Source: Candidatus Brocadia sinica JPN1 (GTDB lineage Bacteria > Planctomycetota > Brocadiia > Brocadiales > Brocadiaceae). From it: DNA of 64,000 nt. The position numbers and the translations under genes were made by a program. The stretch lies in assembly GCF_000949635.1 (NCBI RefSeq), contig NZ_BAFN01000001.1, forward strand, positions 1,674,001 to 1,738,000. Reading direction: 5' to 3'. Numbering within the stretch: the stretch's first letter is position 1; each line of letters begins with the position of its first letter. Below, piece after piece: positions 1 to 64,000 of this stretch. The notes under the pieces are model-generated. The model was given only the letters and a program-made list of their open reading frames with translations. It had not been told where the DNA came from and made no database searches.

Positions 1-198
1 GCGCAACCACAGAAATGTTTTTTTCAGGCGGTCTTTCCATAGTGAAGGGCGGATAATGAGGTTGCTATACGCCACGGGCGGATCCACAAACAAGACCCTG
101 TTGTGCCTTGCCAACCGTGTCATCATCTGGTGCATTACGAGGGGGATCGAATCCCATACCAGCCACGAGATGCAGATAATGTTTTCATCGTTGATCAT
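1..198 (-). CDS. Glycosyltransferase, N-terminal fragment (cut by window edge)
   Basis: An open frame of 66 codons begins at ATG 198 and runs off the left edge. It reads ENIICISWLVWDSIPLVMHQ followed by MMTRLARHNRVLFVDPP. The pattern of a short strand, a loop, a helix carrying a basic patch, then VLFVDPP is typical of the first Rossmann unit of GT-B (group 1) glycosyltransferases. The start lies inside the last 14 bases of the upstream radical SAM gene, so the two are probably translationally coupled. The catalytic C-terminal half is outside the window, so neither donor nor acceptor can be guessed. Confidence 0.6.
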   Translation of the reverse strand, partial: MINDENIICISWLVWDSIPLVMHQMMTRLARHNRVLFVDPPVAYSNLIIRPSLWKDRLKKTFLWLR

Positions 199-1336
199 GT
201 GAATCCCTTTTGAGAAATTTTTTGTAAAACCTTTTCCATAAAGAGGGTGTACCTCTGTGCACCATGCAGCATTTTTGACAAAGAGGAGGAAGGTTTTTGC
301 GAAGGAGCCTTCGCATATTCATAGCCCGCTTGTTGTTCCAAATTTTACGAAAGGACATTTCTCTTACATTGCCCATTTTATATCCTGTAAACATGGCACA
401 AGGTACGACATCACCGAATGGGGTGATCATAGCGGATAGCCATGGGGTATTACATCGAAGGACAGAGAATTTCCCTTTCAATAAATGATCTTTGTTTCCG
501 CTGAGCAGTGCCTGGTCCAAATCACACTTGATTTCTGAGCCTCCCCTTTTCTTTATATTTTCTATGACAGACTCCAATTGGTCAATGTGCTCTTTCTGGA
601 GCAAATACTCAGGGCTAATATCTGAAAAGGTATGAAAACCAATAATTTTTTCTCCCATTTCCTGATTCGTAAGTTTCACCGTATTATGATCTACAATGGA
701 AAGATAATTGAAATTTATCCTTCGAACGGCAAGAGACTTTGCAAGATCTGTTATCGCGGGTAAGAAAAAAAAATTCTTTGAAGAAATTGTTGTGTTTATG
801 AAGATCTCGGGAAAATCAGTGTTGTACTCCTTCTGCTTTTGCTTGATTAAACGTATTCCTTCAATGGCATGATCAAATGCTCCCTCAAACCCTCTGATCT
901 CATCATGGAGTTCCTTATTAGCGCTATCGATCGAAATGCCAATGGAATCTATCCCGGAGATGACTATTTGTTTAGCCAAATCAGAGTTGATTAAATATCC
1001 ATTTGAAATCGTAGAACAATACAGCCCTTTCGATTTACAATATTTGACAATGTCTAAAAAATCTTTCCTTAAAAATGGTTCTCCTCCGCAAAAGTATATG
1101 GATTTAATTCCTATAGTATAAAGTTCCTCAATAAGTCCTTCTATTTCGCATTTTGACAGGATATTATTGTCCTTTATTCGTGACGTTTTAAAATCTTTCG
1201 TCCACATCTGGCACATCACGCATCGGAAGATACATCTATAGTTAACCTCTATGGTGACCGATTCCGGAGGTGAAGCGTATCCCAGTCCTAAATTGTACGG
1301 AAGGTTTCTTTTTGTTGTCCTAATTAGCTTTACCAT
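185..1336 (-). CDS. Radical SAM/SPASM domain enzyme
   Basis: The protein has 383 residues from ATG 1336; a TTG two codons upstream is the alternative start. The radical SAM Cys motif is CIFRCVMC (C35, C39, C42 in CxxxCxxC), followed by a glycine-rich YFCGGEPFLR strand that binds SAM. A C-terminal SPASM region (about residues 290-370) has RCNTPW, VVPCAMF and PPLCQKCCMVHRG, which would bind an auxiliary 4Fe-4S cluster. Such enzymes modify peptides, sugars or lipids. Here it sits at the end of a glycan/lipid operon, 9 bases after the flavoprotein gene, so a role in tailoring a surface molecule is inferred. The substrate is unknown. Confidence 0.85.
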   Translation of the reverse strand: MVKLIRTTKRNLPYNLGLGYASPPESVTIEVNYRCIFRCVMCQMWTKDFKTSRIKDNNILSKCEIEGLIEELYTIGIKSIYFCGGEPFLRKDFLDIVKYCKSKGLYCSTISNGYLINSDLAKQIVISGIDSIGISIDSANKELHDEIRGFEGAFDHAIEGIRLIKQKQKEYNTDFPEIFINTTISSKNFFFLPAITDLAKSLAVRRINFNYLSIVDHNTVKLTNQEMGEKIIGFHTFSDISPEYLLQKEHIDQLESVIENIKKRGGSEIKCDLDQALLSGNKDHLLKGKFSVLRCNTPWLSAMITPFGDVVPCAMFTGYKMGNVREMSFRKIWNNKRAMNMRRLLRKNLPPLCQKCCMVHRGTPSLWKRFYKKFLKRDSHDQR

Positions 1337-1345
1337 AGACAAAAG

Positions 1346-2689
1346 TCAGATTTTATAGAGGGTTTCTTCTTTGTTGAATACTATTCTGTTTACAACTTCC
1401 ATCCCCTGCATTACCGAATGATCCATATTGCCAACCTCATATTTCCATCCCCCAAACCGCCCCCGGGAATAAATGTTCTGTTCTGAGAGAAAGGATTGAA
1501 TATTCTTTATTGTAGTATCTCTCCCTACGAAAGGAACAGGAAAAGAGTGTGGCACATCAATGAGAAATGTTGAAACTATCAGCGACCTGTCTTCCTCCTT
1601 TAAGAGTTTTGAGTTGATCAATCCCTGGATAGTTTCCTCTACGATAGTTTCTTTTGACACGGTCTTAAACCTTGAGTAAGAGGTCTCAGCCAGAAAAGAA
1701 AAAAATTCCCCTGTTGGTGTCATATTGGGTGAATAATTGGAGAGATAGGTGATTCTGTAAAAAGGTGAATTATTTTCGGGGAAATAGATCCAGTTTTTAT
1801 TGCTGGGGCAGGGTTTCCTGATGCCAATGCCTACCATGTAGCCTCCACTCCAGAGGAATTCCTCCACAGACCTTCCTAACCATTCGGGTTTGTCTTCTAT
1901 TTTGCCCAAAAGCTCAGTGAGAGGTATTGTGGAGATTAATACGTCGTAAGAAGCCTTTTCTCCATCTTCAAAAATAACCTCTTTTCTGTCAGTGGCGATT
2001 CGTACGGCATTTTTGTTCAAATAAAGGTGATCTTGGGTATACGGTAAAAACTTATTGAACAAACCGCCAGTGCCCTCAAAAAGGGGATACCGGAATGTAT
2101 TATTGGGCCCCCATTCACTGTCATCCCTCAGAGAGATAATATTTTTCAGAACCCTCTTGATATCGATAATGCTTACCCTTTCGGCTATCCAATTATAATC
2201 CATCCTGTTTAAAGGACATGCCCATACCTTGTTATTGTAGGGAACCATAAAGTGTCTGGCAATGCCTTCTCCAAAGAAATAGTAAATCCATTCCTCGAAG
2301 TTTTTGTAAGAACCTTTTCTCTGAAGGACATCAAAAAGTCCAGAAATGCATTCAAATACAAGCTCCTTATCCGGGTGCAAGTGAAAATTGTTCTGAAAAG
2401 GGTACTGAATAAAGCTATCCTTAAGCCATATCCAGCTCTCTCTCTTAAAAGTAAGCACATCATTGTGTAATAAATCATCTACTAACCGATTAAACCGGTC
2501 GTTGTTTGAAAAGAGGATATGTCCCCCGATATCCCAGGTAAAACCCTGTTTGTCCCTAAAACTGGCAGAAAGACCGCCGACATAATGGTTTTTTTCATAG
2601 ATATTCCAGTTCTTATATCCGATTTCGTGGAGTCTGTAGGCGGCTCCAAGACCGGTAGGCCCGGCTCCTAAGATGACAATTTTTTTCAT
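1346..2689 (-). CDS. FAD-dependent oxidoreductase, UDP-galactopyranose mutase/amine-oxidase-like
   Basis: The 447-residue flavoprotein begins with a clear Rossmann dinucleotide motif ILGAGPTGLGAAYRL, then an acidic residue (NIYEKN) and the GG-doublet YVGGLSASF seen in UDP-galactopyranose mutases and protoporphyrinogen-oxidase-like amine oxidases. A TWDIGGHILF segment follows, and a late GRFGGWKYEVGNMDHSVMQG stretch probably contacts the flavin. ATG 2689 overlaps the stop of the preceding glycosyltransferase as ATGA. In polysaccharide operons this family converts or oxidises nucleotide sugars. Whether this one makes a furanose sugar cannot be decided from sequence alone. Confidence 0.8.
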   Translation of the reverse strand: MKKIVILGAGPTGLGAAYRLHEIGYKNWNIYEKNHYVGGLSASFRDKQGFTWDIGGHILFSNNDRFNRLVDDLLHNDVLTFKRESWIWLKDSFIQYPFQNNFHLHPDKELVFECISGLFDVLQRKGSYKNFEEWIYYFFGEGIARHFMVPYNNKVWACPLNRMDYNWIAERVSIIDIKRVLKNIISLRDDSEWGPNNTFRYPLFEGTGGLFNKFLPYTQDHLYLNKNAVRIATDRKEVIFEDGEKASYDVLISTIPLTELLGKIEDKPEWLGRSVEEFLWSGGYMVGIGIRKPCPSNKNWIYFPENNSPFYRITYLSNYSPNMTPTGEFFSFLAETSYSRFKTVSKETIVEETIQGLINSKLLKEEDRSLIVSTFLIDVPHSFPVPFVGRDTTIKNIQSFLSEQNIYSRGRFGGWKYEVGNMDHSVMQGMEVVNRIVFNKEETLYKI

Positions 2690-4005
2690 ATTCTTCTCAG
2701 GATATTTATTTCCGCAGATTTACGATAAATATCTTCCATTTTGTGTGTAATGATTTCCCACGTATAATGATCAAGCATCTTCTTTTTTCCCCATTGTCCC
2801 ATACGGTTACTGAGTTCCCAGTCCTGGAGCAGAAGTAATATTTTTTCCGCTATCTCTTCGGGGTCCGGATTTACCAGAAATCCTCCCTCTCCGTTATTGG
2901 TAAGTTCTATTAAAGGAGGTATCCTGGCCCCGATAACCGGTTTTTCAAACATCCATGCCTCGAGAAACGTCCCTCCCAGGCTCTCCTCCATTGACGGCAT
3001 GCAGAAGACGTCGCATGCTTTCAATAAGGCGGTTTTTTGGCTTTCTGACACAAAACCCAGGACTTTTATTCTCCGGTCATTATACCGGTTGAATATCTTT
3101 TCTGAGTTACCCTCTTTTGGCCCAGCAAAGAAGAAATACGTGTCAGGCAGTTTCTTCCACACGAGGCGGGCTGCCATTAAAAGCTCTTCTATTCCTTTAT
3201 ATTCCACGTTGCGCCCAAGAAATAGCACCATTTTTTTATCTTTAAGATCATACTTTTGCCGAAAGTCTGATGTGGAATCATTGGCAACTAATGGCCCTAC
3301 ACCGACTTTATGTACTTTTTCGGCAGATATGCCATGATGGACAAAAAAATTCTTTTCAAAATCGGTCATAGCAATAAGAACATCTGCTGCGGAGGATACT
3401 TTGTACCAGAAATAATCTGTCCAGCCTCTCGGGCTGAGATGAAGTTGCGGGTTATACAGAAAGGACTTATTGCTGGCTCTGCTTTCTTTCATTTCTTTGA
3501 GCCAGTCTTTGTGATACAGGTGAAGTACAGGAGTATAAACAAAGGGTATCCCAAGCCTTCGTGCAGCCTTAAATGCTGCGTAGCCAAAGTAAGAGACGCC
3601 GCCGTGAATGCAGTGTAAAATATCAGAACCCTTTATCAGGCTGATTAATTTCTTCATATAAAAATTTGACAGCATTTCCATTGCCAACCTGATAACTATG
3701 TCAGGCAGTTTTGGGCTTTGTATTCTGACGAGAGGCAAGTTCATGAATTTTTCTATCAGACTTAATGGCAATCTGGTCACCTTTGCCCTGTTATCATTGT
3801 ATTCAGTTGCTTGTGCGGAAGCATTCAGTATACATGCCACCCAGAGTTCGTGGGAAAGCTTATCCTTCTGATTATCAATTAAGGTTATAACCTGTATGTC
3901 ATGCCTTTCGGATAGCCTCTTTACAAGTTCATGGGTGTGCAGTTCACACCCGCCTATTGCAGGCCAGTATACCGGTAACACATACGTAATTTTTAAGGAA
4001 CCCAT
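2686..4005 (-). CDS. Glycosyltransferase family 4
   Basis: The 439-residue GT-B enzyme is read from ATG 4005; an in-frame TTG three codons upstream is an alternative. The N-terminal motif VYWPAIGGCELHTHELVKRL is the classic GG-containing donor loop. The C-terminal domain has VLFLGRNVEYKGIEELL and the ExFGxxxxE-like signature MEESLGGTFLEAWMFEKPVI. A retaining GT4 transferring a sugar from a nucleotide donor in the cytoplasm is expected. It follows the GT4 gene at 4136-5353 after a repeat-bearing gap and is coupled downstream to the flavoprotein gene by an ATGA overlap. Confidence 0.88.
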   Translation of the reverse strand: MGSLKITYVLPVYWPAIGGCELHTHELVKRLSERHDIQVITLIDNQKDKLSHELWVACILNASAQATEYNDNRAKVTRLPLSLIEKFMNLPLVRIQSPKLPDIVIRLAMEMLSNFYMKKLISLIKGSDILHCIHGGVSYFGYAAFKAARRLGIPFVYTPVLHLYHKDWLKEMKESRASNKSFLYNPQLHLSPRGWTDYFWYKVSSAADVLIAMTDFEKNFFVHHGISAEKVHKVGVGPLVANDSTSDFRQKYDLKDKKMVLFLGRNVEYKGIEELLMAARLVWKKLPDTYFFFAGPKEGNSEKIFNRYNDRRIKVLGFVSESQKTALLKACDVFCMPSMEESLGGTFLEAWMFEKPVIGARIPPLIELTNNGEGGFLVNPDPEEIAEKILLLLQDWELSNRMGQWGKKKMLDHYTWEIITHKMEDIYRKSAEINILRRI

Positions 4006-4034
4006 ATTGTCCAAGGAATTTCAATCTTGTATGA

Positions 4035-4110
4035 TTCCCCTCTAGAAAGAGGGGATACAGGGGTGTGTAAATCGGCCATAACACCCCCGCCCCCTCTTTT
4101 TAGAGGGGAG
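4035..4110. repeat. Nested inverted repeat, MITE/REP-like
   Basis: Two short hairpins, CCCCTCTAGAAAGAGGGG (4037-4054) and CCCCTCTTTTTAGAGGGG (4091-4108), each form a 7-bp stem. The left hairpin plus its flank (GGGGTGTGT) is also complementary to the right flank (ACACCCC) plus right hairpin, so the whole segment folds into one long imperfect palindrome. It lies between two glycosyltransferase genes of one operon. The shape is that of a small non-autonomous interspersed repeat. It could also act as an mRNA-stabilising or pausing element; neither strand has a convincing U-tract. Confidence 0.6.
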
Positions 4111-4135
4111 CTTAAAAGTCGCTGCTAAAGGCAGC

Positions 4136-5353
4136 CTAATTTAATATCTTCATTTTGCTCTTAATTGCTTCCTCATAAACCGTGAGGAGCCTTATAACGT
4201 GTATCTCTTTGCGGTAGAGTTCGTTTACCCGTTGCTGTCCTTTAAATCCCATCTTCTTTGCCAGGGAAGGGTCTTCCAGCAATTGAAAAATCCTATCGGA
4301 CAATTCTCTCACATCGCCCCTCCGAACAAGAAAACCCGTTTCGTTATGGATAAGCCACTCCCTTATCCCCCCCGAGTCAAAGGCAACCACGGGTTTCCCA
4401 AAAGACATGGCCTCAATTCCCACAAGACCAAATGATTCGGGAACTATTGACGGTATAACAACCACCGTGCAGGCTGCATAGTGTTTATTCAATTCCTCTT
4501 TTGATAAATTACCGGGGAAATGAATCCGATCATTCAGTCCCAGTTTATGAACAAGGGTAGTTGCCTCTTCCCGCATGTAGCCTTCTCCAATAATCTCTGC
4601 CATCCAATTCCGTTCTTTTAAAAGGCTAAGACATTCTATAAAGTGCAGAATACCTTTAATCCTGTAAAATTTTCCAACAAAGAGGATCTTTTTGCTCTTG
4701 CTATCTTTTGTCTCTTTTTCTTGAATTGGGGCTTTATTGACATAGTGCGGTATTACTGTAACGTTGTCTTTCTGAAAACCGTTCCTGACTAGTTGTTCTT
4801 TCATATAAGAACTGGGAACTATTATTTTATCGATACTTTTTGAAATCCTGAGTTCATAAAGCATCAGGAAGAACTTATAAAGATTCCAGAAAGGACTCCT
4901 CTTCTCAGGATAAAAGGGATAACAGCCGTTTTTAAAACATTTCAATCCCATTGGATAATTACAGATTTTGCCGGAGTCTGGTATCACCTTCCATTTGAAC
5001 CCGGGACAAATAAGGCGGACGTCATGAACAGTTTTGACAACAGGCTTTGCTCTCAGGAGATATTTTAAGATGAACGGACTGAGAAAAAATTGGGTATTAT
5101 GGAGATGTACAATATCAGGATTTTCCTTTTTCAGTATTTCTTTCAGTAAACCCTGTGTCTTTAGACTGCTTCTTAACCCATAAGAGCATTTTATAAAATA
5201 TTCCTTCCTTCCCGGAACATGTATTGTCTCTTTCTCGGAAGAAATGATGATAATTTCATGGCCCATTTCCTCGAGAGCTTTACAAATAGTAAACAGATAT
5301 TGTTCTGTTCCGCCAAAGTCGCCATAGTACTCATTGATGTGCGCGATCTTCAA
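4136..5353 (-). CDS. Glycosyltransferase family 4
   Basis: The 405-residue protein appears to start at TTG 5353, preceded by AAGG; KIAHINEYYGDFGGTEQYL is the normal GT4 N-terminus and no nearby ATG fits. Motifs are the GG loop (GDFGGTEQYL), ILFVGKFYRIKGILHFIECL, and the donor-binding VPESFGLVGIEAMSFGKPVV (an ESFGxxxxE motif). A central Cys-rich stretch, CPGFKWKVIPDSGKIC followed by CFKNGCYPF, is common in a subgroup of polysaccharide GT4s and may be structural. The gene starts two bases after the stop of the GNAT gene, so they are co-transcribed. Sugar specificity is not visible. Confidence 0.88.
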   Translation of the reverse strand: MKIAHINEYYGDFGGTEQYLFTICKALEEMGHEIIIISSEKETIHVPGRKEYFIKCSYGLRSSLKTQGLLKEILKKENPDIVHLHNTQFFLSPFILKYLLRAKPVVKTVHDVRLICPGFKWKVIPDSGKICNYPMGLKCFKNGCYPFYPEKRSPFWNLYKFFLMLYELRISKSIDKIIVPSSYMKEQLVRNGFQKDNVTVIPHYVNKAPIQEKETKDSKSKKILFVGKFYRIKGILHFIECLSLLKERNWMAEIIGEGYMREEATTLVHKLGLNDRIHFPGNLSKEELNKHYAACTVVVIPSIVPESFGLVGIEAMSFGKPVVAFDSGGIREWLIHNETGFLVRRGDVRELSDRIFQLLEDPSLAKKMGFKGQQRVNELYRKEIHVIRLLTVYEEAIKSKMKILN

Positions 5354-5355
5354 CC

Positions 5356-6420
5356 TTAAAACCCATCCGTATCACCATAGGTGAGATGCCAGTTTTTCTG
5401 ATTCAGGAGATATTCCGTATCAACCTCGCTTGCCAGGGGTGTAACAACTACCCGGATAGGTCTGATCTCCTGGTGTTCCCTGAATCCTATCCTTTTGAGG
5501 TACATACTCAGTGGATCCTGCCTCAAAAGACCGCACAAGACATAATCAACACCTTGCTTAAGAAAAAATTTCAAGCAACCTGCCACAAGAGGGGCTATTT
5601 TATCATTACGAGAGAAGATATCCATTATATAGCCTACCCTTACATCCTTGTAATTCTCTATCTTGGCGACTGCATATCCAGTTACCTCTTCTCCATTTTC
5701 TCCTATAAAAATCCGGTATTGTTTGTCCCTGTATCTCCAGTTTAAATACGACATGTTTCTTACGGTCATAATTTTGTATCTCTCTTTGATACTGTTCCAG
5801 AATGTGTTTATTCTCTCATCAAATGCATCAACTGCTTTCACAACAGCGCCTTTATCCAACCCTCTCATAAAAATCTCGAAGCGGTAAAATGCTTTACTGA
5901 AATGGTGAAAGAGATTTATTGTCCAGTCAGGACACCATGCAATGTTTCTTTTCAATGCGTTCTTCAGACTCAATCTTTTAAACAATTGAACCATCTCTCC
6001 CAGGTCTTTGTATCCGAGAAATCTCTTCCCAACCATGTATGCCGCTTCATTGGGAAAACCAAAGCCAAACAAGGCTATTCCATTAAGGTACTTGGCATGG
6101 CGGTCGTAAAGTTTGCCGATAAGATTTATACCGACTTTTGCTGAGGGGTCTATCATCGTATCTACCGGTTGTGCTGACTTAACCATGCGGTTGCCATACA
6201 CTATCTCCGTTGCCAGGCTGGCATACTGACCGATTATCATGCCATTTTTCTCAGCAACAACGATCCAGCCTTCCGGGTCTTTACTGGCTGGATTATCACG
6301 GAACTTCCAATTCCATTCCTCAAGGGTCCTCGATTTATGAAATACATTGTTAAATAGGTTATTGATGGCTTTCTCGTCTCCTTGTCTGTATGGCCTGATC
6401 GTTACCGATGTATCTACCAT
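5356..6420 (-). CDS. GNAT-family acyltransferase of a glycan operon
   Basis: The 354-residue protein begins VTIRPYRQGDEKAINNLFN, a typical GNAT strand-1/helix-1, followed by WKFRDNPA and WIVVAEKNGMIIGQYASL, the central beta strands. Larger two-domain GNAT proteins of this length occur in polysaccharide gene clusters and N-acylate amino sugars. Its ATG overlaps the stop of the PIG-L deacetylase by 7 bases. The pair would fit removal of an acetyl group followed by re-acylation, which is an inference from gene order. The acyl donor is unknown and could be acyl-CoA or an acyl-ACP from the neighbouring megasynthase. Confidence 0.75.
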   Translation of the reverse strand: MVDTSVTIRPYRQGDEKAINNLFNNVFHKSRTLEEWNWKFRDNPASKDPEGWIVVAEKNGMIIGQYASLATEIVYGNRMVKSAQPVDTMIDPSAKVGINLIGKLYDRHAKYLNGIALFGFGFPNEAAYMVGKRFLGYKDLGEMVQLFKRLSLKNALKRNIAWCPDWTINLFHHFSKAFYRFEIFMRGLDKGAVVKAVDAFDERINTFWNSIKERYKIMTVRNMSYLNWRYRDKQYRIFIGENGEEVTGYAVAKIENYKDVRVGYIMDIFSRNDKIAPLVAGCLKFFLKQGVDYVLCGLLRQDPLSMYLKRIGFREHQEIRPIRVVVTPLASEVDTEYLLNQKNWHLTYGDTDGF

Positions 6421-7166
6421 CCTATTGCCACTCCAAGTCTTCGGTATTCATTCGATGGGCAGGCGATAAATATTTCAGCATATCCATCCCTCCCCTTCAT
6501 CGCCGAATGGTATCTCGATATTCCCTTAACAGCTTCAGTAAAGTCAACGACTTCAAGTTGTGATTTATGTTCTTGCAAAGCCAGGATTTTTGTGTGTAAA
6601 CAGGTGGTTATGTCTGAAACTATATTAAAGGCGGGCAGCGGTGTCCATATTCCGTAAGAATAGCACATGCAGGAAGCAACCGAGTTTGATATTGAAAAGA
6701 ATATCTGACTGGTTGCAATATGGTCGTGATGGTTATCGAGAAAAAACGGAAGGAAGACCGCCTCCGGCTTAAGGTTTCTGAGTATTTCAGAAAGCTCTTT
6801 GGTAGTCCCGGGAGAAATGCGGAGCTCGGAGTCTCTGTTATCGAGGAATAGAAGTCTATCAATACCAATAATCACCCCTGCTCTCCTTGCCTCTTCTTTT
6901 CTTATAGATACCAATTCATCTTCCCTGTGCCTGATATTTCCTTTCCTGCCATCGGTCATGTATACCACGGTGATCTCAGCGCCCATCTGGTGATACCGAT
7001 GGAGGGTTCCCCCGCATCCGATAATGTCATCGTCAGGATGAGGAGAAAGCACAAGGACTCTCTTTTCTTTCAAGCCATCGACTTTCGGCATTCTCAGGTA
7101 GGGAAAGATATCTATGAATTGGCGTATCCTCGCGGGGAGGAGGTTTTTATAGATGAATCTGAGCAT
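6414..7166 (-). CDS. PIG-L (LmbE-like) N-deacetylase
   Basis: The 250-residue protein has the zinc-binding HPDDD motif (H43, P44, D45-D47) in VLVLSPHPDDDIIGCGGTL and a later DNHHDHIATSQ that supplies the third ligand. This family removes acetyl groups from N-acetylglucosamine-linked lipids or glycans, as in GlcNAc-PI, mycothiol and bacillithiol pathways. The length is usual for the family. It lies between a phosphodiesterase gene (47-base gap) and the GNAT gene it overlaps, so its substrate is probably the glycan or glycolipid built by this operon. Confidence 0.88.
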   Translation of the reverse strand: MLRFIYKNLLPARIRQFIDIFPYLRMPKVDGLKEKRVLVLSPHPDDDIIGCGGTLHRYHQMGAEITVVYMTDGRKGNIRHREDELVSIRKEEARRAGVIIGIDRLLFLDNRDSELRISPGTTKELSEILRNLKPEAVFLPFFLDNHHDHIATSQIFFSISNSVASCMCYSYGIWTPLPAFNIVSDITTCLHTKILALQEHKSQLEVVDFTEAVKGISRYHSAMKGRDGYAEIFIACPSNEYRRLGVAIGW

Positions 7167-7213
7167 TTTCTCGTCTATTTCTAAGGTTCAAAATCAAAAA
7201 ATTCAACAGTAGC

Positions 7214-8884
7214 TTACCCTATATACCCGAGATCTCGTAAGGATTCTTTGATCTTTTCTGATTCTTCGCCGGAGTAAATACCTTTATCATGGCTTGGACT
7301 TGTTTCTGAGGTTGAGGAATATTGTATTGGATATTCATTGATAAATTTCCTCTCGAAGGCATCTATTAATACTTTCCCATCCATATCGTCCGGAACTGGA
7401 AGACCTGTTGCATAGAGGATAGTAGGAGCCACATCAATAATCTTACATCCTTCCAAAGTTACATTCTTTTTTATACCATCTCCTTTTATTATGAATATAC
7501 CATTCATGCGATGGGTTGCAGAATTCCTGTCGTCTGTCCTGAAAAGTTTCTTGTAATGGATCTCCCTGTGAGAAAGATATGTACCACCTCTCATCACAAA
7601 ACTTAGGTCTGGAGCATGGTTTATATAAGGTCCATGGTATATTTCTTCCTTTTTATATATTTTATCAAAAACCTTTTGACCTGTTTCTGGATCTACAATC
7701 TGATACATTTTGTCTCTTATGAAATCTCTAATTTCTTCATATTCAGAACCGGGTTCAACAATACCCATAGGCTCTCTTCCTTTCAGGTTTATATACAATC
7801 CTTGTTCTGTATAATTGGCTGCATATGCCTTGGTTCTTGTCCAGTCAATAAAGTAAGAAAGCTTCAGTCCATCCCGCGGGTCAACCAGATCTTTCAAAAC
7901 ACGATACGAATTCATGGGAATCGTCCATTCTATTCCGGGATGCTTCAATTTTTTCAGTACTTTGTAAACGATGTGCGGAAGTTTAAACCGCAAAAAGGGG
8001 AAAAATCCTCTTTTTAAGCGCAGCAAACCCTCTTTCATAAGCCACTTATTCAGGTAGAATGCCTTATGCTCCGGCCCCATACCATGATCCGAAACAACAA
8101 CCACCTTTGTTGAATCGTTGAGCCTATCAAGAATCTTGCCGATAGAGGTATCGATTTTTTTGTAAAAATCCGGAATCACAGAAGCATATTTCTTTGCCTT
8201 ATCGGGATCATATCGTGGGTGTGTTTTATCAGAATATTTCCAGAAACGATGTTGAATAAGATCTATAGAACTAAACACAACCATAAAGAAGTCCCAGGAA
8301 TACTCGTCCATAAGATAGAAGAGGACTTCTTCTCTTTTCTTATGTATCCGATCCCACTGAGCAATATAATTATCTAACTCATGTGAATAGACCCCCATCA
8401 GATTGCCATAAGCTACATGGTATTCCCCAAATTTCTCTTTAATCTTTTTGATAAGTTCTGGTGGGTGGGTAAATCCACAATTTACATCAAGACCAAACTG
8501 TAATCCGGGTATAATAAATCCATTTACTTTTTCAGGAGGATAAGTAATGGGAACATTTATAACACCGATTTTTTTATTCGCTTCAGACAATAAAGACCAG
8601 ATTGTCCTGGCTTTTATATAACCTGAATGTAAAACAGGTCTCTCGTAGCCAAAGAAAGGGGATGCGTAAAAGTCAAATACTCCATGTTTACCCGGGTTCT
8701 TTCCTGTCATAAAAGATACCCATGCCGGTGGAGTTACCGGAGGAATTGTAGACTCTAATGCCCCGGAACACCCCTCTTTCACCAGTCTTGTGAAATTAGG
8801 AAGATGCCCCTCTTTTGCAAGAGGTGTTATAACATCAAATGTTCCGGAATCAATTCCTATTACAAAAATCTTATCTTTTTTCAT
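7214..8884 (-). CDS. Alkaline-phosphatase superfamily type I phosphodiesterase (copy 1)
   Basis: The 556-residue protein is read from ATG 8884, overlapping the end of the upstream radical SAM gene by 14 bases; a TTG at 8896 is possible. GIDSGTFDVITPLA carries the first metal Asp, and PPVTPPAWVSFMTGKNPGKHG holds the likely Thr nucleophile. VVVSDHGMGPEH and THRMNGIFI supply further metal ligands. The family hydrolyses phosphodiesters or transfers phospho-alcohol groups. There is no signal peptide. The C-terminus ends EKIKESLRDLGYIG, nearly the same tail as its paralogue at 10527-12197. Function on a phospho-lipid or phospho-glycan is inferred. Confidence 0.82.
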   Translation of the reverse strand: MKKDKIFVIGIDSGTFDVITPLAKEGHLPNFTRLVKEGCSGALESTIPPVTPPAWVSFMTGKNPGKHGVFDFYASPFFGYERPVLHSGYIKARTIWSLLSEANKKIGVINVPITYPPEKVNGFIIPGLQFGLDVNCGFTHPPELIKKIKEKFGEYHVAYGNLMGVYSHELDNYIAQWDRIHKKREEVLFYLMDEYSWDFFMVVFSSIDLIQHRFWKYSDKTHPRYDPDKAKKYASVIPDFYKKIDTSIGKILDRLNDSTKVVVVSDHGMGPEHKAFYLNKWLMKEGLLRLKRGFFPFLRFKLPHIVYKVLKKLKHPGIEWTIPMNSYRVLKDLVDPRDGLKLSYFIDWTRTKAYAANYTEQGLYINLKGREPMGIVEPGSEYEEIRDFIRDKMYQIVDPETGQKVFDKIYKKEEIYHGPYINHAPDLSFVMRGGTYLSHREIHYKKLFRTDDRNSATHRMNGIFIIKGDGIKKNVTLEGCKIIDVAPTILYATGLPVPDDMDGKVLIDAFERKFINEYPIQYSSTSETSPSHDKGIYSGEESEKIKESLRDLGYIG

Positions 8885-10379
8885 TTTGCGGCTCAATTCT
8901 TATTTCCTGTATCTTATCAACAGGGTGTGTGCGCCAGAGTGATTTTGGCGGAATTTTAGGGACCATCTTAATGCCTCTTTTTGTGAACTTTATTCCGTAA
9001 TGTATTTCGATTTTATCCCGTACTGTTCTTACAAAAACAGAAAACCTGTTCATGGTATAATAGAAAATTTTCCTGTGCAATCTGACAAGCCTTTGCAGGC
9101 TATGGTACTGTTCATAATACGGAGCCGGTAAATCCGATAACCAATACCTGTCATCGATAAAACCTTCACCTTTGGCCTTTGCATATTGTGCAGTTCCGGG
9201 AAAGATCATTAATATCTGATTTACGATAACATCGGGTTTTATCACCCGCAAAATCTTCATTGTTTCGTTAATAGACCTGTCGTTCTCCCCGGGGTTTCCG
9301 ACCATAATAAAAGCGCCAGTGGCTATGCCAGCCTTTTTTGTCAATTCAAATGCTTTTATGATCTTTTCTGTATCGGTTTTTTTTGAAACATTTTTCATTA
9401 CTTCCTGAGATGCCGATTCAACGCCGTACATAATAAATTTACAACCCGCTTCCGCCGCCTTCCTCAGCATTTCTTCGGAAACATATCTCACCCCTGTTTC
9501 GAATCCCCAAAGTATATCTAACTTTCTCCTTAGTATTTCTTCAGATATAGCAATAACCCTCTTCTGATCCACAGAAAAAATATCATCAACAAAATCGATA
9601 ATCTTGCAATTATATTTATTTACGAGCATTTCTATCTCATCCACGACGTTTATAGCTGTCCTGTCCCTCCACTTCTGTCCCGACATTGCTGATACCGAGC
9701 AAAAGGAGCAGTTCCACGGACAACCTCTTGAAGTTATAATTGCAGCGCTTTTGTAGCTGGCATAGTGCTGGTAACCCAGGACACTAGCAACCTTTGTGTG
9801 AAGTTCCCAGCCCGCATACATGTCCAGGTCAAAGAAGTGATAGGCGGGAAAAGGAATTGTATCAAGATCTTTGATTAATTCCTGATTTTTTGTTTTCACA
9901 ACGTTGCCATCTCTTTGAAAGGCGATGCCTTTTACATTCTCAATATCTTCGCCTGCCTCCCATGCCCTGACCAGGTGCAGAAAGGGATTCTCGCCCTCAC
10001 CCAATACTACTGCATCTACAGGAAAGTGATTTAACAACTGCTCATGCATCAGTGTTGCATGTGTTCCTCCCAGAACAATCCTGATCTCTTTATTAAGAGA
10101 TTTTACCATGCTCATAAGTCTGTAAATGCTCGCTCTTTGGTCTGTCAGGCATGATATTCCCACGATATCAGGAGCATAGTCCTTCAGTATCTTCCCGAAA
10201 TTGTCCCATGACATTTGATAGGCATCAACCGCTTTGACCTCGTAACCCGCTTTTTCTAACACCGAAGCGATATATCCAATGCCAATAGGCATGGTGTACG
10301 TCTCTATCGGTTTTTCTTCGAGTATCCTTCTATATTTTCCATGATCAAAGACGGGTGGATTTACTAACAATGTCCTCAT
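8871..10379 (-). CDS. B12-binding-domain radical SAM protein
   Basis: The start is set at ATG 10379, preceded by a GGAGAGAAG ribosome site; the open frame extends further upstream without support. The protein has 502 residues. The N-terminal domain (LLVNPPVFDHG, then GIGYIASVLEKAGYEV and VLGGTHATL) is the cobalamin-binding Rossmann fold of class B radical SAM enzymes. The cluster motif is GCPWNCSFC near residues 218-226. Members methylate or rearrange unreactive carbons, and many act on lipids. The gene lies between two paralogous phosphodiesterases and is translationally coupled to copy 1. Confidence 0.88.
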   Translation of the reverse strand: MRTLLVNPPVFDHGKYRRILEEKPIETYTMPIGIGYIASVLEKAGYEVKAVDAYQMSWDNFGKILKDYAPDIVGISCLTDQRASIYRLMSMVKSLNKEIRIVLGGTHATLMHEQLLNHFPVDAVVLGEGENPFLHLVRAWEAGEDIENVKGIAFQRDGNVVKTKNQELIKDLDTIPFPAYHFFDLDMYAGWELHTKVASVLGYQHYASYKSAAIITSRGCPWNCSFCSVSAMSGQKWRDRTAINVVDEIEMLVNKYNCKIIDFVDDIFSVDQKRVIAISEEILRRKLDILWGFETGVRYVSEEMLRKAAEAGCKFIMYGVESASQEVMKNVSKKTDTEKIIKAFELTKKAGIATGAFIMVGNPGENDRSINETMKILRVIKPDVIVNQILMIFPGTAQYAKAKGEGFIDDRYWLSDLPAPYYEQYHSLQRLVRLHRKIFYYTMNRFSVFVRTVRDKIEIHYGIKFTKRGIKMVPKIPPKSLWRTHPVDKIQEIRIEPQNEKR

Positions 10380-10526
10380 ATTCTTCTTCTCTCCGTTTCC
10401 AAAAATAGAGTAATCACCTTGATGCTTTCGGTGCACCCTTTCGCTGCAAACACCTGAAATATTTTTATGGTTTAAGGGTGTTGCTGCAGAGTTACGACGA
10501 GTGAGTTGGGCAAAATAGGACTTTCA

Positions 10527-12197
10527 TCAGAAATACCCAAGATCTCGCAAAGATCTTCTGATTTTTTCTGACTCCTCTTCATCAAAAACTCCTTCTCCCC
10601 TTTTTATCTTGATCTCAGCGGCTGGACTATGGGTGACAGGATTGTTTCCTAAATATTCTTGTGTAAATACTTCATTGAGTACCCTCCCATCCATGTCTTC
10701 AGGAACAGGTACTCCCAAGCAGTAAAGGATTGTAGGTGCGATATCGATAATATCGGCGGTATTTACCGTATAATTTGTTTTAATGCCCTTCCCTTTCATG
10801 ATAAAAATACCCTCCATCCTGTGTGTGCCGGAGCTTTTATTTGGCAAGCCGAAAAGTCCTGTGTGATATAATTCTTTTTGCATGAGATATTCAATGCCTT
10901 TTATTTTTATAAATATGTCAGGGGCTTCATCAACAAAAGGACCGTAGTATACGTCTTCTTTTTTGCAGATCTCAATGTCTAAAGGCTCTCCATTCGACGG
11001 ATCTTTGATCTCCTTCAATTTTTTTATGATGGAGTCCCTGACTGCCTCATACTCTTTGCCTCTTTCAACTATTCCTAATGGCTCCCTGCCCTTCAGGTTA
11101 ATGTAGATGCCCTGTTCTAACTGACTTCCGGAGTATGCCGTGGTCTTTTTCCAGTTAACAAAGAACGGAATATTAAACCCTTCTCTCGGATCAATGACTT
11201 TTCCAAGGGTCTTGAGTTTATCCAAAGGAACCGTCCATGCCACGCCACGAAATCCAAGCCTTCTTAAAACCTTATAAAAGATATGGGGGAACCTTATCCG
11301 CCGTAAGGGGGAGAACATCTTCCGAAAGGCGAGAAATCCCTGATCGTGCAACCAATTATTCACGTAAAATGCGCCTTTTTCCGGACCAGCCCCGTGATCT
11401 GAAACGACAATTACGGTGGTATCATCGCCAATTTTTTTTAATATTTCACCAATGGCTGCGTCTATCATTTCATAAAATTCAGGAATAATATTTTCATATT
11501 TTTTCGATACGGCAGGATCGTATTGGGGGTGTTTTTTATCAAAAAATCTCCAGAAATGGTGCTGTATGACGTCGATACTATAGAATACCGGCATAAATAC
11601 ATCCCACTCCTTCTGTTCCAGAAGATAGAGGATCGCCTGTTTCCTTATCTCGAATATCTGTCTCCACTCCTCGATGAATCTGTCCAGGTTGTTTGTATAA
11701 AGACTTTCAAGGTCTGCATACAAGACGCGATAATTGCCAAATCGTTCTCGTATCTCCTGCATGATCTCCGGGGGATAGGCAAAGTTTCCACTCCCTTCGT
11801 CAAAAGATTGCTGCATTCCTGGAATTAAGAAACCATTTACCGTCTCAGGCGGGTAAGTCATCGGCAGGTTGATAACTCCAATCCTTAGTCCAATGTCAGA
11901 GAGTATTCTCCAAATGGTCTTTGCCTTGATGTATTTTGAATTCAACGCAGGTCTTATATAGCCATAGGAAGGAGAAACATAAAAATTAAAAACCCCATGT
12001 TTACCAGGGTTTTTTCCTGTCATAAAAGAAACCCATGCAGAAGGTGTCGCAGGCGGGATAGTCGATCTTAACGGTCCCGACGCTCCGCCTTCCATCATCC
12101 GGGATAAGTTTGGCAACTTACCCTCTTTCAACATGGGGTTTATGATATCGAATGTGGCGCTATCGATACCTAGTATTACTAACTTTCCATTATGCAT
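10527..12197 (-). CDS. Alkaline-phosphatase superfamily type I phosphodiesterase (copy 2)
   Basis: The 556-residue protein is colinear with the product of 7214-8884. Shared segments include GIDSATFDIINPML, IPPATPSAWVSFMTGKNPGK with the putative Thr nucleophile, VVVSDHGAGPEKGAF, GTHRMEGIFIMKG and the C-terminal SEKIRRSLRDLGYF. All the metal-ligand positions I can place by eye are retained in both copies, so both are probably active and may have split substrates. It lies 147 bases upstream of the radical SAM gene and 50 bases downstream of the flippase. Cytoplasmic location is suggested by the absence of a signal peptide. Confidence 0.82.
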   Translation of the reverse strand: MHNGKLVILGIDSATFDIINPMLKEGKLPNLSRMMEGGASGPLRSTIPPATPSAWVSFMTGKNPGKHGVFNFYVSPSYGYIRPALNSKYIKAKTIWRILSDIGLRIGVINLPMTYPPETVNGFLIPGMQQSFDEGSGNFAYPPEIMQEIRERFGNYRVLYADLESLYTNNLDRFIEEWRQIFEIRKQAILYLLEQKEWDVFMPVFYSIDVIQHHFWRFFDKKHPQYDPAVSKKYENIIPEFYEMIDAAIGEILKKIGDDTTVIVVSDHGAGPEKGAFYVNNWLHDQGFLAFRKMFSPLRRIRFPHIFYKVLRRLGFRGVAWTVPLDKLKTLGKVIDPREGFNIPFFVNWKKTTAYSGSQLEQGIYINLKGREPLGIVERGKEYEAVRDSIIKKLKEIKDPSNGEPLDIEICKKEDVYYGPFVDEAPDIFIKIKGIEYLMQKELYHTGLFGLPNKSSGTHRMEGIFIMKGKGIKTNYTVNTADIIDIAPTILYCLGVPVPEDMDGRVLNEVFTQEYLGNNPVTHSPAAEIKIKRGEGVFDEEESEKIRRSLRDLGYF

Positions 12198-12247
12198 TTG
12201 TGTTCAGACCTCAATCGATACAATGAAGATTTTCCTCTGTTTTCCAT

Positions 12248-13708
12248 CTATTTTGCACCGCACCTTTTCCTTAGGCCGTAACTGACCGAAACAATCCGCT
12301 GACGGATACCTTTAAAGGAAATGATGTAAAGGGAATATAATACCAAAGTAAGAATCAAAAGTCCAACATTGCTTAAAGGACTACGGTCAACTAATACCAG
12401 TATGACAAATAGGATTCCTGCTGGCCACAAGATCTTCAATAAGGAGCCTTGCGTCTCTAATCTCTTTATGCCCCAAATGCTCTTCAGCAAATAACTCCTT
12501 AAAAGGGTTTCAAACACTTTTGTTGCGAGAAAGGCTATTGCCGCGCCAACAAAGCTGTAGTACATGATCAGTGGCACGGCGAGGATGATGTTTATGCCGA
12601 ACTCCAGCATTGCCCAGGGAATAAACTTCTTTATCTCCCGTGAGGCCGAAAGGGTCACGCTTACAGGGGAGTTAAAGACCTGCAATGCATAAGCCCAGCC
12701 GAGAATTGTCAGTGCAGAGGTTGACGGGAGATATTCTTTGCCAAAGATAAGGGTGATAATTTCTTCAGGAAAGAATGTGGTAGCAATGATCAAAGGAACT
12801 ATGATTAACACGAGGAGTGATTTTGTTGACTCTGCGATAATGTTGCTCACAATGCCAGGATTTTCTGCATGGGAAGAGACGGTCGGGATGGCTGCCTGCC
12901 TGAAACTTTCAGGAAGCATCAGGGCGCTCTTACATACAGAAGCGGGGGGATTGTAGTATCCCATTGCTGCTTCTTTTGAAAAGGGTCCCGGGAGTTTGGA
13001 AAGAAGGAGGATGTTCATATTATTCGTGGCCTGCTGGAGAAATGAAAGAAGTGCAAAGGGCATGGATTGCAACAGCAAATCTTTCCAAACAGACAGATTA
13101 AAGGCAAATCTATATTTAAGGAATCTCTTCCATACCCAGATGCCGGTAATCACTGCGCCTACTATATTTCCGAAAAAAGAAACCAAAACAATACCTTTTA
13201 AGCCATAACCAAAATAGAGAATAAGGATATTGGACATATTACTGAAAAGGGATAAGAGAATAGAGGTAACTGCAGGCATCTTAAACCTCTCAAAGGCCAT
13301 ATACAAAATACCAAAAGAGTTTGAAAATGCAGAAAATATGGCAGAGAGTCCTGTTATATAAATAAGGAATTTAACATCTCCGCTGTATCCCAGTATGTTT
13401 ATTACGAGCACAAGAACAGGATAGAGCAGTATAAAAATGCATACCCTGAGGGAAAGGGTGTGGTTAAACAGTACTTCCGCGTTTGTTCTGTCTCTGGATA
13501 TTTCTCTTACAGCCATTGGGAAGATACCGAAGTTGCCAAAAGAGGAAAATAGCAACAGCACGGTACCGATAAAGGCATATAAGCCAAAATCCTGCAGTCC
13601 AAGAACTCTTGCAGCATAAGCGATGAAAAAGAAGGAAAAAAGTTTATTCGCTATCCCGGAGAGAAAGACAAATCCCGTATTTTTAATGAGTCTGTTACCG
13701 ATTCCCAA
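12248..13708 (-). CDS. Wzx-type polysaccharide/lipid-linked glycan flippase
   Basis: The 486-residue protein is almost entirely hydrophobic helices (about 12-14), beginning LIKNTGFVFLSGIANKLFSF and AARVLGLQDFGLYAFIG, the standard opening of the MATE/MOP oligosaccharide flippases. A TTG at 13708 preceded by GGGAGAATACC is the best start I see. It would move an undecaprenyl- or lipid-linked sugar across the inner membrane. It gives cluster 1 its own translocation route, separate from the Wzm/Wzt exporter of the right-hand cluster. Confidence 0.87.
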   Translation of the reverse strand: MGIGNRLIKNTGFVFLSGIANKLFSFFFIAYAARVLGLQDFGLYAFIGTVLLLFSSFGNFGIFPMAVREISRDRTNAEVLFNHTLSLRVCIFILLYPVLVLVINILGYSGDVKFLIYITGLSAIFSAFSNSFGILYMAFERFKMPAVTSILLSLFSNMSNILILYFGYGLKGIVLVSFFGNIVGAVITGIWVWKRFLKYRFAFNLSVWKDLLLQSMPFALLSFLQQATNNMNILLLSKLPGPFSKEAAMGYYNPPASVCKSALMLPESFRQAAIPTVSSHAENPGIVSNIIAESTKSLLVLIIVPLIIATTFFPEEIITLIFGKEYLPSTSALTILGWAYALQVFNSPVSVTLSASREIKKFIPWAMLEFGINIILAVPLIMYYSFVGAAIAFLATKVFETLLRSYLLKSIWGIKRLETQGSLLKILWPAGILFVILVLVDRSPLSNVGLLILTLVLYSLYIISFKGIRQRIVSVSYGLRKRCGAK

Positions 13709-13731
13709 AGGTATTCTCCCAAGTTAAATGG

Positions 13732-13810
13732 GTAGGGCGGGCATCGCCCACCAGAAGACCGCTCACGTGTCAGCGTTGCTTTGTTTTTCGGTGGGCGGTG
13801 CCCACCCTAC
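13732..13810. repeat. Inverted repeat with 21-bp arms, REP/MITE-like
   Basis: Left arm GTAGGGCGGGCATCGCCCACC (13732-13752) is nearly complementary to the right arm at 13790-13810 (GGTGGGCGGTGCCCACCCTA plus a final C). About 37 bases separate the arms. Each arm is itself partly palindromic around GGGC/GCCC. It sits between the ACP and flippase genes and has no coding capacity. The composition is far more GC-rich than its flanks, as expected of a dispersed element. Confidence 0.65.
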
Positions 13811-13817
13811 ATGAGGA

Positions 13818-13842
13818 CACGGACAAACGTTATTTGTCCGTG
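13818..13842. repeat. Short hairpin adjacent to the REP-like repeat
   Basis: CACGGACAAA (13818-13827) and TTTGTCCGTG (13833-13842) form a perfect 10-bp stem with a 5-base loop. No T-run follows on either strand, so it is not a standard intrinsic terminator. It may be part of the neighbouring repeat or a processing or stability hairpin between acp and the flippase gene. Confidence 0.55.
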
Positions 13843-13903
13843 CTACCCAGAAAAACCGCGTAATAAAATGTAAATCTCTATATTGATCGCAGAGAAAAGC
13901 AAT

Positions 13904-14206
13904 TTATAGTGTATTGAGATGCGTATATAAAAATTCTACCACATCTGACACCCGCAGATCGTCAACGTTGCGGTCATCGGACAGAAAGAGCGTCTGGAAA
14001 GGCAAGCCCTGCCTCTGAAAGTGCTTTTCTATGGCGATGACAAGCTGAACTATCTGAATAGATGTTAATGCAAGATCTGCTACAAGGCGTGTCTCCTTTC
14101 CAACGGTACCGAAAAGACCATTTTCCCAGTCGCAAGACATTTCTTCTATAATTTTGATGAGATCGCTTAGAATTGTGTCCCGATCAAAACAATGGTTATT
14201 TTTCAT
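13904..14206 (-). CDS. Acyl carrier protein, free-standing
   Basis: Start ATG 14206 is preceded by CCGGAG nine bases away, giving 100 residues; a 36-codon upstream extension in the same frame lacks support. The motif VADLALTSIQIVQLVIAIE places the phosphopantetheine Ser at S49 in helix 2. The usual DSL is here LTS, as in divergent ACPs that serve secondary pathways. It sits between the flippase and a B12/radical SAM gene, close to a megasynthase and a phosphopantetheinyl transferase that could load it. It is probably a carrier for a modified acyl or amino-acyl group. Confidence 0.8.
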   Translation of the reverse strand: MKNNHCFDRDTILSDLIKIIEEMSCDWENGLFGTVGKETRLVADLALTSIQIVQLVIAIEKHFQRQGLPFQTLFLSDDRNVDDLRVSDVVEFLYTHLNTL

Positions 14207-14380
14207 CTTAAATTTCTCCGGACGGAACTTAATAATTGTCTGAATAAAAAACAGGGTATCACTACCAGCATAGCCTGCGGTTTGATTAGTCAGAAAACGG
14301 CAAGGTTGACCCACTGTTTCTCCTGAAATAGAGCTGCTGTCTTTTTATAATCTTCCTTCTTGTGCCGCCTGCCTAACAAG

Positions 14381-15835
14381 TTATTTAGCGATGCGTAAAA
14401 GAAAATTTGGAGGCAAAACCGATGCAATTTTCCGGGCCGGGCGGCTTCCCAAAACACGCAAGACAAATTTTGGGATATATCGTCTTATTCGTGGTCGTCG
14501 ATTCAGTACCTGAGCAGCAAACAAAACTAGAGCAGTCTCGTAATTCTTCTGATATTGAATTTTACTTCTCGGTCCGAAAAACCGGATCATCTTTTCAAAA
14601 GATGAGTCAACAATACCATCCTTGACTGCCCTTTCATAGATCGGGCTGCCCGGGAAAAAAACCAGGAAAAAAACATTAATTTTCACCCACTCTGAAAGAA
14701 GAGAAATCATGTATTTATAGGTTTGAATGATATCGTCTTTCGTTTCATACGGATTATCAATAATAAAATCGACCAAAACAGTCACGTTATACATTTTGCA
14801 ATATGGCAGGAGTTGCTGAATAACTTCCTTTGTTTTTGCCACTTTAATATTTCGGTTGAACACCTCATCAATTACCCGCTGACTTCCTGTTTGCACACCC
14901 ATCTGAATAATTTTTAAACCCGTATCTAAAAGTATTTCCAGCTTTTCCTTGCGAAAGGTATTTGCGCTCACGCAAAATCCGAATGGGAGTCCTATCTTCT
15001 CTTTATATTGTTTGGCGAAATCCTCTAACTGTTTTTTGTCTCTCAGGAGAAAATCATCGTCACCAAAAAACACACGCTGAAAAAAACCAAGACGCCTGAT
15101 TGTATATTCCAATTCTTTCAGTACCCGAGTGACACTGAGAAACCGTATGGGAATATGGCCATACAAACTAATATGCCTGACATTAGCGCAATACGTACAC
15201 CGGTAAGGACAACCCCTGGATGTTATAATAATGTAGGTTGGAATTTTAAATGGGTAGGTTGTACAATTTTTCCTGAAATCTTCCAGGGTCATTTGGGAGA
15301 CATCATGGTCAAATAAAAATTGATTATCTAAATCATAGTCATAGTAGGGAAGGCTGTCCAGATCGTGTAACGGCGGCAATACATCATTTTTCCTATATGA
15401 ACCATTTACATGAAAAGCCATATTCGGTGTATTGAAATAATCAGCGCCGCTTTCCATCTTGTTTACGAAATCGACTATAGCCACATCACCCTCGGCAAAA
15501 CAGGCACCATCGGCGTAACGGAGACTGATTTCTGGCGCAGAAATGCAGTGAGGGCCGCCCCAAATTACTTTCATGCCGGGATATTTTTTATGAACAAATT
15601 CTGTAATTTGTACGGCCTTCATGACATGACTCGTATAAACTGCGATCATAACCAGATCGCAGTCTTTCAATATCTCGTGCAACCGGTCAATCTCATGTGG
15701 TTCATAGGCAAAATTTTCACGTGTAGCAAGTAAAATATTCCTTACCGAATGGCCGGCCCGTTTCAACAAAGACGAAATTAAGCGTGAGCCATCGCAAGAT
15801 ATTACACCGGTAGTATTAAAAAGTGCGATTCTCAT
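14381..15835 (-). CDS. B12-binding-domain radical SAM protein
   Basis: The 484-residue class B radical SAM enzyme has an N-terminal Rossmann/B12-type domain (RIALFNTTGVI, GHSVRNILLATREN, KVIWGGPHCISAPEISL). It is followed by the cluster motif RGCPYRCTYCANVRH near residues 207-215 and FGDDDFLL. A tail of about 110 residues follows the barrel. The family methylates, cyclises or couples carbon centres, often on lipids or antibiotics. The gene begins 44 bases after the AT-PPTase gene and is followed by a free ACP. A role in tailoring the megasynthase product is therefore attractive but inferred. Confidence 0.87.
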   Translation of the reverse strand: MRIALFNTTGVISCDGSRLISSLLKRAGHSVRNILLATRENFAYEPHEIDRLHEILKDCDLVMIAVYTSHVMKAVQITEFVHKKYPGMKVIWGGPHCISAPEISLRYADGACFAEGDVAIVDFVNKMESGADYFNTPNMAFHVNGSYRKNDVLPPLHDLDSLPYYDYDLDNQFLFDHDVSQMTLEDFRKNCTTYPFKIPTYIIITSRGCPYRCTYCANVRHISLYGHIPIRFLSVTRVLKELEYTIRRLGFFQRVFFGDDDFLLRDKKQLEDFAKQYKEKIGLPFGFCVSANTFRKEKLEILLDTGLKIIQMGVQTGSQRVIDEVFNRNIKVAKTKEVIQQLLPYCKMYNVTVLVDFIIDNPYETKDDIIQTYKYMISLLSEWVKINVFFLVFFPGSPIYERAVKDGIVDSSFEKMIRFFGPRSKIQYQKNYETALVLFAAQVLNRRPRIRRYIPKFVLRVLGSRPARKIASVLPPNFLLRIAK

Positions 15836-15879
15836 ACATGTACCCCTTACGGTAAATGAAAATTCTCTAATGAATTGTT

Positions 15880-18297
15880 TTACACCATTGAAATCGCAAA
15901 AATGAAATCGCCATCATGCCGTGTATGGGCAGTAAAACTCATATCCTTGTAATCGTTCAATTGCCTCGCTAATTCTCCGGAAAGCGCCAATGATACTTCA
16001 CCTGATTCTGCATCAATCTTCTGAACGAACAGATTGAGGGGATTTCCTGCCATTCCACGGCCAAGGGCTTTCGCTGCCGCTTCCTTGGCGCACCAAAGCC
16101 TTAAAATCCATTGTTCTCTTTTTGATACTGGAACTGCGGAAAGGAGCATCTGTTCTTTCGCTGATAAGGCGATTCTTTCCAGCCCCTCATGATTCTGGCC
16201 AACTGACTCCATATCAATACCTACACCCAGATGATTACCACACTTACCGGCTACGGCTGCTGCGCTTCTTCCCGAATGGGTAATGGAAATGGTTAAGCGG
16301 CAGTCTAACTTCCCGATGAGTTCCCCGCCAGCAAGGGGGCGCCCATGCTTGTCTGTGGTAATTTCTATGTCTGCCGGATTTGCCTTCAACTGGTACTGAT
16401 CTTTCAGGAAGAGACGCACTGCATCCTTTGCTGCCAGTCTGCCAAGCAACCATTCCATACGGCGTTTCTCCGGTCCGGAAAGACGAAGCCATACCTCCAG
16501 TTCCCGGTGACTGAGAACGCCGGGAATCAATGTGTGAAGCAGGCTCTCATCTCCTGTTTCAGAGATACGGCAGCACTGGAACCCCAATGAGGACGGTAAA
16601 TGAGAGACGATCTGAGGCCATGGGGCGCTGATCATAGTATCACAGGGGATTTTATATGATCCGGCCAGAAATGATGTCATGATTTCCTGCTGTGTAACCA
16701 GAAATTGTTCCATCATCTGCAAATGATCCAGCATAGCCCTGGATCGGGAACTGCTCTGAGATTGGAGAACCTTTGGCGCTAAAGAAAAACTCGAATAAGG
16801 TAGTGCGTCTGATGTATAGGGTTTACTCCCTGATGCTGGTTGCAATACAGGCAGTTTCTGCGTCAACCTGGCTGATTCCGGTTTCTTTCCTGGCTTTTCT
16901 CCTTGTTTATCCACTACGCCAAATGATAACCTTTCCGGCGCCCGGTGTGCATAGAGATAATCAAGACGCATACGGACACCATGAGCAGCCAGCAACCCAA
17001 TCATATAATTGATCTGTGTTATACCTGAACGCTGTGAGACATTCGACGGTACGGCTATGTAGCGGCGATTTTGCAGGATATCATCAACAAAGCTGGTCAG
17101 ATTTCCCCTGGGTCCTACCTCGACAAATATTCGTACCCCGTCTGCGTACATTGCATTTATTGTCTCGTGAAAACGTACCGGCCGGCACCACTGTTCAACT
17201 GCAAGCCGCCGGATTTCCTCCGGATCATCCTGATGTGATTGTGCTGTCGCACAGGAGTAAATGGGGATGCGGGGAGAGACGATTTTGAGCGCCTGAAAGA
17301 AGGGGAAAAATTGGTCGCATACGGGCTTGAAGAGGGGGGTATGATAGGCGCGATGAAACGGTAACAGGTTACATATGGCCCCCTGAGATTGTAGCCGATT
17401 CGTTACACTGGCTATGGTTGTTTCGGACCCGCAGAGGACTATCTGATGCGGGCAATTATCCATAGCCACATGGAGCAATCCTCCGCTTTCAGCTGCCACT
17501 GAATCCACCACTGAGGGATTTGCAGCGCCTACTGCCAGGAGTCTTGCATCGGGGATTTTTTCTTTTAAGGATTCATGTATGCGTAATAAATCAAGGGCGA
17601 GTTGAATAACCTGCTCCTCATTTTGGAGATCAACAGCACCTGAAGCCATCAGCGCTACGAACTCTCCGCTACTGTGACCAACCATTGCATCAGGCCGGAT
17701 TTCCAGGTAATCAAGTAAAGTAAAGAGCGCCTGGTTCGCAATAAAAACCGCTGCCACGGCAAAGTCCATTTGCCAGAGAATTTGCTCAGAGGTGTCAAAC
17801 CGTGAGGATTGAGCATGGGGCGGAGGAAATATTATCTGACTGGGCAGTATATTCCTCTTGTTGTTAAGAAATGCCCGGTCGATCCGATCGAAGCAAGCCC
17901 TAACATCCTGAAAATGCTGGTATAGATCGGCTAGCATATTGACATATTGCGATCCCTCCCCTGGAAAAAGAAAGGCGAGGGTTCCTTCCCTGCTTAAAGG
18001 TTCTTCAAAAAAGAATATTCCGCCTTTGTCCTTAATCCTGTTGCAGCGAGGATTCTCCAATTGTTTAAGGCTATGGTTCAGTTTTTTTTCTAAATCCTGC
18101 AGGGAATTTGCAACGATCGCAAGGCGGCATCCGGATTCCTGCAAAGGGCAGTTTAGAGTGAAAGCCAGATCCTTAAGTTCTAGCGCGGGGTTGCCTGAGA
18201 TAAACCGGCAGAGCCGGTCGACTGCTTTCATCAGGTCATGGCGCGACTCTCCCTGAATGATGAAGACCTCTGTATCCCAGTGGTGAGGAAAATTCAT
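15880..18297 (-). CDS. Acyltransferase-phosphopantetheinyl transferase fusion (PfaB/PfaE-like functions)
   Basis: The start is ATG 18297, overlapping the megasynthase stop as ATGA; the open frame extends 57 codons into the megasynthase gene but that part is a shadow. The 805 residues comprise a KS-AT linker-like region (1-120), an acyltransferase with LAFLFPGEGSQYVNM and the active-site GHSSGEF (Ser209), and a Gln-rich middle. A C-terminal Sfp-type phosphopantetheinyl transferase (about 600-805) carries GVGIDMES and WCAKEAAAKALG. In PUFA-type synthases these functions are separate proteins (PfaB, PfaE). The fused enzyme would load the extender and activate the ACPs next door. Confidence 0.88.
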   Translation of the reverse strand: MNFPHHWDTEVFIIQGESRHDLMKAVDRLCRFISGNPALELKDLAFTLNCPLQESGCRLAIVANSLQDLEKKLNHSLKQLENPRCNRIKDKGGIFFFEEPLSREGTLAFLFPGEGSQYVNMLADLYQHFQDVRACFDRIDRAFLNNKRNILPSQIIFPPPHAQSSRFDTSEQILWQMDFAVAAVFIANQALFTLLDYLEIRPDAMVGHSSGEFVALMASGAVDLQNEEQVIQLALDLLRIHESLKEKIPDARLLAVGAANPSVVDSVAAESGGLLHVAMDNCPHQIVLCGSETTIASVTNRLQSQGAICNLLPFHRAYHTPLFKPVCDQFFPFFQALKIVSPRIPIYSCATAQSHQDDPEEIRRLAVEQWCRPVRFHETINAMYADGVRIFVEVGPRGNLTSFVDDILQNRRYIAVPSNVSQRSGITQINYMIGLLAAHGVRMRLDYLYAHRAPERLSFGVVDKQGEKPGKKPESARLTQKLPVLQPASGSKPYTSDALPYSSFSLAPKVLQSQSSSRSRAMLDHLQMMEQFLVTQQEIMTSFLAGSYKIPCDTMISAPWPQIVSHLPSSLGFQCCRISETGDESLLHTLIPGVLSHRELEVWLRLSGPEKRRMEWLLGRLAAKDAVRLFLKDQYQLKANPADIEITTDKHGRPLAGGELIGKLDCRLTISITHSGRSAAAVAGKCGNHLGVGIDMESVGQNHEGLERIALSAKEQMLLSAVPVSKREQWILRLWCAKEAAAKALGRGMAGNPLNLFVQKIDAESGEVSLALSGELARQLNDYKDMSFTAHTRHDGDFIFAISMV

Positions 18298-21200
18298 TCG
18301 TTGTTTCCTCTGACTGGTGTAGCAACACCGGCGAGCCGATTCAGTGCTTTGCTGCAGGAAGCTTCTACCCCCTCCATGAAAGCCAGCATCCGGCCGGCAG
18401 TATCGAGGAAGTAAATATTCACTGAAAGAATATGCCCGCCACTGCGGGGATATGCCTCCAGAGAACACCGAACCGGTGAATCAGAAGGAGAACCAAAACG
18501 GCGGTAAGATTTAAAACCGGTAGGAAGCGGTGTCATATCGTAATGGAAACGCTCCCACAGGATAGCGAGCTGTAAGCTACAGTCAAGGAGTACCGGATCG
18601 ATCAGCCATCGGCTGCCGGTATTCTGATTGAGGCATTGGTCTGGTAGCGACGGAAGAAGGAATGCACATATCCCCTGTTGATTGATTCCTTCAATCGTTG
18701 ATATGCCTTGAAAACAAGGACCATGGAACAGCCAGCGCCGGTACATGTCATCTACTGTCATGGGAAATGGACGAAGCCCGCAGAGTACACCGGAATCGTA
18801 CAGTGGGGGAGATGGAAGCCGCTTCCCTATCTGGACTATTGCGCGGTAACAGGGATGACTCGGCTTATTCAATTCGTAAATTTCCATTTTTATCTCGCGA
18901 GTCAGATTTTCATGGGAGGAATAAGTTTGTGGTTGAGCTACGATACGGATATCACGGGAGCCATTATCCATAACAATTCCCCGAATGAGAGCAAGGGATT
19001 GAATACCCGCAATCTCCCACTCCGGCCATCCCTTTTGAGCGACCTCTGCCATCAACTCCATTGCCATAGTCATCGGCAACACAGGCTTTCCATCAAGACG
19101 ATGGTCATGCAAGTATAAATCAAATGCCGGATCCAGCGCCCGGACAAACTCAACGGTACCATCACTTACCAGCCGCAGTGGTGCACCATCAAGGAGAGGA
19201 AATGTGTTTGGAGGAGAGGCCATTTGTTCGACCTCAAAATCGGACCATGGCCCGTTTCCAACAACGACTTCGGTTTCACCCTTCCTGCCCAATCGGAGTT
19301 CCTCATCGAACAATCGCCGGCCTGTGAGGGGTGAAATGAGTTGCACACCGCGCCCAGCAAACTGTCTTTTCGCTTCCGCTGAAACCATTCCTGTCTTATC
19401 CCACGGACCCCAATTGATCGCCACAACCCGCCCAGGCCATCGGCTGTCCAGGTAAGCCGCCAGTTTATTCAGCACTTCGTTTGCGGCAGCGTAATCGCTC
19501 TGACCACAGTTGCCAAAACACCCGACTACTGAAGAGAAAAAAACCAGGAACTTGAGCGAATCGGGTCGAAGTTTACGACTGAGGATGAAGGCGCTATCGG
19601 CTTTTGTATGAAAGACCCGATCGAAAGAATCGGGGGTCTTATCTTCAAGCAGCTTATCTTCAATAACTCCGGCGCCGTGAATGACGCCATCCAGCCTGCC
19701 ATAAGAACGATAAATCTCATTGATGAGGTTGCTAAAGGCCTCTTCGTTGCAGACATCTACCTGATAATAACGTACTGTTGCCCCAGCTTGCTGCATTGCT
19801 GACAGGTTATCCCGCATCTCTCTTTCTTGTAATAAATGAGAGTAGGCGGCTTCGACCTGTACAGGAGTAACTGACTGCCCTGATTGTCGCATCCGATTGA
19901 TGAAAGCCGCTTTCAAGTCTTGTGGTGAGGTGAGTCTTGCGGTCTCAGGTGGCTCATGAGGTGCAGGGAGTGGTGCACGCCCCACCAGCACAAGGGTAGG
20001 TTGGTAGAGCTTTGCCAGTTCGCATGCCACCTCAGCTGTGATGCCTTTTGCGCCACCGGTAATAAGTATGACACTGTTTGAATCAATGGTCAGATTGTCC
20101 GGTGCGTTCTGATCCGGGAGAACTTTCCTGGGCTTAAGAATAAATCGATGCGAATCCCTGTAGATAACTTCGGCCTGTTTGCTATTACCGGTCATCTCAC
20201 AGAGCAGATTATCTGCTATAGCTGGATTCTGTTTTTCTTCTTTGCCTAAATGAATTACCTTGCAACAGACACGTGGCCATTCTAAGGTTAATGTCTTGAT
20301 CAGTCCGGCAATTCCACCCTGGTCTGGGGAAAAAGGTACAAACTCCTTCGTATTGTTATTGAACGCACAGCCCATGCCGGTTGCTGCTATCAGCCAACCA
20401 CCTCCCGTTTCAGCAGCCCGTTTCAGGTCTTGACCGGCAGCCTTTGTAAGGTAGAAGAGGCTTTTGACTTCCAGACGAATGCGATCCCTCCAATTTTTCA
20501 TATCCATCTCTTCAAAGGATATTCCTTTCTTCAAAGGAAGGAGATGTATGATACCAGTGATTGATCCACCTTTCTTACGAATAAGGGTTATAAGATCGTG
20601 TACCGCTGTTGGATTAGTCAGGTCTGTCGTGTAAAGGTTTGTTTCCGTTTCAGTGGTTTTATTACCCATTCGAACGAGAATAACATGCCCGCCGAGATTT
20701 CTGAGTTTGTCTGACAGGGTACTGGCAATTCCCTGCTCGTCGTCGGTAATGATGAAGACTGAATCCGGAGTTAATTTCAATGGTCGATTACTGAATGGGG
20801 CATTAACGGTCGTCAGGAGACAACGGGAGACTTCGGCTATATCAGTACTTACTTCGGAAAAGGTCTGAGTATGTGCAACTTCCTGACGATGAAGAGTTGC
20901 CCTATCTGCTTTCATATCAGGTTGAGATTGGAAGGAGTTACTGATATAGTCAATGATGCCGCGTAAGGTCTTGATTTTCGTCAATTCCTCCATTGCCATC
21001 TGTGTCTCTCCATAACCGGAAAGATAGGTACGCTGGAGGGCGCCGAGGATCTCTACCCGTTTAATGGAATCAATACCCAGATCGGCTTCAATATTGAGAT
21101 CCAGGCCAAGCATCTCCGGTGGATAGCCGGTACGCTCGCTCACAATCTGGAGGAGCTGTGTTGTCAACCGTTCTGTATCAAAAGAAGGCCGTTGTTTCAA

Positions 21201-24200
21201 GTCAGAAGAGGTCTGGGTGGTTACAGCTGCCTGTTGGTCAGTGGCTGGCTTATCTGGTCTTGTCTCAGGCTGAGATTGAAAGATATTACTGATATAGTCT
21301 ATGATACCCCGCAGGGTCTTGATTTTCGTCAGTTCCTCCATTGCCATCTGTGTCTCTCCATAATTGGAGAGGTAAGCATGCTGGAGGGCGCCCAGGATCT
21401 CGACCCGTTTGATAGAATCAATACCCAGATCGGCTTCAATATTGAGATCCAGGCCAAGCATCTCCGGTGGATAGCCAGTGCGCTCGCTTACAATCTGGAG
21501 GAGTTGCGTTGTCAGTTGCTCTTTGTCAAAAGAAGGCTTCTGTTCCTGACCAGGAATGGGTTCAGGTTCCTTAGGCAACAGCGGTGAATGTTCCGCCGAT
21601 TGAGAAAGGGGGGATGTTCGTGCCTGAGGAGACATATTGTCCATGAATTTGAATAAGGCTGAAACTTCGGATTCTGGAATTTGACCACCATTTGAGCCCC
21701 GGAGATAAGCAAGCATGACCTGTTGTTGCACCTCCAGGAACCGGTTCATCAATTTCTGGAACTGGAGAATGACGTTTCTGTCTTCTTCGGTTGAAGTAGG
21801 AATTTCAATATTACCGGGTGGTATTGACTGTATGGGCGTATTGCTATATGTCCCTGCGGTTTGCCCATGCCTTGCTTGAGCCGTTTCACGAAGGGGACGA
21901 ACCCGGCTGCCATCAACCAGCAAGGTTGTAAGAGGGAGCGGTTGTTCCCCGGTCTCTTCGGCGAGCGCATCGAGCCTGAGCTGGCGTGCCTCCCTCCCCT
22001 GATAGAGGCGATCAAGCTGGAGATGCACTCCGTGAACCGCCAGTTGCCCTAATGCGTGTAAAAGCTGAATGATGCCTGACCGACCAGATATATTTAATGC
22101 CACAGCAAGATAGGATTGACCTTCAAGAATCTGATGCGTCAGTCCTGTGAGTACATTGCGCGGTCCAACTTCTATAAAAATGCGGGCGCCTGCACCGTAC
22201 ATTGCCCCGATTTCGCCCGCAAACTCTACCGGCTGTACCAGATGTTTGCTCAGAAGGGCGGTAATGTCTTTCGGGTGCTGAGGATAGGGCGCCGCAGTGG
22301 TGTTGGAAAAGACATCCAGTTTTGGAGTAACGACTTCGATGGTTGAGAGGAACCCTGCCAGTTGTTCCCGTGCCGGAGCCATCAATGGCGAATGAAATGC
22401 GCAGGAGACAGGTATGGAACGGGTCCGTATCCCCTGCGATTTCAGACGTTTTACAGCCTCTTCTGTGCCGGGTCTTGTTCCGGAAATGATCGTTTGTTTT
22501 GGGGCGTTAAGATTGGCAACCCATACACCCTCAACTGGCGATATGATCTCTTTGACTGTCTCACTCCCTGCCTCTACGGCAATCATAGTTCCGGGGTCTT
22601 GTCCTGCCATTTCCGTGATGAAGCGTCCTCTTGCCTCAGAAAGAGTGTACAATATCTCTTCACGGAAAACGCCTGCGGCACATAACGCAACATACTCACC
22701 GTAGCTGTGTCCGGCAACCATGTTCGGCTTGATTCCGAAGGTTTGCAGCAGGTGGAATAAGCCCATATCTGCTGCACCAATGGCCGGCTGGGCGATGTTG
22801 GTCTTTGTAATCTCCCGCTGACGGGTTTGCTCTTCCTCCTGATTGAAACAGGGCGGTGGAAAGATAAAGGCGCTGAGTGACCGGGGGAACCGGCCTGCCA
22901 GAGTATGGTCAGCCAGTTCAAACCGCTCCCGCACTTCAGGGAACAGAATTGCCAGATCATGAAGCATGTCGGGGTACTGGGAGCCCTGTCCGGGAAACAG
23001 GAATGCAACCTTGCTACCCTTGCCAAGGGGTTCCACGGTGAAATAGATGCCTTTTGGGTCCTGGATTTGATTACACCCTGGTTTCTTTAAATTTTCTCCG
23101 GCAGAGGTTAATTTCTGCTGTAAGTCGTCCAGTGAGCTGGCTACAATTGCCAGTTTAACTTCGGAATGATCTTTCTTGGAATGTTTCCACAAAGTATAGG
23201 CCAGATCGTGCAATGCCGGCCTGGCGCCATGCGATAGTGCCTGACTTAGCTTATCTATAGCCTCGGTCAGTTCTTTGCGGGAATGCCCCGTCAAAAGGAA
23301 GAGTTCGCCCGGCCAGCAATGGGAAGCAGAATCATGGGATGAGGATAAAAAATTCCCGGTGTACTCCTCAATTACAGCATGGAAGTTCGTTCCGCCAAAA
23401 CCGAAAGCGCTGACGCCGGCCCGGCGCGGCTGATCCATGGTTCCGCAAATCCAGGGACGCGCCCTGGTATTTACGTAGAAAGGGCTTCCTGCCAGAATTG
23501 AATTAGGTTTTTCGACTCCGATAGTTGGGGGGAGCACCTTGTAATGAAGCGAGAGTGCAACCTTAATCAGGCTGGCTACTCCCGCCGTAGATTTCGTGTG
23601 TCCGATCATTGACTTGACCGACCCAATGGCACAACTCTGGCTGGCTGCACCGGCAGTTTCAAATATTCGTTTGAGTGTTTCAATCTCCGCACGGTCACCG
23701 GCCACCGTTCCTGTGCCATGCGCCTCGATTAGACCAACGGTTGCCGGAGAAAACCCTGCCTTCTCGTATGCCCGCTTCAATGCTAAGGCCTGGCCTTCAG
23801 GTCGCGGGGCTGTTAACCCCTTGTCCCGCCCGTCACTGGAACCCGAAATGGCCTTGATTACCGCATAGATCCGATCTCCATCCCGTTCGGCATCGGACAA
23901 GCGTTTTAAGACAAGGGTAGCAATTCCCTCACTGATCACAATGCCATCGGCGCTTTCATCAAAGGTCCGGCATCGTCCGCGCGGCGAGAGCGCCTGGGTC
24001 TTGCTGAAGCAGAGATAAGAAAAGGGGTTTTGCAGCGTGTCGGTCCCGCCGGCAATGACGATATCGCTGGTTTCATTTTCAAGTTCCCTGACTGCCATAT
24101 ATACTGCGGCCAAAGAGGAAGCACATGCCGCATCTATCGTATAGTTGACCCCGCCAAAATCAAAGCGGTTTGCCACCCGACCAGCGGTTACATTGAGAAG

Positions 24201-26780
24201 GATACCTGCAAAGGAGTCTTCTGTCCATTCCGGAAGTTTGGACAGGGCTTCCGATGGGATATTTTTCACAAACAGGGGCAAATTGGATCGAAAAGAGTAC
24301 AGCTGTCCCAGATCAGAGAGGCCACCGCTTGAGCCAAGAATTACCGATGTCCTTTCCCTCTGAAACGGACGATGTGCATATCCTGCGTCCTCAATTGCTT
24401 TTTGAACCACTTCGAGCGTAAGTAATTGAAGTGGTTCTATGGAGGACAGGGTGTTGGGTGGCATTCCATATTTGATTGGATTAAACGGAACGGGATCGAT
24501 GAATCCACCCCATTTGGAATAGACCTTATCACGGGCATTGCGATCGGGATTGAAGTAAAGTTGCCAATCCCACCGGTCTTTTGGAATCTCGGTAATTGCA
24601 TCGACCTTATTGAGGATATTCTCCCAATAGGTTTTTAAGGTACCCGCTTTTGGTAACATGCATGCCATGCCGATAATCGCAACGTCGCTGGGCTTTGTCT
24701 TTCGATAGGCCAAAGTCTGAATTGGCTGGAATTCAGCCAACTCTGCCAGTCGTTCGGAAACTTTGACCGAGACCTCGTGATGAATATCCTTAACCGTGCA
24801 GGCTCGGTCGCGGAGCGCCGCAAGCTGACCGATCATATACATGCCCTGATTGTGCTGTTCCTCAGCGCTGAGCACGATATATTTCGGTGCCCCTCCGTCC
24901 TGTCCTTGTTGTGGATTACGGATAATACCTTTAGAGGCGGCCCGCAACCGGCCAAGATTGAGTTCTTCGAGGGTGTTGCGGATTTTCTCAACCGATGCCC
25001 CTTCAGCAGACAAGCGTAACTTTTCCTGAGCGAATATCTTGGTATAGGGTGTATCGACGCAGCGGGTGGCGTGGCCCGGTCCGCTCTCCATGAGAGTGGT
25101 TTTGGTGCACCGGATTGCCTCCTCCTGGAAGGACTTGACAATGGCTCCGGTAGCCACCGCTTCCTCAGTAAATAGGTAGGCTGTACCAAGGAGAACACCG
25201 ATCTTTCCTCCTCGTTCGGCCAAAGGGGCTGCCATAGTTGCTACCATAGAAGCGGAAAGTGAGTCATGAATACCCCCCGCAAAGAGGACGTGGCAGTTCG
25301 CCATGTCTTTTCCGTGTAACGACTCGGTGAGTATATCGATCATTGGATTCCACAATACAAAGCTTGACCGTGGCCCCACATGGCCTCCACACTCGCGCCC
25401 TTCAAAAATGAAGCGGCGTACCCCGTTTTCGATGAACATCCTGAGTAAGCCGGGTGATGGGACATGCAGGTAAGCATGAATACCCTCCTTTTCGAGCGCA
25501 TGGGACTGGTCGGGTCTTCCGCCGGCAATGATCGCAAAGGGTGGTTTGTACGTTCTGATAACATCCAGTTGTCTCTGAAGGAGGTCCGGGGATATGAATC
25601 CCAGTATACCTACTCCCCAGGGTTTGTCACCAAGCAGCTTTTTCGTTTCTTCGAGCATATCCTTAATCTCCCGTGCATCCAGCATGGAGATAGCAAGGAA
25701 AGGCAATGCCCCCTCTTCCGCCACACGGGCTGCGAATGCGGGTGTGTCAGAAATTCTGGCCATCGGACCCTGGACAATCGGGTGGCGCGTGCCATGGGAG
25801 CGAGCCAGCGGAGATCCCTCATCAAGGGGACGGATCGTCTTAGCGGTCCTGGTATGTGAGGCAATTGTCTGCCGGAATCCATCCAATACCCCTCCCACGG
25901 TGTGGAATCGCTGGGCAAGTGATGCGGCGAAGGCTGCGTCCTGACCAAGAAGCCAGATGTGTTGCCCCGGATCACCCCATCCGGCTCGCTTCTTGATTTC
26001 CGAGCGCAAAACAGCAAGAATTTCTGATCCGGGACGAGTGTCTGTGGCAAGGGTATTTACTACGCTGGATAAATCCTGGAGGACGGGTAGTCCCGAACGG
26101 GAGTAAACCCGGCAGACCCCGCCTGTCTCAGTTCCCATACAGATTGTTTCGCTACCGTCCATATGAGCTATGACAGTTTTGACTGTTTCCGGCAGGGAGG
26201 ACTCTCGGGTTAATGCAAGCTGTATATCCAAAACCACACCTGCGGCTCCCGCCGCATTGCAAGCCGCTGCCGTGTGCAGTCCGATGCCCCCCTGAACCCA
26301 GACAGGCAATGATATGTGCTTCAATAATTGCTGAAGGAGTATGAAGCTTGTTTCTTCCCCCACCCACCCACCGGCCTCGTTTCCTTTGGCAATGAACCCA
26401 TTTACTCCTATAGCACTTCCAAGACGTGCCTGATCAAGAGAGGTTACTTCCAGGAGAACGGTAATATTTTTGTGCCTGAGGAGTTGGATATGCTTGTTGA
26501 GTATCTCAGGATTATCACAGGTCAGAATGGCCACATTAACCTGCTGAGGAAGTTTGGGTATTACACTGGTTGCAAAAGGACCGTCTCCCGTGTCAAGTTT
26601 AACACCACAATCCTTTTTCGTATATTTGGCAAGATGCGAAATGATGTCAAGTCCTTCTTGCTCATTTTTAACATGTTCAAGGTCTACAATTCCGATCTCC
26701 CCGGCCCTGCTGGCGGCAATTGCGATGGATGAGTCTGGCAGGCAGGGGGGGGTCAATGCAATGAGTCGAAATGTTTGCAT
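18294..26780 (-). CDS. PfaA-like iterative lipid/polyketide megasynthase with fused PfaD-type domains
   Basis: One 2,828-residue frame. Order: a nitronate-monooxygenase/PfaD-like barrel (1-310); a second such barrel (320-650) with ECGGH (His467); ketosynthase (690-1130) with DAACASSL (Cys886), EAHGTGT and GHTKSTAG; acyltransferase with GQGSQYPDM and GHSYGEY (Ser1359). Then two ACPs with DLGIDSIKRVEIL (Ser1789, Ser1905); ketoreductase with ITGGAKGITAEV and a YAAAN motif (Tyr2430); hotdog dehydratase with HRLDGKPVLP (His2560). This is the PUFA-synthase PfaA order plus a dehydratase, with PfaD-type enoyl reductase fused in front. It can reduce and dehydrate, so it probably makes a partly reduced acyl chain. 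No chain-length-factor protein (PfaC) is seen here. The product is unknown. Confidence 0.92.
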   Translation of the reverse strand: MQTFRLIALTPPCLPDSSIAIAASRAGEIGIVDLEHVKNEQEGLDIISHLAKYTKKDCGVKLDTGDGPFATSVIPKLPQQVNVAILTCDNPEILNKHIQLLRHKNITVLLEVTSLDQARLGSAIGVNGFIAKGNEAGGWVGEETSFILLQQLLKHISLPVWVQGGIGLHTAAACNAAGAAGVVLDIQLALTRESSLPETVKTVIAHMDGSETICMGTETGGVCRVYSRSGLPVLQDLSSVVNTLATDTRPGSEILAVLRSEIKKRAGWGDPGQHIWLLGQDAAFAASLAQRFHTVGGVLDGFRQTIASHTRTAKTIRPLDEGSPLARSHGTRHPIVQGPMARISDTPAFAARVAEEGALPFLAISMLDAREIKDMLEETKKLLGDKPWGVGILGFISPDLLQRQLDVIRTYKPPFAIIAGGRPDQSHALEKEGIHAYLHVPSPGLLRMFIENGVRRFIFEGRECGGHVGPRSSFVLWNPMIDILTESLHGKDMANCHVLFAGGIHDSLSASMVATMAAPLAERGGKIGVLLGTAYLFTEEAVATGAIVKSFQEEAIRCTKTTLMESGPGHATRCVDTPYTKIFAQEKLRLSAEGASVEKIRNTLEELNLGRLRAASKGIIRNPQQGQDGGAPKYIVLSAEEQHNQGMYMIGQLAALRDRACTVKDIHHEVSVKVSERLAELAEFQPIQTLAYRKTKPSDVAIIGMACMLPKAGTLKTYWENILNKVDAITEIPKDRWDWQLYFNPDRNARDKVYSKWGGFIDPVPFNPIKYGMPPNTLSSIEPLQLLTLEVVQKAIEDAGYAHRPFQRERTSVILGSSGGLSDLGQLYSFRSNLPLFVKNIPSEALSKLPEWTEDSFAGILLNVTAGRVANRFDFGGVNYTIDAACASSLAAVYMAVRELENETSDIVIAGGTDTLQNPFSYLCFSKTQALSPRGRCRTFDESADGIVISEGIATLVLKRLSDAERDGDRIYAVIKAISGSSDGRDKGLTAPRPEGQALALKRAYEKAGFSPATVGLIEAHGTGTVAGDRAEIETLKRIFETAGAASQSCAIGSVKSMIGHTKSTAGVASLIKVALSLHYKVLPPTIGVEKPNSILAGSPFYVNTRARPWICGTMDQPRRAGVSAFGFGGTNFHAVIEEYTGNFLSSSHDSASHCWPGELFLLTGHSRKELTEAIDKLSQALSHGARPALHDLAYTLWKHSKKDHSEVKLAIVASSLDDLQQKLTSAGENLKKPGCNQIQDPKGIYFTVEPLGKGSKVAFLFPGQGSQYPDMLHDLAILFPEVRERFELADHTLAGRFPRSLSAFIFPPPCFNQEEEQTRQREITKTNIAQPAIGAADMGLFHLLQTFGIKPNMVAGHSYGEYVALCAAGVFREEILYTLSEARGRFITEMAGQDPGTMIAVEAGSETVKEIISPVEGVWVANLNAPKQTIISGTRPGTEEAVKRLKSQGIRTRSIPVSCAFHSPLMAPAREQLAGFLSTIEVVTPKLDVFSNTTAAPYPQHPKDITALLSKHLVQPVEFAGEIGAMYGAGARIFIEVGPRNVLTGLTHQILEGQSYLAVALNISGRSGIIQLLHALGQLAVHGVHLQLDRLYQGREARQLRLDALAEETGEQPLPLTTLLVDGSRVRPLRETAQARHGQTAGTYSNTPIQSIPPGNIEIPTSTEEDRNVILQFQKLMNRFLEVQQQVMLAYLRGSNGGQIPESEVSALFKFMDNMSPQARTSPLSQSAEHSPLLPKEPEPIPGQEQKPSFDKEQLTTQLLQIVSERTGYPPEMLGLDLNIEADLGIDSIKRVEILGALQHAYLSNYGETQMAMEELTKIKTLRGIIDYISNIFQSQPETRPDKPATDQQAAVTTQTSSDLKQRPSFDTERLTTQLLQIVSERTGYPPEMLGLDLNIEADLGIDSIKRVEILGALQRTYLSGYGETQMAMEELTKIKTLRGIIDYISNSFQSQPDMKADRATLHRQEVAHTQTFSEVSTDIAEVSRCLLTTVNAPFSNRPLKLTPDSVFIITDDEQGIASTLSDKLRNLGGHVILVRMGNKTTETETNLYTTDLTNPTAVHDLITLIRKKGGSITGIIHLLPLKKGISFEEMDMKNWRDRIRLEVKSLFYLTKAAGQDLKRAAETGGGWLIAATGMGCAFNNNTKEFVPFSPDQGGIAGLIKTLTLEWPRVCCKVIHLGKEEKQNPAIADNLLCEMTGNSKQAEVIYRDSHRFILKPRKVLPDQNAPDNLTIDSNSVILITGGAKGITAEVACELAKLYQPTLVLVGRAPLPAPHEPPETARLTSPQDLKAAFINRMRQSGQSVTPVQVEAAYSHLLQEREMRDNLSAMQQAGATVRYYQVDVCNEEAFSNLINEIYRSYGRLDGVIHGAGVIEDKLLEDKTPDSFDRVFHTKADSAFILSRKLRPDSLKFLVFFSSVVGCFGNCGQSDYAAANEVLNKLAAYLDSRWPGRVVAINWGPWDKTGMVSAEAKRQFAGRGVQLISPLTGRRLFDEELRLGRKGETEVVVGNGPWSDFEVEQMASPPNTFPLLDGAPLRLVSDGTVEFVRALDPAFDLYLHDHRLDGKPVLPMTMAMELMAEVAQKGWPEWEIAGIQSLALIRGIVMDNGSRDIRIVAQPQTYSSHENLTREIKMEIYELNKPSHPCYRAIVQIGKRLPSPPLYDSGVLCGLRPFPMTVDDMYRRWLFHGPCFQGISTIEGINQQGICAFLLPSLPDQCLNQNTGSRWLIDPVLLDCSLQLAILWERFHYDMTPLPTGFKSYRRFGSPSDSPVRCSLEAYPRSGGHILSVNIYFLDTAGRMLAFMEGVEASCSKALNRLAGVATPVRGNNE
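20941..21530 (-). repeat. Tandem ACP-coding repeat, 348-bp period
   Basis: The two ACP segments of the megasynthase are close to identical in DNA over about 240 bases, offset by exactly 348 bases (116 codons). For example, the segment starting at 21289 matches that at 20941. The intervening linker (Gln/Thr/Pro-rich) is diverged. Such tandem ACPs raise flux in PUFA-type synthases. The low divergence suggests recent duplication or gene conversion and makes the site prone to copy-number change or assembly collapse. Confidence 0.9.
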
Positions 26781-26823
26781 AGTATATTTCTCACGACTAA
26801 AAGAGTTTTTGATATGGAAGATA

Positions 26824-27594
26824 CTAAGGTGGTGAGATTACGATAGGCGTCCGTGAGACGTCTATTCTTCCATGAAAAACCTCCTCGTCTATGCGGTCGC
26901 CCAAAAGGATACCTTGTTCAGTCCATGCAAGAGGTCGGACAATATTCTCAAAGTGCTTGAAGAATCGATCAACATCAGAGATAAATGTCCGCGGGACATA
27001 CACGACATCCCCACTTTTTAAGAAGACATTTTGGGATAAATCTCCCGTTGCGAAGGTCTTTTTTAAATCAAGCCTCTTCAGTTCCGGTTTCTCAGGCCCG
27101 CCTCTGATTAACACGATACTATTATATTTTCCGTCCAGGGTATATCCGCCTGCCTTTGCGATAGCTTCAATGATGGTTGTTGGCGTATCAACTTGATATA
27201 CCCCAGGGCTGTGAACTTCTCCTAAGATGAAGATCTTCTGGCCCTTAAATGACGTAATTTCTAAACTTACCTGGGGATCTATAAGGTAAGCTGAAAGGGA
27301 CTCTTTAATTTTCCCCCGAAGTTGGTGTATGCTCGTTCCCTTTGTGTGAATTTCGCCAATGAGAGGAAATGTATTTATTCCATCTGGCGGAATGCGTACT
27401 TTTTTATTAAGGTCATCATGTCTGTATACCGTTAATTCCACCTCGTCGCCCACACCCAAGATAAATTCGGATACAACCACATCTTTTTCTGTCTCGGAAG
27501 GTTTTGCGTCAACTTCCTCCTTCGCCGGTTTCTGCGTTGTGGCACATGAAACGGCTATCAAAAAGAGTAGACAGGCAAAGATTATTCTCTTCAT
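26824..27594 (-). CDS. Wza/BexD-type polysaccharide export lipoprotein
   Basis: The 256 residues start at ATG 27594, with a TTG one codon upstream also possible. MKRIIFACLLFLIAVSCATT is a lipoprotein signal with the lipidated Cys in AVSC. The poly-export domain follows (FILGVGDEVELTVYRHDDL, IPPDGINTFPLIGEIHTKG), then an SLBB domain (KIFILGEVHSPGVYQV, TIIEAIAKAGGYT). Such proteins form the outer-membrane channel or periplasmic collar for exported polysaccharide. It is the first gene of the minus-strand cluster and lies 44 bases before the megasynthase, an unusual pairing of export channel and lipid synthase. Confidence 0.88.
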   Translation of the reverse strand: MKRIIFACLLFLIAVSCATTQKPAKEEVDAKPSETEKDVVVSEFILGVGDEVELTVYRHDDLNKKVRIPPDGINTFPLIGEIHTKGTSIHQLRGKIKESLSAYLIDPQVSLEITSFKGQKIFILGEVHSPGVYQVDTPTTIIEAIAKAGGYTLDGKYNSIVLIRGGPEKPELKRLDLKKTFATGDLSQNVFLKSGDVVYVPRTFISDVDRFFKHFENIVRPLAWTEQGILLGDRIDEEVFHGRIDVSRTPIVISPP

Positions 27595-27681
27595 CAACAG
27601 GCACCAATGCGTTTTATACTAATCATTACGTGTCATGAATGCGGATTCTTTCCATAAATCAGGATATCAGAATGTTCATAA

Positions 27682-27710
27682 ATCTTAGGGAAAGTTTTCG
27701 GTAAATGCAA
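27682..27710 (-). promoter_or_regulatory. Candidate sigma-70 promoter for cluster 1
   Basis: On the minus strand TTGCAT (27710-27705) and TAAGAT (27687-27682) are separated by 17 bases, giving a 5' leader of about 80 bases before ATG 27594. The match is moderate and rests on sequence only. It would drive the wza-megasynthase-glycan operon. Confidence 0.4.
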
Positions 27711-28100
27711 GGTTTTTTTGTGTATCCATAAACATTGCCTCCATTTTGGATAGGCCGGAAAATGTTTTGGGTTGCTTCGTGTCAATACACATTTGCAGTG
27801 TTATTTTCTGCTCCCTTGCCATAGCAAGTATTGTTAATCAGGTGGAATTATATTCTCTTCTTACCTCATACCTCTGTTTCATTGGTCGCAGGCTCAGCCT
27901 TACCGGTATTTTACCCTCAATGGTTCCATCCTTTTCTCTTGAATGTTGAAGGATTGACCACTATAATTAATTAGACTACGTACGAAAATTCATCGATTTC
28001 ATGTTGTCAATACGAAACTTGATTGTGTAGGAATTTTCATTTTGTTTATGCAGGTTTTGTGGTCATAAATTCACGTATAAGGATTTTCATGTTACGTAAG

Positions 28101-28125
28101 GTAGGAGCCAACTCCTGTTGGCGAC
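28101..28125. repeat. Overlapping-palindrome repeat GTAGGAGCCAACTCCTG...
   Basis: The segment contains two interlocked palindromes: AGGAG-CCAA-CTCCT and GCCAAC-TCCT-GTTGGC. This geometry is typical of short dispersed bacterial repeats. It lies 46 bases before the chosen kdsD start and within the longer open frame that could otherwise be read into kdsD. That argues for the downstream ATG as the true start. Confidence 0.6.
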
Positions 28126-28171
28126 TTGTGGCGCTTGCAATCCGCTAATTTATCGAATTCTAAATAACCTG

Positions 28172-29146
28172 ATGAAAGAAGAACTTTTATCTGATATCGA
28201 CTTTGCAAAGGATGTGCTATTCCTCGAAGCGGAAGCTATAAAAAATCTGATCAACCGTCTGGATCATAATTTTCAAAGGGCGGTTAATTTAATCTTTAAT
28301 TGTAAAGGCCGCGTGGTAGTTACTGGTATTGGGAAGGCGGGGATCATTGGCCAGAAAATTTCAGCTACACTGGCCAGCACGGGAACCCCTTCATACTGGA
28401 TACATTCGTCGGAGGCAAGGCACGGTGATCTTGGGCGCATTGTTACCAACGACATTGTCCTGGCGCTTTCTAATAGCGGTGAAACAGAGGTTGTTACGCT
28501 CTTGCCCTGGGTGAAACAGATTGGGGCAAAGGTGGTCGCCATGACGGGAAACAACAAGTCTTCTTTGGCCCAGCACAGTGACGTTGTTCTTGACATGGGA
28601 AAGATTAAGGAGCCGTGCCATTTAGGTCTTGCTCCATCGGCAAGCTCAACTGCAATGCTCGCCCTCGGTGACGCATTGGCCCTTACAGTTTTTAAAAAAC
28701 GAAATCTTGGGAAAGAAGATTATGCCTTTTATCATCCGGGCGGGGAGCTTGGCAGAAAATTGCTTACGGTAGAAATGGTCATGCGCAAGAATAAAGAGAA
28801 CCCGGTGGCCGATGAGGACATGCCTTTGTTAGATGTTCTTACAATTATGACAGAAAAAGCGGGTAATCCGGGCGCTGTGAGTGTTGTTGATAAACGGAAA
28901 AAACTCGTAGGATTTTTTACTGATGGCGATCTGAGAAGGCATTTGAAAAATGGCATATCATTTTTGCATTGCAGCGTGAAGGATGTTATGACGCGTTCGC
29001 CCAAAGTCATCCATGCCCACTGTTTAGTCGCCGAGGCATACAAGATACTAAGAGATCACAAAATCGATCAGCTTCCCGTGGTGGATGACTCCAACACGCC
29101 TGTCGGGATTATAGACGTACAGGATTTACTGGGGGTTGGATTTTAA
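28172..29146 (+). CDS. kdsD: Arabinose-5-phosphate isomerase KdsD/KpsF
   Basis: The 324-residue enzyme converts ribulose 5-phosphate to arabinose 5-phosphate, the first step to KDO. ATG 28172 gives the usual family length (E. coli KdsD has 328); the open frame extends 18 codons upstream through a repeat. The SIS domain has VVTGIGKAGIIGQKISATLA, ASTGTPSYWIHSSEARHGDL and LALSNSGETEVV. A pair of CBS domains (about 205-320) has FFTDGDLRRHL and HKIDQLPVVDD. It is followed after 8 bases by kdsC, the enzyme that finishes KDO synthesis. Confidence 0.93.
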   Translation: MKEELLSDIDFAKDVLFLEAEAIKNLINRLDHNFQRAVNLIFNCKGRVVVTGIGKAGIIGQKISATLASTGTPSYWIHSSEARHGDLGRIVTNDIVLALSNSGETEVVTLLPWVKQIGAKVVAMTGNNKSSLAQHSDVVLDMGKIKEPCHLGLAPSASSTAMLALGDALALTVFKKRNLGKEDYAFYHPGGELGRKLLTVEMVMRKNKENPVADEDMPLLDVLTIMTEKAGNPGAVSVVDKRKKLVGFFTDGDLRRHLKNGISFLHCSVKDVMTRSPKVIHAHCLVAEAYKILRDHKIDQLPVVDDSNTPVGIIDVQDLLGVGF

Positions 29147-29154
29147 AATTTAAT

Positions 29155-29697
29155 TTGATAAAAAATATAAAGCTCGTCATTGTTGATGTTGATGGTGTTT
29201 TAACGGATGGCACCATTTATGTTGATTCTCAAGGGTGCGAAATAAAGGCATTCAGTGTGCTGGATGGCACTGGCATTTCATATCTCCATCGCGCTGGGAT
29301 CAAAACCGCAATTATCAGCGGGAGGACCTGTGATGCTGTCATACATCGTGCGAAGGAACTGGGTATTGAGGATGTATACCAGGGAGCCAAAGATAAAATA
29401 GATGCCTATGGAAAAATCATGGAGAAATATGCACTTCGTGATGAAGAAGTGTGTTATATTGGTGACGACCTTATCGACCTTCCCATACTCCACCGCGTGG
29501 GATTCCCTGTTGCAGTTGCCAATGCATCACCCATTGTTAAATGCCAATCTGACTATGTTACAAAAGCAAGGGGAGGACACGGCGCAGTGAGAGAGGTTGC
29601 CGAAAAGATACTTAAATTTCAGGATAAATGGCATCTCATTATGGAGCGATACGATATAAGAAACCTGATATACAAGGAGAAAAAATGTGAATTCTAA
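29155..29697 (+). CDS. kdsC: 3-deoxy-manno-octulosonate-8-phosphatase KdsC
   Basis: The HAD-family phosphatase of 180 residues has the catalytic DxD motif in VIVDVDGVLTDGTIYVD, IISGRTCDAV (motif II) and VCYIGDDLIDLPIL (motif IV). The cap-less short form is typical of KdsC tetramers. It removes phosphate from KDO-8-P in the cytoplasm. TTG 29155 is the only reasonable in-frame start, 8 bases after kdsD. Its last 11 bases overlap the GTG start of hicB. Confidence 0.9.
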   Translation: MIKNIKLVIVDVDGVLTDGTIYVDSQGCEIKAFSVLDGTGISYLHRAGIKTAIISGRTCDAVIHRAKELGIEDVYQGAKDKIDAYGKIMEKYALRDEEVCYIGDDLIDLPILHRVGFPVAVANASPIVKCQSDYVTKARGGHGAVREVAEKILKFQDKWHLIMERYDIRNLIYKEKKCEF

Positions 29698-29941
29698 AAA
29701 TATAAAAAACCTTCAGCATACGATTAAGGCATTTATTAGAAAAGGAGAAAAATACTATATTGCAGAGTGTTATGAAATTGCTGTTGTTACACAGGGGAAA
29801 ACCCTGGATGAAACAATTGATAATCTTGAAGAAGCAATAAGGCTTCATTTAGAAAATGAAGATTTATCTGAGTTCGGTTTAGCCCCTAATCCGACTTTAT
29901 TAGTAACTATGGAGTTGGAAGCTATAGCTGATGTCGCCTAA
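29687..29941 (+). CDS. hicB: HicB-family antitoxin
   Basis: The 84-residue protein starts at GTG 29687, seven bases after AAGGAG and inside the end of kdsC. The degenerate RNase-H-like fold of HicB is visible: EKYYIAECYEIAVVTQGKTL, then DETIDNLEEAIRLHLE. The C-terminus lacks an obvious HTH or ribbon-helix-helix extension. HicB neutralises the HicA mRNA interferase and often represses the pair. Position inside an LPS-precursor operon means it is probably expressed with kdsC rather than from its own promoter. The partner hicA is broken. Confidence 0.82.
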   Translation: MNSKNIKNLQHTIKAFIRKGEKYYIAECYEIAVVTQGKTLDETIDNLEEAIRLHLENEDLSEFGLAPNPTLLVTMELEAIADVA

Positions 29942-30178
29942 ATTAAAAAGGCTTTCTGGAAAAGAAATTATTTCAATTTTAAACAAATTTGGTTTTGCCA
30001 TTTTACTCAAAGGGGTAGCCACATAAAACTCAAACGTATTGGTTCTGCCGGAGATAAGCAGACATTAACAATTCCTTCCCATGATGAACTTGACGTAGGA
30101 ACATTGCGTGCAATAGTAAGACAAGCCAGTCGTTATATTCCAGAAGAACAATTAAAACCCTATTTTTATAGTAAATGA
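29931..30178 (+). pseudogene. hicA: hicA mRNA-interferase gene, frameshifted
   Basis: From ATG 29931, inside the end of hicB, the frame reads MSPKLKRLSGKEIISILNKF and GFAIL, the HicA N-terminus. It then meets TAA at about 30024. Shifting by one base at about 29999-30010 restores QRGSHIKLKRIG (the HicA GSH catalytic region), then TIPSHDELDVGTLRAIVRQA and a TGA at 30176-30178. The total length of 248 bases is not a multiple of three. One base appears missing just before the catalytic His. This is either a true inactivating mutation or a sequencing error. Confidence 0.8.
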
Positions 30179-30218
30179 TTAAATCATAATAAAGGGTGTT
30201 TTTTATTTTTACACTGCC

Positions 30219-32186
30219 ATGACCATTCGAAGATACATACTCATTGGTATTCCCGTTGCCTGCATACTCTCTGTCATCGGATCGCTCGTTATCTCCAAGC
30301 CAAAAAAAGAGATTGGGAATCAAAAGGAAATTCCTTCCCCACAAAAACAGGTTCGCAATATAAGCACTATAACTGGTACAGACACAGTAACGCAAACAGT
30401 ACAGGGTCTGACTATGCCAAATTACGACGAGCAGGGGAAAGAGGTTGTAATTATGCGTGGAGAAAATACCATCCTTCTGAATGATAATGTCTATAAAATC
30501 ATTGCTCCGGAAATTGAAGTCCTGGATTCTACAAGGCCTGAAAGTGAAACGTATTCTTTTTTGATCACATCCAACACGGGGGAGATGAATAAGACCTCTG
30601 ATGAAGGTTATCTCTCCGATAATGTGGTTGTTCATATCGATCCGGAAACCCAGCTCAATACCGACTATTTGAGATACTTACCCGAGAAAAAGTTTGTATA
30701 TACCGACGACCCTGTTGCCATCAATGGGAAGGGTGTAAAAATAGTAGGACAGGGCTGTGAAATAGATCTTATTAATAAGAAGATGTGGATCAAAAAAGAC
30801 GCGGAGATGGAAATGGATGGTGTTAAAAACGACCTCTTTTTTCTGTCACAGGACAGCGCCCAGCAAACTGCGCAGAATCAGTCAGATGAAAATGGTACAA
30901 GAGAAATGCCATTCGAAAAAACCTTTATCCGCTCGAGCGGACAACTTATTTTTGATAGACACCCCGATGCAAATATTATGACGTTTAACGACAATGTTGA
31001 GATTAAAAAGGGTAGTTCGACGGTTTTTTCCGACAAGCTGGTCGTTTTTCTTGACCCGGAAACAAAGAAAACAAAACAGGCCATCGCCAGCGGGAATGTA
31101 CTCGCATCGCAAGGAACAAAAATTGCCAAGGGAAGTTTTTTGACCTGGGATGTCAATACTCAAAGCGCAATTCTGGAAGACGCGCAGAAGGCAGAATTTG
31201 TCGAAGATAATCTGAATATTGACGCGCAGAAAATGATTTTCTATAAGGATATGGGTAAAATAGACGTTCCGAGTTCCGGTAGCTTAAAAGCTACGATGAA
31301 AGAAAAAGAGGGTAAAAAAAAGGCGTTTGCGGAAACAGGGAATGACGACAAAAATATTCGTGTGAAATGGGATGGGAAAATGAATTTTTTGGATGATACA
31401 CGAGAGGCAAATTTTGAAAAGAATGTTGAGGTAAGGAAGGAAAATTCAACCTTATCATGTGATAATCTTAAAGTAACGTTTAACGATCATGATTATAACC
31501 TGCAGACTTTGAAGGCTACAGAAAAAATACACATCCTTGACAAGAAGGGCAACTTATTCAAAGAGGCCGTTGGAGATCAGGCCACCTGGGATGTAAAAAA
31601 TAAGGTCACCATCTTACGGGGGCAACCCTTTGCTTTGTTGAGAGAAGGAAACAAAAGACAAATTCTTGCCCCCAGGGTTTTGTTTTATGAGGATGGAAGG
31701 AAAGTGTTGTGTGAGGGCAAGGGAAGTTTGTATGAAAAGGGGGAAGAAAAACTTTTTAACGAAAATACTGAGGAAACAGATATAAAAGTGAACTGGGCTA
31801 AAAAAATGATCTATTATGACGCATTAAAAAAAACGAGCTTTTATGAAGTGGTGGAGGTTACGAGAGGTGGGCAAAAGTTGAACGGCGACCAGATCGATGC
31901 TTATCTGGGCCGTGACAATAAGATAACGAAAATCATTGCCACAGGCAATGTCTATTTTTTTAGCAAGAGTTTGAGTGGCAGTGAAGGGTTAGGGTCACTC
32001 TTCACCTGGGATTTAGTAAAAAATGTAGCTATACTGACAGGCAATCCAAATGCGGAATTACGAAAGGAAGGCTCACGAACATTTTCAGAAAAGGTATATT
32101 TTGATATGGCTAAAAACCGGGTTACCTGGGAAGGCAGACCACACTGGCAACTCATCAGCAAAGAAACAAAAAGTTCGGAGAAATAA
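30219..32186 (+). CDS. LptC-like protein with OstA/LptA-like repeats
   Basis: The 655-residue protein starts with one membrane anchor (residues 7-25, ILIGIPVACILSVIGSLVI), followed by an LptC-type domain (GLTMPNYDEQGKEVVIMRGE, then IIAPEIEVLDS). Several beta-rich blocks follow whose repeated strands (VEIKKGSSTVFSDKLVVFLD, VEVRKENSTLSCDNLKVTF, VEVTRGGQKLNGDQIDAYLG) match the LptA/OstA jelly-roll pattern. Ordinary LptC is about 190 residues, so LptC and bridge modules seem joined in one chain. It would carry lipid A-type glycolipid across the periplasm. It follows kdsC and the hic genes. Confidence 0.78.
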   Translation: MTIRRYILIGIPVACILSVIGSLVISKPKKEIGNQKEIPSPQKQVRNISTITGTDTVTQTVQGLTMPNYDEQGKEVVIMRGENTILLNDNVYKIIAPEIEVLDSTRPESETYSFLITSNTGEMNKTSDEGYLSDNVVVHIDPETQLNTDYLRYLPEKKFVYTDDPVAINGKGVKIVGQGCEIDLINKKMWIKKDAEMEMDGVKNDLFFLSQDSAQQTAQNQSDENGTREMPFEKTFIRSSGQLIFDRHPDANIMTFNDNVEIKKGSSTVFSDKLVVFLDPETKKTKQAIASGNVLASQGTKIAKGSFLTWDVNTQSAILEDAQKAEFVEDNLNIDAQKMIFYKDMGKIDVPSSGSLKATMKEKEGKKKAFAETGNDDKNIRVKWDGKMNFLDDTREANFEKNVEVRKENSTLSCDNLKVTFNDHDYNLQTLKATEKIHILDKKGNLFKEAVGDQATWDVKNKVTILRGQPFALLREGNKRQILAPRVLFYEDGRKVLCEGKGSLYEKGEEKLFNENTEETDIKVNWAKKMIYYDALKKTSFYEVVEVTRGGQKLNGDQIDAYLGRDNKITKIIATGNVYFFSKSLSGSEGLGSLFTWDLVKNVAILTGNPNAELRKEGSRTFSEKVYFDMAKNRVTWEGRPHWQLISKETKSSEK

Positions 32187-32190
32187 ACAG

Positions 32191-33984
32191 ATGCGTTATA
32201 TTCCAATCGCGATTTCTTTTTTATTAACCTTCCCGGTGGTATCGGTTTTTGCACAGGATACCAGGCAGGTTGAAATCTTTGCGCGTCATGGCGTATTAGA
32301 GGATGTGCCGGAAAATACGTTTGCAGCATTAGAAAGGGTTGCCGAGTTAGGTATCGATGGGATTGAAATTGATATTCGGCAAACAAAAGATAATCAGCTT
32401 ATATTGATGTGCGATGAAACGATCGATAGAACAACCGATGGGAAAGGGCGCGTTGATCAGTTGCTATATGCCGAGATACAACAATATGATGCCGGTTTGT
32501 GGCGTGGCATTGCGTTCAGGAAAGAACGGGTGCCCCTGCTTTCCGATGTCCTGAAATTTTGTAAAGTTAACGATCTCAAATTGATCCTGAATGCCAAACA
32601 AGCTTGTTTGGAAAAACAAGTGTTGGATCTTGTCAATAAGTTTGGGATGTCTTCGCAGGTATATTTATGGGGGACGCTGAGAAATCTTAACACGGAAGAT
32701 GCAGAATCCTATGGGAAAGAACTCGTTTTTGTATCGCCGGAGGAAATGGCTGAAGAAAAAATTAATCTGATACACGAGGAAAAGAAATACGCATTTTCGG
32801 TTATACTCGAAAATGATGACAGAAAGACCATAAAGGAATGTGTCAAGAGAGGGGCGGATGTTATCCTGGTAGATTATCCCTGTGTTGCCATGGATATCCT
32901 GAATATGAAAAGCCAGATAAATGTTAAGGGAAGGCCAGGAAAAAGAGAGATTTCCGGTTCACGGCAAGACGCAAACAACAATGCTGGGTATCTTCAGGGG
33001 CAAGTAAAAAATCTGGTAAAAACAATGGAGGGCGCTGACTCTGATAAAGCAAAGACTGCTGCGATGGCGCTGATGGTGTTGCCGCAGAGGTACACGGCGC
33101 CCCCTCTTTTAAAACTTCTCGAAGATAAAAAACCACAGGTAAAACAAAACGCTGCCTGGGCGCTCGGATTTTGCGGTGATGATAGTATTGCGGCATACGT
33201 ACAAGATCTTCTCAAAGACAAAAACACTGCGGTACGCAGAGAAGCGGTTCTTGCACTAAAGCGACTAGGCGCCAAACAATCGGTTCCGGCGCTTGCAGAA
33301 GCATTAAAGACCGAAACCGATCCGGATGTAAAATATGATATAGCGCGGGCTTTCGGAACACTTGGAGACCAAAGTACTGTTTTCACATTAAGTACTCTGC
33401 TTACGAAAGAAAAAAGCTGGTATGTGAAAAGTGGCTGTGTGGAGGCATTGGGGCACATTGGCAGCGATAAGGCTATGAATATCCTGGCGAAGATTTTGGT
33501 TACTGATGCCGGGGAAGACGCTATATGGGCACGAACAAAGGCTGCATGGGCATTGGCTGCGATTGGGGAAAAATCCATTCCTTTGTTGACAGCTGCGCTG
33601 AACGACAATGAGGAAGTGACGAGACGCAGGGCGGGATGGGCGCTGGTAAAGATTGGTAGTCCTTCAACAAAGGCGTTAATTGCCTCATTGCGTGAAATTA
33701 ACAAGTATGCAAGGGAACGTGCAGCACAAATCCTTGGTTGGATTGGCGACGAAAGAGCGGTTACTTCACTCATATGGGCGCTCAAGGATAAAGAACCGTC
33801 TGTTGTGGGTTCTGCAGCCTGGGCATTGGGCAGGATTGGCAATCCCAAAGCGCTTTCCGCGCTCCATGGTCTGATCAATAATAATAACGAAGATGTCAGA
33901 GCGAATGCGGTTGAGGCTGTGGAAAGAATCGTGGCAAAAACAGAAAAAACGGCCTATTATACAGAACCTGCACAAAAACCATAA
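32191..33984 (+). CDS. Secreted GDPD-like domain fused to HEAT repeats, catalytic residues altered
   Basis: ATG 32191 follows GGAG and gives 597 residues with a signal peptide (about 1-21, ending VFAQD). Residues 27-260 match glycerophosphodiester phosphodiesterases: PENTFAALERVAELG, GIEIDIRQTKDN (E59, D61) and DRTTDGKGRVDQL. The invariant HR of the first motif is reversed (R32-H33-G34), and the second catalytic His is Cys74 (LMCDET). Residues 290-590 are HEAT/PBS-lyase repeats (AAWALGFCGDDS, AAQILGWIGDER, AAWALGRIGNPK). It may bind rather than cleave phosphodiesters. It follows the LptC-like gene by 4 bases. Confidence 0.82.
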   Translation: MRYIPIAISFLLTFPVVSVFAQDTRQVEIFARHGVLEDVPENTFAALERVAELGIDGIEIDIRQTKDNQLILMCDETIDRTTDGKGRVDQLLYAEIQQYDAGLWRGIAFRKERVPLLSDVLKFCKVNDLKLILNAKQACLEKQVLDLVNKFGMSSQVYLWGTLRNLNTEDAESYGKELVFVSPEEMAEEKINLIHEEKKYAFSVILENDDRKTIKECVKRGADVILVDYPCVAMDILNMKSQINVKGRPGKREISGSRQDANNNAGYLQGQVKNLVKTMEGADSDKAKTAAMALMVLPQRYTAPPLLKLLEDKKPQVKQNAAWALGFCGDDSIAAYVQDLLKDKNTAVRREAVLALKRLGAKQSVPALAEALKTETDPDVKYDIARAFGTLGDQSTVFTLSTLLTKEKSWYVKSGCVEALGHIGSDKAMNILAKILVTDAGEDAIWARTKAAWALAAIGEKSIPLLTAALNDNEEVTRRRAGWALVKIGSPSTKALIASLREINKYARERAAQILGWIGDERAVTSLIWALKDKEPSVVGSAAWALGRIGNPKALSALHGLINNNNEDVRANAVEAVERIVAKTEKTAYYTEPAQKP

Positions 33985-33991
33985 AACGTGG

Positions 33992-34020
33992 TTGATTAAT
34001 GCGTAATTTTTCAATATTAT
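33992..34020 (+). promoter_or_regulatory. Candidate sigma-70 promoter for cobA-hemD
   Basis: TTGATT (33992-33997) and TATTAT (34015-34020) are 17 bases apart, 46 bases before the ATG of the CobA-HemD gene. The inverted repeat TTAATGC/GCATTAA (33996-34002 and 34034-34040) brackets the -10 element. No factor is known. Confidence 0.5.
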
Positions 34021-34066
34021 AGTATTTTAATTTGCATTAAAAATACTTAAGAAAGGTCTTGTTTCG

Positions 34067-35614
34067 ATGAAACGCAGCCTTGTATATCTTGTGGGTGCAG
34101 GTCCGGGTGACCCACGACTTATTACCGTAAAAGGCCTGGAATGTATAAAAAAAGCTGATGTAATCATATATGATTATCTGGTAAACATAGACCTCCTCAA
34201 AGCCGCCAGGCCTGATGCAGAATTTATCTATGTCGGCAAACAGGGAGGCGCGCACACCCTCGAACAAGACGAGATTAATCAATTGCTTGTGAAAAAGGCG
34301 CTGGAAGACAAAATAGTTACCCGGCTAAAAGGTGGCGATCCGTACGTCTTCGGACGCGGTGGAGAAGAGGCGCTGGTGCTCCATGAAAACCGCGTGCCTT
34401 TTGAGGTAGTTCCTGGCATTACTGCGGCCATCGCGACTCCTAATTATGCAGGTATCCCTGTTACCCATCGTGACTTTACCTCCACTTTTGGACTAATCAC
34501 CGGGCACGAAGACCCCACAAAAGACGAAAGCTCAATCGATTGGGCAAAGATAAGCACCGGAATCGGTACACTCGCATTTTATATGGGGATCAAAAACCTT
34601 CCGTATATTACCGGACAGCTCATGAAACACGGCCGTTCCAAAGATACCCCTGTTGCCGTGATTCGATGGGGGACCACGCCACAGCAAAAGACGGTGGTGG
34701 GAACGCTGGATACAATTGTACAAAAAGCCAAGGATATCCGCCCGCCTGCAATTACCATAGTTGGTGAAGTAGTAAAACTGCGGGAACAACTCAACTGGTT
34801 TGAGACCAAGCCGTTATTCGGAAAGACGATCGTCGTGACACGTTCGAGGGAGCAGGCGAGTGAATTTGCAGATCAATTATACGAACATGGCGCGCAGGTC
34901 ATCGAATTTCCTACCATTGAGATTACAAAACCTGATGCTGTTCAACCCCTGGATGAAGCTATAAACAGCATCCAATCCTATGATTGGCTTGTTTTTACGA
35001 GTATCAATGGTGCCGATGCTTTTTTTCAGCGGCTGTTCGAACTGGGAAAGGATATTCGTGATCTTAAAGGCATTAAGGTTTGTGCTATTGGGCCGGCAAC
35101 AGAAGGTGGTATTGAAAAGTACCATATAAAGGTCGATTGCAGACCGCCGAAGTTTGTTGCGGAGTCTGTGGTAGAGGAATTAAAGAAAATAACGGGTATA
35201 AAGGGCGAAAAATTCCTGTTGCCTAGGGCAGATATTGCCAGAAGCTTTCTCCCCGAAGAGCTTCAAAAGTTAGGGGGAGAGGTGACCGATTTAGTAGCTT
35301 ACAAGACCATCATGGCACAACCGAGGAATATCAATCTTGTTGACAAGATTAAAAACGGAGAAATTCATATTATCACGTTTACCAGCTCCTCGACCGTCAG
35401 GAATTTTGCGCAAATTGTCGGTGAGAAAAACATTGCTGCGTTGAATGGGCACGTGCAGTTTGCCAGCATTGGCCCAATTACCACACAAACAGCGGAGGAT
35501 GTGGGACTTCGCGTTACGATCCGGGCTGATGAATATACCATTCCCGGATTAGTCAGCGCTATCCTGAAAAGCGTCACTTCCGCTACCATCCAAAACAGCT
35601 ATAAATCATTATGA
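34067..35614 (+). CDS. Uroporphyrinogen-III C-methyltransferase/uroporphyrinogen-III synthase fusion
   Basis: The 515-residue bifunctional enzyme has an N-terminal SUMT domain (1-245) with VYLVGAGPGDPRLITVKGL, IIYDYLV, VTRLKGGDPYVFGRGGEEA and GITAAIATPNYAGIPVTHR. A C-terminal HemD domain (about 250-505) has KTIVVTRSREQASEFADQL, WLVFTSINGADAFF and ITFTSSSTVRNF. It closes the tetrapyrrole ring and methylates it to precorrin-2 for sirohaem, haem d1 or B12. The fused form is common in clostridia and planctomycetes. An ample corrinoid supply fits the B12/radical SAM enzymes of the left cluster. Confidence 0.93.
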   Translation: MKRSLVYLVGAGPGDPRLITVKGLECIKKADVIIYDYLVNIDLLKAARPDAEFIYVGKQGGAHTLEQDEINQLLVKKALEDKIVTRLKGGDPYVFGRGGEEALVLHENRVPFEVVPGITAAIATPNYAGIPVTHRDFTSTFGLITGHEDPTKDESSIDWAKISTGIGTLAFYMGIKNLPYITGQLMKHGRSKDTPVAVIRWGTTPQQKTVVGTLDTIVQKAKDIRPPAITIVGEVVKLREQLNWFETKPLFGKTIVVTRSREQASEFADQLYEHGAQVIEFPTIEITKPDAVQPLDEAINSIQSYDWLVFTSINGADAFFQRLFELGKDIRDLKGIKVCAIGPATEGGIEKYHIKVDCRPPKFVAESVVEELKKITGIKGEKFLLPRADIARSFLPEELQKLGGEVTDLVAYKTIMAQPRNINLVDKIKNGEIHIITFTSSSTVRNFAQIVGEKNIAALNGHVQFASIGPITTQTAEDVGLRVTIRADEYTIPGLVSAILKSVTSATIQNSYKSL

Positions 35615-35701
35615 TGCGAATCGTAACTTCTGTTTTGTTGAAGGGAAATTTTATACGGCCTGATGTCTGGTAAAATTTCTGTTAACAATTGAAGAGGTAG
35701 A

Positions 35702-36544
35702 ATGATTGAAGAAGTAAAAGACAGGATATTTGCTGTTTTAGATGGATCATCAAACGATAATTTATTTAACAGGATATTCCATCTTTCCATTATGGCATTG
35801 ATTTCCCTTAACGTCCTTGCCGTTGTTTTGGAAACAGTAGAAAGTCTTTCATCTCAATACGTGATTTTTTTTAAAACATTTGAGGTGTTTTCAGTGTCAG
35901 TGTTCACTCTCGAATACCTTTTCCGAATGTGGACTTGTACTGTGGACACCCGGTTTCATGGCGCTATTAACGGGAGAATCAGATTTGCGGTGACACCTTT
36001 TGCCCTTGTGGATTTGATGGCGGTTTTGCCATTCTACGTACCGATGTTTCTTCCCCTCGATTTGAGATTTATAAGGGCATTACGGCTTTTTCGTTTGTTT
36101 CGCATCCTGAAAATGGGAAGATATTCTGAGTCTTTGAGAATGCTGGGAAATGTGCTGAGAGAAAAGAAGGAAGAGCTGCTAATTACGATATTTGGGGTAC
36201 TGATTCTGCTGGTGATTACCTCGAGCCTGATGTACTTTATTGAAAATGAGGCACAGCCGGATGCCTTTTCGAGTATCCCGGCGGCAATGTGGTGGGGGGT
36301 GGCTACCTTAACCACGGTTGGCTATGGAGACGTTTATCCCGTAACTCCTCTGGGAAAGTTTTTGGGGGCGATAATTGCTCTCCTGGGGATTGGAACACTT
36401 GCAGTTCCAGCAGGGATACTTACTTCCGGTTTTGCTGAGAAAATTCAAAGAAAGTATAGAAAAAGCACCATATGCCCGCATTGCAGAAAAGAGATTGATG
36501 AACCGAAGGAAAAGTTGCCTGGCAGCAAACAAATAGGATGGTAG
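35702..36544 (+). CDS. Voltage-gated potassium channel (six-TM Kv family)
   Basis: The 280-residue protein starts at ATG after GAAGAGG. Six membrane segments are visible: S1 near 25-45, S2 near 60-80, S3 near 105-120, the S4 sensor RFIRALRLFRLFRILK with Arg/Lys every third residue, S5 (ELLITIFGVLILLVITSSLM) and S6. The filter TTVGYGD marks a K+ channel. A short cytoplasmic tail carries CPHC, too little for a full zinc ribbon. It lies downstream of cobA-hemD; nothing links the functions. Confidence 0.92.
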   Translation: MIEEVKDRIFAVLDGSSNDNLFNRIFHLSIMALISLNVLAVVLETVESLSSQYVIFFKTFEVFSVSVFTLEYLFRMWTCTVDTRFHGAINGRIRFAVTPFALVDLMAVLPFYVPMFLPLDLRFIRALRLFRLFRILKMGRYSESLRMLGNVLREKKEELLITIFGVLILLVITSSLMYFIENEAQPDAFSSIPAAMWWGVATLTTVGYGDVYPVTPLGKFLGAIIALLGIGTLAVPAGILTSGFAEKIQRKYRKSTICPHCRKEIDEPKEKLPGSKQIGW

Positions 36545-36674
36545 GGAAGAGATGTTCCGCCGTCTTTCAAAAGAAAAGGAATTTAAAATAGATAAATCTA
36601 CCTATGCTTGCCGGCTTTTGTCATTTCTCCGGAGATTTACTATGGAGTATTAAACAGGCGTTTACTAATCATTG

Positions 36675-37574
36675 TCAGAACCTTTTCATGAAATTTTGCA
36701 ATCTCCGAAAATTGTTTGTTCCCAAAAAGGACAACAAGAGGAGAAAAAAGGATCGTATTTCTGCCGGATAGATTCTCATCGCTGATAAAAAACATTTCCG
36801 GCCCTTCTTTGTATTTTCACTACTGCAATAAAGCACACCAAGACGAATATGATATTGACTGTAAGCTTTACGATTAGAAGAAAAGATGTTGCTGTATCTT
36901 TCCAACATTAATTCAATTCCCCTTATTCTTGTCTTAGCATTAGCGGAAATATTGTTTTTGTGAATATGGTACTTTACCAGGGGTTTTTCAATATATTCAA
37001 AGTAAAATTCTTTCGAAATGCGAATCCACAGATCATAATCTGTCGGGTAGGGTATCATTTTATCAAACAACCCTATTCTTTCAAAGCATATCCTCCGTAT
37101 CATAACTGTCGATGGCACTCCAACATAGTTTTTGATAAGAAGAAACTTATAAATATCGCCTTTTTTGGAAGGACGCCTTTTTTTTAATATTTTCTGACTT
37201 GTTAAGTCTACTTCAACATAGCCACTATACACCACACCAACCCTTGTTGGGCTATTTTTTAATAAATCAACCTGTAATGTCAATTTCTCTGGCAGCCATT
37301 CATCATCATCATCTAAAAATGCAATATATTCAGAATCGGAATTCATTATTCCGGTATTCCTAGCCTCTGCTTCGCCTTTGTTTATTTCGTTACGTATATA
37401 TTTTATTCTCTTGTTATTCAGTTTACTCACAATCTCCGGGGTATTATCCCCGGAACAATCATCTACCACGATTATCTCAAAATCCTGAAATGTTTGATTT
37501 AAAACACTTGTAATTGCAGAGTACAGAAGCTCTGAACGATTATGGGTAGGAATAATTACACTAACTTTAGACAC
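36675..37574 (-). CDS. Glycosyltransferase family 2
   Basis: The 299-residue GT-A enzyme probably starts at GTG 37574 (preceded by GGGGAG). VSVIIPTHNRSELLYSAITS and IIVVDDCSGDNTPEIV bind the nucleotide, FLDDDDEWLPEKL holds the DxD metal motif, and IPYPTDYDLWIRIS is the acceptor-side ED/D-like block. It is the last gene of the right-hand minus-strand glycan locus, facing the K+ channel gene. There is no membrane anchor. It is probably one sugar-addition step in the exported glycan. Confidence 0.88.
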   Translation of the reverse strand: MSKVSVIIPTHNRSELLYSAITSVLNQTFQDFEIIVVDDCSGDNTPEIVSKLNNKRIKYIRNEINKGEAEARNTGIMNSDSEYIAFLDDDDEWLPEKLTLQVDLLKNSPTRVGVVYSGYVEVDLTSQKILKKRRPSKKGDIYKFLLIKNYVGVPSTVMIRRICFERIGLFDKMIPYPTDYDLWIRISKEFYFEYIEKPLVKYHIHKNNISANAKTRIRGIELMLERYSNIFSSNRKAYSQYHIRLGVLYCSSENTKKGRKCFLSAMRIYPAEIRSFFLLLLSFLGTNNFRRLQNFMKRF

Positions 37575-37727
37575 TTGTAGCTCCCCCCGGAGGGTCCCCC
37601 TTATAAATTCTTCTCACGTAATAATATCGGAAGATTTACAAAAATATTATAAAATAATAATGCAACTGAAGACGCAAGACAAATTTTAGAAAATAGTAAC
37701 TAAATGGAATATGAGATGTATCGGTCT

Positions 37728-40406
37728 TTAAAAACATCTGAGTGTATTTGCCTTATCGGGCATTTGCTCCGGTATGGCTATCGATTCCTGGTTTGCCGGT
37801 ATATATAGTCTCCTGTGTCCTTCACGCCCTGCACGCCGGAGCGACAGCCAGAATGCAAAAGGCCCGGTTAGATTACCAATAATTTCGATTATAAGAAGTG
37901 GCAACGGATAGATATTTCTGCCATAGAAGCGATGTATGATCCGCCGGAGATGCGTTATTGGCAACTCTAGCAACAGTCGCAACAGTGCACGCAAATCGCC
38001 ATCGAAAATCAGTGTGGCAAGATGATAGGCAACCTGTCCCTTCCCATAGTTGTAAAGATGATGGCGCAGAGACGGCATATTGGGGTAATACCTGCTCCAC
38101 ACATAAGCGTCTGGCTCATAGACAAGTGTATAGCCTGCCTTGAGTACCTTATAGAAGAGATATACATCCTCGCCGCCACCTGAAGGCGTGCCAGGCCCCA
38201 GCGTTTCGTCCATCAGGCCTATTCCGGGATTTCTGAAGATACTGGCACGTAACGCTGCATTGGTTGTTGCGCCAAGCTTTCCTATGGGTACAGCGCGGCG
38301 CCAAAACGATTTAAGCCAGTCCCCGTCTGCCTCCAATGGCTCAAAGCCGTATCTGAATTCTTCGTGGATATCAAAGAATCTTTGCGATCTGGTTTCGAGT
38401 TCGGCTGGCAAAATATTGCCAGTAACAACCATAACATCGCTGCGGCCAAACGGTGCAACCAGTTTTTCTAACCAATCTGGCGGCATTGCCACATCGTCAT
38501 TGATAGTGATAACAATCTTGCCCTTGCTCATCATGAAACCTTTATTTCTGGCGCAAGCCAGCCCCCCGAACGGTTCGTTTATCAGCATGACCGCGGAAAA
38601 CTCAGCAACCACAGGTGCAGTCAGGCCAGAGGATGGATTACGATCCACGACAATAATCTCGGCCTGGCGAGAAGTTTCTTGAGACACGAGGCAGTTTAAA
38701 CATCTGCGCAAATCGTCAGGGCGGTCAAGTGTTGCTATTACGACTGAGACTGTAATATCAAGCGGCAATCTTACCGTCTCGCATGCCATTCCCTCATTGG
38801 TCGGTACAGAGTGCCGGGTTAAGGCTGACAGTACGCCAGCCTGCATGGAATTTGCATCAGGATTATGATATAGTTCGAGAAGCTTGAGGTTAAAGCAATC
38901 AACGATAGCCTCACAAAGACGGGTTACACTCACTGACTGGTGACGATTCGCTATATCCACACTGCCCAGTAAATTGCCATCCCTGACTACAAACACGCGT
39001 ACGCTTGCGTAGTCAGTTACATCGGTAAGCGCACGCAGTGGTTGGCTAATATCTACGGTGCGCACAGCGACAGCATGCGGATTCTTGAGGGTAACCTTTC
39101 GTGATATAATTTTCTCAGGCAACGCCGCTTGTGTAAGGGGGCCAAATCTATGCGTGATTTTTTCTGCGGTGCGTCGTGCTTTTTTGTAGCAGTACAAACC
39201 GCGGAATGAACCCTTTAGCCTGGCCAGGAGAATATCACGAGGGAAGTACGACGGATACACCGAGGAAATTAACAAAGAGCGCATCTGCCGCAAAAGCCAG
39301 CGGAACCCCAGCCGGAAAAAAGCAATCCGTTCATCAGGATATGCAAGAATACTGCGCGTCAGGTACGCATAAAAGGCAGTGCCCCAGGTGGAAAGCTGAG
39401 TTTTTAGGTGTGCATAATCGCGACGGTGACAATGCCGCACAATCGCCCCCGGCTCATAGACCAATGAATATCCCGCTTTCAGCACACGAAAGAACATCTC
39501 GAGGTCGCCGCCACCATTAGTGACAGTGCCTACATCCAATGCAGGATCGAAGTAGCCAATTCGATCGAACAGACAACGGCGGTAGGCCATATTAGCCCCG
39601 GTACCGTACTTACCCGTAATTCCATGAAGGGACGCCGCTCGTTCACCTCTTTCGATATTCACCCGACACCACTTGCGCTCAAAACCTCTCCCGAAACCAC
39701 CGCATTGCTCAAAGAGTAGCTGGGCTTCGGTCTCAAGCTCGTAAGGTACCACAAGCCCGGTAACAGCCATAACCTCAGCATTTTCGGCGAAGACAGCGGC
39801 AATGGCTTTAATCCAGCCTGAATCAACCACCACGTCGTCATCGGTGTAGGCGATAATCTCTCCACGGGACTCGATGATTGCCCGATTGCGTGCCCAATCG
39901 AGGCCAGGACGAGGCTCACGGACATACCGCATATTCGGGTAACTCGTGCGTACTAATTGCTCGGTTGCAGTACTGTTCGGCGCATTATCAACGACGAGAA
40001 CGTCCAGTTTCTGGTAATCAATGCGGCTGAGAGAGTCAAGGCATTGTGCAAGATCTGCAACACGGTCACGGGTACAGACCGCAACGGTCACCAATGGTGG
40101 TGGTTCATTGTAAACCGGATGCGGTATATCAGACAGATCGCCTGTGCGTAATCCACCCGGTCGTGGCAGCGTCATCAGACCATCATATAAAAGGTGCCGT
40201 ATGATGGCATGTCCATGCTTTCTCTGGATGGACTTGCTAATCGCCGCCACAGTACATTTACCATCGCTAACAGGTATTTTGATGTACCCAATTGGCGTGC
40301 CGTGCAAACGAACCAATGCCTGTAATGACCCATACCCATCCATGCCCTCAATATCTGCAAGTGGACGGCTCAATTCTATGTCGGTTACTTTTATCGGCTT
40401 ATACAC
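37728..40406 (-). CDS. Tandem GT2-GT2 glycosyltransferase with two copies of an accessory module
   Basis: The 892 residues start at GTG 40406. Two GT-A domains are present: about 104-330 (TVAVCTRDRVADLAQCL, VLVVDNAPNS, AYTDDDVVVDSGWI) and about 547-800 (VSVVIATLDRPDDLRRCL, IIVVDRNPSS, TINDDVAMPPDWL, GGGEDVYLFYKVLKAGYTLV). Each is preceded by a related module of about 70 residues (about 10-78 and 448-515), with patterns such as LVRLHGTPIGYIKIPVSDG and VFVVRDGNLLGSVDIAN. The same module recurs in the next gene. The gene's base composition is clearly more GC-rich than the genes at 43-48 kb. Two sequential sugar transfers are likely. Confidence 0.88.
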   Translation of the reverse strand: MYKPIKVTDIELSRPLADIEGMDGYGSLQALVRLHGTPIGYIKIPVSDGKCTVAAISKSIQRKHGHAIIRHLLYDGLMTLPRPGGLRTGDLSDIPHPVYNEPPPLVTVAVCTRDRVADLAQCLDSLSRIDYQKLDVLVVDNAPNSTATEQLVRTSYPNMRYVREPRPGLDWARNRAIIESRGEIIAYTDDDVVVDSGWIKAIAAVFAENAEVMAVTGLVVPYELETEAQLLFEQCGGFGRGFERKWCRVNIERGERAASLHGITGKYGTGANMAYRRCLFDRIGYFDPALDVGTVTNGGGDLEMFFRVLKAGYSLVYEPGAIVRHCHRRDYAHLKTQLSTWGTAFYAYLTRSILAYPDERIAFFRLGFRWLLRQMRSLLISSVYPSYFPRDILLARLKGSFRGLYCYKKARRTAEKITHRFGPLTQAALPEKIISRKVTLKNPHAVAVRTVDISQPLRALTDVTDYASVRVFVVRDGNLLGSVDIANRHQSVSVTRLCEAIVDCFNLKLLELYHNPDANSMQAGVLSALTRHSVPTNEGMACETVRLPLDITVSVVIATLDRPDDLRRCLNCLVSQETSRQAEIIVVDRNPSSGLTAPVVAEFSAVMLINEPFGGLACARNKGFMMSKGKIVITINDDVAMPPDWLEKLVAPFGRSDVMVVTGNILPAELETRSQRFFDIHEEFRYGFEPLEADGDWLKSFWRRAVPIGKLGATTNAALRASIFRNPGIGLMDETLGPGTPSGGGEDVYLFYKVLKAGYTLVYEPDAYVWSRYYPNMPSLRHHLYNYGKGQVAYHLATLIFDGDLRALLRLLLELPITHLRRIIHRFYGRNIYPLPLLIIEIIGNLTGPFAFWLSLRRAGREGHRRLYIPANQESIAIPEQMPDKANTLRCF

Positions 40407-40518
40407 AGTAGTATTCGAATTGTTTTTAGTAATTTTTGCATGCAGCTTCTCTTGGATTTGGCAAGTTCTATGCCAAACATTGATTTAGGTCGATATTGGT
40501 CGCTTGTCAAGTAGGATA

Positions 40519-43110
40519 TTACATCTGATGAACATCGAGCTTTGCGATGAAACTTTGCAAGTTATCGGAATCCCCCGCCTCGATACGGGGCAGTGCAAGC
40601 AGGGAATCATCCAGTTTGCTTATTTCTGCCTGGCAGGTCAGGCCAAAGATGTAACCACATGCCCCTATGAGATGTTGAACTATTCTGTTTGTCGCCCCGT
40701 ATGGGTATGCAAAGGCCTTGACTGCCACCCCAAGTTCATGACCTAAAGCTGCTCGTGAACAAGCTCCTTCGCGAACAATTTCCTCGTGGGTGAGTTTTGT
40801 AAGTGAACGATGACTGGCCGAATGGGAGCCGAATTCTATACCTTCTGTCTGAAGGGTGCGAATTTCATCCCATCCGAGCAGGGGGATCTGCCCGCCGTAT
40901 TCGCTATCACGTTTACGCAATGTTTCCACCCAGTCAGTGACAATAAAAATTGTCGCCGAGAAGCCATAACGGCGTAAAATTGGCCATGCGAAAGTTAAGA
41001 AATCCAGGTAGCCGTTATCAAAAGTAAGAAGAACCGCCCGCCTAGGAAGTGGTTTTTTCTCAAGCATCGCCACACCCCAATCCTCCAGTCTGATGCTATA
41101 GAATCCGGCACTATGCAGGCTGGAGATATGTTCTTCAAATGTTTCCGGAGTTATAGAGTCGTCTGCTGTTGCTGGCGACGTAGCAGGACAAATCCTGTGA
41201 TACAAAAGGATCGGAAGTTGATTGGTCACAACGTTTTCATTACTGTGATTCTGATAGGTGTCTGTTGCTTTTTCCCGTTGAATCTTACGAGAAATATTTG
41301 GGTTAAAAAAGGGTTCTTGTTTTTGCAACAATTGATGCCAAATGAGATCGGGTGAGTGAATGATGCGTTTAGTGTGTCCATTTTGAGACGATGCCCGGAC
41401 TATTGGTTCTCCATTGGCCAGTGCTGCATCAATGATATCTTTTTCAGTAACGGCCGGAAGTGTTGTCCATCTGGAAGCACTCGTTCCAATCAATCCATAT
41501 GTGTTCCGGCCGAGTATCAGGTTGTATGTGTCAGGAATCAGTGTTTTACAGGCAGCATAGTCAAGCGCACGAATGTTATTTCCGAATGTAAATAGAGAAT
41601 AGCCGTCTTTGGAAAATCGGTTTACGGTTGCTGCCGATTGGGAAAGTCGGTCCCGAAGGGACAGGGGATCTGTGACAGACTTACCAAGAATCCCTTCTCG
41701 GACCGCAACACGGCACAATTCAAAACCACTTGCTTTTGTAAGTATTGCACGTAATTCTTCGGCACGGAGTATATCACCTGTAATGGGAATGGTTACGGCT
41801 CCGACTGCAGCTCCGCCCACGGTTAACAGTACGTTTATTTCAGGACATGAAACCCTCATATCAGAAATATCTTTACTGACTTCAACTATCAGCCAGCTAT
41901 CATTAACACAGTACCTTGTGGCTTTTTTTGAACCTTCAAATAAAAAGATTTGTGGCCGGTACGTGAATTTCTCTTGTGGCTTATTGCCTCTGTCCAGATA
42001 AAAATGTTCTAGAGATACATTAGGGCAGCCCCACACCTCCTGTAAGAATATTACCCAGCCAATCAGATCATGTAATTGTATCCATAGAGCACGCTCGTCT
42101 TTTGGAAGACCGCCAACAAGGCATAATTTTTCTTTGTAAATGGATAAGCCAGCAGGTTCATGCTTAACACGGATATTTCGGTAGATTGTGCGTTCAAAAA
42201 AATGACGAACAATAGGCCAAGCAAAATCGGCTGCAATAGCATCTGAAAGGACATATGCGGGAACGAGTCCATCGCAAATGGGCAACTCAAGTGTGCCGAT
42301 GTAGGACCCCATAAATTCGATTTGGCATAAGAGACGCCTTGCGGAAGTGTGAGGGACAACATTGTTTACTGGCTCCGTAACCTCAATCTTGATTATATCG
42401 GCGTCCTCTACAGTCATTGGCAATGTCTCCGCTGCAATTTTCTTAGAATTCTTTTGATAAATTTTTGGATGGACAATTGCGAGTTGAGAGATATTCGTAT
42501 TTTCCAGTTCTCTTTCAAGGAGAGGATAATTGCCGATGCAATTATCTTTAACAAAGATAAAAATATTTTGAGCATAATAGGGTTCTACATTTTCATTGTC
42601 CCATATTGCTTTCCGTAAACAATCAATTATTAAATATTTATTCTTTTTAAAGTGTTTTAGCCAGTAATGAGGCCATTGTTCATTTACGTGACATACTCCT
42701 CCTTGAAAAGGGATAGCTGCTGAAAAAAGAATAACTTGTCCAAGTTTTGTAACTGAATCTATAAAAATTTCCGCACATTCAGCGGGGAGATGTTCCGCAA
42801 CTTCCAGGGACACAACTAAGTCAAATTCCCTGTTTAATTGAAGAGGCTTTGTGAGGTCAAACGGCAGGAATTCTTCCTGGGGAATTTGCAACATATTTTT
42901 CTTTATATAATCACCATCAATTCCTAGGCATTCTGTGATGCCAAATTCCTTAAAGACAGTTAACCAAGTTCCTAAGCCGCAACCGACATCAACGATACTT
43001 TTAGGATGAATAAATCCAAGAAGCAAAGGTATAATTTCCCTTGCCGACCTTTTCGAGGTCTCTTTTTGAATTCTGTAAAAATCTTCTTTATATAGTTTAT
43101 TCATCGGCAT
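40519..43110 (-). CDS. Methyltransferase - accessory modules - NodB polysaccharide deacetylase fusion
   Basis: The 863-residue multidomain protein has a SAM methyltransferase (about 15-200: SIVDVGCGLGTWLTVFKEFG, FDLVVSLEVAEHLP). The module of about 70 residues shared with the neighbour appears twice (about 250-320, IEFMGSYIGTLELPICDG; 420-490, LTVGGAAVGAVTIPITG). A NodB deacetylase domain (628-863) has LLYHRI, TFDNGYLD and the HSASH metal motif. In NodB the motif is normally TFDDG; here the second, metal-binding Asp is Asn699, so activity may be changed. The fusion suggests methylation and deacetylation of one glycan. It has no signal peptide, which is odd for a deacetylase. Confidence 0.85.
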   Translation of the reverse strand: MPMNKLYKEDFYRIQKETSKRSAREIIPLLLGFIHPKSIVDVGCGLGTWLTVFKEFGITECLGIDGDYIKKNMLQIPQEEFLPFDLTKPLQLNREFDLVVSLEVAEHLPAECAEIFIDSVTKLGQVILFSAAIPFQGGVCHVNEQWPHYWLKHFKKNKYLIIDCLRKAIWDNENVEPYYAQNIFIFVKDNCIGNYPLLERELENTNISQLAIVHPKIYQKNSKKIAAETLPMTVEDADIIKIEVTEPVNNVVPHTSARRLLCQIEFMGSYIGTLELPICDGLVPAYVLSDAIAADFAWPIVRHFFERTIYRNIRVKHEPAGLSIYKEKLCLVGGLPKDERALWIQLHDLIGWVIFLQEVWGCPNVSLEHFYLDRGNKPQEKFTYRPQIFLFEGSKKATRYCVNDSWLIVEVSKDISDMRVSCPEINVLLTVGGAAVGAVTIPITGDILRAEELRAILTKASGFELCRVAVREGILGKSVTDPLSLRDRLSQSAATVNRFSKDGYSLFTFGNNIRALDYAACKTLIPDTYNLILGRNTYGLIGTSASRWTTLPAVTEKDIIDAALANGEPIVRASSQNGHTKRIIHSPDLIWHQLLQKQEPFFNPNISRKIQREKATDTYQNHSNENVVTNQLPILLYHRICPATSPATADDSITPETFEEHISSLHSAGFYSIRLEDWGVAMLEKKPLPRRAVLLTFDNGYLDFLTFAWPILRRYGFSATIFIVTDWVETLRKRDSEYGGQIPLLGWDEIRTLQTEGIEFGSHSASHRSLTKLTHEEIVREGACSRAALGHELGVAVKAFAYPYGATNRIVQHLIGACGYIFGLTCQAEISKLDDSLLALPRIEAGDSDNLQSFIAKLDVHQM

Positions 43111-43192
43111 GTTGTATTGACTTCTTCCTGTGCATTATCAGAACTTTTTTTAAATATACCTTTTATCTAACAAATAAAACTTGTGGTTTTAT

Positions 43193-44029
43193 TTAATCCT
43201 CAAAGAATTCTTCCCATGGGGTATTTTTAAATTCTTTCTTCAATTCAAAATAATTTGTGATTATTTTAGAAAGCGGTTGTCTTGTCTGTCTATATGTGGA
43301 TGGTTTAAGGATTTTATAATTTACACCTAAAAACTCTTGCATGCGTCTCATTTCGTTTTCGTAATTACGGGATAGATTTTCATAGAAAACGTCAATCTTG
43401 TGATGGTTTTCAAAATAGATATCGTATTGTTTTTTAATCTCTTGCGCCCAGGTAAATTCATGAAGACATTCTTCATAGCCAAGCGAAACAGAAAAATCTT
43501 CTTCCTCGGAACCGGTAATATCAGTCCATTTATTCGTTTTAAATGCCCTCTTAAGGGAGAGCAGGACTTTAAGGGTGTTATTCCTCTTTAGGTGAATTAT
43601 CTTTAAATCTTTTTGATTCTTTAAAAATGTCCAGACAGTTTTACGGGAATCGTTTTGTGCATGGTAATAGAATATTTTGAATCCCACTGCCCCTATTTGT
43701 TTTGGGAATTTTTTAAATACCTTTTCTTTTAAAAATCTATCCGGGTTATTTTGAATTAATGTTTTTAAGCTCCTAGATTGCAGATATTTATCATAATCGG
43801 GTAAATCCCATCCGATAGAATCGTATGAACGAAACAATTCCCCGAAAGTAACGATCTGATTATGGGAATTTAATAAACCACGGAGAAAGTTCGATCCGGA
43901 TCTTCCTCTTGTAAGAATAATAAATTTACAATAATCTGAGTGGCCATCACGTATTCCTAAAGTAAGGGCCAGGTTCTTTAAATGAAAACAAATTAAACCT
44001 TTTAGATTCAGGAGGCTTCCAACAGTCAT
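43193..44029 (-). CDS. Sulfotransferase family protein
   Basis: The 278-residue protein has the 5'-phosphosulfate-binding loop in FIILTRGRSGSNFLRGLL (R41-F48) and a second PAPS contact in IIHLKRNNTLKVLLSLKRAF. This pattern is that of the Stf0/NodH-like and HS-sulfotransferase superfamily. It would transfer sulfate from PAPS to a sugar hydroxyl. It follows a DUF6473-like gene, a pairing I recall from other polysaccharide loci. The DNA is markedly AT-rich compared with the genes to its left, suggesting separate acquisition. Confidence 0.82.
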   Translation of the reverse strand: MTVGSLLNLKGLICFHLKNLALTLGIRDGHSDYCKFIILTRGRSGSNFLRGLLNSHNQIVTFGELFRSYDSIGWDLPDYDKYLQSRSLKTLIQNNPDRFLKEKVFKKFPKQIGAVGFKIFYYHAQNDSRKTVWTFLKNQKDLKIIHLKRNNTLKVLLSLKRAFKTNKWTDITGSEEEDFSVSLGYEECLHEFTWAQEIKKQYDIYFENHHKIDVFYENLSRNYENEMRRMQEFLGVNYKILKPSTYRQTRQPLSKIITNYFELKKEFKNTPWEEFFED

Positions 44030-44045
44030 TTTTTATTGTAAGGAG

Positions 44046-44993
44046 CTATAAAATTATTGTATTTTTTCTGTATAGCCATTTACTAAAACTAAAAGACACA
44101 CTGGATCTTTTCTGTAGTCCAATTGGATGCAGATACCTTTTACACACCTTTTCAAGGGTATTTGCTGCAGCTACATGCATCTGGGGCGAAGGATAGTACC
44201 AATTCTTATCCCATACACCACCCCACGGATCTTCAATGGTGATTGGCTTGCCTGTAAACCGGTTAATAAGTGTATGTGGTATCCCTTTCCTTGATACACA
44301 TTCAACATATTCATCACAATGTTTTCGTATTAGATTAATCATATGTGTATTAACCAATTGGGGAAATTCTCCAAATAATGTGTGAATGTCTTTGTATTTT
44401 TCCTTATAGTGTGGCTTTCTGGTGGAGAACCAGAACAATATTTTGGGTGGGGTAATTTCTTCCAGGAGTTCTCTATAGTTATCAACCCAATTATTTCTGG
44501 TTTCAGTAATTATTGTTTTTATATAATCTTTATCGTGCTGTTTTAATAACTCTCTAAAAGCATCATCGCATCCAATCGGAGTACCATCGGATACTCTCGT
44601 GTAAAATCCCAGACCTTTACTGGTAAATAATGAATTACTCTCAGATCTTCCCGACATAATTTGTATGATGGCAAACCTGGCACTGTTGATATATTTTAAT
44701 AGTTTATCGTTGTCTTTTGAGAAAAACGATGGTCCTGCACCTCCCCGGCCAAGATTTACTGTTTGTATACCAAGCCTCTTTTGCAGTAAGGTTGGATATG
44801 GTTCTTCACAAAAACGTCCAAAAGTTTGTGCTGCACCAATAGATACGAAGTATTTGCCCTCTTCTAATTTTTGAGGTTTAGGTCCTCTGAATAGCAATTG
44901 AGTATTGGTTTGACGATCAATTATTTCCGGGTCCAAACAATACATTTGATAATCAATTACTTTCCAATCCTGGTTTGTGTACCCTTCAGCCAC
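44046..44993 (-). CDS. DUF6473-like protein
   Basis: The 315-residue protein is read from GTG 44993; an internal ATG at residue 17 is possible. It shows IDYQMYCLDPEIID, FRGPKPQKLEEGKYFVSIG, AAQTFGRFCEEPYP, VNLGRGGAGPSFF and IQIMSGRSESN, which I recognise as the pattern of the DUF6473 family. The GAAQTFGRF and LGRGGAG loops look like an SGNH-hydrolase-type fold, but a complete Ser-His-Asp set is not certain. No biochemical role is known to me. The gene precedes a sulfotransferase by 16 bases, so a role in sulfated-glycan decoration is inferred. Confidence 0.65.
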   Translation of the reverse strand: MAEGYTNQDWKVIDYQMYCLDPEIIDRQTNTQLLFRGPKPQKLEEGKYFVSIGAAQTFGRFCEEPYPTLLQKRLGIQTVNLGRGGAGPSFFSKDNDKLLKYINSARFAIIQIMSGRSESNSLFTSKGLGFYTRVSDGTPIGCDDAFRELLKQHDKDYIKTIITETRNNWVDNYRELLEEITPPKILFWFSTRKPHYKEKYKDIHTLFGEFPQLVNTHMINLIRKHCDEYVECVSRKGIPHTLINRFTGKPITIEDPWGGVWDKNWYYPSPQMHVAAANTLEKVCKRYLHPIGLQKRSSVSFSFSKWLYRKNTIIL

Positions 44994-45046
44994 TGAGTCA
45001 GTCTCCCGTAACTTTACGTTTTTGTTTCTGTGTGTGTTTATAATTA

Positions 45047-46105
45047 TTATCTTCTCAATGCAATTTCCGTTAGATTTCCTAAGTGGACTAACGGTTCATT
45101 AAAGATTGTATCATTCAGAATGTCAATAAACTCATAATGACTTGGGTGCGTGGGAAAATGAACGGCCCTATTTCTAAATTCCTCTTCAGAGTATGTTCCG
45201 TAATTCACTAACTGGCTAAAATAAACGGTATCAAAATTAAAATACTTGCCAAGACGCACAAAATCAGGCATCTCTTTAAAGTTGTTTTTTTGAACAACCA
45301 TGCTTATGCCTACCCACTCTAAGGGACCGTTTTTACGAAGGGAGCTGATAAATTTGAGGTTTTCAAGAAGCCTTGCGAAACTCCCACCCCTACGATTGAT
45401 TGCATAAGTTTCCGGGTTTGCCGCATCAATTGAAATATCTGCGCTTTTGATAAGCTGTTGTATATCCTTTGCGATCGTATCCCACATTTTTACTGTCCAT
45501 AATTGCGCGTTTGTTTGTAAATGTATTTTATCAATATTCGGCATATCCTTTCTTTTCATAGTTTGCAGCCATTTTCTGAAAAAAGGACTGCCAAAAGGAT
45601 CACCTGATCCCGTAATGTGTAAATAGTTAGCATGTTTCATAGCCTCCTGTTGAATCTTGTGCTGGACTCTTAATATTTGTTTCTTGTTTTTCTTCTCTAT
45701 AATAATATTTATTCGACATGAAGGGCAGGATAGATTACAAGATTTATCATATGTACAAATAATTTGTTTCGGTCCATAGGGTAGGAGTGTGAGTTCATTT
45801 TCTATTACGGTTTTTAAATCATTGTCTTTAACATCTTCAATTTTTTCAACCGGCCCGGATACCGTTTGTAAAAAAGCGCATCTGGAGCGATTGCAATAGG
45901 TAAATGAACCATCCAAAATTGAGCGCCGTATTTCTTGTGCCTTTTCACCATTCCATATCTCTTCAATCGACTGATCTTGTAAATTTCCTATGGATGTATC
46001 AAGCCATGCCGGACAGCACAGAAATACCTCCCCGATTTTTTTTAAATGGGTAATCTCAAACCATGTAAAAGGTTTCGAGCAAAACAAATGTCTGTTTTCT
46101 GACAT
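45047..46105 (-). CDS. Radical SAM protein with N-terminal SPASM-like cluster domain
   Basis: The 352-residue protein starts at ATG 46105 after AAGGG. The radical SAM motif CNLSCPSC (CxxxCxxC) sits at about residues 122-129, unusually late. Before it lies a SPASM-like segment (LFCSKPFTWFEI, EVFLCCPAWLDTSIGNL, SIEEIWNGEKAQEIR, YCNRSRCAF), normally found after the barrel. ITGSGDPFGSPFFRKWL is the SAM-binding strand. The substrate is unknown. It sits 6 bases from a methyltransferase gene in an AT-rich block with the sulfotransferase pair. Confidence 0.82.
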   Translation of the reverse strand: MSENRHLFCSKPFTWFEITHLKKIGEVFLCCPAWLDTSIGNLQDQSIEEIWNGEKAQEIRRSILDGSFTYCNRSRCAFLQTVSGPVEKIEDVKDNDLKTVIENELTLLPYGPKQIICTYDKSCNLSCPSCRINIIIEKKNKKQILRVQHKIQQEAMKHANYLHITGSGDPFGSPFFRKWLQTMKRKDMPNIDKIHLQTNAQLWTVKMWDTIAKDIQQLIKSADISIDAANPETYAINRRGGSFARLLENLKFISSLRKNGPLEWVGISMVVQKNNFKEMPDFVRLGKYFNFDTVYFSQLVNYGTYSEEEFRNRAVHFPTHPSHYEFIDILNDTIFNEPLVHLGNLTEIALRR

Positions 46106-46110
46106 GATAT

Positions 46111-46791
46111 TTACCCTTTTAATTTTTTTAACCTTTTTATCAGATGCGAAAGTTTCAACTTGTTGATAATTGATTCTTTGTTGCGTTTATTTATATCATA
46201 ACAATAGGGTAAATTAATTTTCTGGCCGGTCCAATCATTAACATTTTTTGGTTCCTGTAATTTTTTAAAGAAAGCAGTATTATTCATGATTTTTATTAAT
46301 TCCCATTCTTCCTCTATACTTAAAAAATCATATAATATTTTAACTGATGGTATCTTAAAGTCGTCTACGCATACAATGCCTCCCGGCTTTAACTTGAATG
46401 CTGTGTAATACCAATCAATAATCGGTATAGGGAAACGATGTGCTCCGTCAATGAATATAAGATCTAATTCTGATTGTATCAATCCATTCTGTGGAAGGAT
46501 TTTATCTGAACTTTCAATAATGAAAGTTATATTTTCTGTGAGGCCTAATTTTGCGCAATATTGTTGTACCCGTTCAGCTTCTCCCAGATCAGGCGTAATA
46601 CAAATATGTTTTGTATTTACTATAGAGAAGATAACGGTTGTATGCCCACAACCAGTTTCCAATGTTGACATGCTGGGTGTTAACATGCTGTAAAGAAAGC
46701 GTAAGGTGTCAGGGTGAATAGCCCAGCTTGTAGAGACACCTTCATGCAGATGGAATTGCGGGTTGTCTTTAATCAATCTTTCTAGTAACAT
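46111..46791 (-). CDS. Class I SAM-dependent methyltransferase
   Basis: The 226-residue protein has MSTLETGCGHTTVIFSIV as motif I (the E/DxGxG loop), ITPDLGEAERVQQYC, LDLIFIDGAHRFPIPIIDWY as the catalytic-site strand and GGIVCVDDFKIPSV. This layout resembles the Methyltransf_24 group found in glycan clusters, which O-methylate sugars. It is translated just before the SPASM-type radical SAM gene and after a GT4 gene, within an AT-rich block. The acceptor is unknown. Confidence 0.8.
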   Translation of the reverse strand: MLLERLIKDNPQFHLHEGVSTSWAIHPDTLRFLYSMLTPSMSTLETGCGHTTVIFSIVNTKHICITPDLGEAERVQQYCAKLGLTENITFIIESSDKILPQNGLIQSELDLIFIDGAHRFPIPIIDWYYTAFKLKPGGIVCVDDFKIPSVKILYDFLSIEEEWELIKIMNNTAFFKKLQEPKNVNDWTGQKINLPYCYDINKRNKESIINKLKLSHLIKRLKKLKG

Positions 46792-46815
46792 ATTTACTCC
46801 TGATTTATTATGAAA

Positions 46816-47877
46816 TTAACCATTACCTGCCAGTTTTGAATAGACTGCTTCATACAGCGGAGCAATAGTGTGCCATGCTAGCTCTTCCGCCCTTTTACGG
46901 GCTTTTTGTCCCATAGTAACACGTTCATCCTGGTTATGAAATAAGTGCAGGAGGGCTTCTGATAATTGTTCGGGGTTGTTGTTTTTTATCAAGATGGCTT
47001 CGCTTCCTGGCAAATAGGCCTTTACCGATGGCAGGCTGGTTGACACCACAGGCAATCCGCATGCAATCCCTTCAAGAAGGGCATTATTTGCAGTAGACTG
47101 CACTAATGGAAGGAATAATACATCTGATTGTTGATACAATTTCAGTAATTGAGCATCATCTATGTTTTTGTATATGGTGATGTTTTTTAAACCTTCCACT
47201 TCTCCCGCCTGTGAAGATACCACATTAAATCCTATTTCATGAAAATCTTTCAGCTTCTCTGCTACAAGTCTAACTGCCTTGAAATCCCGTAAATAGTGTC
47301 CTACGGTAATGCACTGAAATTTCCCCTTCGTTTTTGGAATATCCCGGGGTTTAAAATAGTCAGTATCTATACCATGAAGAATTAAATGGATTTTATCATG
47401 GTCTATAAATTCCCTAAAATAGGATACTTGCTCTGGCGATACGACGGTAATGCAATCGTGCTTACGGATGACGTCCTTAATAATAAGTGAATCGAGTATT
47501 TCTGGTGGTTGATGATAGGTTGCAACGACCCTTGGTCGTATTTTACGAAGCCGCTTCAGTAATCCGGGAAGAAACTGTGCTGAATGTTCACCGTCAAGAT
47601 AATGTATGATATCCACCTTTCTAAAATAGCAGTGGGCTAGTGCTTTTATTTCAGCAGTCAGATCACTAAGTTTATACCATTTCATACCGCGTTTTTGAAT
47701 AATGTTACGTAAGTATTTCCGTATTAATCTATTCTGTACAGGAAAATCTTCGTCATTGTCTGGTATCTGTTTTACTTTTATTTTATAATTAATTATATCA
47801 ATGTATTTTAAAAATTGATTTATACCAGAATGAGTGCACCAATGAGGATAACGAGTATGGATCAAATATATATGCAT
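46816..47877 (-). CDS. Glycosyltransferase family 4
   Basis: ATG 47877 follows GAAGGTAG and lies 7 bases after the stop of the GT2 gene; a longer open frame into that gene is rejected. The 353-residue GT-B enzyme has HIYLIHTRYPHWCTHSGINQ, VDIIHYLDGEHSAQFLPGLL, FQCITVGHYLRDFKAVRLV and a C-terminal TANNALLEGIACGLPVVST with the usual second Glu. The N-terminal GG loop is replaced by HSGINQFL. A sugar transfer in the cytoplasm before export by Wzm/Wzt is likely. Confidence 0.85.
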   Translation of the reverse strand: MHIYLIHTRYPHWCTHSGINQFLKYIDIINYKIKVKQIPDNDEDFPVQNRLIRKYLRNIIQKRGMKWYKLSDLTAEIKALAHCYFRKVDIIHYLDGEHSAQFLPGLLKRLRKIRPRVVATYHQPPEILDSLIIKDVIRKHDCITVVSPEQVSYFREFIDHDKIHLILHGIDTDYFKPRDIPKTKGKFQCITVGHYLRDFKAVRLVAEKLKDFHEIGFNVVSSQAGEVEGLKNITIYKNIDDAQLLKLYQQSDVLFLPLVQSTANNALLEGIACGLPVVSTSLPSVKAYLPGSEAILIKNNNPEQLSEALLHLFHNQDERVTMGQKARKRAEELAWHTIAPLYEAVYSKLAGNG

Positions 47878-47884
47878 AATTATT

Positions 47885-48817
47885 CTACCTTCGCCCGGCT
47901 CCAAGCAAACCTGCTATATGCCCAACCGTAATTAATGCGAAGCATTTTTCGGTAAATCGCTTTGGGTCCTTTCTCGGCAATATGAGATTTATAATTGTTC
48001 GTGGAGATTGCAATAAAGAATATAGTTTAATAGCAGCGCAATTTATACGTTCTGCTATTGATGGTGTTTCTTCAATTAATTGCATGATAGCATCGGAAAT
48101 CCCCTGCCAATAATATCTGCAAGTAAACCAGCGTTGGTTAAGTCGTGACGTGGGTGTAAGATGATGAATGGCTATCTCCGGATGGTAAAAACAAGTATAT
48201 CCTGCCTTCTGGATTTGCTTTTCAAGAAAAACATCGCCTCCCGACAAAAGGTGTTTGCCCTTACGGTCAAGGTCATGGGTAAATCCACCGACATGTTTAA
48301 GAACTGCGGTTGGAAAGGCAATATTGGCGCCAACGAGCCATTTCCGGTTCAGGTCGGTTAAATTATGTGGTATGTCAGACCAGTTAATAATCGTGAGACT
48401 GGTTAAAAGTTCATCCGATATCCAGCTGGGTCTGGGGGCTTCCCAAATGGGATTTACCTTTCCCCCTACACAGCCTGGTCTTGGTTTTACCGTTTCAAAT
48501 ACCTCCAAGATTTTGCTGAGCCAGGTTGGACAAGCAATGGCGTCGTCATCCAGGTAAGCAACATATTTTCCCCGCGCATTCTGCCAACCAGTATTCCGCG
48601 CATAAGAGAGACCCAGCTTCGATTCATAGAGGTATCTGATGTTCTTGTTTAAAGTCTTTTTTATTACTTCTTCGGTGGAATCCGTAGAGCAATTATCTAC
48701 TATAATAATTTCGTACGTGTCTTTATGCAGATTTTGATCAAGTAAGCTTTGAAGTGCTTTCACTAGATATTCGGCACGGTTGTGTGTACATATTATTGCA
48801 GAAATAAGAATATTCAT
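47885..48817 (-). CDS. Glycosyltransferase family 2
   Basis: The 310-residue GT-A enzyme has ISAIICTHNRAEYLVKALQS, EIIIVDNCSTDSTEEVI, YLDDDAIACPTWLSKILEV (DxD), GANIAFPTAVLKHVGGF and GGDVFLEKQIQKAGYTCFYH (acceptor-side ED-type motif). Length and motif spacing fit inverting GT2 enzymes acting on polysaccharide repeats. A short hydrophobic C-terminal stretch may give membrane contact. It lies 21 bases after the GT4-GT2 fusion gene. Confidence 0.88.
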   Translation of the reverse strand: MNILISAIICTHNRAEYLVKALQSLLDQNLHKDTYEIIIVDNCSTDSTEEVIKKTLNKNIRYLYESKLGLSYARNTGWQNARGKYVAYLDDDAIACPTWLSKILEVFETVKPRPGCVGGKVNPIWEAPRPSWISDELLTSLTIINWSDIPHNLTDLNRKWLVGANIAFPTAVLKHVGGFTHDLDRKGKHLLSGGDVFLEKQIQKAGYTCFYHPEIAIHHLTPTSRLNQRWFTCRYYWQGISDAIMQLIEETPSIAERINCAAIKLYSLLQSPRTIINLILPRKDPKRFTEKCFALITVGHIAGLLGAGRR

Positions 48818-48838
48818 TTTACTTGTTTTTCATGTTAA

Positions 48839-51106
48839 TTATATGAGAAATAAAATTTGACAACCAGATAGGAATATGCGTGTTGTCTTATTTTTTACTT
48901 TTTTAAAAAACAGCAAAGCCTTCCTTAAAGTTTCTTTATGAAAAAAGTAAAGTAACATATGTTCCAGAATACATTGAAATAATTTATTTTGTGTTGAATT
49001 TGCAATTACTGAATTTGCCATGTAAGCCTGAGCAAGAAGGGCAATTTCCTTAGCATCGCGGTTAATAAGGTCTGGAAATCTTTCAAAAAGTTTCCTCTGC
49101 GTTCTTCCACAAACTCCTGTATTCGCAAAATGCAACGTTGATTCTTTTCTCTGTCTAAGTTCTCCCAATATTTCCGGAATAGTAGCAGCAGCCCATCCGG
49201 CAGCCATCACTGCATTGAAAAGGTCCCACGTGTCATATTCCTCACTTATTGTGGAGCGAAAGTAACCGGCTTCTCGCAATGACTGTGTGCGAACGACACC
49301 AAAGGGAATCGCTTCATTTGAAAGCCACTGATAAGGGAAGGATGGGCAGAAGTTCGTCAAAATTTTATCCTTAACCCCAATATACTGAGCCCAGCAGGAG
49401 ACAAGGCCAACTTCTGGAGATCTTTTAAGAATAGATTCACAGGTGGCTATAAAGTTAGGTTTTAACCTGTCATGGGCATTGAGGAAAGAGAAACCGAGGG
49501 GTTTCGTTCCTGAATTAAGTATTGCTTCAATGCCAGTATTCTTAGCCGGCGTTACATCGCCATTTTTTTTGAGAATAACATGCCATCCTCCCTGTTGCGC
49601 AATAGCTAGGGTTTTCAATGCCTGATTTTGTGTAGATCTATCATCTACAATAATTACAGCAGCGGGTTTTTGTGTTTGCTGTTCAATGCTTTGCAGGCAT
49701 TCAGTAAGAAATTGTGCTGTATTAAAGCAGGTAACAACAATGGCAATTCCTTTTTCGGAATTATTTTGCAAAACCTTATGCGTTTGCCTCTCATAAAGGG
49801 GTCTTGTAGACCATGATAAATTTACCGGCAGGTTTAAAGATTGTTTTGGTCCTTGATTGACGATTTGACTGCGGAAGTCTAAATGCCTTTCCAGGATTTT
49901 CTTGTTATCGCACATCTGGCGGATGGATGCTGATGCATTACTCCCCATTTCAGCAATTTTTTTGGGAGGTGTTTCTAATGCCCGTTCTAGGGCTTCTGCA
50001 AGGCCATTATTTTCAGTTTTTTTTGCCAGCCAACCCGTTTTGCCGTCTTCGATCATTTCGACCATTCCTCCCTCACGCGATGCAAGAACCGGTAGTCCTG
50101 AACACATCGCTTCAACGCAACTATAAGGAAAATTTTCCCAACGGGATGGTACTACGGCAATACGTGCTTTAGCCAGAAATTGCGGAAGCAAAGAACGTTC
50201 TTGGTGGCCCAGAAAGTGAAACCTTGTCTTTAACTCGTCGGGGATGCGACGCATTACAAAATCTTCACCACTCATGTTCTTTGTGGCAAGAATATTGGCG
50301 CCAATAAACTCAAAATGAACATCCGGGTATTTATGGGCAACCCCTGCTGCAGCATCGATCCATTCTATTATTCCCTTGCGTCGCTCAAGTCTTCCCATAT
50401 AACAAATTTTTCCGTATTCCCATGTGTCTTTATTCCGTTCGAGGATGGGATTGTCTCCAATTGGTAATGGAATAACCCGAATGCTCCCTGCCTGCAATCC
50501 GTAATGCTCTTCTGCTTGGTTGGCTAAATAGCGACTGGGGCAAAGGAGGGCATCGGCCGTCGTGATACTAAAGTCCTCAAGCCTTTTTATTTCCAAAAGA
50601 GAAGGAGAATAAATATCCCAATCATTGTGTTGGGTGATAAATTCAATTGGAGAATGTAAATGAATAAAACAGGGGGGACGCCTTTTTGGTCCTAATCCCA
50701 TGGCCCGGCGAAGTTGAAAAAAATATAAAGGCGCCTCATAATCCTGTGATTCAATTATATCGATCCCTTCCTGTTCAATAAGTTTCTCTGTAAGAAGGCT
50801 AGCTTGCCAGGAAAAAGATTGGGAGTGAAGACTCCATTTAAAAAGATGATTCACTTTCTTAAATTTGATTAAGGAATTTGATTCGTGAGTCATAAAAGAT
50901 TTACAGTTCATATAGGGAAGACGATGGATAATTAACCGCCCGTTGCACTGTTCTTCAGTCTGCCTATTGGAGCCTTCATAAAATTTACCGATTACATGTA
51001 CTGTTTCTCCCTTTTCGGCAAGTAACCGGGCAATATGGACTCCATACGTCCCAATACCGCCTCCTGGCGCCGGTGGATATTCGCTACAAACTATAAGATG
51101 TTTCAT
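48839..51106 (-). CDS. GT4-GT2 bifunctional glycosyltransferase
   Basis: The 755-residue protein has an N-terminal GT4 domain (1-410: IVCSEYPPAPGGGIGTYGVH, ICYMGRLERRKGIIEWIDAA, WENFPYSCVEAMCSGLPVLA). A GT2 domain follows (about 445-690: IAIVVTCFNTAQFLTECLQS, AVIIVDDRSTQ, FLNAHDRLKPNF). In the GT2 part the usual DxD is AHD, so metal binding may be weak. The C-terminal 60 residues are hydrophobic and basic. The fusion would add two sugars in order. The next gene upstream, 51116-53506, has a comparable two-part layout. Confidence 0.85.
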   Translation of the reverse strand: MKHLIVCSEYPPAPGGGIGTYGVHIARLLAEKGETVHVIGKFYEGSNRQTEEQCNGRLIIHRLPYMNCKSFMTHESNSLIKFKKVNHLFKWSLHSQSFSWQASLLTEKLIEQEGIDIIESQDYEAPLYFFQLRRAMGLGPKRRPPCFIHLHSPIEFITQHNDWDIYSPSLLEIKRLEDFSITTADALLCPSRYLANQAEEHYGLQAGSIRVIPLPIGDNPILERNKDTWEYGKICYMGRLERRKGIIEWIDAAAGVAHKYPDVHFEFIGANILATKNMSGEDFVMRRIPDELKTRFHFLGHQERSLLPQFLAKARIAVVPSRWENFPYSCVEAMCSGLPVLASREGGMVEMIEDGKTGWLAKKTENNGLAEALERALETPPKKIAEMGSNASASIRQMCDNKKILERHLDFRSQIVNQGPKQSLNLPVNLSWSTRPLYERQTHKVLQNNSEKGIAIVVTCFNTAQFLTECLQSIEQQTQKPAAVIIVDDRSTQNQALKTLAIAQQGGWHVILKKNGDVTPAKNTGIEAILNSGTKPLGFSFLNAHDRLKPNFIATCESILKRSPEVGLVSCWAQYIGVKDKILTNFCPSFPYQWLSNEAIPFGVVRTQSLREAGYFRSTISEEYDTWDLFNAVMAAGWAAATIPEILGELRQRKESTLHFANTGVCGRTQRKLFERFPDLINRDAKEIALLAQAYMANSVIANSTQNKLFQCILEHMLLYFFHKETLRKALLFFKKVKNKTTRIFLSGCQILFLI

Positions 51107-51115
51107 AATGGTTCG

Positions 51116-53506
51116 CTAATTTGTCAATAAATGTGTAATAATCCTTCCTGTTTTACGTAAAAATATTTTAAGTAAAGGAAGAGTATGGTTTGAATTGTTA
51201 TAGGGTGCAGATAGGGTTTGTTCAGTATAAACATATTGTTTCAATTGATTTTCTAATTGCATGGCAATTTCAACGGTAAATTTGGATACCGTTTCACGAT
51301 GGGTATTCAACATAAGTTCCCTCATAACCTGATTCTGCACAGAGGTCATGCTTCGGTAAAGTGAATCCCTGCGAACCCTGTATCTTGTAAGGTGCATGGG
51401 AATTGTTATAATGGGCCATCCTGATGCAAGCATTCGAACGCCTAATTCCCAATCTTCATAGTTATAACGCTGGCGAGTATCGTAACTACCGAGGCCCTGC
51501 AAAAGTTCTGTGCGTGTCAGGCAGGGAACGATCACACTGTTCTCAATAAATAGAAAGGGCAGTTCCGTCTGCGGAGCGTTCCAGAAGCCATCAGGGATAT
51601 CATTCCCAAAAATAAAGGCCCAGGCGGCAACACCACCTAAACGTGGATATTTATCGAGTATCTGAAGGGCAATCCTGTAAAAAGGAGGCTCAATCATATC
51701 GTCTCCGTCAAGGAAGGAAATAAATTCTCCGTTTGCTGCTTCAAGTCCAGTATTTCTTGCCGCTGCCAGTCCCTGGTTTTGCTTGTGAATAACTGTAAGG
51801 GGAAGACCTTTTAAAGATGCCTCTTTTTGAAGTTCCCTTATATACGAGTGGGTTTCTTTTCCGTGTGACCCGTCGTTAATCAGAAGAACCTCATCAGGCT
51901 GACGTTCAGATGCCCAAACACTTGTAATGGCATCCTTTATCAAAGACCCCATTTCATAACAGGTTACGACAACCGTTAGTGTTCCCTTCCTGGTATGAGG
52001 TTTGGGCTCCGGTAATAAAGGTGGTTTATCCGCCTCTGCATGTGCACGGAGAGAAATGCGGCGATCAAGGAACATAAGAGCTACCCGTGACAGATTCTGT
52101 GATTGATGGGGAGAATGAAGAAGTTGTTCTAAGGCTGCAGTAGTTTTTGTGATCAGGCATTGCCGCGTATTTCCACAGTGCGCGCTGATAATACGCTTAC
52201 ACAGTTCCCGTCTTATCTGATCAAGTTTTTCAACATCGGTTACCATGATTTTCCCCATGAAATCTGCCACATTCTCAGGAGTAGGATCTCCACGAATTAA
52301 AATCTCTTCAGGAAGGTTTTCTCCCGGCGCCAATCCTTCTGCAGCCGCTGGAGAGAGTAACACAAAGGACCCTTTGGCAAGTTCATGCCAGACATTTGGG
52401 AGATGATCAAAAAAACTTGGGTAGAGACGCACAGGAAAGATTTGATATGGATGTTGTGGATATTCTCTTCTCCATTCCCATTGTTGTTCCCGTACCAGAT
52501 CCTTTACAAATCCTCGGGATGACCAATAGTCAACAAAATCTCTGGGTTTCATAGGGGCAAAGACCATGGACGGTCCTGCACTGATTACCGGATCTTTAAA
52601 TGACACTCCTTTGTTTGTTAAAAGAGTAACTGCGTCAAGCGCCGTTAGTACTCCCGAAGAGGCTTGCTGAGGTTCGTAGAGAAAAAATCCAGGATATTTG
52701 CGGGTATCGGTGGTGTATGCTGCAGACGCATGAGAGATTGCATCAAGTATTTGTTTATCAATAAAACGTGGTGCAAAAACAGGGGGTGAAGATTCGGGCA
52801 ATCTGCCGTCAATGGCTATCTTATTTCCTCTGGGTCCAAAAACTAGCACAAGATCTGCTAAAGCCAATGACACATCTTCCATCTGTCGCCGGATGATTGC
52901 ATGGCGGATCCATATGCCTTCCTGATTAGCCATCTGTCGGTTAACGGATTTATCGGTAACTGCAACTACGAAAGGCACATCTACCGTATCGGGAACCTTG
53001 GTTGCCTTTGCCATCTGTGAGACATATCCGAGACCGCCCCACATTGGCAGGATAATAACCTGAAATGGGTCTTTTTTGTAAAGTACCTGAAGTTCTTTAT
53101 TCAGACAATAAGAAACAAAAGATAATAGCCCCCCATCATTGATTAATCCGTGAGAACGTGGGCTTAAGCCTTTTTCATCGAACGGAAGCCAATATTCAGG
53201 GTCCCTCGCAGGAATTGGAATCCGTTTGACCCTTTCTGATCTGAAAGGATCCGGCACAGTGTCAAAGTTTGGTTGTAATACTGGACGTGTTGCCGGAGTC
53301 GGTACCCAGGTTTTCCCTGTTTCGTAATGGTACCACTCACTCCAGCAAAGAATAGTGATTCGGCAGTCAAGATACTCGGAGATTTCTTCAACCGGAAGAC
53401 CTAATCCTCTCATGGATATTCTTTCTTCTGTCTCATCTGAAAGAAATTCACAGTACCCCTCATACCCTTCTATAATAACAATATGATGTCTGCCTTTTTT
53501 GTCCAT
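51116..53506 (-). CDS. Two-domain protein: divergent GT-B-like N-terminus and GT2 C-terminus
   Basis: The 796-residue protein has a C-terminal GT2 domain (about 505-740) with LTVVVTCYEMGSLIKDAITS, EVLLINDGSHGKETHSYI, FLDGDDMIEPPFYRIAL (DxD) and YEDWELGVRMLASG. Residues 1-490 are not a standard family I can name. The stretches VIILPMWGGLGYVSQMAKA, ALADLVLVFGPRG and a late FVLLSPAAAEGLAPGENLPE resemble a GT-B fold with a degenerate donor site. By position it parallels the GT4-GT2 fusion downstream. The GT2 half is probably active; the role of the first half is open. Confidence 0.78.
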   Translation of the reverse strand: MDKKGRHHIVIIEGYEGYCEFLSDETEERISMRGLGLPVEEISEYLDCRITILCWSEWYHYETGKTWVPTPATRPVLQPNFDTVPDPFRSERVKRIPIPARDPEYWLPFDEKGLSPRSHGLINDGGLLSFVSYCLNKELQVLYKKDPFQVIILPMWGGLGYVSQMAKATKVPDTVDVPFVVAVTDKSVNRQMANQEGIWIRHAIIRRQMEDVSLALADLVLVFGPRGNKIAIDGRLPESSPPVFAPRFIDKQILDAISHASAAYTTDTRKYPGFFLYEPQQASSGVLTALDAVTLLTNKGVSFKDPVISAGPSMVFAPMKPRDFVDYWSSRGFVKDLVREQQWEWRREYPQHPYQIFPVRLYPSFFDHLPNVWHELAKGSFVLLSPAAAEGLAPGENLPEEILIRGDPTPENVADFMGKIMVTDVEKLDQIRRELCKRIISAHCGNTRQCLITKTTAALEQLLHSPHQSQNLSRVALMFLDRRISLRAHAEADKPPLLPEPKPHTRKGTLTVVVTCYEMGSLIKDAITSVWASERQPDEVLLINDGSHGKETHSYIRELQKEASLKGLPLTVIHKQNQGLAAARNTGLEAANGEFISFLDGDDMIEPPFYRIALQILDKYPRLGGVAAWAFIFGNDIPDGFWNAPQTELPFLFIENSVIVPCLTRTELLQGLGSYDTRQRYNYEDWELGVRMLASGWPIITIPMHLTRYRVRRDSLYRSMTSVQNQVMRELMLNTHRETVSKFTVEIAMQLENQLKQYVYTEQTLSAPYNNSNHTLPLLKIFLRKTGRIITHLLTN

Positions 53507-53565
53507 TGTTTAACTCTACAATTGCTTAAAATAATCCTTAATGCATCCTTTGGGTGATAAACAAC

Positions 53566-54858
53566 TTATTTTCTCTGTGTTGCGATATTTGTTTCTATTG
53601 TTTGATTTTGAATATTTAAAATAGACCATACCGGACGTAGTGAAATAACGCCCGTATCTCCAGAGTTTGCTCCATTTTTACTTAAAATATGTAAGGGGTG
53701 CATTTGCCAGTGATAATCATAGATATAATCCCAATCAAGAGGATAGAGACCGACGTTGATGTAATACATGCCGGGAAGCAGAGGTAATTCTGGCAAATGG
53801 CAAATAAAATTGCCGTGCTGGTCTATATGCCCAAAGGTTGTGCATGCAGAGAGAATATAGGTTTCAAAACACTTGATATCTGCCTCATTGTATATACCGA
53901 AGATAACTGCAATATCGGGCATGGGTTTTGTGATGTTATATTCAAGGCTAATCGTCAGGCTATCGCCACTGCTTATTGTATCAGTAGTTTTGCCCTGTGT
54001 GTCATATAAATAGACAGCGCATATCTCCGCTTCCTGAGTTCCTAAACGTTTGCCATATTGAGTTACTGTATTAGGTTGATTTGTTTTACCAAAAAGCTTC
54101 TCGGCCCGTTTTTCTGTCCGCTGACGCATAAGATCGTTGTAATAACGAATAGCGCTTTCCGGATCCCCTTGCATTACTATACGCCCTTCCTCCAGTACAA
54201 GCACTTCATCACATAAACTCCTGATCTGGCCAGAATCATGCGATGTCAGGATTGTGGTTTTATCTGATGCTCGAAAAGCTGCCAATCGTTCAAGGCATTT
54301 CTTCTGAAAACGGGAATCGCCAACCGCCAGCACTTCATCAATGATCAAAACGTCAGGATCGAAATGGATGGTTGTGGCAAAGGCAAGCCTCAAATACATG
54401 CCGTTAGAGTAAGTTCTAACCGGCTGATCAATGAATTCTTCCAGTTCAGCAAAGGCAACAATTTCTTCCTCCCTTGCCAGCACCTGGCGTCTTGTAAGGC
54501 CGCTCAGGATGCCCCCCGTCATAAGATTTTCTCGACCGGTCATCTCAGGATGGAATCCACTTCCCAGTTCAAGCAATCCACTAACTTGACCTACACGACG
54601 GATACATCCGGTGGTAGGTCTTCCCAGACCGCACAGTAAACGCAGTAAGGTGCTTTTTCCTGCACCGTTATGACCAACAATGCCCAGCGCCCGTCCCTGT
54701 TCCACAGAAAAAGTGACATCACGCAGCGCCCAAAAGTCATTGTCTCTGTTGTAACGGCCTGTAAACCGTCTGATTATTGACTCTTTGAGGGTAACCGGAC
54801 GATTGCGTTGAATCCGGTAGCGTTTTGAGACAGAGTTCACTGTTAGAACTGCAGACAT
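53566..54858 (-). CDS. wzt: Wzt-type ABC transporter ATPase with C-terminal carbohydrate-binding domain
   Basis: The 430-residue protein has Walker A GHNGAGKST (62-70), the signature-type YSNGMYLRLAFA and Walker B VLIIDEVLAVGDS, followed by a switch His in ILTSHD. Residues 275-420 form the beta-sandwich of Wzt proteins that recognise the finished glycan's terminal residue (SGDSLTISLEYNI, GNFICHLPELPLLPGMYYIN). It powers export of a lipid-linked polysaccharide with Wzm (54987-55751). Such C-terminal domains are usually specific to a chain-terminating methyl or phosphate group; methyltransferases in this operon could provide one. Confidence 0.92.
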   Translation of the reverse strand: MSAVLTVNSVSKRYRIQRNRPVTLKESIIRRFTGRYNRDNDFWALRDVTFSVEQGRALGIVGHNGAGKSTLLRLLCGLGRPTTGCIRRVGQVSGLLELGSGFHPEMTGRENLMTGGILSGLTRRQVLAREEEIVAFAELEEFIDQPVRTYSNGMYLRLAFATTIHFDPDVLIIDEVLAVGDSRFQKKCLERLAAFRASDKTTILTSHDSGQIRSLCDEVLVLEEGRIVMQGDPESAIRYYNDLMRQRTEKRAEKLFGKTNQPNTVTQYGKRLGTQEAEICAVYLYDTQGKTTDTISSGDSLTISLEYNITKPMPDIAVIFGIYNEADIKCFETYILSACTTFGHIDQHGNFICHLPELPLLPGMYYINVGLYPLDWDYIYDYHWQMHPLHILSKNGANSGDTGVISLRPVWSILNIQNQTIETNIATQRK

Positions 54859-54986
54859 ATTATACTCTTAAGTCTGACGATGGAAGTATATTGAAATAAG
54901 TTCGTTTCTGATGCAAAACTATATCTTTAGAATAGTCATAATACTATAGTTTTTTCCTGGAAACGTATTTTTGTACCTCAAACATA

Positions 54987-55751
54987 CTAGATGGTATCAA
55001 TAATATCATGAAGAAAAAACCTGTAAAGAAGGTAACCAGAGACGCATACGAAGATACTTGTTGTGCCCGCAAACAGGAGCGATCTCCATTCAGGGAACGT
55101 ACCGTAAAAAAAAATCGCTCGGTAGCCTTGTATCAGCACCGCAATCGGGCTAAACATGTATAAAATACGGAAATTTTCACTGACTGCCTGCGGCTGGTAA
55201 AAAACTGGTGTCATGTAAAAGAGAAGCATAAGTACTATGCTCATAATGTGCTGCACATCACGATAAAAGACGTTTAGCATAGCGATGATCAGGCTTAGGC
55301 CAACTATTAATACACCCTGAATCAATATCAGCAATGGAAGAATCAGAAGGGCCAATGTCATAGTTTTATCATAGATGGCTAACATAACAAAAAGTATTGG
55401 CAGGACTACTAAATAGTTTAGCATGTTTGACAAGGTGTTGGTAATTATAAGGGTTGCTGGTGTAAAATTAGGCCTCCGAACCAAACCACGATTGTTGATC
55501 AAAAGACTACCAGATGAACTAAGACACGTACTAAACCATGTCCACGGTAGTAACGCACTGAAAACGAAAGCCGGGTAAGCATCAATGTTTAGCGGAACAA
55601 CTTTCTGGAAGAGAAAAACCAACACCAGCAATTGAGCTAAGGGGAGCATGGGTGACCATAGTACGCCCAGAACCGAACCCTTATAGCGCACAGCAAAATC
55701 GCAACGCACGAGGTGCCGTATCAGATCAAAATTGTAACTTAATGAGTTCAT
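54987..55751 (-). CDS. wzm: Wzm-type ABC-2 transporter permease
   Basis: The 254-residue protein has six hydrophobic segments and the ABC-2 polysaccharide-exporter pattern LIRHLVRCDFAVRYKGSVLG and VLWSPMLPLAQLLVL at the N-terminus. VLLFYMTPVFYQPQAV occurs before the last helices. ATG 55751 is preceded by GGAGTGAGGA. It is the first gene of the right-hand glycan locus, downstream of a GEMM-type riboswitch and terminator, and forms the channel for the Wzt ATPase 128 bases later. Confidence 0.92.
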   Translation of the reverse strand: MNSLSYNFDLIRHLVRCDFAVRYKGSVLGVLWSPMLPLAQLLVLVFLFQKVVPLNIDAYPAFVFSALLPWTWFSTCLSSSGSLLINNRGLVRRPNFTPATLIITNTLSNMLNYLVVLPILFVMLAIYDKTMTLALLILPLLILIQGVLIVGLSLIIAMLNVFYRDVQHIMSIVLMLLFYMTPVFYQPQAVSENFRILYMFSPIAVLIQGYRAIFFYGTFPEWRSLLFAGTTSIFVCVSGYLLYRFFLHDIIDTI

Positions 55752-55897
55752 ATGATAAATATCCTCACTCCATGCTGAAATATGTTCTTTTGTACTGCCG
55801 GCAAGATTTAAGCCTCCGAAAGGTAACCTCTCGACAATTTCTTAATAATTGGCACTCATAGAGATAAAGTTATCTCAAAAATGAAGCTTTGAACGGC

Positions 55898-55954
55898 AAA
55901 AAAAAGCCTTACTGCAAAAATGTTTATTCGATAAACATCTTCGGCAGTAAGGCT
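55898..55954 (-). terminator. Intrinsic terminator in the wzm leader (riboswitch expression platform)
   Basis: On the minus strand the arm AGCCTTACTGC (55954-55944) pairs perfectly with GCAGTAAGGCT (55915-55905). An inner 7-bp stem, TGTTTAT/ATAAACA, encloses a three-base loop. A run of eight U (55905-55898) follows at once. It lies about 150 bases upstream of wzm and its 5' arm overlaps the 3' part of the predicted aptamer. It therefore looks like a ligand-controlled terminator rather than the end of the upstream gene, though it may serve for both. Confidence 0.88.
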
Positions 55955-56045
55955 ATCTTTCTCGCGTTACTTCCTTGTAACTTAAAGACCCATTTACTTT
56001 GCGCCCCCTGATCGCTCAGGGTTTGCCTTTATCGGATTGTGAAGA
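55938..56045 (-). ncRNA. GEMM-I (c-di-GMP-I) riboswitch aptamer
   Basis: Read on the minus strand, the leader has GGCAAACC (56027-56020), a stem CCUGA-GCGA-UCAGG with a GNRA tetraloop (56020-56007) and GCGCAAAG (56004-55997). A second stem-loop UCUUU...AAAGA lies around GUUAC/GUAAC, then GAUAGCC and GCCGAAG. The outer strands UCUUC (56045-56041) and GAAGA (55942-55938) can pair as P1. This order is the conserved core of c-di-GMP-I riboswitches. The base equivalent to Vc2 G20 is G, which favours c-di-GMP over cGAMP. The 3' part is shared with the terminator arm, so ligand binding would favour read-through into wzm. Confidence 0.82.
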
Positions 56046-56047
56046 GC

Positions 56048-56077
56048 ATTTTATTTCACAGATTACCCTTAAGTCAA
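56048..56077 (-). promoter_or_regulatory. Sigma-70-like promoter for the riboswitch-wzm-wzt operon
   Basis: TTGACT (56077-56072) and TAAAAT (56053-56048) are 18 bases apart, immediately after the stop of the upstream gene (56090). Transcription would begin near 56041, at the 5' edge of the predicted aptamer. This gives the right-hand glycan locus its own regulated start. Confidence 0.65.
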
Positions 56078-56089
56078 TAAAAAAAATTT

Positions 56090-57214
56090 TTATGTCTCAA
56101 TCATCTCCACATTTGCCCGTGGGACAATGGCTGTGGAACCATCGGGAAACTCGACCTCGAGGATGCGTACTGTGGCCTCGGTTTCGATGGTCAGGGGAGA
56201 AAAGGGGAGTGCCTTGATCTTGCCGATCTTTCCAAAATAAGGTACACGGATGACCCTTATGGTGTCCCCAATTTCCATGCCTCTGTCGAGTGGCTTGTCT
56301 AATTCTTCTTTGGCTGTCTTGTTTGAATAAGGTATGATAATTTCTGGTCTTACTACACCCGCACGGATCTGCGTAGCGCCATTAATAGAGGTTTTAGCGC
56401 CCGAGCGGGATTTTAAAAGCTCGAATGTCCTTTGTGCCATCTGTATCTGACCAAAACCTTCGGTAATAATGAGAGTAATACCGATTTCTTCTGAGCCCGT
56501 AATGGCTACTCCAAGGTCGTATCCAAGCAATTTCTTGAGATTTTTGTCGTCAAGCCCACCAACGATGATGCCTTTTACTCCTATCTTTCTTGCCTTGTCC
56601 ATAGCATCGTGTTGGATAAAAGACCCCCCCACGATAATTTTGTCCTTATGAGTGGGCAGTATGCAGTCGGTAGTAAGTATATCATCGGACTTATTAACCG
56701 CAATCACGAGTTCACCTACTGTTTCACCACCTACCCCAAAGATGCCCTGAATGAAGGTTGCAGTTGTTTCCATAACTACACCCTCTTTTTCCATGACCTC
56801 TGTGACCGTGCCGTCCACGAAGGCGAACACTTGAATTGGTTTTGGAGTTTCCCGCAGGAGAACTTGTCCCGTTACTGTTGATATGGTTTCAATCGTTCCT
56901 GTTATAGGTGAAAGCAGGACGGTCTTCAGTATTTTAATCCATGGCTTTGTCTCGGCGATGATCTCGTCCTTCCGGACTGCGTCACCTTCTTTTTTTAACA
57001 TATATTCTCTGATGTCCTTAGGTTGGATACCCAACCGATTTACGGCATTAATGGCGTGTATCTTACCAGGCAAATGGGTACTGGCTACTACATCCTCTGC
57101 CTTGAGAGTATCACCCTTTCCGACGATAACATCACCCCGTAACGGAAGGACACGTTGGCTTGTGACCCTGGTTCTTTCAGATATGCGTAAGCCGGGTGTA
57201 TAAGCGTGAGTCAT
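56090..57214 (-). CDS. Conserved MutL-partner protein with KOW-like C-terminus
   Basis: The 374-residue soluble protein is not a named enzyme I know. The N-terminal part (VLPLRGDVIVGKGDTLKAED, then GTIETISTVTGQVLL) has the paired short strands of a biotinyl/lipoyl or hybrid-barrel motif. The middle (IIVGGSFIQHDAMDKARKIG, then GVKGIIVGGLDD) looks like an alpha/beta domain. The C-terminus (MEIGDTIRVIRVPYFGKIG, VEFPDGSTAIVPRANVEMIE) is KOW/SH3-like. It lies 131 bases downstream of the MutL/GlmL-type gene, an association I recall in other phyla. Function unknown. Confidence 0.6.
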   Translation of the reverse strand: MTHAYTPGLRISERTRVTSQRVLPLRGDVIVGKGDTLKAEDVVASTHLPGKIHAINAVNRLGIQPKDIREYMLKKEGDAVRKDEIIAETKPWIKILKTVLLSPITGTIETISTVTGQVLLRETPKPIQVFAFVDGTVTEVMEKEGVVMETTATFIQGIFGVGGETVGELVIAVNKSDDILTTDCILPTHKDKIIVGGSFIQHDAMDKARKIGVKGIIVGGLDDKNLKKLLGYDLGVAITGSEEIGITLIITEGFGQIQMAQRTFELLKSRSGAKTSINGATQIRAGVVRPEIIIPYSNKTAKEELDKPLDRGMEIGDTIRVIRVPYFGKIGKIKALPFSPLTIETEATVRILEVEFPDGSTAIVPRANVEMIET

Positions 57215-57345
57215 AGTATATTGGGAATTAAATGATTCATAATCTTATCAATGTGTTTTTTTTATCTGTATCTGATATCCTGATAATTGTTCGACTGAGC
57301 TTACGCCGAAGTCTGTGTTTATCTGAATCCAGAATGAAAGGTTTT

Positions 57346-59133
57346 TTATTCTGGGTACGCGTCAATGGCCTTGGTCCATCGTTGTAGTTGCTCCACTCTT
57401 GATGCCTTATCTTTTGCTAGGGTGATAGGTCTGCCCCGGGCATCGATAACTACCCCTACAACTCCGCCAAAAACCTTCTTCACAATAGGTTTCCCTTTTC
57501 CTGCGCCGACATCAAAACCTTTTGCCGGTATGACCTCAATTTCCGCTGTCTGATCAATGCCCAAGGGGAAGACGCTCAGGTTCCCATAAGAAAGCGAATT
57601 TTCTGTTTTTTTACCATCCGGCATCGTTATCTTATAGGAAATGCATTTTTCATTGGCCTTTCCGATACTTCCTTTAACAAGTGAAACGCAGGTACCCAGA
57701 TGAATCAAACAATCTTTCTCAAATACCTCTGTAGATGCCTGTTCGTTTACCGTTGAAAGAACTCCCAGATGAGGCATCATGAAAATACTGTCGACAGCAA
57801 TCCTGGTAATGCCTTCAGGCTGTAGGGCATCAATCATCATAAGCATTGCCTGTGCCCTGCGCGGTGCATTGGAGAGCACACCACCGCTGCCCACCAGGAG
57901 GTCCAGCTTTAGCATGTTTATTAATGTTTCACCCACAGTCTCTTGTTTAAATGCTTCGGAGATATCTCGTTCCCGCTGTACTCCCTTGAGTCCTACTGCC
58001 AGGGATTTGTGTTGTTCAAAGGATACCCTCAGAGCTTCACGGGATATAGCCTGTTCTATCTTCAACTCTTCCAGTGTTTGAGGTATAGTCGTGGGCCTGA
58101 TCATCTTGTTCTTGATCCTGTTTCTGAGATCGGATTCATCGATATCGAATGGTATCCATCGCAGAATATTCTCAAGCCCCGCTTCAACCAACACATTAGA
58201 GATGCTGTAACTCATTCCGAGGTTTGCGCTCACTGTGCGATTAAATACCTCGCCATACACAGAAAAAATATTCGTCGTGGCGCCGCCTATGTCAATACCA
58301 ATGACATTAATATTTTGTTTTCTGGCGATTGCCTGCATAATGAGGCCCTCTGCCGCTGGGGTGGGCATAATGGGCGCCCCGGTCCATGACATCAGTTTTT
58401 TGTAACCAGGGGCCTGTGCCATTACATGTTCGAGAAAAAGTTTCTGGATTTCCTGGCGCGCCGGAATGAGGTTTTCGTGTTCGAGGGTAGGTCGGATATT
58501 TTCTGTAATGTGGAGGGAGGTTTTTTTGCCGAGAATTTCCTTTATTTTTTCGCGGACATCCTTGTTGCCGGCATAGATGACCGGAAGCTGAAATGTCATG
58601 CCGAGCCGAGGTCTGGGATGTGCGGCTGAGATATATTCTGCCAATTCTATCACGTGAGAAACAGTGCCCCCATCAGTCCCCCCGGAGAGTAATATTATAT
58701 CAGGTCGTAATTGACGTATGAGATCTATCTTCTCATGAGGAAGGCGTTTGTCGTTAGATGCAATAACGTCCATTACAATGGCGCCGGCTCCGAGCGCCGC
58801 ACGCTGGGCGCTCATGGCGGTCATGGTCTTTACAGCGCCTGCCACCATCATTTGCAAGCCACCGCCTGCGCTGCTCGTAGATACATAAATGTCTACGCCA
58901 ACATTCCCTTGCGCCGGTGTGATGATTCTTTCTCCATCCAGGATCTTCCGGCCAGAAAGTTCTTCTAACTCGGTAAAGGCGTTCAACACACCGCGGGTAA
59001 CATCTTCAAAGGGCGCTTCTACAGTTGTAGGCGCCCCGCCACGGAATGTTTGCCGATAAACTCCATTCTTTTTTTCAATCAGGATGGCTTTGGTGGTTGT
59101 ACTCCCGCAGTCTGTGGCAATGATGACATTCAC
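57346..59133 (-). CDS. MutL/GlmL-family ASKHA ATPase
   Basis: GTG 59133, preceded by GAGGA, is chosen because the family begins at NVIIATDCGSTTTKAIL; the open frame adds 45 unrelated residues upstream. The 595-residue protein has two ASKHA phosphate loops, ATDCGSTTTKAILIEKK and IGIDIGGATTNIFSVYG, plus GGTDGGTVSHV and LLVGSGGVLSNAPRR. GlmL is the accessory ATPase of B12-dependent glutamate mutase, but no mutase subunit genes are in this window. The bacterial family is wider than glutamate fermenters, so the true client is unknown. Its partner at 56090-57214 is probably co-transcribed. Confidence 0.8.
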   Translation of the reverse strand: MNVIIATDCGSTTTKAILIEKKNGVYRQTFRGGAPTTVEAPFEDVTRGVLNAFTELEELSGRKILDGERIITPAQGNVGVDIYVSTSSAGGGLQMMVAGAVKTMTAMSAQRAALGAGAIVMDVIASNDKRLPHEKIDLIRQLRPDIILLSGGTDGGTVSHVIELAEYISAAHPRPRLGMTFQLPVIYAGNKDVREKIKEILGKKTSLHITENIRPTLEHENLIPARQEIQKLFLEHVMAQAPGYKKLMSWTGAPIMPTPAAEGLIMQAIARKQNINVIGIDIGGATTNIFSVYGEVFNRTVSANLGMSYSISNVLVEAGLENILRWIPFDIDESDLRNRIKNKMIRPTTIPQTLEELKIEQAISREALRVSFEQHKSLAVGLKGVQRERDISEAFKQETVGETLINMLKLDLLVGSGGVLSNAPRRAQAMLMMIDALQPEGITRIAVDSIFMMPHLGVLSTVNEQASTEVFEKDCLIHLGTCVSLVKGSIGKANEKCISYKITMPDGKKTENSLSYGNLSVFPLGIDQTAEIEVIPAKGFDVGAGKGKPIVKKVFGGVVGVVIDARGRPITLAKDKASRVEQLQRWTKAIDAYPE

Positions 59134-59240
59134 ATCATGATCCTCTTTTTTGTAAAAGCCTACCGCAAAGGCACAGAATGTGCTCGGCTTTAAAAACAAT
59201 TGACAATTCTTTATTCCATTGCAAATGCACTTTCCGCTAT

Positions 59241-59657
59241 TTACATTTTGGATCTTCTTTTTGCGCACTCTGCGTCTTTGCGGTGAATAGTTGCCTTTTC
59301 TAACTCCTCGATAATCTTTTTTATCCCTTCCCTCTTTTCAAGTATATCCTGAAGTAGATCGTATTCTGCTGGTGTGAAGAAAAAGGTTAAAAATGGTCTG
59401 AAGAATACCATCATCTGGCTTCCAAGATAACTGAGTGGTTGTGCACATTCAAGAAACATTGTGGCTGGAACTGTGATTCTTCTTTTGTTTATTACCGTTG
59501 CCAGTTTCCGGATAAGGGCCAGTTCCTGTTCGTTCAATGCTATATTTTTATGAGGCGTTCCCATACTAAAGGCATGCTTGAACTCCCGCCGGATAGATTG
59601 CCCGTTTACTTTTGGGAAATATGAAAATATTTTTGACAGTAAATTTTGTAAATACAT
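59241..59657 (-). CDS. Conserved small protein upstream of MutL-like gene
   Basis: A strong promoter (TTGACA-N18-TAAGAT) lies inside the first codons of the longest open frame, so the likely start is ATG 59657, giving 138 residues. It is mostly helical, with LALIRKLATVINKRRITVPA, a hydrophobic YLGSQMMVFFRPFLTFFF and a terminal charged helix (YDLLQDILEKREGIKKIIEE). It is not a family I can name. It precedes the MutL-like gene by 107 bases and is probably in the same transcript. Confidence 0.6.
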   Translation of the reverse strand: MYLQNLLSKIFSYFPKVNGQSIRREFKHAFSMGTPHKNIALNEQELALIRKLATVINKRRITVPATMFLECAQPLSYLGSQMMVFFRPFLTFFFTPAEYDLLQDILEKREGIKKIIEELEKATIHRKDAECAKRRSKM

Positions 59658-59668
59658 GATGTCAGGGA

Positions 59669-59698
59669 ATCTTATCAAAGTGATAGCGTTTTTGTCAA
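59669..59698 (-). promoter_or_regulatory. Sigma-70 promoter for the MutL-like operon
   Basis: TTGACA (59698-59693) and TAAGAT (59674-59669) are 18 bases apart. The predicted start of transcription is within about 4-6 bases of ATG 59657, so the mRNA would be nearly leaderless. Confidence 0.65.
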
Positions 59699-59767
59699 AA
59701 TTAAAATAGTTTTTCACTATTCATAAGAATTTTTCAGTATTGCAGTGTTGTATCTATTCGAAAAAAC

Positions 59768-59797
59768 TTGACAAATTAGATATATGAATCTTATAAT
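59768..59797 (+). promoter_or_regulatory. Strong sigma-70 promoter producing a leaderless mRNA
   Basis: A perfect TTGACA (59768-59773) and a perfect TATAAT (59792-59797) are 18 bases apart. The A of ATG 59804 is 7 bases past the -10, the normal start position. No ribosome-binding site exists between them. A leaderless transcript is therefore predicted for the 87-residue protein and threonine synthase. Confidence 0.8.
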
Positions 59798-59803
59798 TCT
59801 AAC

Positions 59804-60067
59804 ATGCCGGAAATTGAAGAATTAGAACATAGAATTGCAAGGCTTGAGACCCTTTATGAAGACGTTCTCAAAGAAAGAATCACCCAAATTGCCTCAAGAG
59901 TAGACCAAATATATGAAAAAATAGAACGTGATAAGACAGAGATACTTATAAAAACAGAAAAGGACAAGCGAGAGATCATTTATTGGATGATGGGATTGAA
60001 TCTTGGCTTTTTAACCCTTACCATTACGGCTCTCTGGGCAATTCTGTCTTTTGCATTAAGACGGTAA
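59804..60067 (+). CDS. Small coiled-coil membrane protein
   Basis: The 87-residue protein begins with a charged heptad coiled coil (about 1-60, EELEHRIARLETLYEDVL, IYEKIERDKTEILIKTEKD), followed by one C-terminal membrane helix (GLNLGFLTLTITALWAILS). The layout resembles DUF1640/haemolysin-XhlA-like small anchored coiled coils. It is expected to be an inner-membrane protein with the coil in the cytoplasm. It has the strongest promoter in the window and precedes thrC by 38 bases. Function unknown. Confidence 0.65.
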   Translation: MPEIEELEHRIARLETLYEDVLKERITQIASRVDQIYEKIERDKTEILIKTEKDKREIIYWMMGLNLGFLTLTITALWAILSFALRR

Positions 60068-60090
60068 ATGTTTCCCATACGATATTTTGA

Positions 60091-61443
<1,353 letters not shown>

Positions 61444-61552
61444 TATCCGATGCCGGTCACAAGGGACGGCGCTCTATTTTTCCTACCTCCTTGCTCAAAA
61501 CAAATTGTATAAATATTTTATTTTCACTGAAAAATACATAAGATTAAATTCC

Positions 61553-61580
61553 TTGACAAAAAATAGGCTATACTTATAAT
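61553..61580 (+). promoter_or_regulatory. Sigma-70 promoter of htpX
   Basis: TTGACA (61553-61558) and TATAAT (61575-61580) are 16 bases apart, both perfect. The leader of about 95 bases contains ACCTTT/AAAGGT arms closing a hairpin near 61608-61648, followed by seven T. This could attenuate transcription; that second element is weak. Confidence 0.75.
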
Positions 61581-61682
61581 GATTTTTCGGGTGGGGGGTG
61601 TTTTGGAATAATACCTTTTCCAGAAGTATGGAATTCCTCTCCTAAAGGTTTTTTTGCGGTTTGTTTGAGGAGAAAGAGTATT

Positions 61683-62528
61683 ATGAATTATTTTAAGACA
61701 ACGGTATTATTAATTGCCTTGACGCTGTTGCTTGTTTGGGTGGGCAGTATGTTCGGCGGACGTCAGGGTGCGGTCTTTGCCTTTGCCATTGCTATGGGGA
61801 TGAATTTTTTTAGTTACTGGTTTAGCGACAAGATTGTTTTGAAGATGTATGGCGCCAGGGAGGTTTCTGAGCAGGAGTCGCCGGCCTATTATGGGATCGT
61901 TAGGGAATTAACCATGCATGCGGGATTACCTATGCCCAGGATATATATCATCCCAACGAATGCCATGAATGCCTTCGCCACGGGGAGAAATCCCAGCCAT
62001 GCTGCAGTGGCAGTTACCGAGGGGATGCTTAATTCTCTGAAACTCGAAGAACTCAAAGGAGTTTTAGGACACGAATTATCCCATATTCGGAACCGGGATA
62101 TACTTATATCTACCATTGTTGCAACGGTTGCCGGCGCTATCATGATGCTGGCAAATATGGCCCGATGGGCGGCTATTTTTGGGGGATATGGCGGGAGGGA
62201 TGAAGAAGATAGCAGGGGGGGAGGTCTCGGAATGTTATTGGTAGCCATTTTGGCCCCCATTGCTGCGCTTGTAATTCAGATGGCGATTTCCCGTTCGCGG
62301 GAGTACGCAGCCGATAAGGGAGGCGCATTATTAACAGGGAATCCGCTGGGGCTGGCCAGCGCCCTTGAGAAACTGCAACAGGCATCAGTGGCCAGGCCTA
62401 TCGGTGCAAGTTCGGCTACGGCGCATCTGTTTATTGTGAATCCATTAAGCGGTCGTTCGTTTGTTACAATCTTTAGTACTCATCCACCAATCGAAGAACG
62501 AATCAAGAGGCTCAGGGCGATGGCCTGA
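61683..62528 (+). CDS. htpX: HtpX-family zinc metalloprotease
   Basis: ATG 61683 follows GAGGAG; the open frame begins six codons upstream at TTG. The 281-residue protease has two N-terminal membrane segments (about 5-50), the zinc motif [11 protein letters not shown] (H130, E131, H134), two more hydrophobic stretches and the third-ligand region [20 protein letters not shown]. HtpX degrades misfolded membrane proteins in the cytoplasmic membrane. It has its own consensus promoter, consistent with constitutive quality control. Confidence 0.94.
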
Positions 62529-62718
62529 AAAAGGCTTTCTATAATAACATTCACCGTGGCAACGATTCTCTGCAACGGGTTATAAAGCCACCAACATTTC
62601 GGAGACCGGTTTAATCTCGCTACTGAAAATGCCTGGTGTCTTCGTGTCTTAAAGTAGCTTGAACTCTTACTACAACGTGTGTATTTACAAAGATAGTAAT
62701 TTACTTGGAGGAACATGA

Positions 62719-63036
62719 ATGGTGCACTATACTTGCGATATGTGCGGAAGACCATTGCTGGCAGATGAAGACATTCGCTATGTGGTGAAAATTGAGGTAT
62801 ATACCGCCTGTGATGCTATGGAGATGGCGGATGACGATGAAGATTTGGATGAAGAGATATGGGAAAGGGAAGAGGAAAGCGAGAGGCCGGATGGCGCATC
62901 GAATCCTGCTGAGCCATTGGAGGATGGAGAATATAAGACCTTTCGTTTCGATTTGTGCACCAAGTGTCATAAAAAATATTTACAGGACCCTTTGTTTTTA
63001 AAATCGTGGAATAGAACAAGATTTTCTGAAAATTAG
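62719..63036 (+). CDS. Small acidic protein with two CxxC pairs (zinc-ribbon-like)
   Basis: The 105-residue protein starts at ATG 62719 after TTGGAGGAAC. It has HYTCDMCGRPLLADEDIRYV at the N-terminus and FRFDLCTKCHKKYLQDPLFL near the C-terminus, so four Cys could hold one zinc. A very acidic middle (residues 35-60, rich in Asp/Glu) separates them. I recall similar short proteins from planctomycete genomes, with no known function. It lies 190 bases after htpX and about 100 bases before leuC. Confidence 0.65.
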   Translation: MVHYTCDMCGRPLLADEDIRYVVKIEVYTACDAMEMADDDEDLDEEIWEREEESERPDGASNPAEPLEDGEYKTFRFDLCTKCHKKYLQDPLFLKSWNRTRFSEN

Positions 63037-63139
63037 AATTCGCTTTACCAATCTTTCGAATAATAATCATCCTCAGTTGCTTGCGTTTTGTGAAAAAGAA
63101 AAAGAAAGACGAAGCATACTGCAATGTGAAAAACAATCT

Positions 63140-64000
63140 ATGGAAATGACAATAACAGAGAAGATCATCGCTGCACATTCGGGTCTCAAGGAAGTACATC
63201 CTGGGCAATTTGTTTACGCAGATGTGGATATCTGCCTGGGTAACGATATTACTGCCCCGATCGCTATTGAAGAATTTGAAAAGACAGGGATTAAAAAGGT
63301 CTTTGATCCGGAAAAGATTGTTTTGGTTCCTGATCACTTTACCCCCAATAAGGACATCAAGTCTGCACAACAGTCAAAATCCCTCCGTGTTTTTGCTGAG
63401 AAACACCATTTAAAACATTACTTTGAGATTGGCAGAATGGGGATCGAACACGCCCTGCTTCCGGAAAAAGGGATCGTGGCGCCCGGAGACCTTGTGATAG
63501 GAGCCGATTCTCATACGTGTACCTATGGTGCGCTCGGAGCATTCTCAACGGGTGTCGGGAGCACCGACCTCGCTGCATGTTTTGCTACGGGGAAGGTGTG
63601 GCTCAGGGTGCCTGAATCGATTAAATTCGTTTTTCACGGCAAGGTGAAAAATTGGACATCAGGAAAGGATTTAATCCTCTATACGATTGGGAAAATCGGT
63701 GTGGATGGAGCCCTTTACAAGGCAATGGAGTTTGCAGGCAGCGCCATATCAAATTTGCCTATGGACGATCGTTTCGCCATGTGTAACATGGCAATTGAGG
63801 CCGGGGCGAAAAGCGGTATAATTTCGTCTGATAAAAACACTGAAGATTATGTAAAGGGCAGGGTAACCAAAAAATATGCGATGTATCAAAGCGATCCCGG
63901 TTGTAATTATACAAAAACATACGAATTCAATGCCGAAGAAATTTCTCCTCAAATAGCACTCCCCAGTTTACCGGAAAACACAAAACCCGTGGAAGAGGTT
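63140..64000 (+). CDS. leuC: 3-isopropylmalate dehydratase large subunit, 5' part (cut by window edge)
   Basis: The frame opens at ATG 63140 (a second ATG is two codons later) and is uninterrupted to the window end, 287 codons. It reads MTITEKIIAAHSGLKEVHPG, DVDICLGNDITAPIAIEEFE, VPDHFTPNKDIKSAQQ and the aconitase-family GADSHTCTYGALGAFSTGVG, with the first cluster Cys; the CxxC pair would lie beyond the window. The segment GRMGIEHALLPEKGIVAPGD fits the short HacA/LeuC type that pairs with a separate LeuD. It isomerises 2- and 3-isopropylmalate in leucine synthesis. Confidence 0.92.
   Translation, partial: MEMTITEKIIAAHSGLKEVHPGQFVYADVDICLGNDITAPIAIEEFEKTGIKKVFDPEKIVLVPDHFTPNKDIKSAQQSKSLRVFAEKHHLKHYFEIGRMGIEHALLPEKGIVAPGDLVIGADSHTCTYGALGAFSTGVGSTDLAACFATGKVWLRVPESIKFVFHGKVKNWTSGKDLILYTIGKIGVDGALYKAMEFAGSAISNLPMDDRFAMCNMAIEAGAKSGIISSDKNTEDYVKGRVTKKYAMYQSDPGCNYTKTYEFNAEEISPQIALPSLPENTKPVEEV

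Follow-up and report, generated by a model that had tools for sequence, protein, structure and literature searches.

A predicted c-di-GMP ON riboswitch ahead of a Wzm/Wzt glycan operon is one of about 55 near-identical cassettes in Candidatus Brocadia

Results

A structured leader precedes a Wzm/Wzt-type locus

We analysed a minus-strand leader, together with the genes behind it, in a 64 kb stretch of Ca. Brocadia DNA (the window), and the coordinates of the features are collected in Table 1. In the direction of transcription a promoter-like sequence, an aptamer and an intrinsic terminator are followed by genes for an ABC-2 permease and an ATPase with a Wzt_C domain, which on the Pfam matches PF01061, PF00005 and PF14524 make up a Wzm/Wzt ABC glycan exporter. 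The initial annotation had placed wzm-wzt and glycosyltransferases downstream of the element, and this is what we found, with wzm starting at 55751, wzt at 54858 and the glycosyltransferase genes on the same strand. The nearest named relatives of Wzm come from Ca. Brocadia AMX1 (82%), Ca. Brocadia BIN37 (72%) and Ca. Jettenia ecosi (70%), identifying the window as DNA of an anammox planctomycete.

Table 1. Features of the leader and of the genes behind it (window positions)
Feature	Position	Strand	Basis
Sigma-70-like promoter: -35 TTGACT, 18 nt, -10 TAAAAT	56048..56077	minus	motif match
GEMM-I / c-di-GMP-I aptamer	55939..56036	minus	RF03167 and RF01051 covariance models
Intrinsic terminator	55898..55954	minus	pairing and folding energy
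Leader 3' of the terminator: hairpin GAGATAACTTTATCTC and GAGG ribosome-binding-like site	55752..55897	minus	sequence reading
wzm-like ABC-2 permease	54987..55751	minus	PF01061 (ABC2_membrane), E 1.7e-13
wzt-like ATPase with carbohydrate-binding Wzt_C domain	53566..54858	minus	PF00005, PF14524
Glycosyltransferases (796, 755, 310, 362 aa), methyltransferase, radical SAM-SPASM, DUF6473, sulfotransferase	43193..53506	minus	gaps -20 to 53 nt
Methyltransferase/polysaccharide deacetylase fusion and two glycosyltransferases	36675..43110	minus	gaps 82-153 nt

The genes of the operon core are separated by -20 to 59 nt, wzm and wzt lying 128 nt apart, and the core is likely to be one transcript. Whether this transcript extends past the sulfotransferase gene is uncertain, the gaps that follow leaving room for other promoters; the last genes of Table 1 probably form the end of the operon and would then be co-transcribed with it. 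The riboswitch is predicted to control, as an ON switch, wzm-wzt and an operon of roughly 19 kb for a putative glycan. In its permease, Wzt_C ATPase and glycosyltransferases the locus resembles Wzm/Wzt loci for O-antigen or capsule export, from which it differs by its placement behind a second-messenger riboswitch.

The promoter named in the initial annotation was found, with a putative start site near 56041, and is taken here with reservation: the single match is at chance level (50 promoter-like matches found, 48.9 expected), yet an exact TTGACA is found in the 80 nt that precede 24 of the 58 genome copies of the aptamer as compared to 1.3 in shuffled sequences. The hairpin GAGATAACTTTATCTC between terminator and wzm start (55860-55880) is partly kept in the BIN37 orthologue.

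The aptamer retains the c-di-GMP contact positions

When all Rfam models were scored against the window, the aptamer was the sole match at gathering level within the 64 kb. RF03167 (c-di-GMP-I-GGC) scored 61.4 bits at 56036-55939 (gathering 59, E 4.6e-12 over the window) and RF01051 scored 55.1 bits on the same sequence (G000:C1:1729940-1730037; gathering 35). The covariance check proposed in the initial annotation thus came out in favour of the aptamer. Its P2 hairpin (56021-56006) is closed by a GCGA loop of the GNRA type, and each of the six P2 positions is paired in 50-53 of 53 genome copies, with double (compensatory) changes that yield variants such as CCCUGA/UCAGGG, CCCAGA/UCUGGG and CCAUAA/UUGUGG. 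P1 of the window copy is weaker than the family consensus (ACAATCCG as compared to ACATNNCG).

In the Vc2 aptamer c-di-GMP is contacted by G20, A47 and C92 (PMC4744006), and A47 was reported to be essential (PMC9049102). According to the RF03167 model alignment these positions correspond to 56027, 56000 and 55944 in the window, with the C44 position at 56003. As G20, A47 and C92 are all present, the comparison supports assignment to the canonical class-I c-di-GMP aptamers rather than to the GGC variant. The element shares with the Vc2 type of RF01051 an above-gathering score, the GNRA-looped P2, P3 and the G20/A47/C92 triplet, but has a long variable P3 loop and a terminator arm built into the 3' strand of P3.

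Aptamer and terminator share one strand

The 5' arm of the terminator (AGCCUUACUGC, 55954-55944) is the 3' strand of aptamer P3, its last base being exactly C92, and pairs in 11 of 11 positions with the 3' arm (GCAGUAAGGCU, 55915-55905), with a U8 tract (55905-55898) directly after the stem. The terminator has a minimum free energy of -28.3 kcal/mol (z -9.2), and its apical stem overlaps the P1 3' strand as well. A simple terminator scan made no call here. Folding of growing prefixes resulted in P2 and P3 from about 55944 to 55916, with the terminator taking over from about 55908. The E value of the aptamer together with the z score of the terminator rules out a chance origin of the element.

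Since the strand 55954-55944, including C92, is common to aptamer and terminator, the two folds are mutually exclusive, and as no intervening antiterminator is visible between them the ligand should permit transcription. In this scheme RNA polymerase would start near 56041 and transcribe the aptamer. Bound c-di-GMP would be recognized by G20 at one guanine and by C92 at the other with A47 stacked between them, and P3 and the junction would hold 55954-55944, making the 5' arm unavailable to the terminator, so that transcription would run on into the wzm-wzt, glycosyltransferase, sulfotransferase and deacetylase genes. In the absence of ligand 55915-55905 would capture 55954-55944 including C92, and transcription would stop at the U8 tract near 55898. 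The same logic has been measured for the Geobacter pilM ON switch, whose terminator ties up C75, the cytosine that pairs with the ligand and corresponds to C92 (PMC9262584); the window element is predicted to capture its cytosine likewise and differs in its ligand, pilM binding cGAMP and the window copy, with G20 kept, being predicted to bind c-di-GMP.

What the initial annotation had read from the leader was borne out, each element lying where it had been placed: the minus-strand GEMM-I core with its GNRA-capped stem was recovered by both covariance models, the G20 equivalent is retained, the terminator overlapping the 3' part of the aptamer is perfect, and the proposed ON logic, in which ligand blocks termination, agrees at the level of sequence with the shared strand.

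The cassette is repeated throughout the genome

The genome of the window has 55 matches above the RF01051 cutoff, near-identical cassettes of riboswitch and terminator, and we examined 58 matches as loci (L001-L063, G000:C1); a few of the 55 are copies in duplicated segments (13664/35985, 20403/42059, 485080/4008998). By pattern, G20 and A47 are both found in 55 of the 58 matches, another one has A at position 20, and the last two are degenerate. In 53 of 56 copies the overlapping terminator recurs, with a U-run and no fewer than 10 of the 11 base pairs. The proteins encoded 3' of the copies include Ig-domain, DUF11, beta-propeller, RHS and beta-helix proteins and amidases, besides a UTP-sugar uridylyltransferase, sigma-54 activators and a GGDEF-EAL protein. 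A crude signal-sequence rule marks 34 of the 55 downstream proteins as apparently exported, as compared to 4 of 39 control ORFs from the window. Seventeen GGDEF matches in the genome make c-di-GMP synthesis by the host plausible.

Several of the loci deviate from the common design. The one with A at the G20 position (L059, G000:C1:568048-568160, core GAGCAAAA), a change linked to cGAMP preference, precedes a gene for a 500-aa protein without Pfam match. A weak copy with intact terminator (L063, G000:C1:2104847-2104936, 33.6 bits) is located before the gene of a PAS-GGDEF-EAL protein, a position that suggests feedback on c-di-GMP turnover. L018, L054, L059 and L113 carry, immediately 5' of the genuine P3 3' strand, an extra partial copy of it (GACAGCCUUA-like), possibly a decoy or a duplication scar. 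L001, L005, L114, L116, L117 and L120 represent a second GEMM-I flavour with the 3' end GCCAGGUUGCC or similar, in which an overlapping terminator is not evident; several of them have a start codon close behind, which suggests translational control.

Distribution of the cassettes and conservation before wzm

Ten other genomes of the genus Brocadia hold 18-45 copies and three Jettenia-like genomes 19-25, as compared to 0-5 in planctomycetes outside the order, the latter from a phylum-wide sampling of 294 genomes. The phylum-wide count scored no more than 14 candidates per genome and gives lower bounds for Brocadia; the range of 18-45 comes from the fuller count. Geobacter uraniireducens has about 30 copies. 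Our literature search, which lay mostly outside the subscription journals, found no work on riboswitches in anammox bacteria or planctomycetes. In a genome from another genus of the family (L124, G020:C1:2705406-2705485) the terminator is found 73 nt beyond the aptamer, with the P3 5' strand of the aptamer (GCCAUGGGUCUU) repeated in its 3' arm, an arrangement that suggests an OFF-switch design.

The same leader is located before wzm in BIN37 (G003), where the gene neighbourhood is different and a U-A to U-G change leaves the 11-bp terminator stem intact. The window copy has its best match in the BIN37 riboswitch (score 101, 126 of 147 aligned columns), which is closer to it than any other copy in the genome of the window (score 94 at best, 121 of 143); this suggests that the riboswitch was inherited together with wzm. 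In the three Jettenia-like genomes and in J. ecosi an aptamer lies ahead of a glycosyltransferase-wzm-wzt cluster, and in two of these, whose leaders we read (L096, L106), the terminator stands apart from the aptamer at a more distal position. That the riboswitch is kept with every wzm orthologue was rejected, as none was found before wzm in three other Brocadia clusters (AMX1/G001, G002, G004). The coupling to wzm is conserved only partly, being shared with a single further Brocadia and, on another platform, with Jettenia.

Gene order in AMX1 is identical to that of the window (PALP, MutL, 374-aa protein, wzm). The AMX1 intergenic region (L095:7640-8060) is unrelated, and AMX1 wzm, at 82%, is not as well conserved as the next three to four genes (90-96%), which looks like the exchange of a segment.

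Alternative readings

The class assignment of the initial annotation, GEMM-I (RF01051), stands on the canonical A47, but the top-scoring Rfam model is the c-di-GMP-I-GGC variant, RF03167, which also exceeds its gathering score and could indicate a different ligand. We read "GGC" as the 20/47/92 triplet, in agreement with the RF03167 consensus, which has G at the A47 equivalent (ACGCGAAg); the base at 56000 in the window is A, which 56 of the 58 genome matches also have at this position, and the same sequences are well over the RF01051 cutoff too. Membership in the variant class is therefore extremely improbable despite the score. A response to 3',3'-cGAMP, as in Geobacter, would fit the fold, which is identical, and the ON logic with overlapping terminator, which GEMM-Ib switches also use (PMC9262584). 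Preference for cGAMP is, however, accompanied by G20A (PMC6274999), and A at position 20 is found in a single genome copy only (C1:568048), the window retaining G at 56027. With G20 retained the element is probably not a cGAMP switch, a reading we regard as highly unlikely, and c-di-GMP is the predicted ligand.

The weaker P1, and the terminators that sit outside the aptamer in some related loci, would be compatible with an OFF switch or with a constitutive terminator beside a decayed aptamer, but every ligand contact is intact, the 5' arm of the terminator belongs to the aptamer itself and no antiterminator intervenes, leaving little room for this explanation. Somewhat more weight, though still slight, is due to the possibility that the riboswitch is real and wzm is driven by a promoter of its own further downstream. 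A promoter-like match in 9 of 12 positions overlaps the wzm start (55758-55731) and the orthologous clusters of AMX1, G002 and G004 lack a riboswitch; such matches, however, occur at chance frequency, and in the BIN37 orthologue a promoter-like sequence, the aptamer and the terminator are all retained before wzm despite different upstream genes. We consider the element very probably a canonical c-di-GMP riboswitch of class I that works as an ON switch at the level of transcription, and one member of a regulon of about 55 copies in Ca. Brocadia, most of them ahead of genes for exported proteins.

Discussion

The window molecule itself is of a known type, and its repetition in about 55 copies is more striking than the single copy. 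The direct coupling of c-di-GMP to the glycan locus proposed in the initial annotation is supported by an aptamer and terminator ahead of wzm-wzt, but the element is not special to this locus. The main interest lies in the expansion of c-di-GMP riboswitches in Brocadia and in their link to exported surface material.

The uncultured anammox bacteria grow in granules, and their aggregation has reportedly been linked to c-di-GMP (Guo et al. 2017, Water Res., as cited in PMC8851195). The predicted ON switches, spread over the genome ahead of genes for exported proteins and for a glycan exporter, make up a testable list of targets for the c-di-GMP signal, and AMX1, with the same gene order and no riboswitch, offers a natural comparison. 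It is an evenly balanced proposition that the roughly 55 cassettes control much of the surface proteome that Ca. Brocadia exports, together with one or more glycans exported by ABC transporters, in which case they would be among the largest single-class regulons and may constitute an RNA switch for anammox aggregation.
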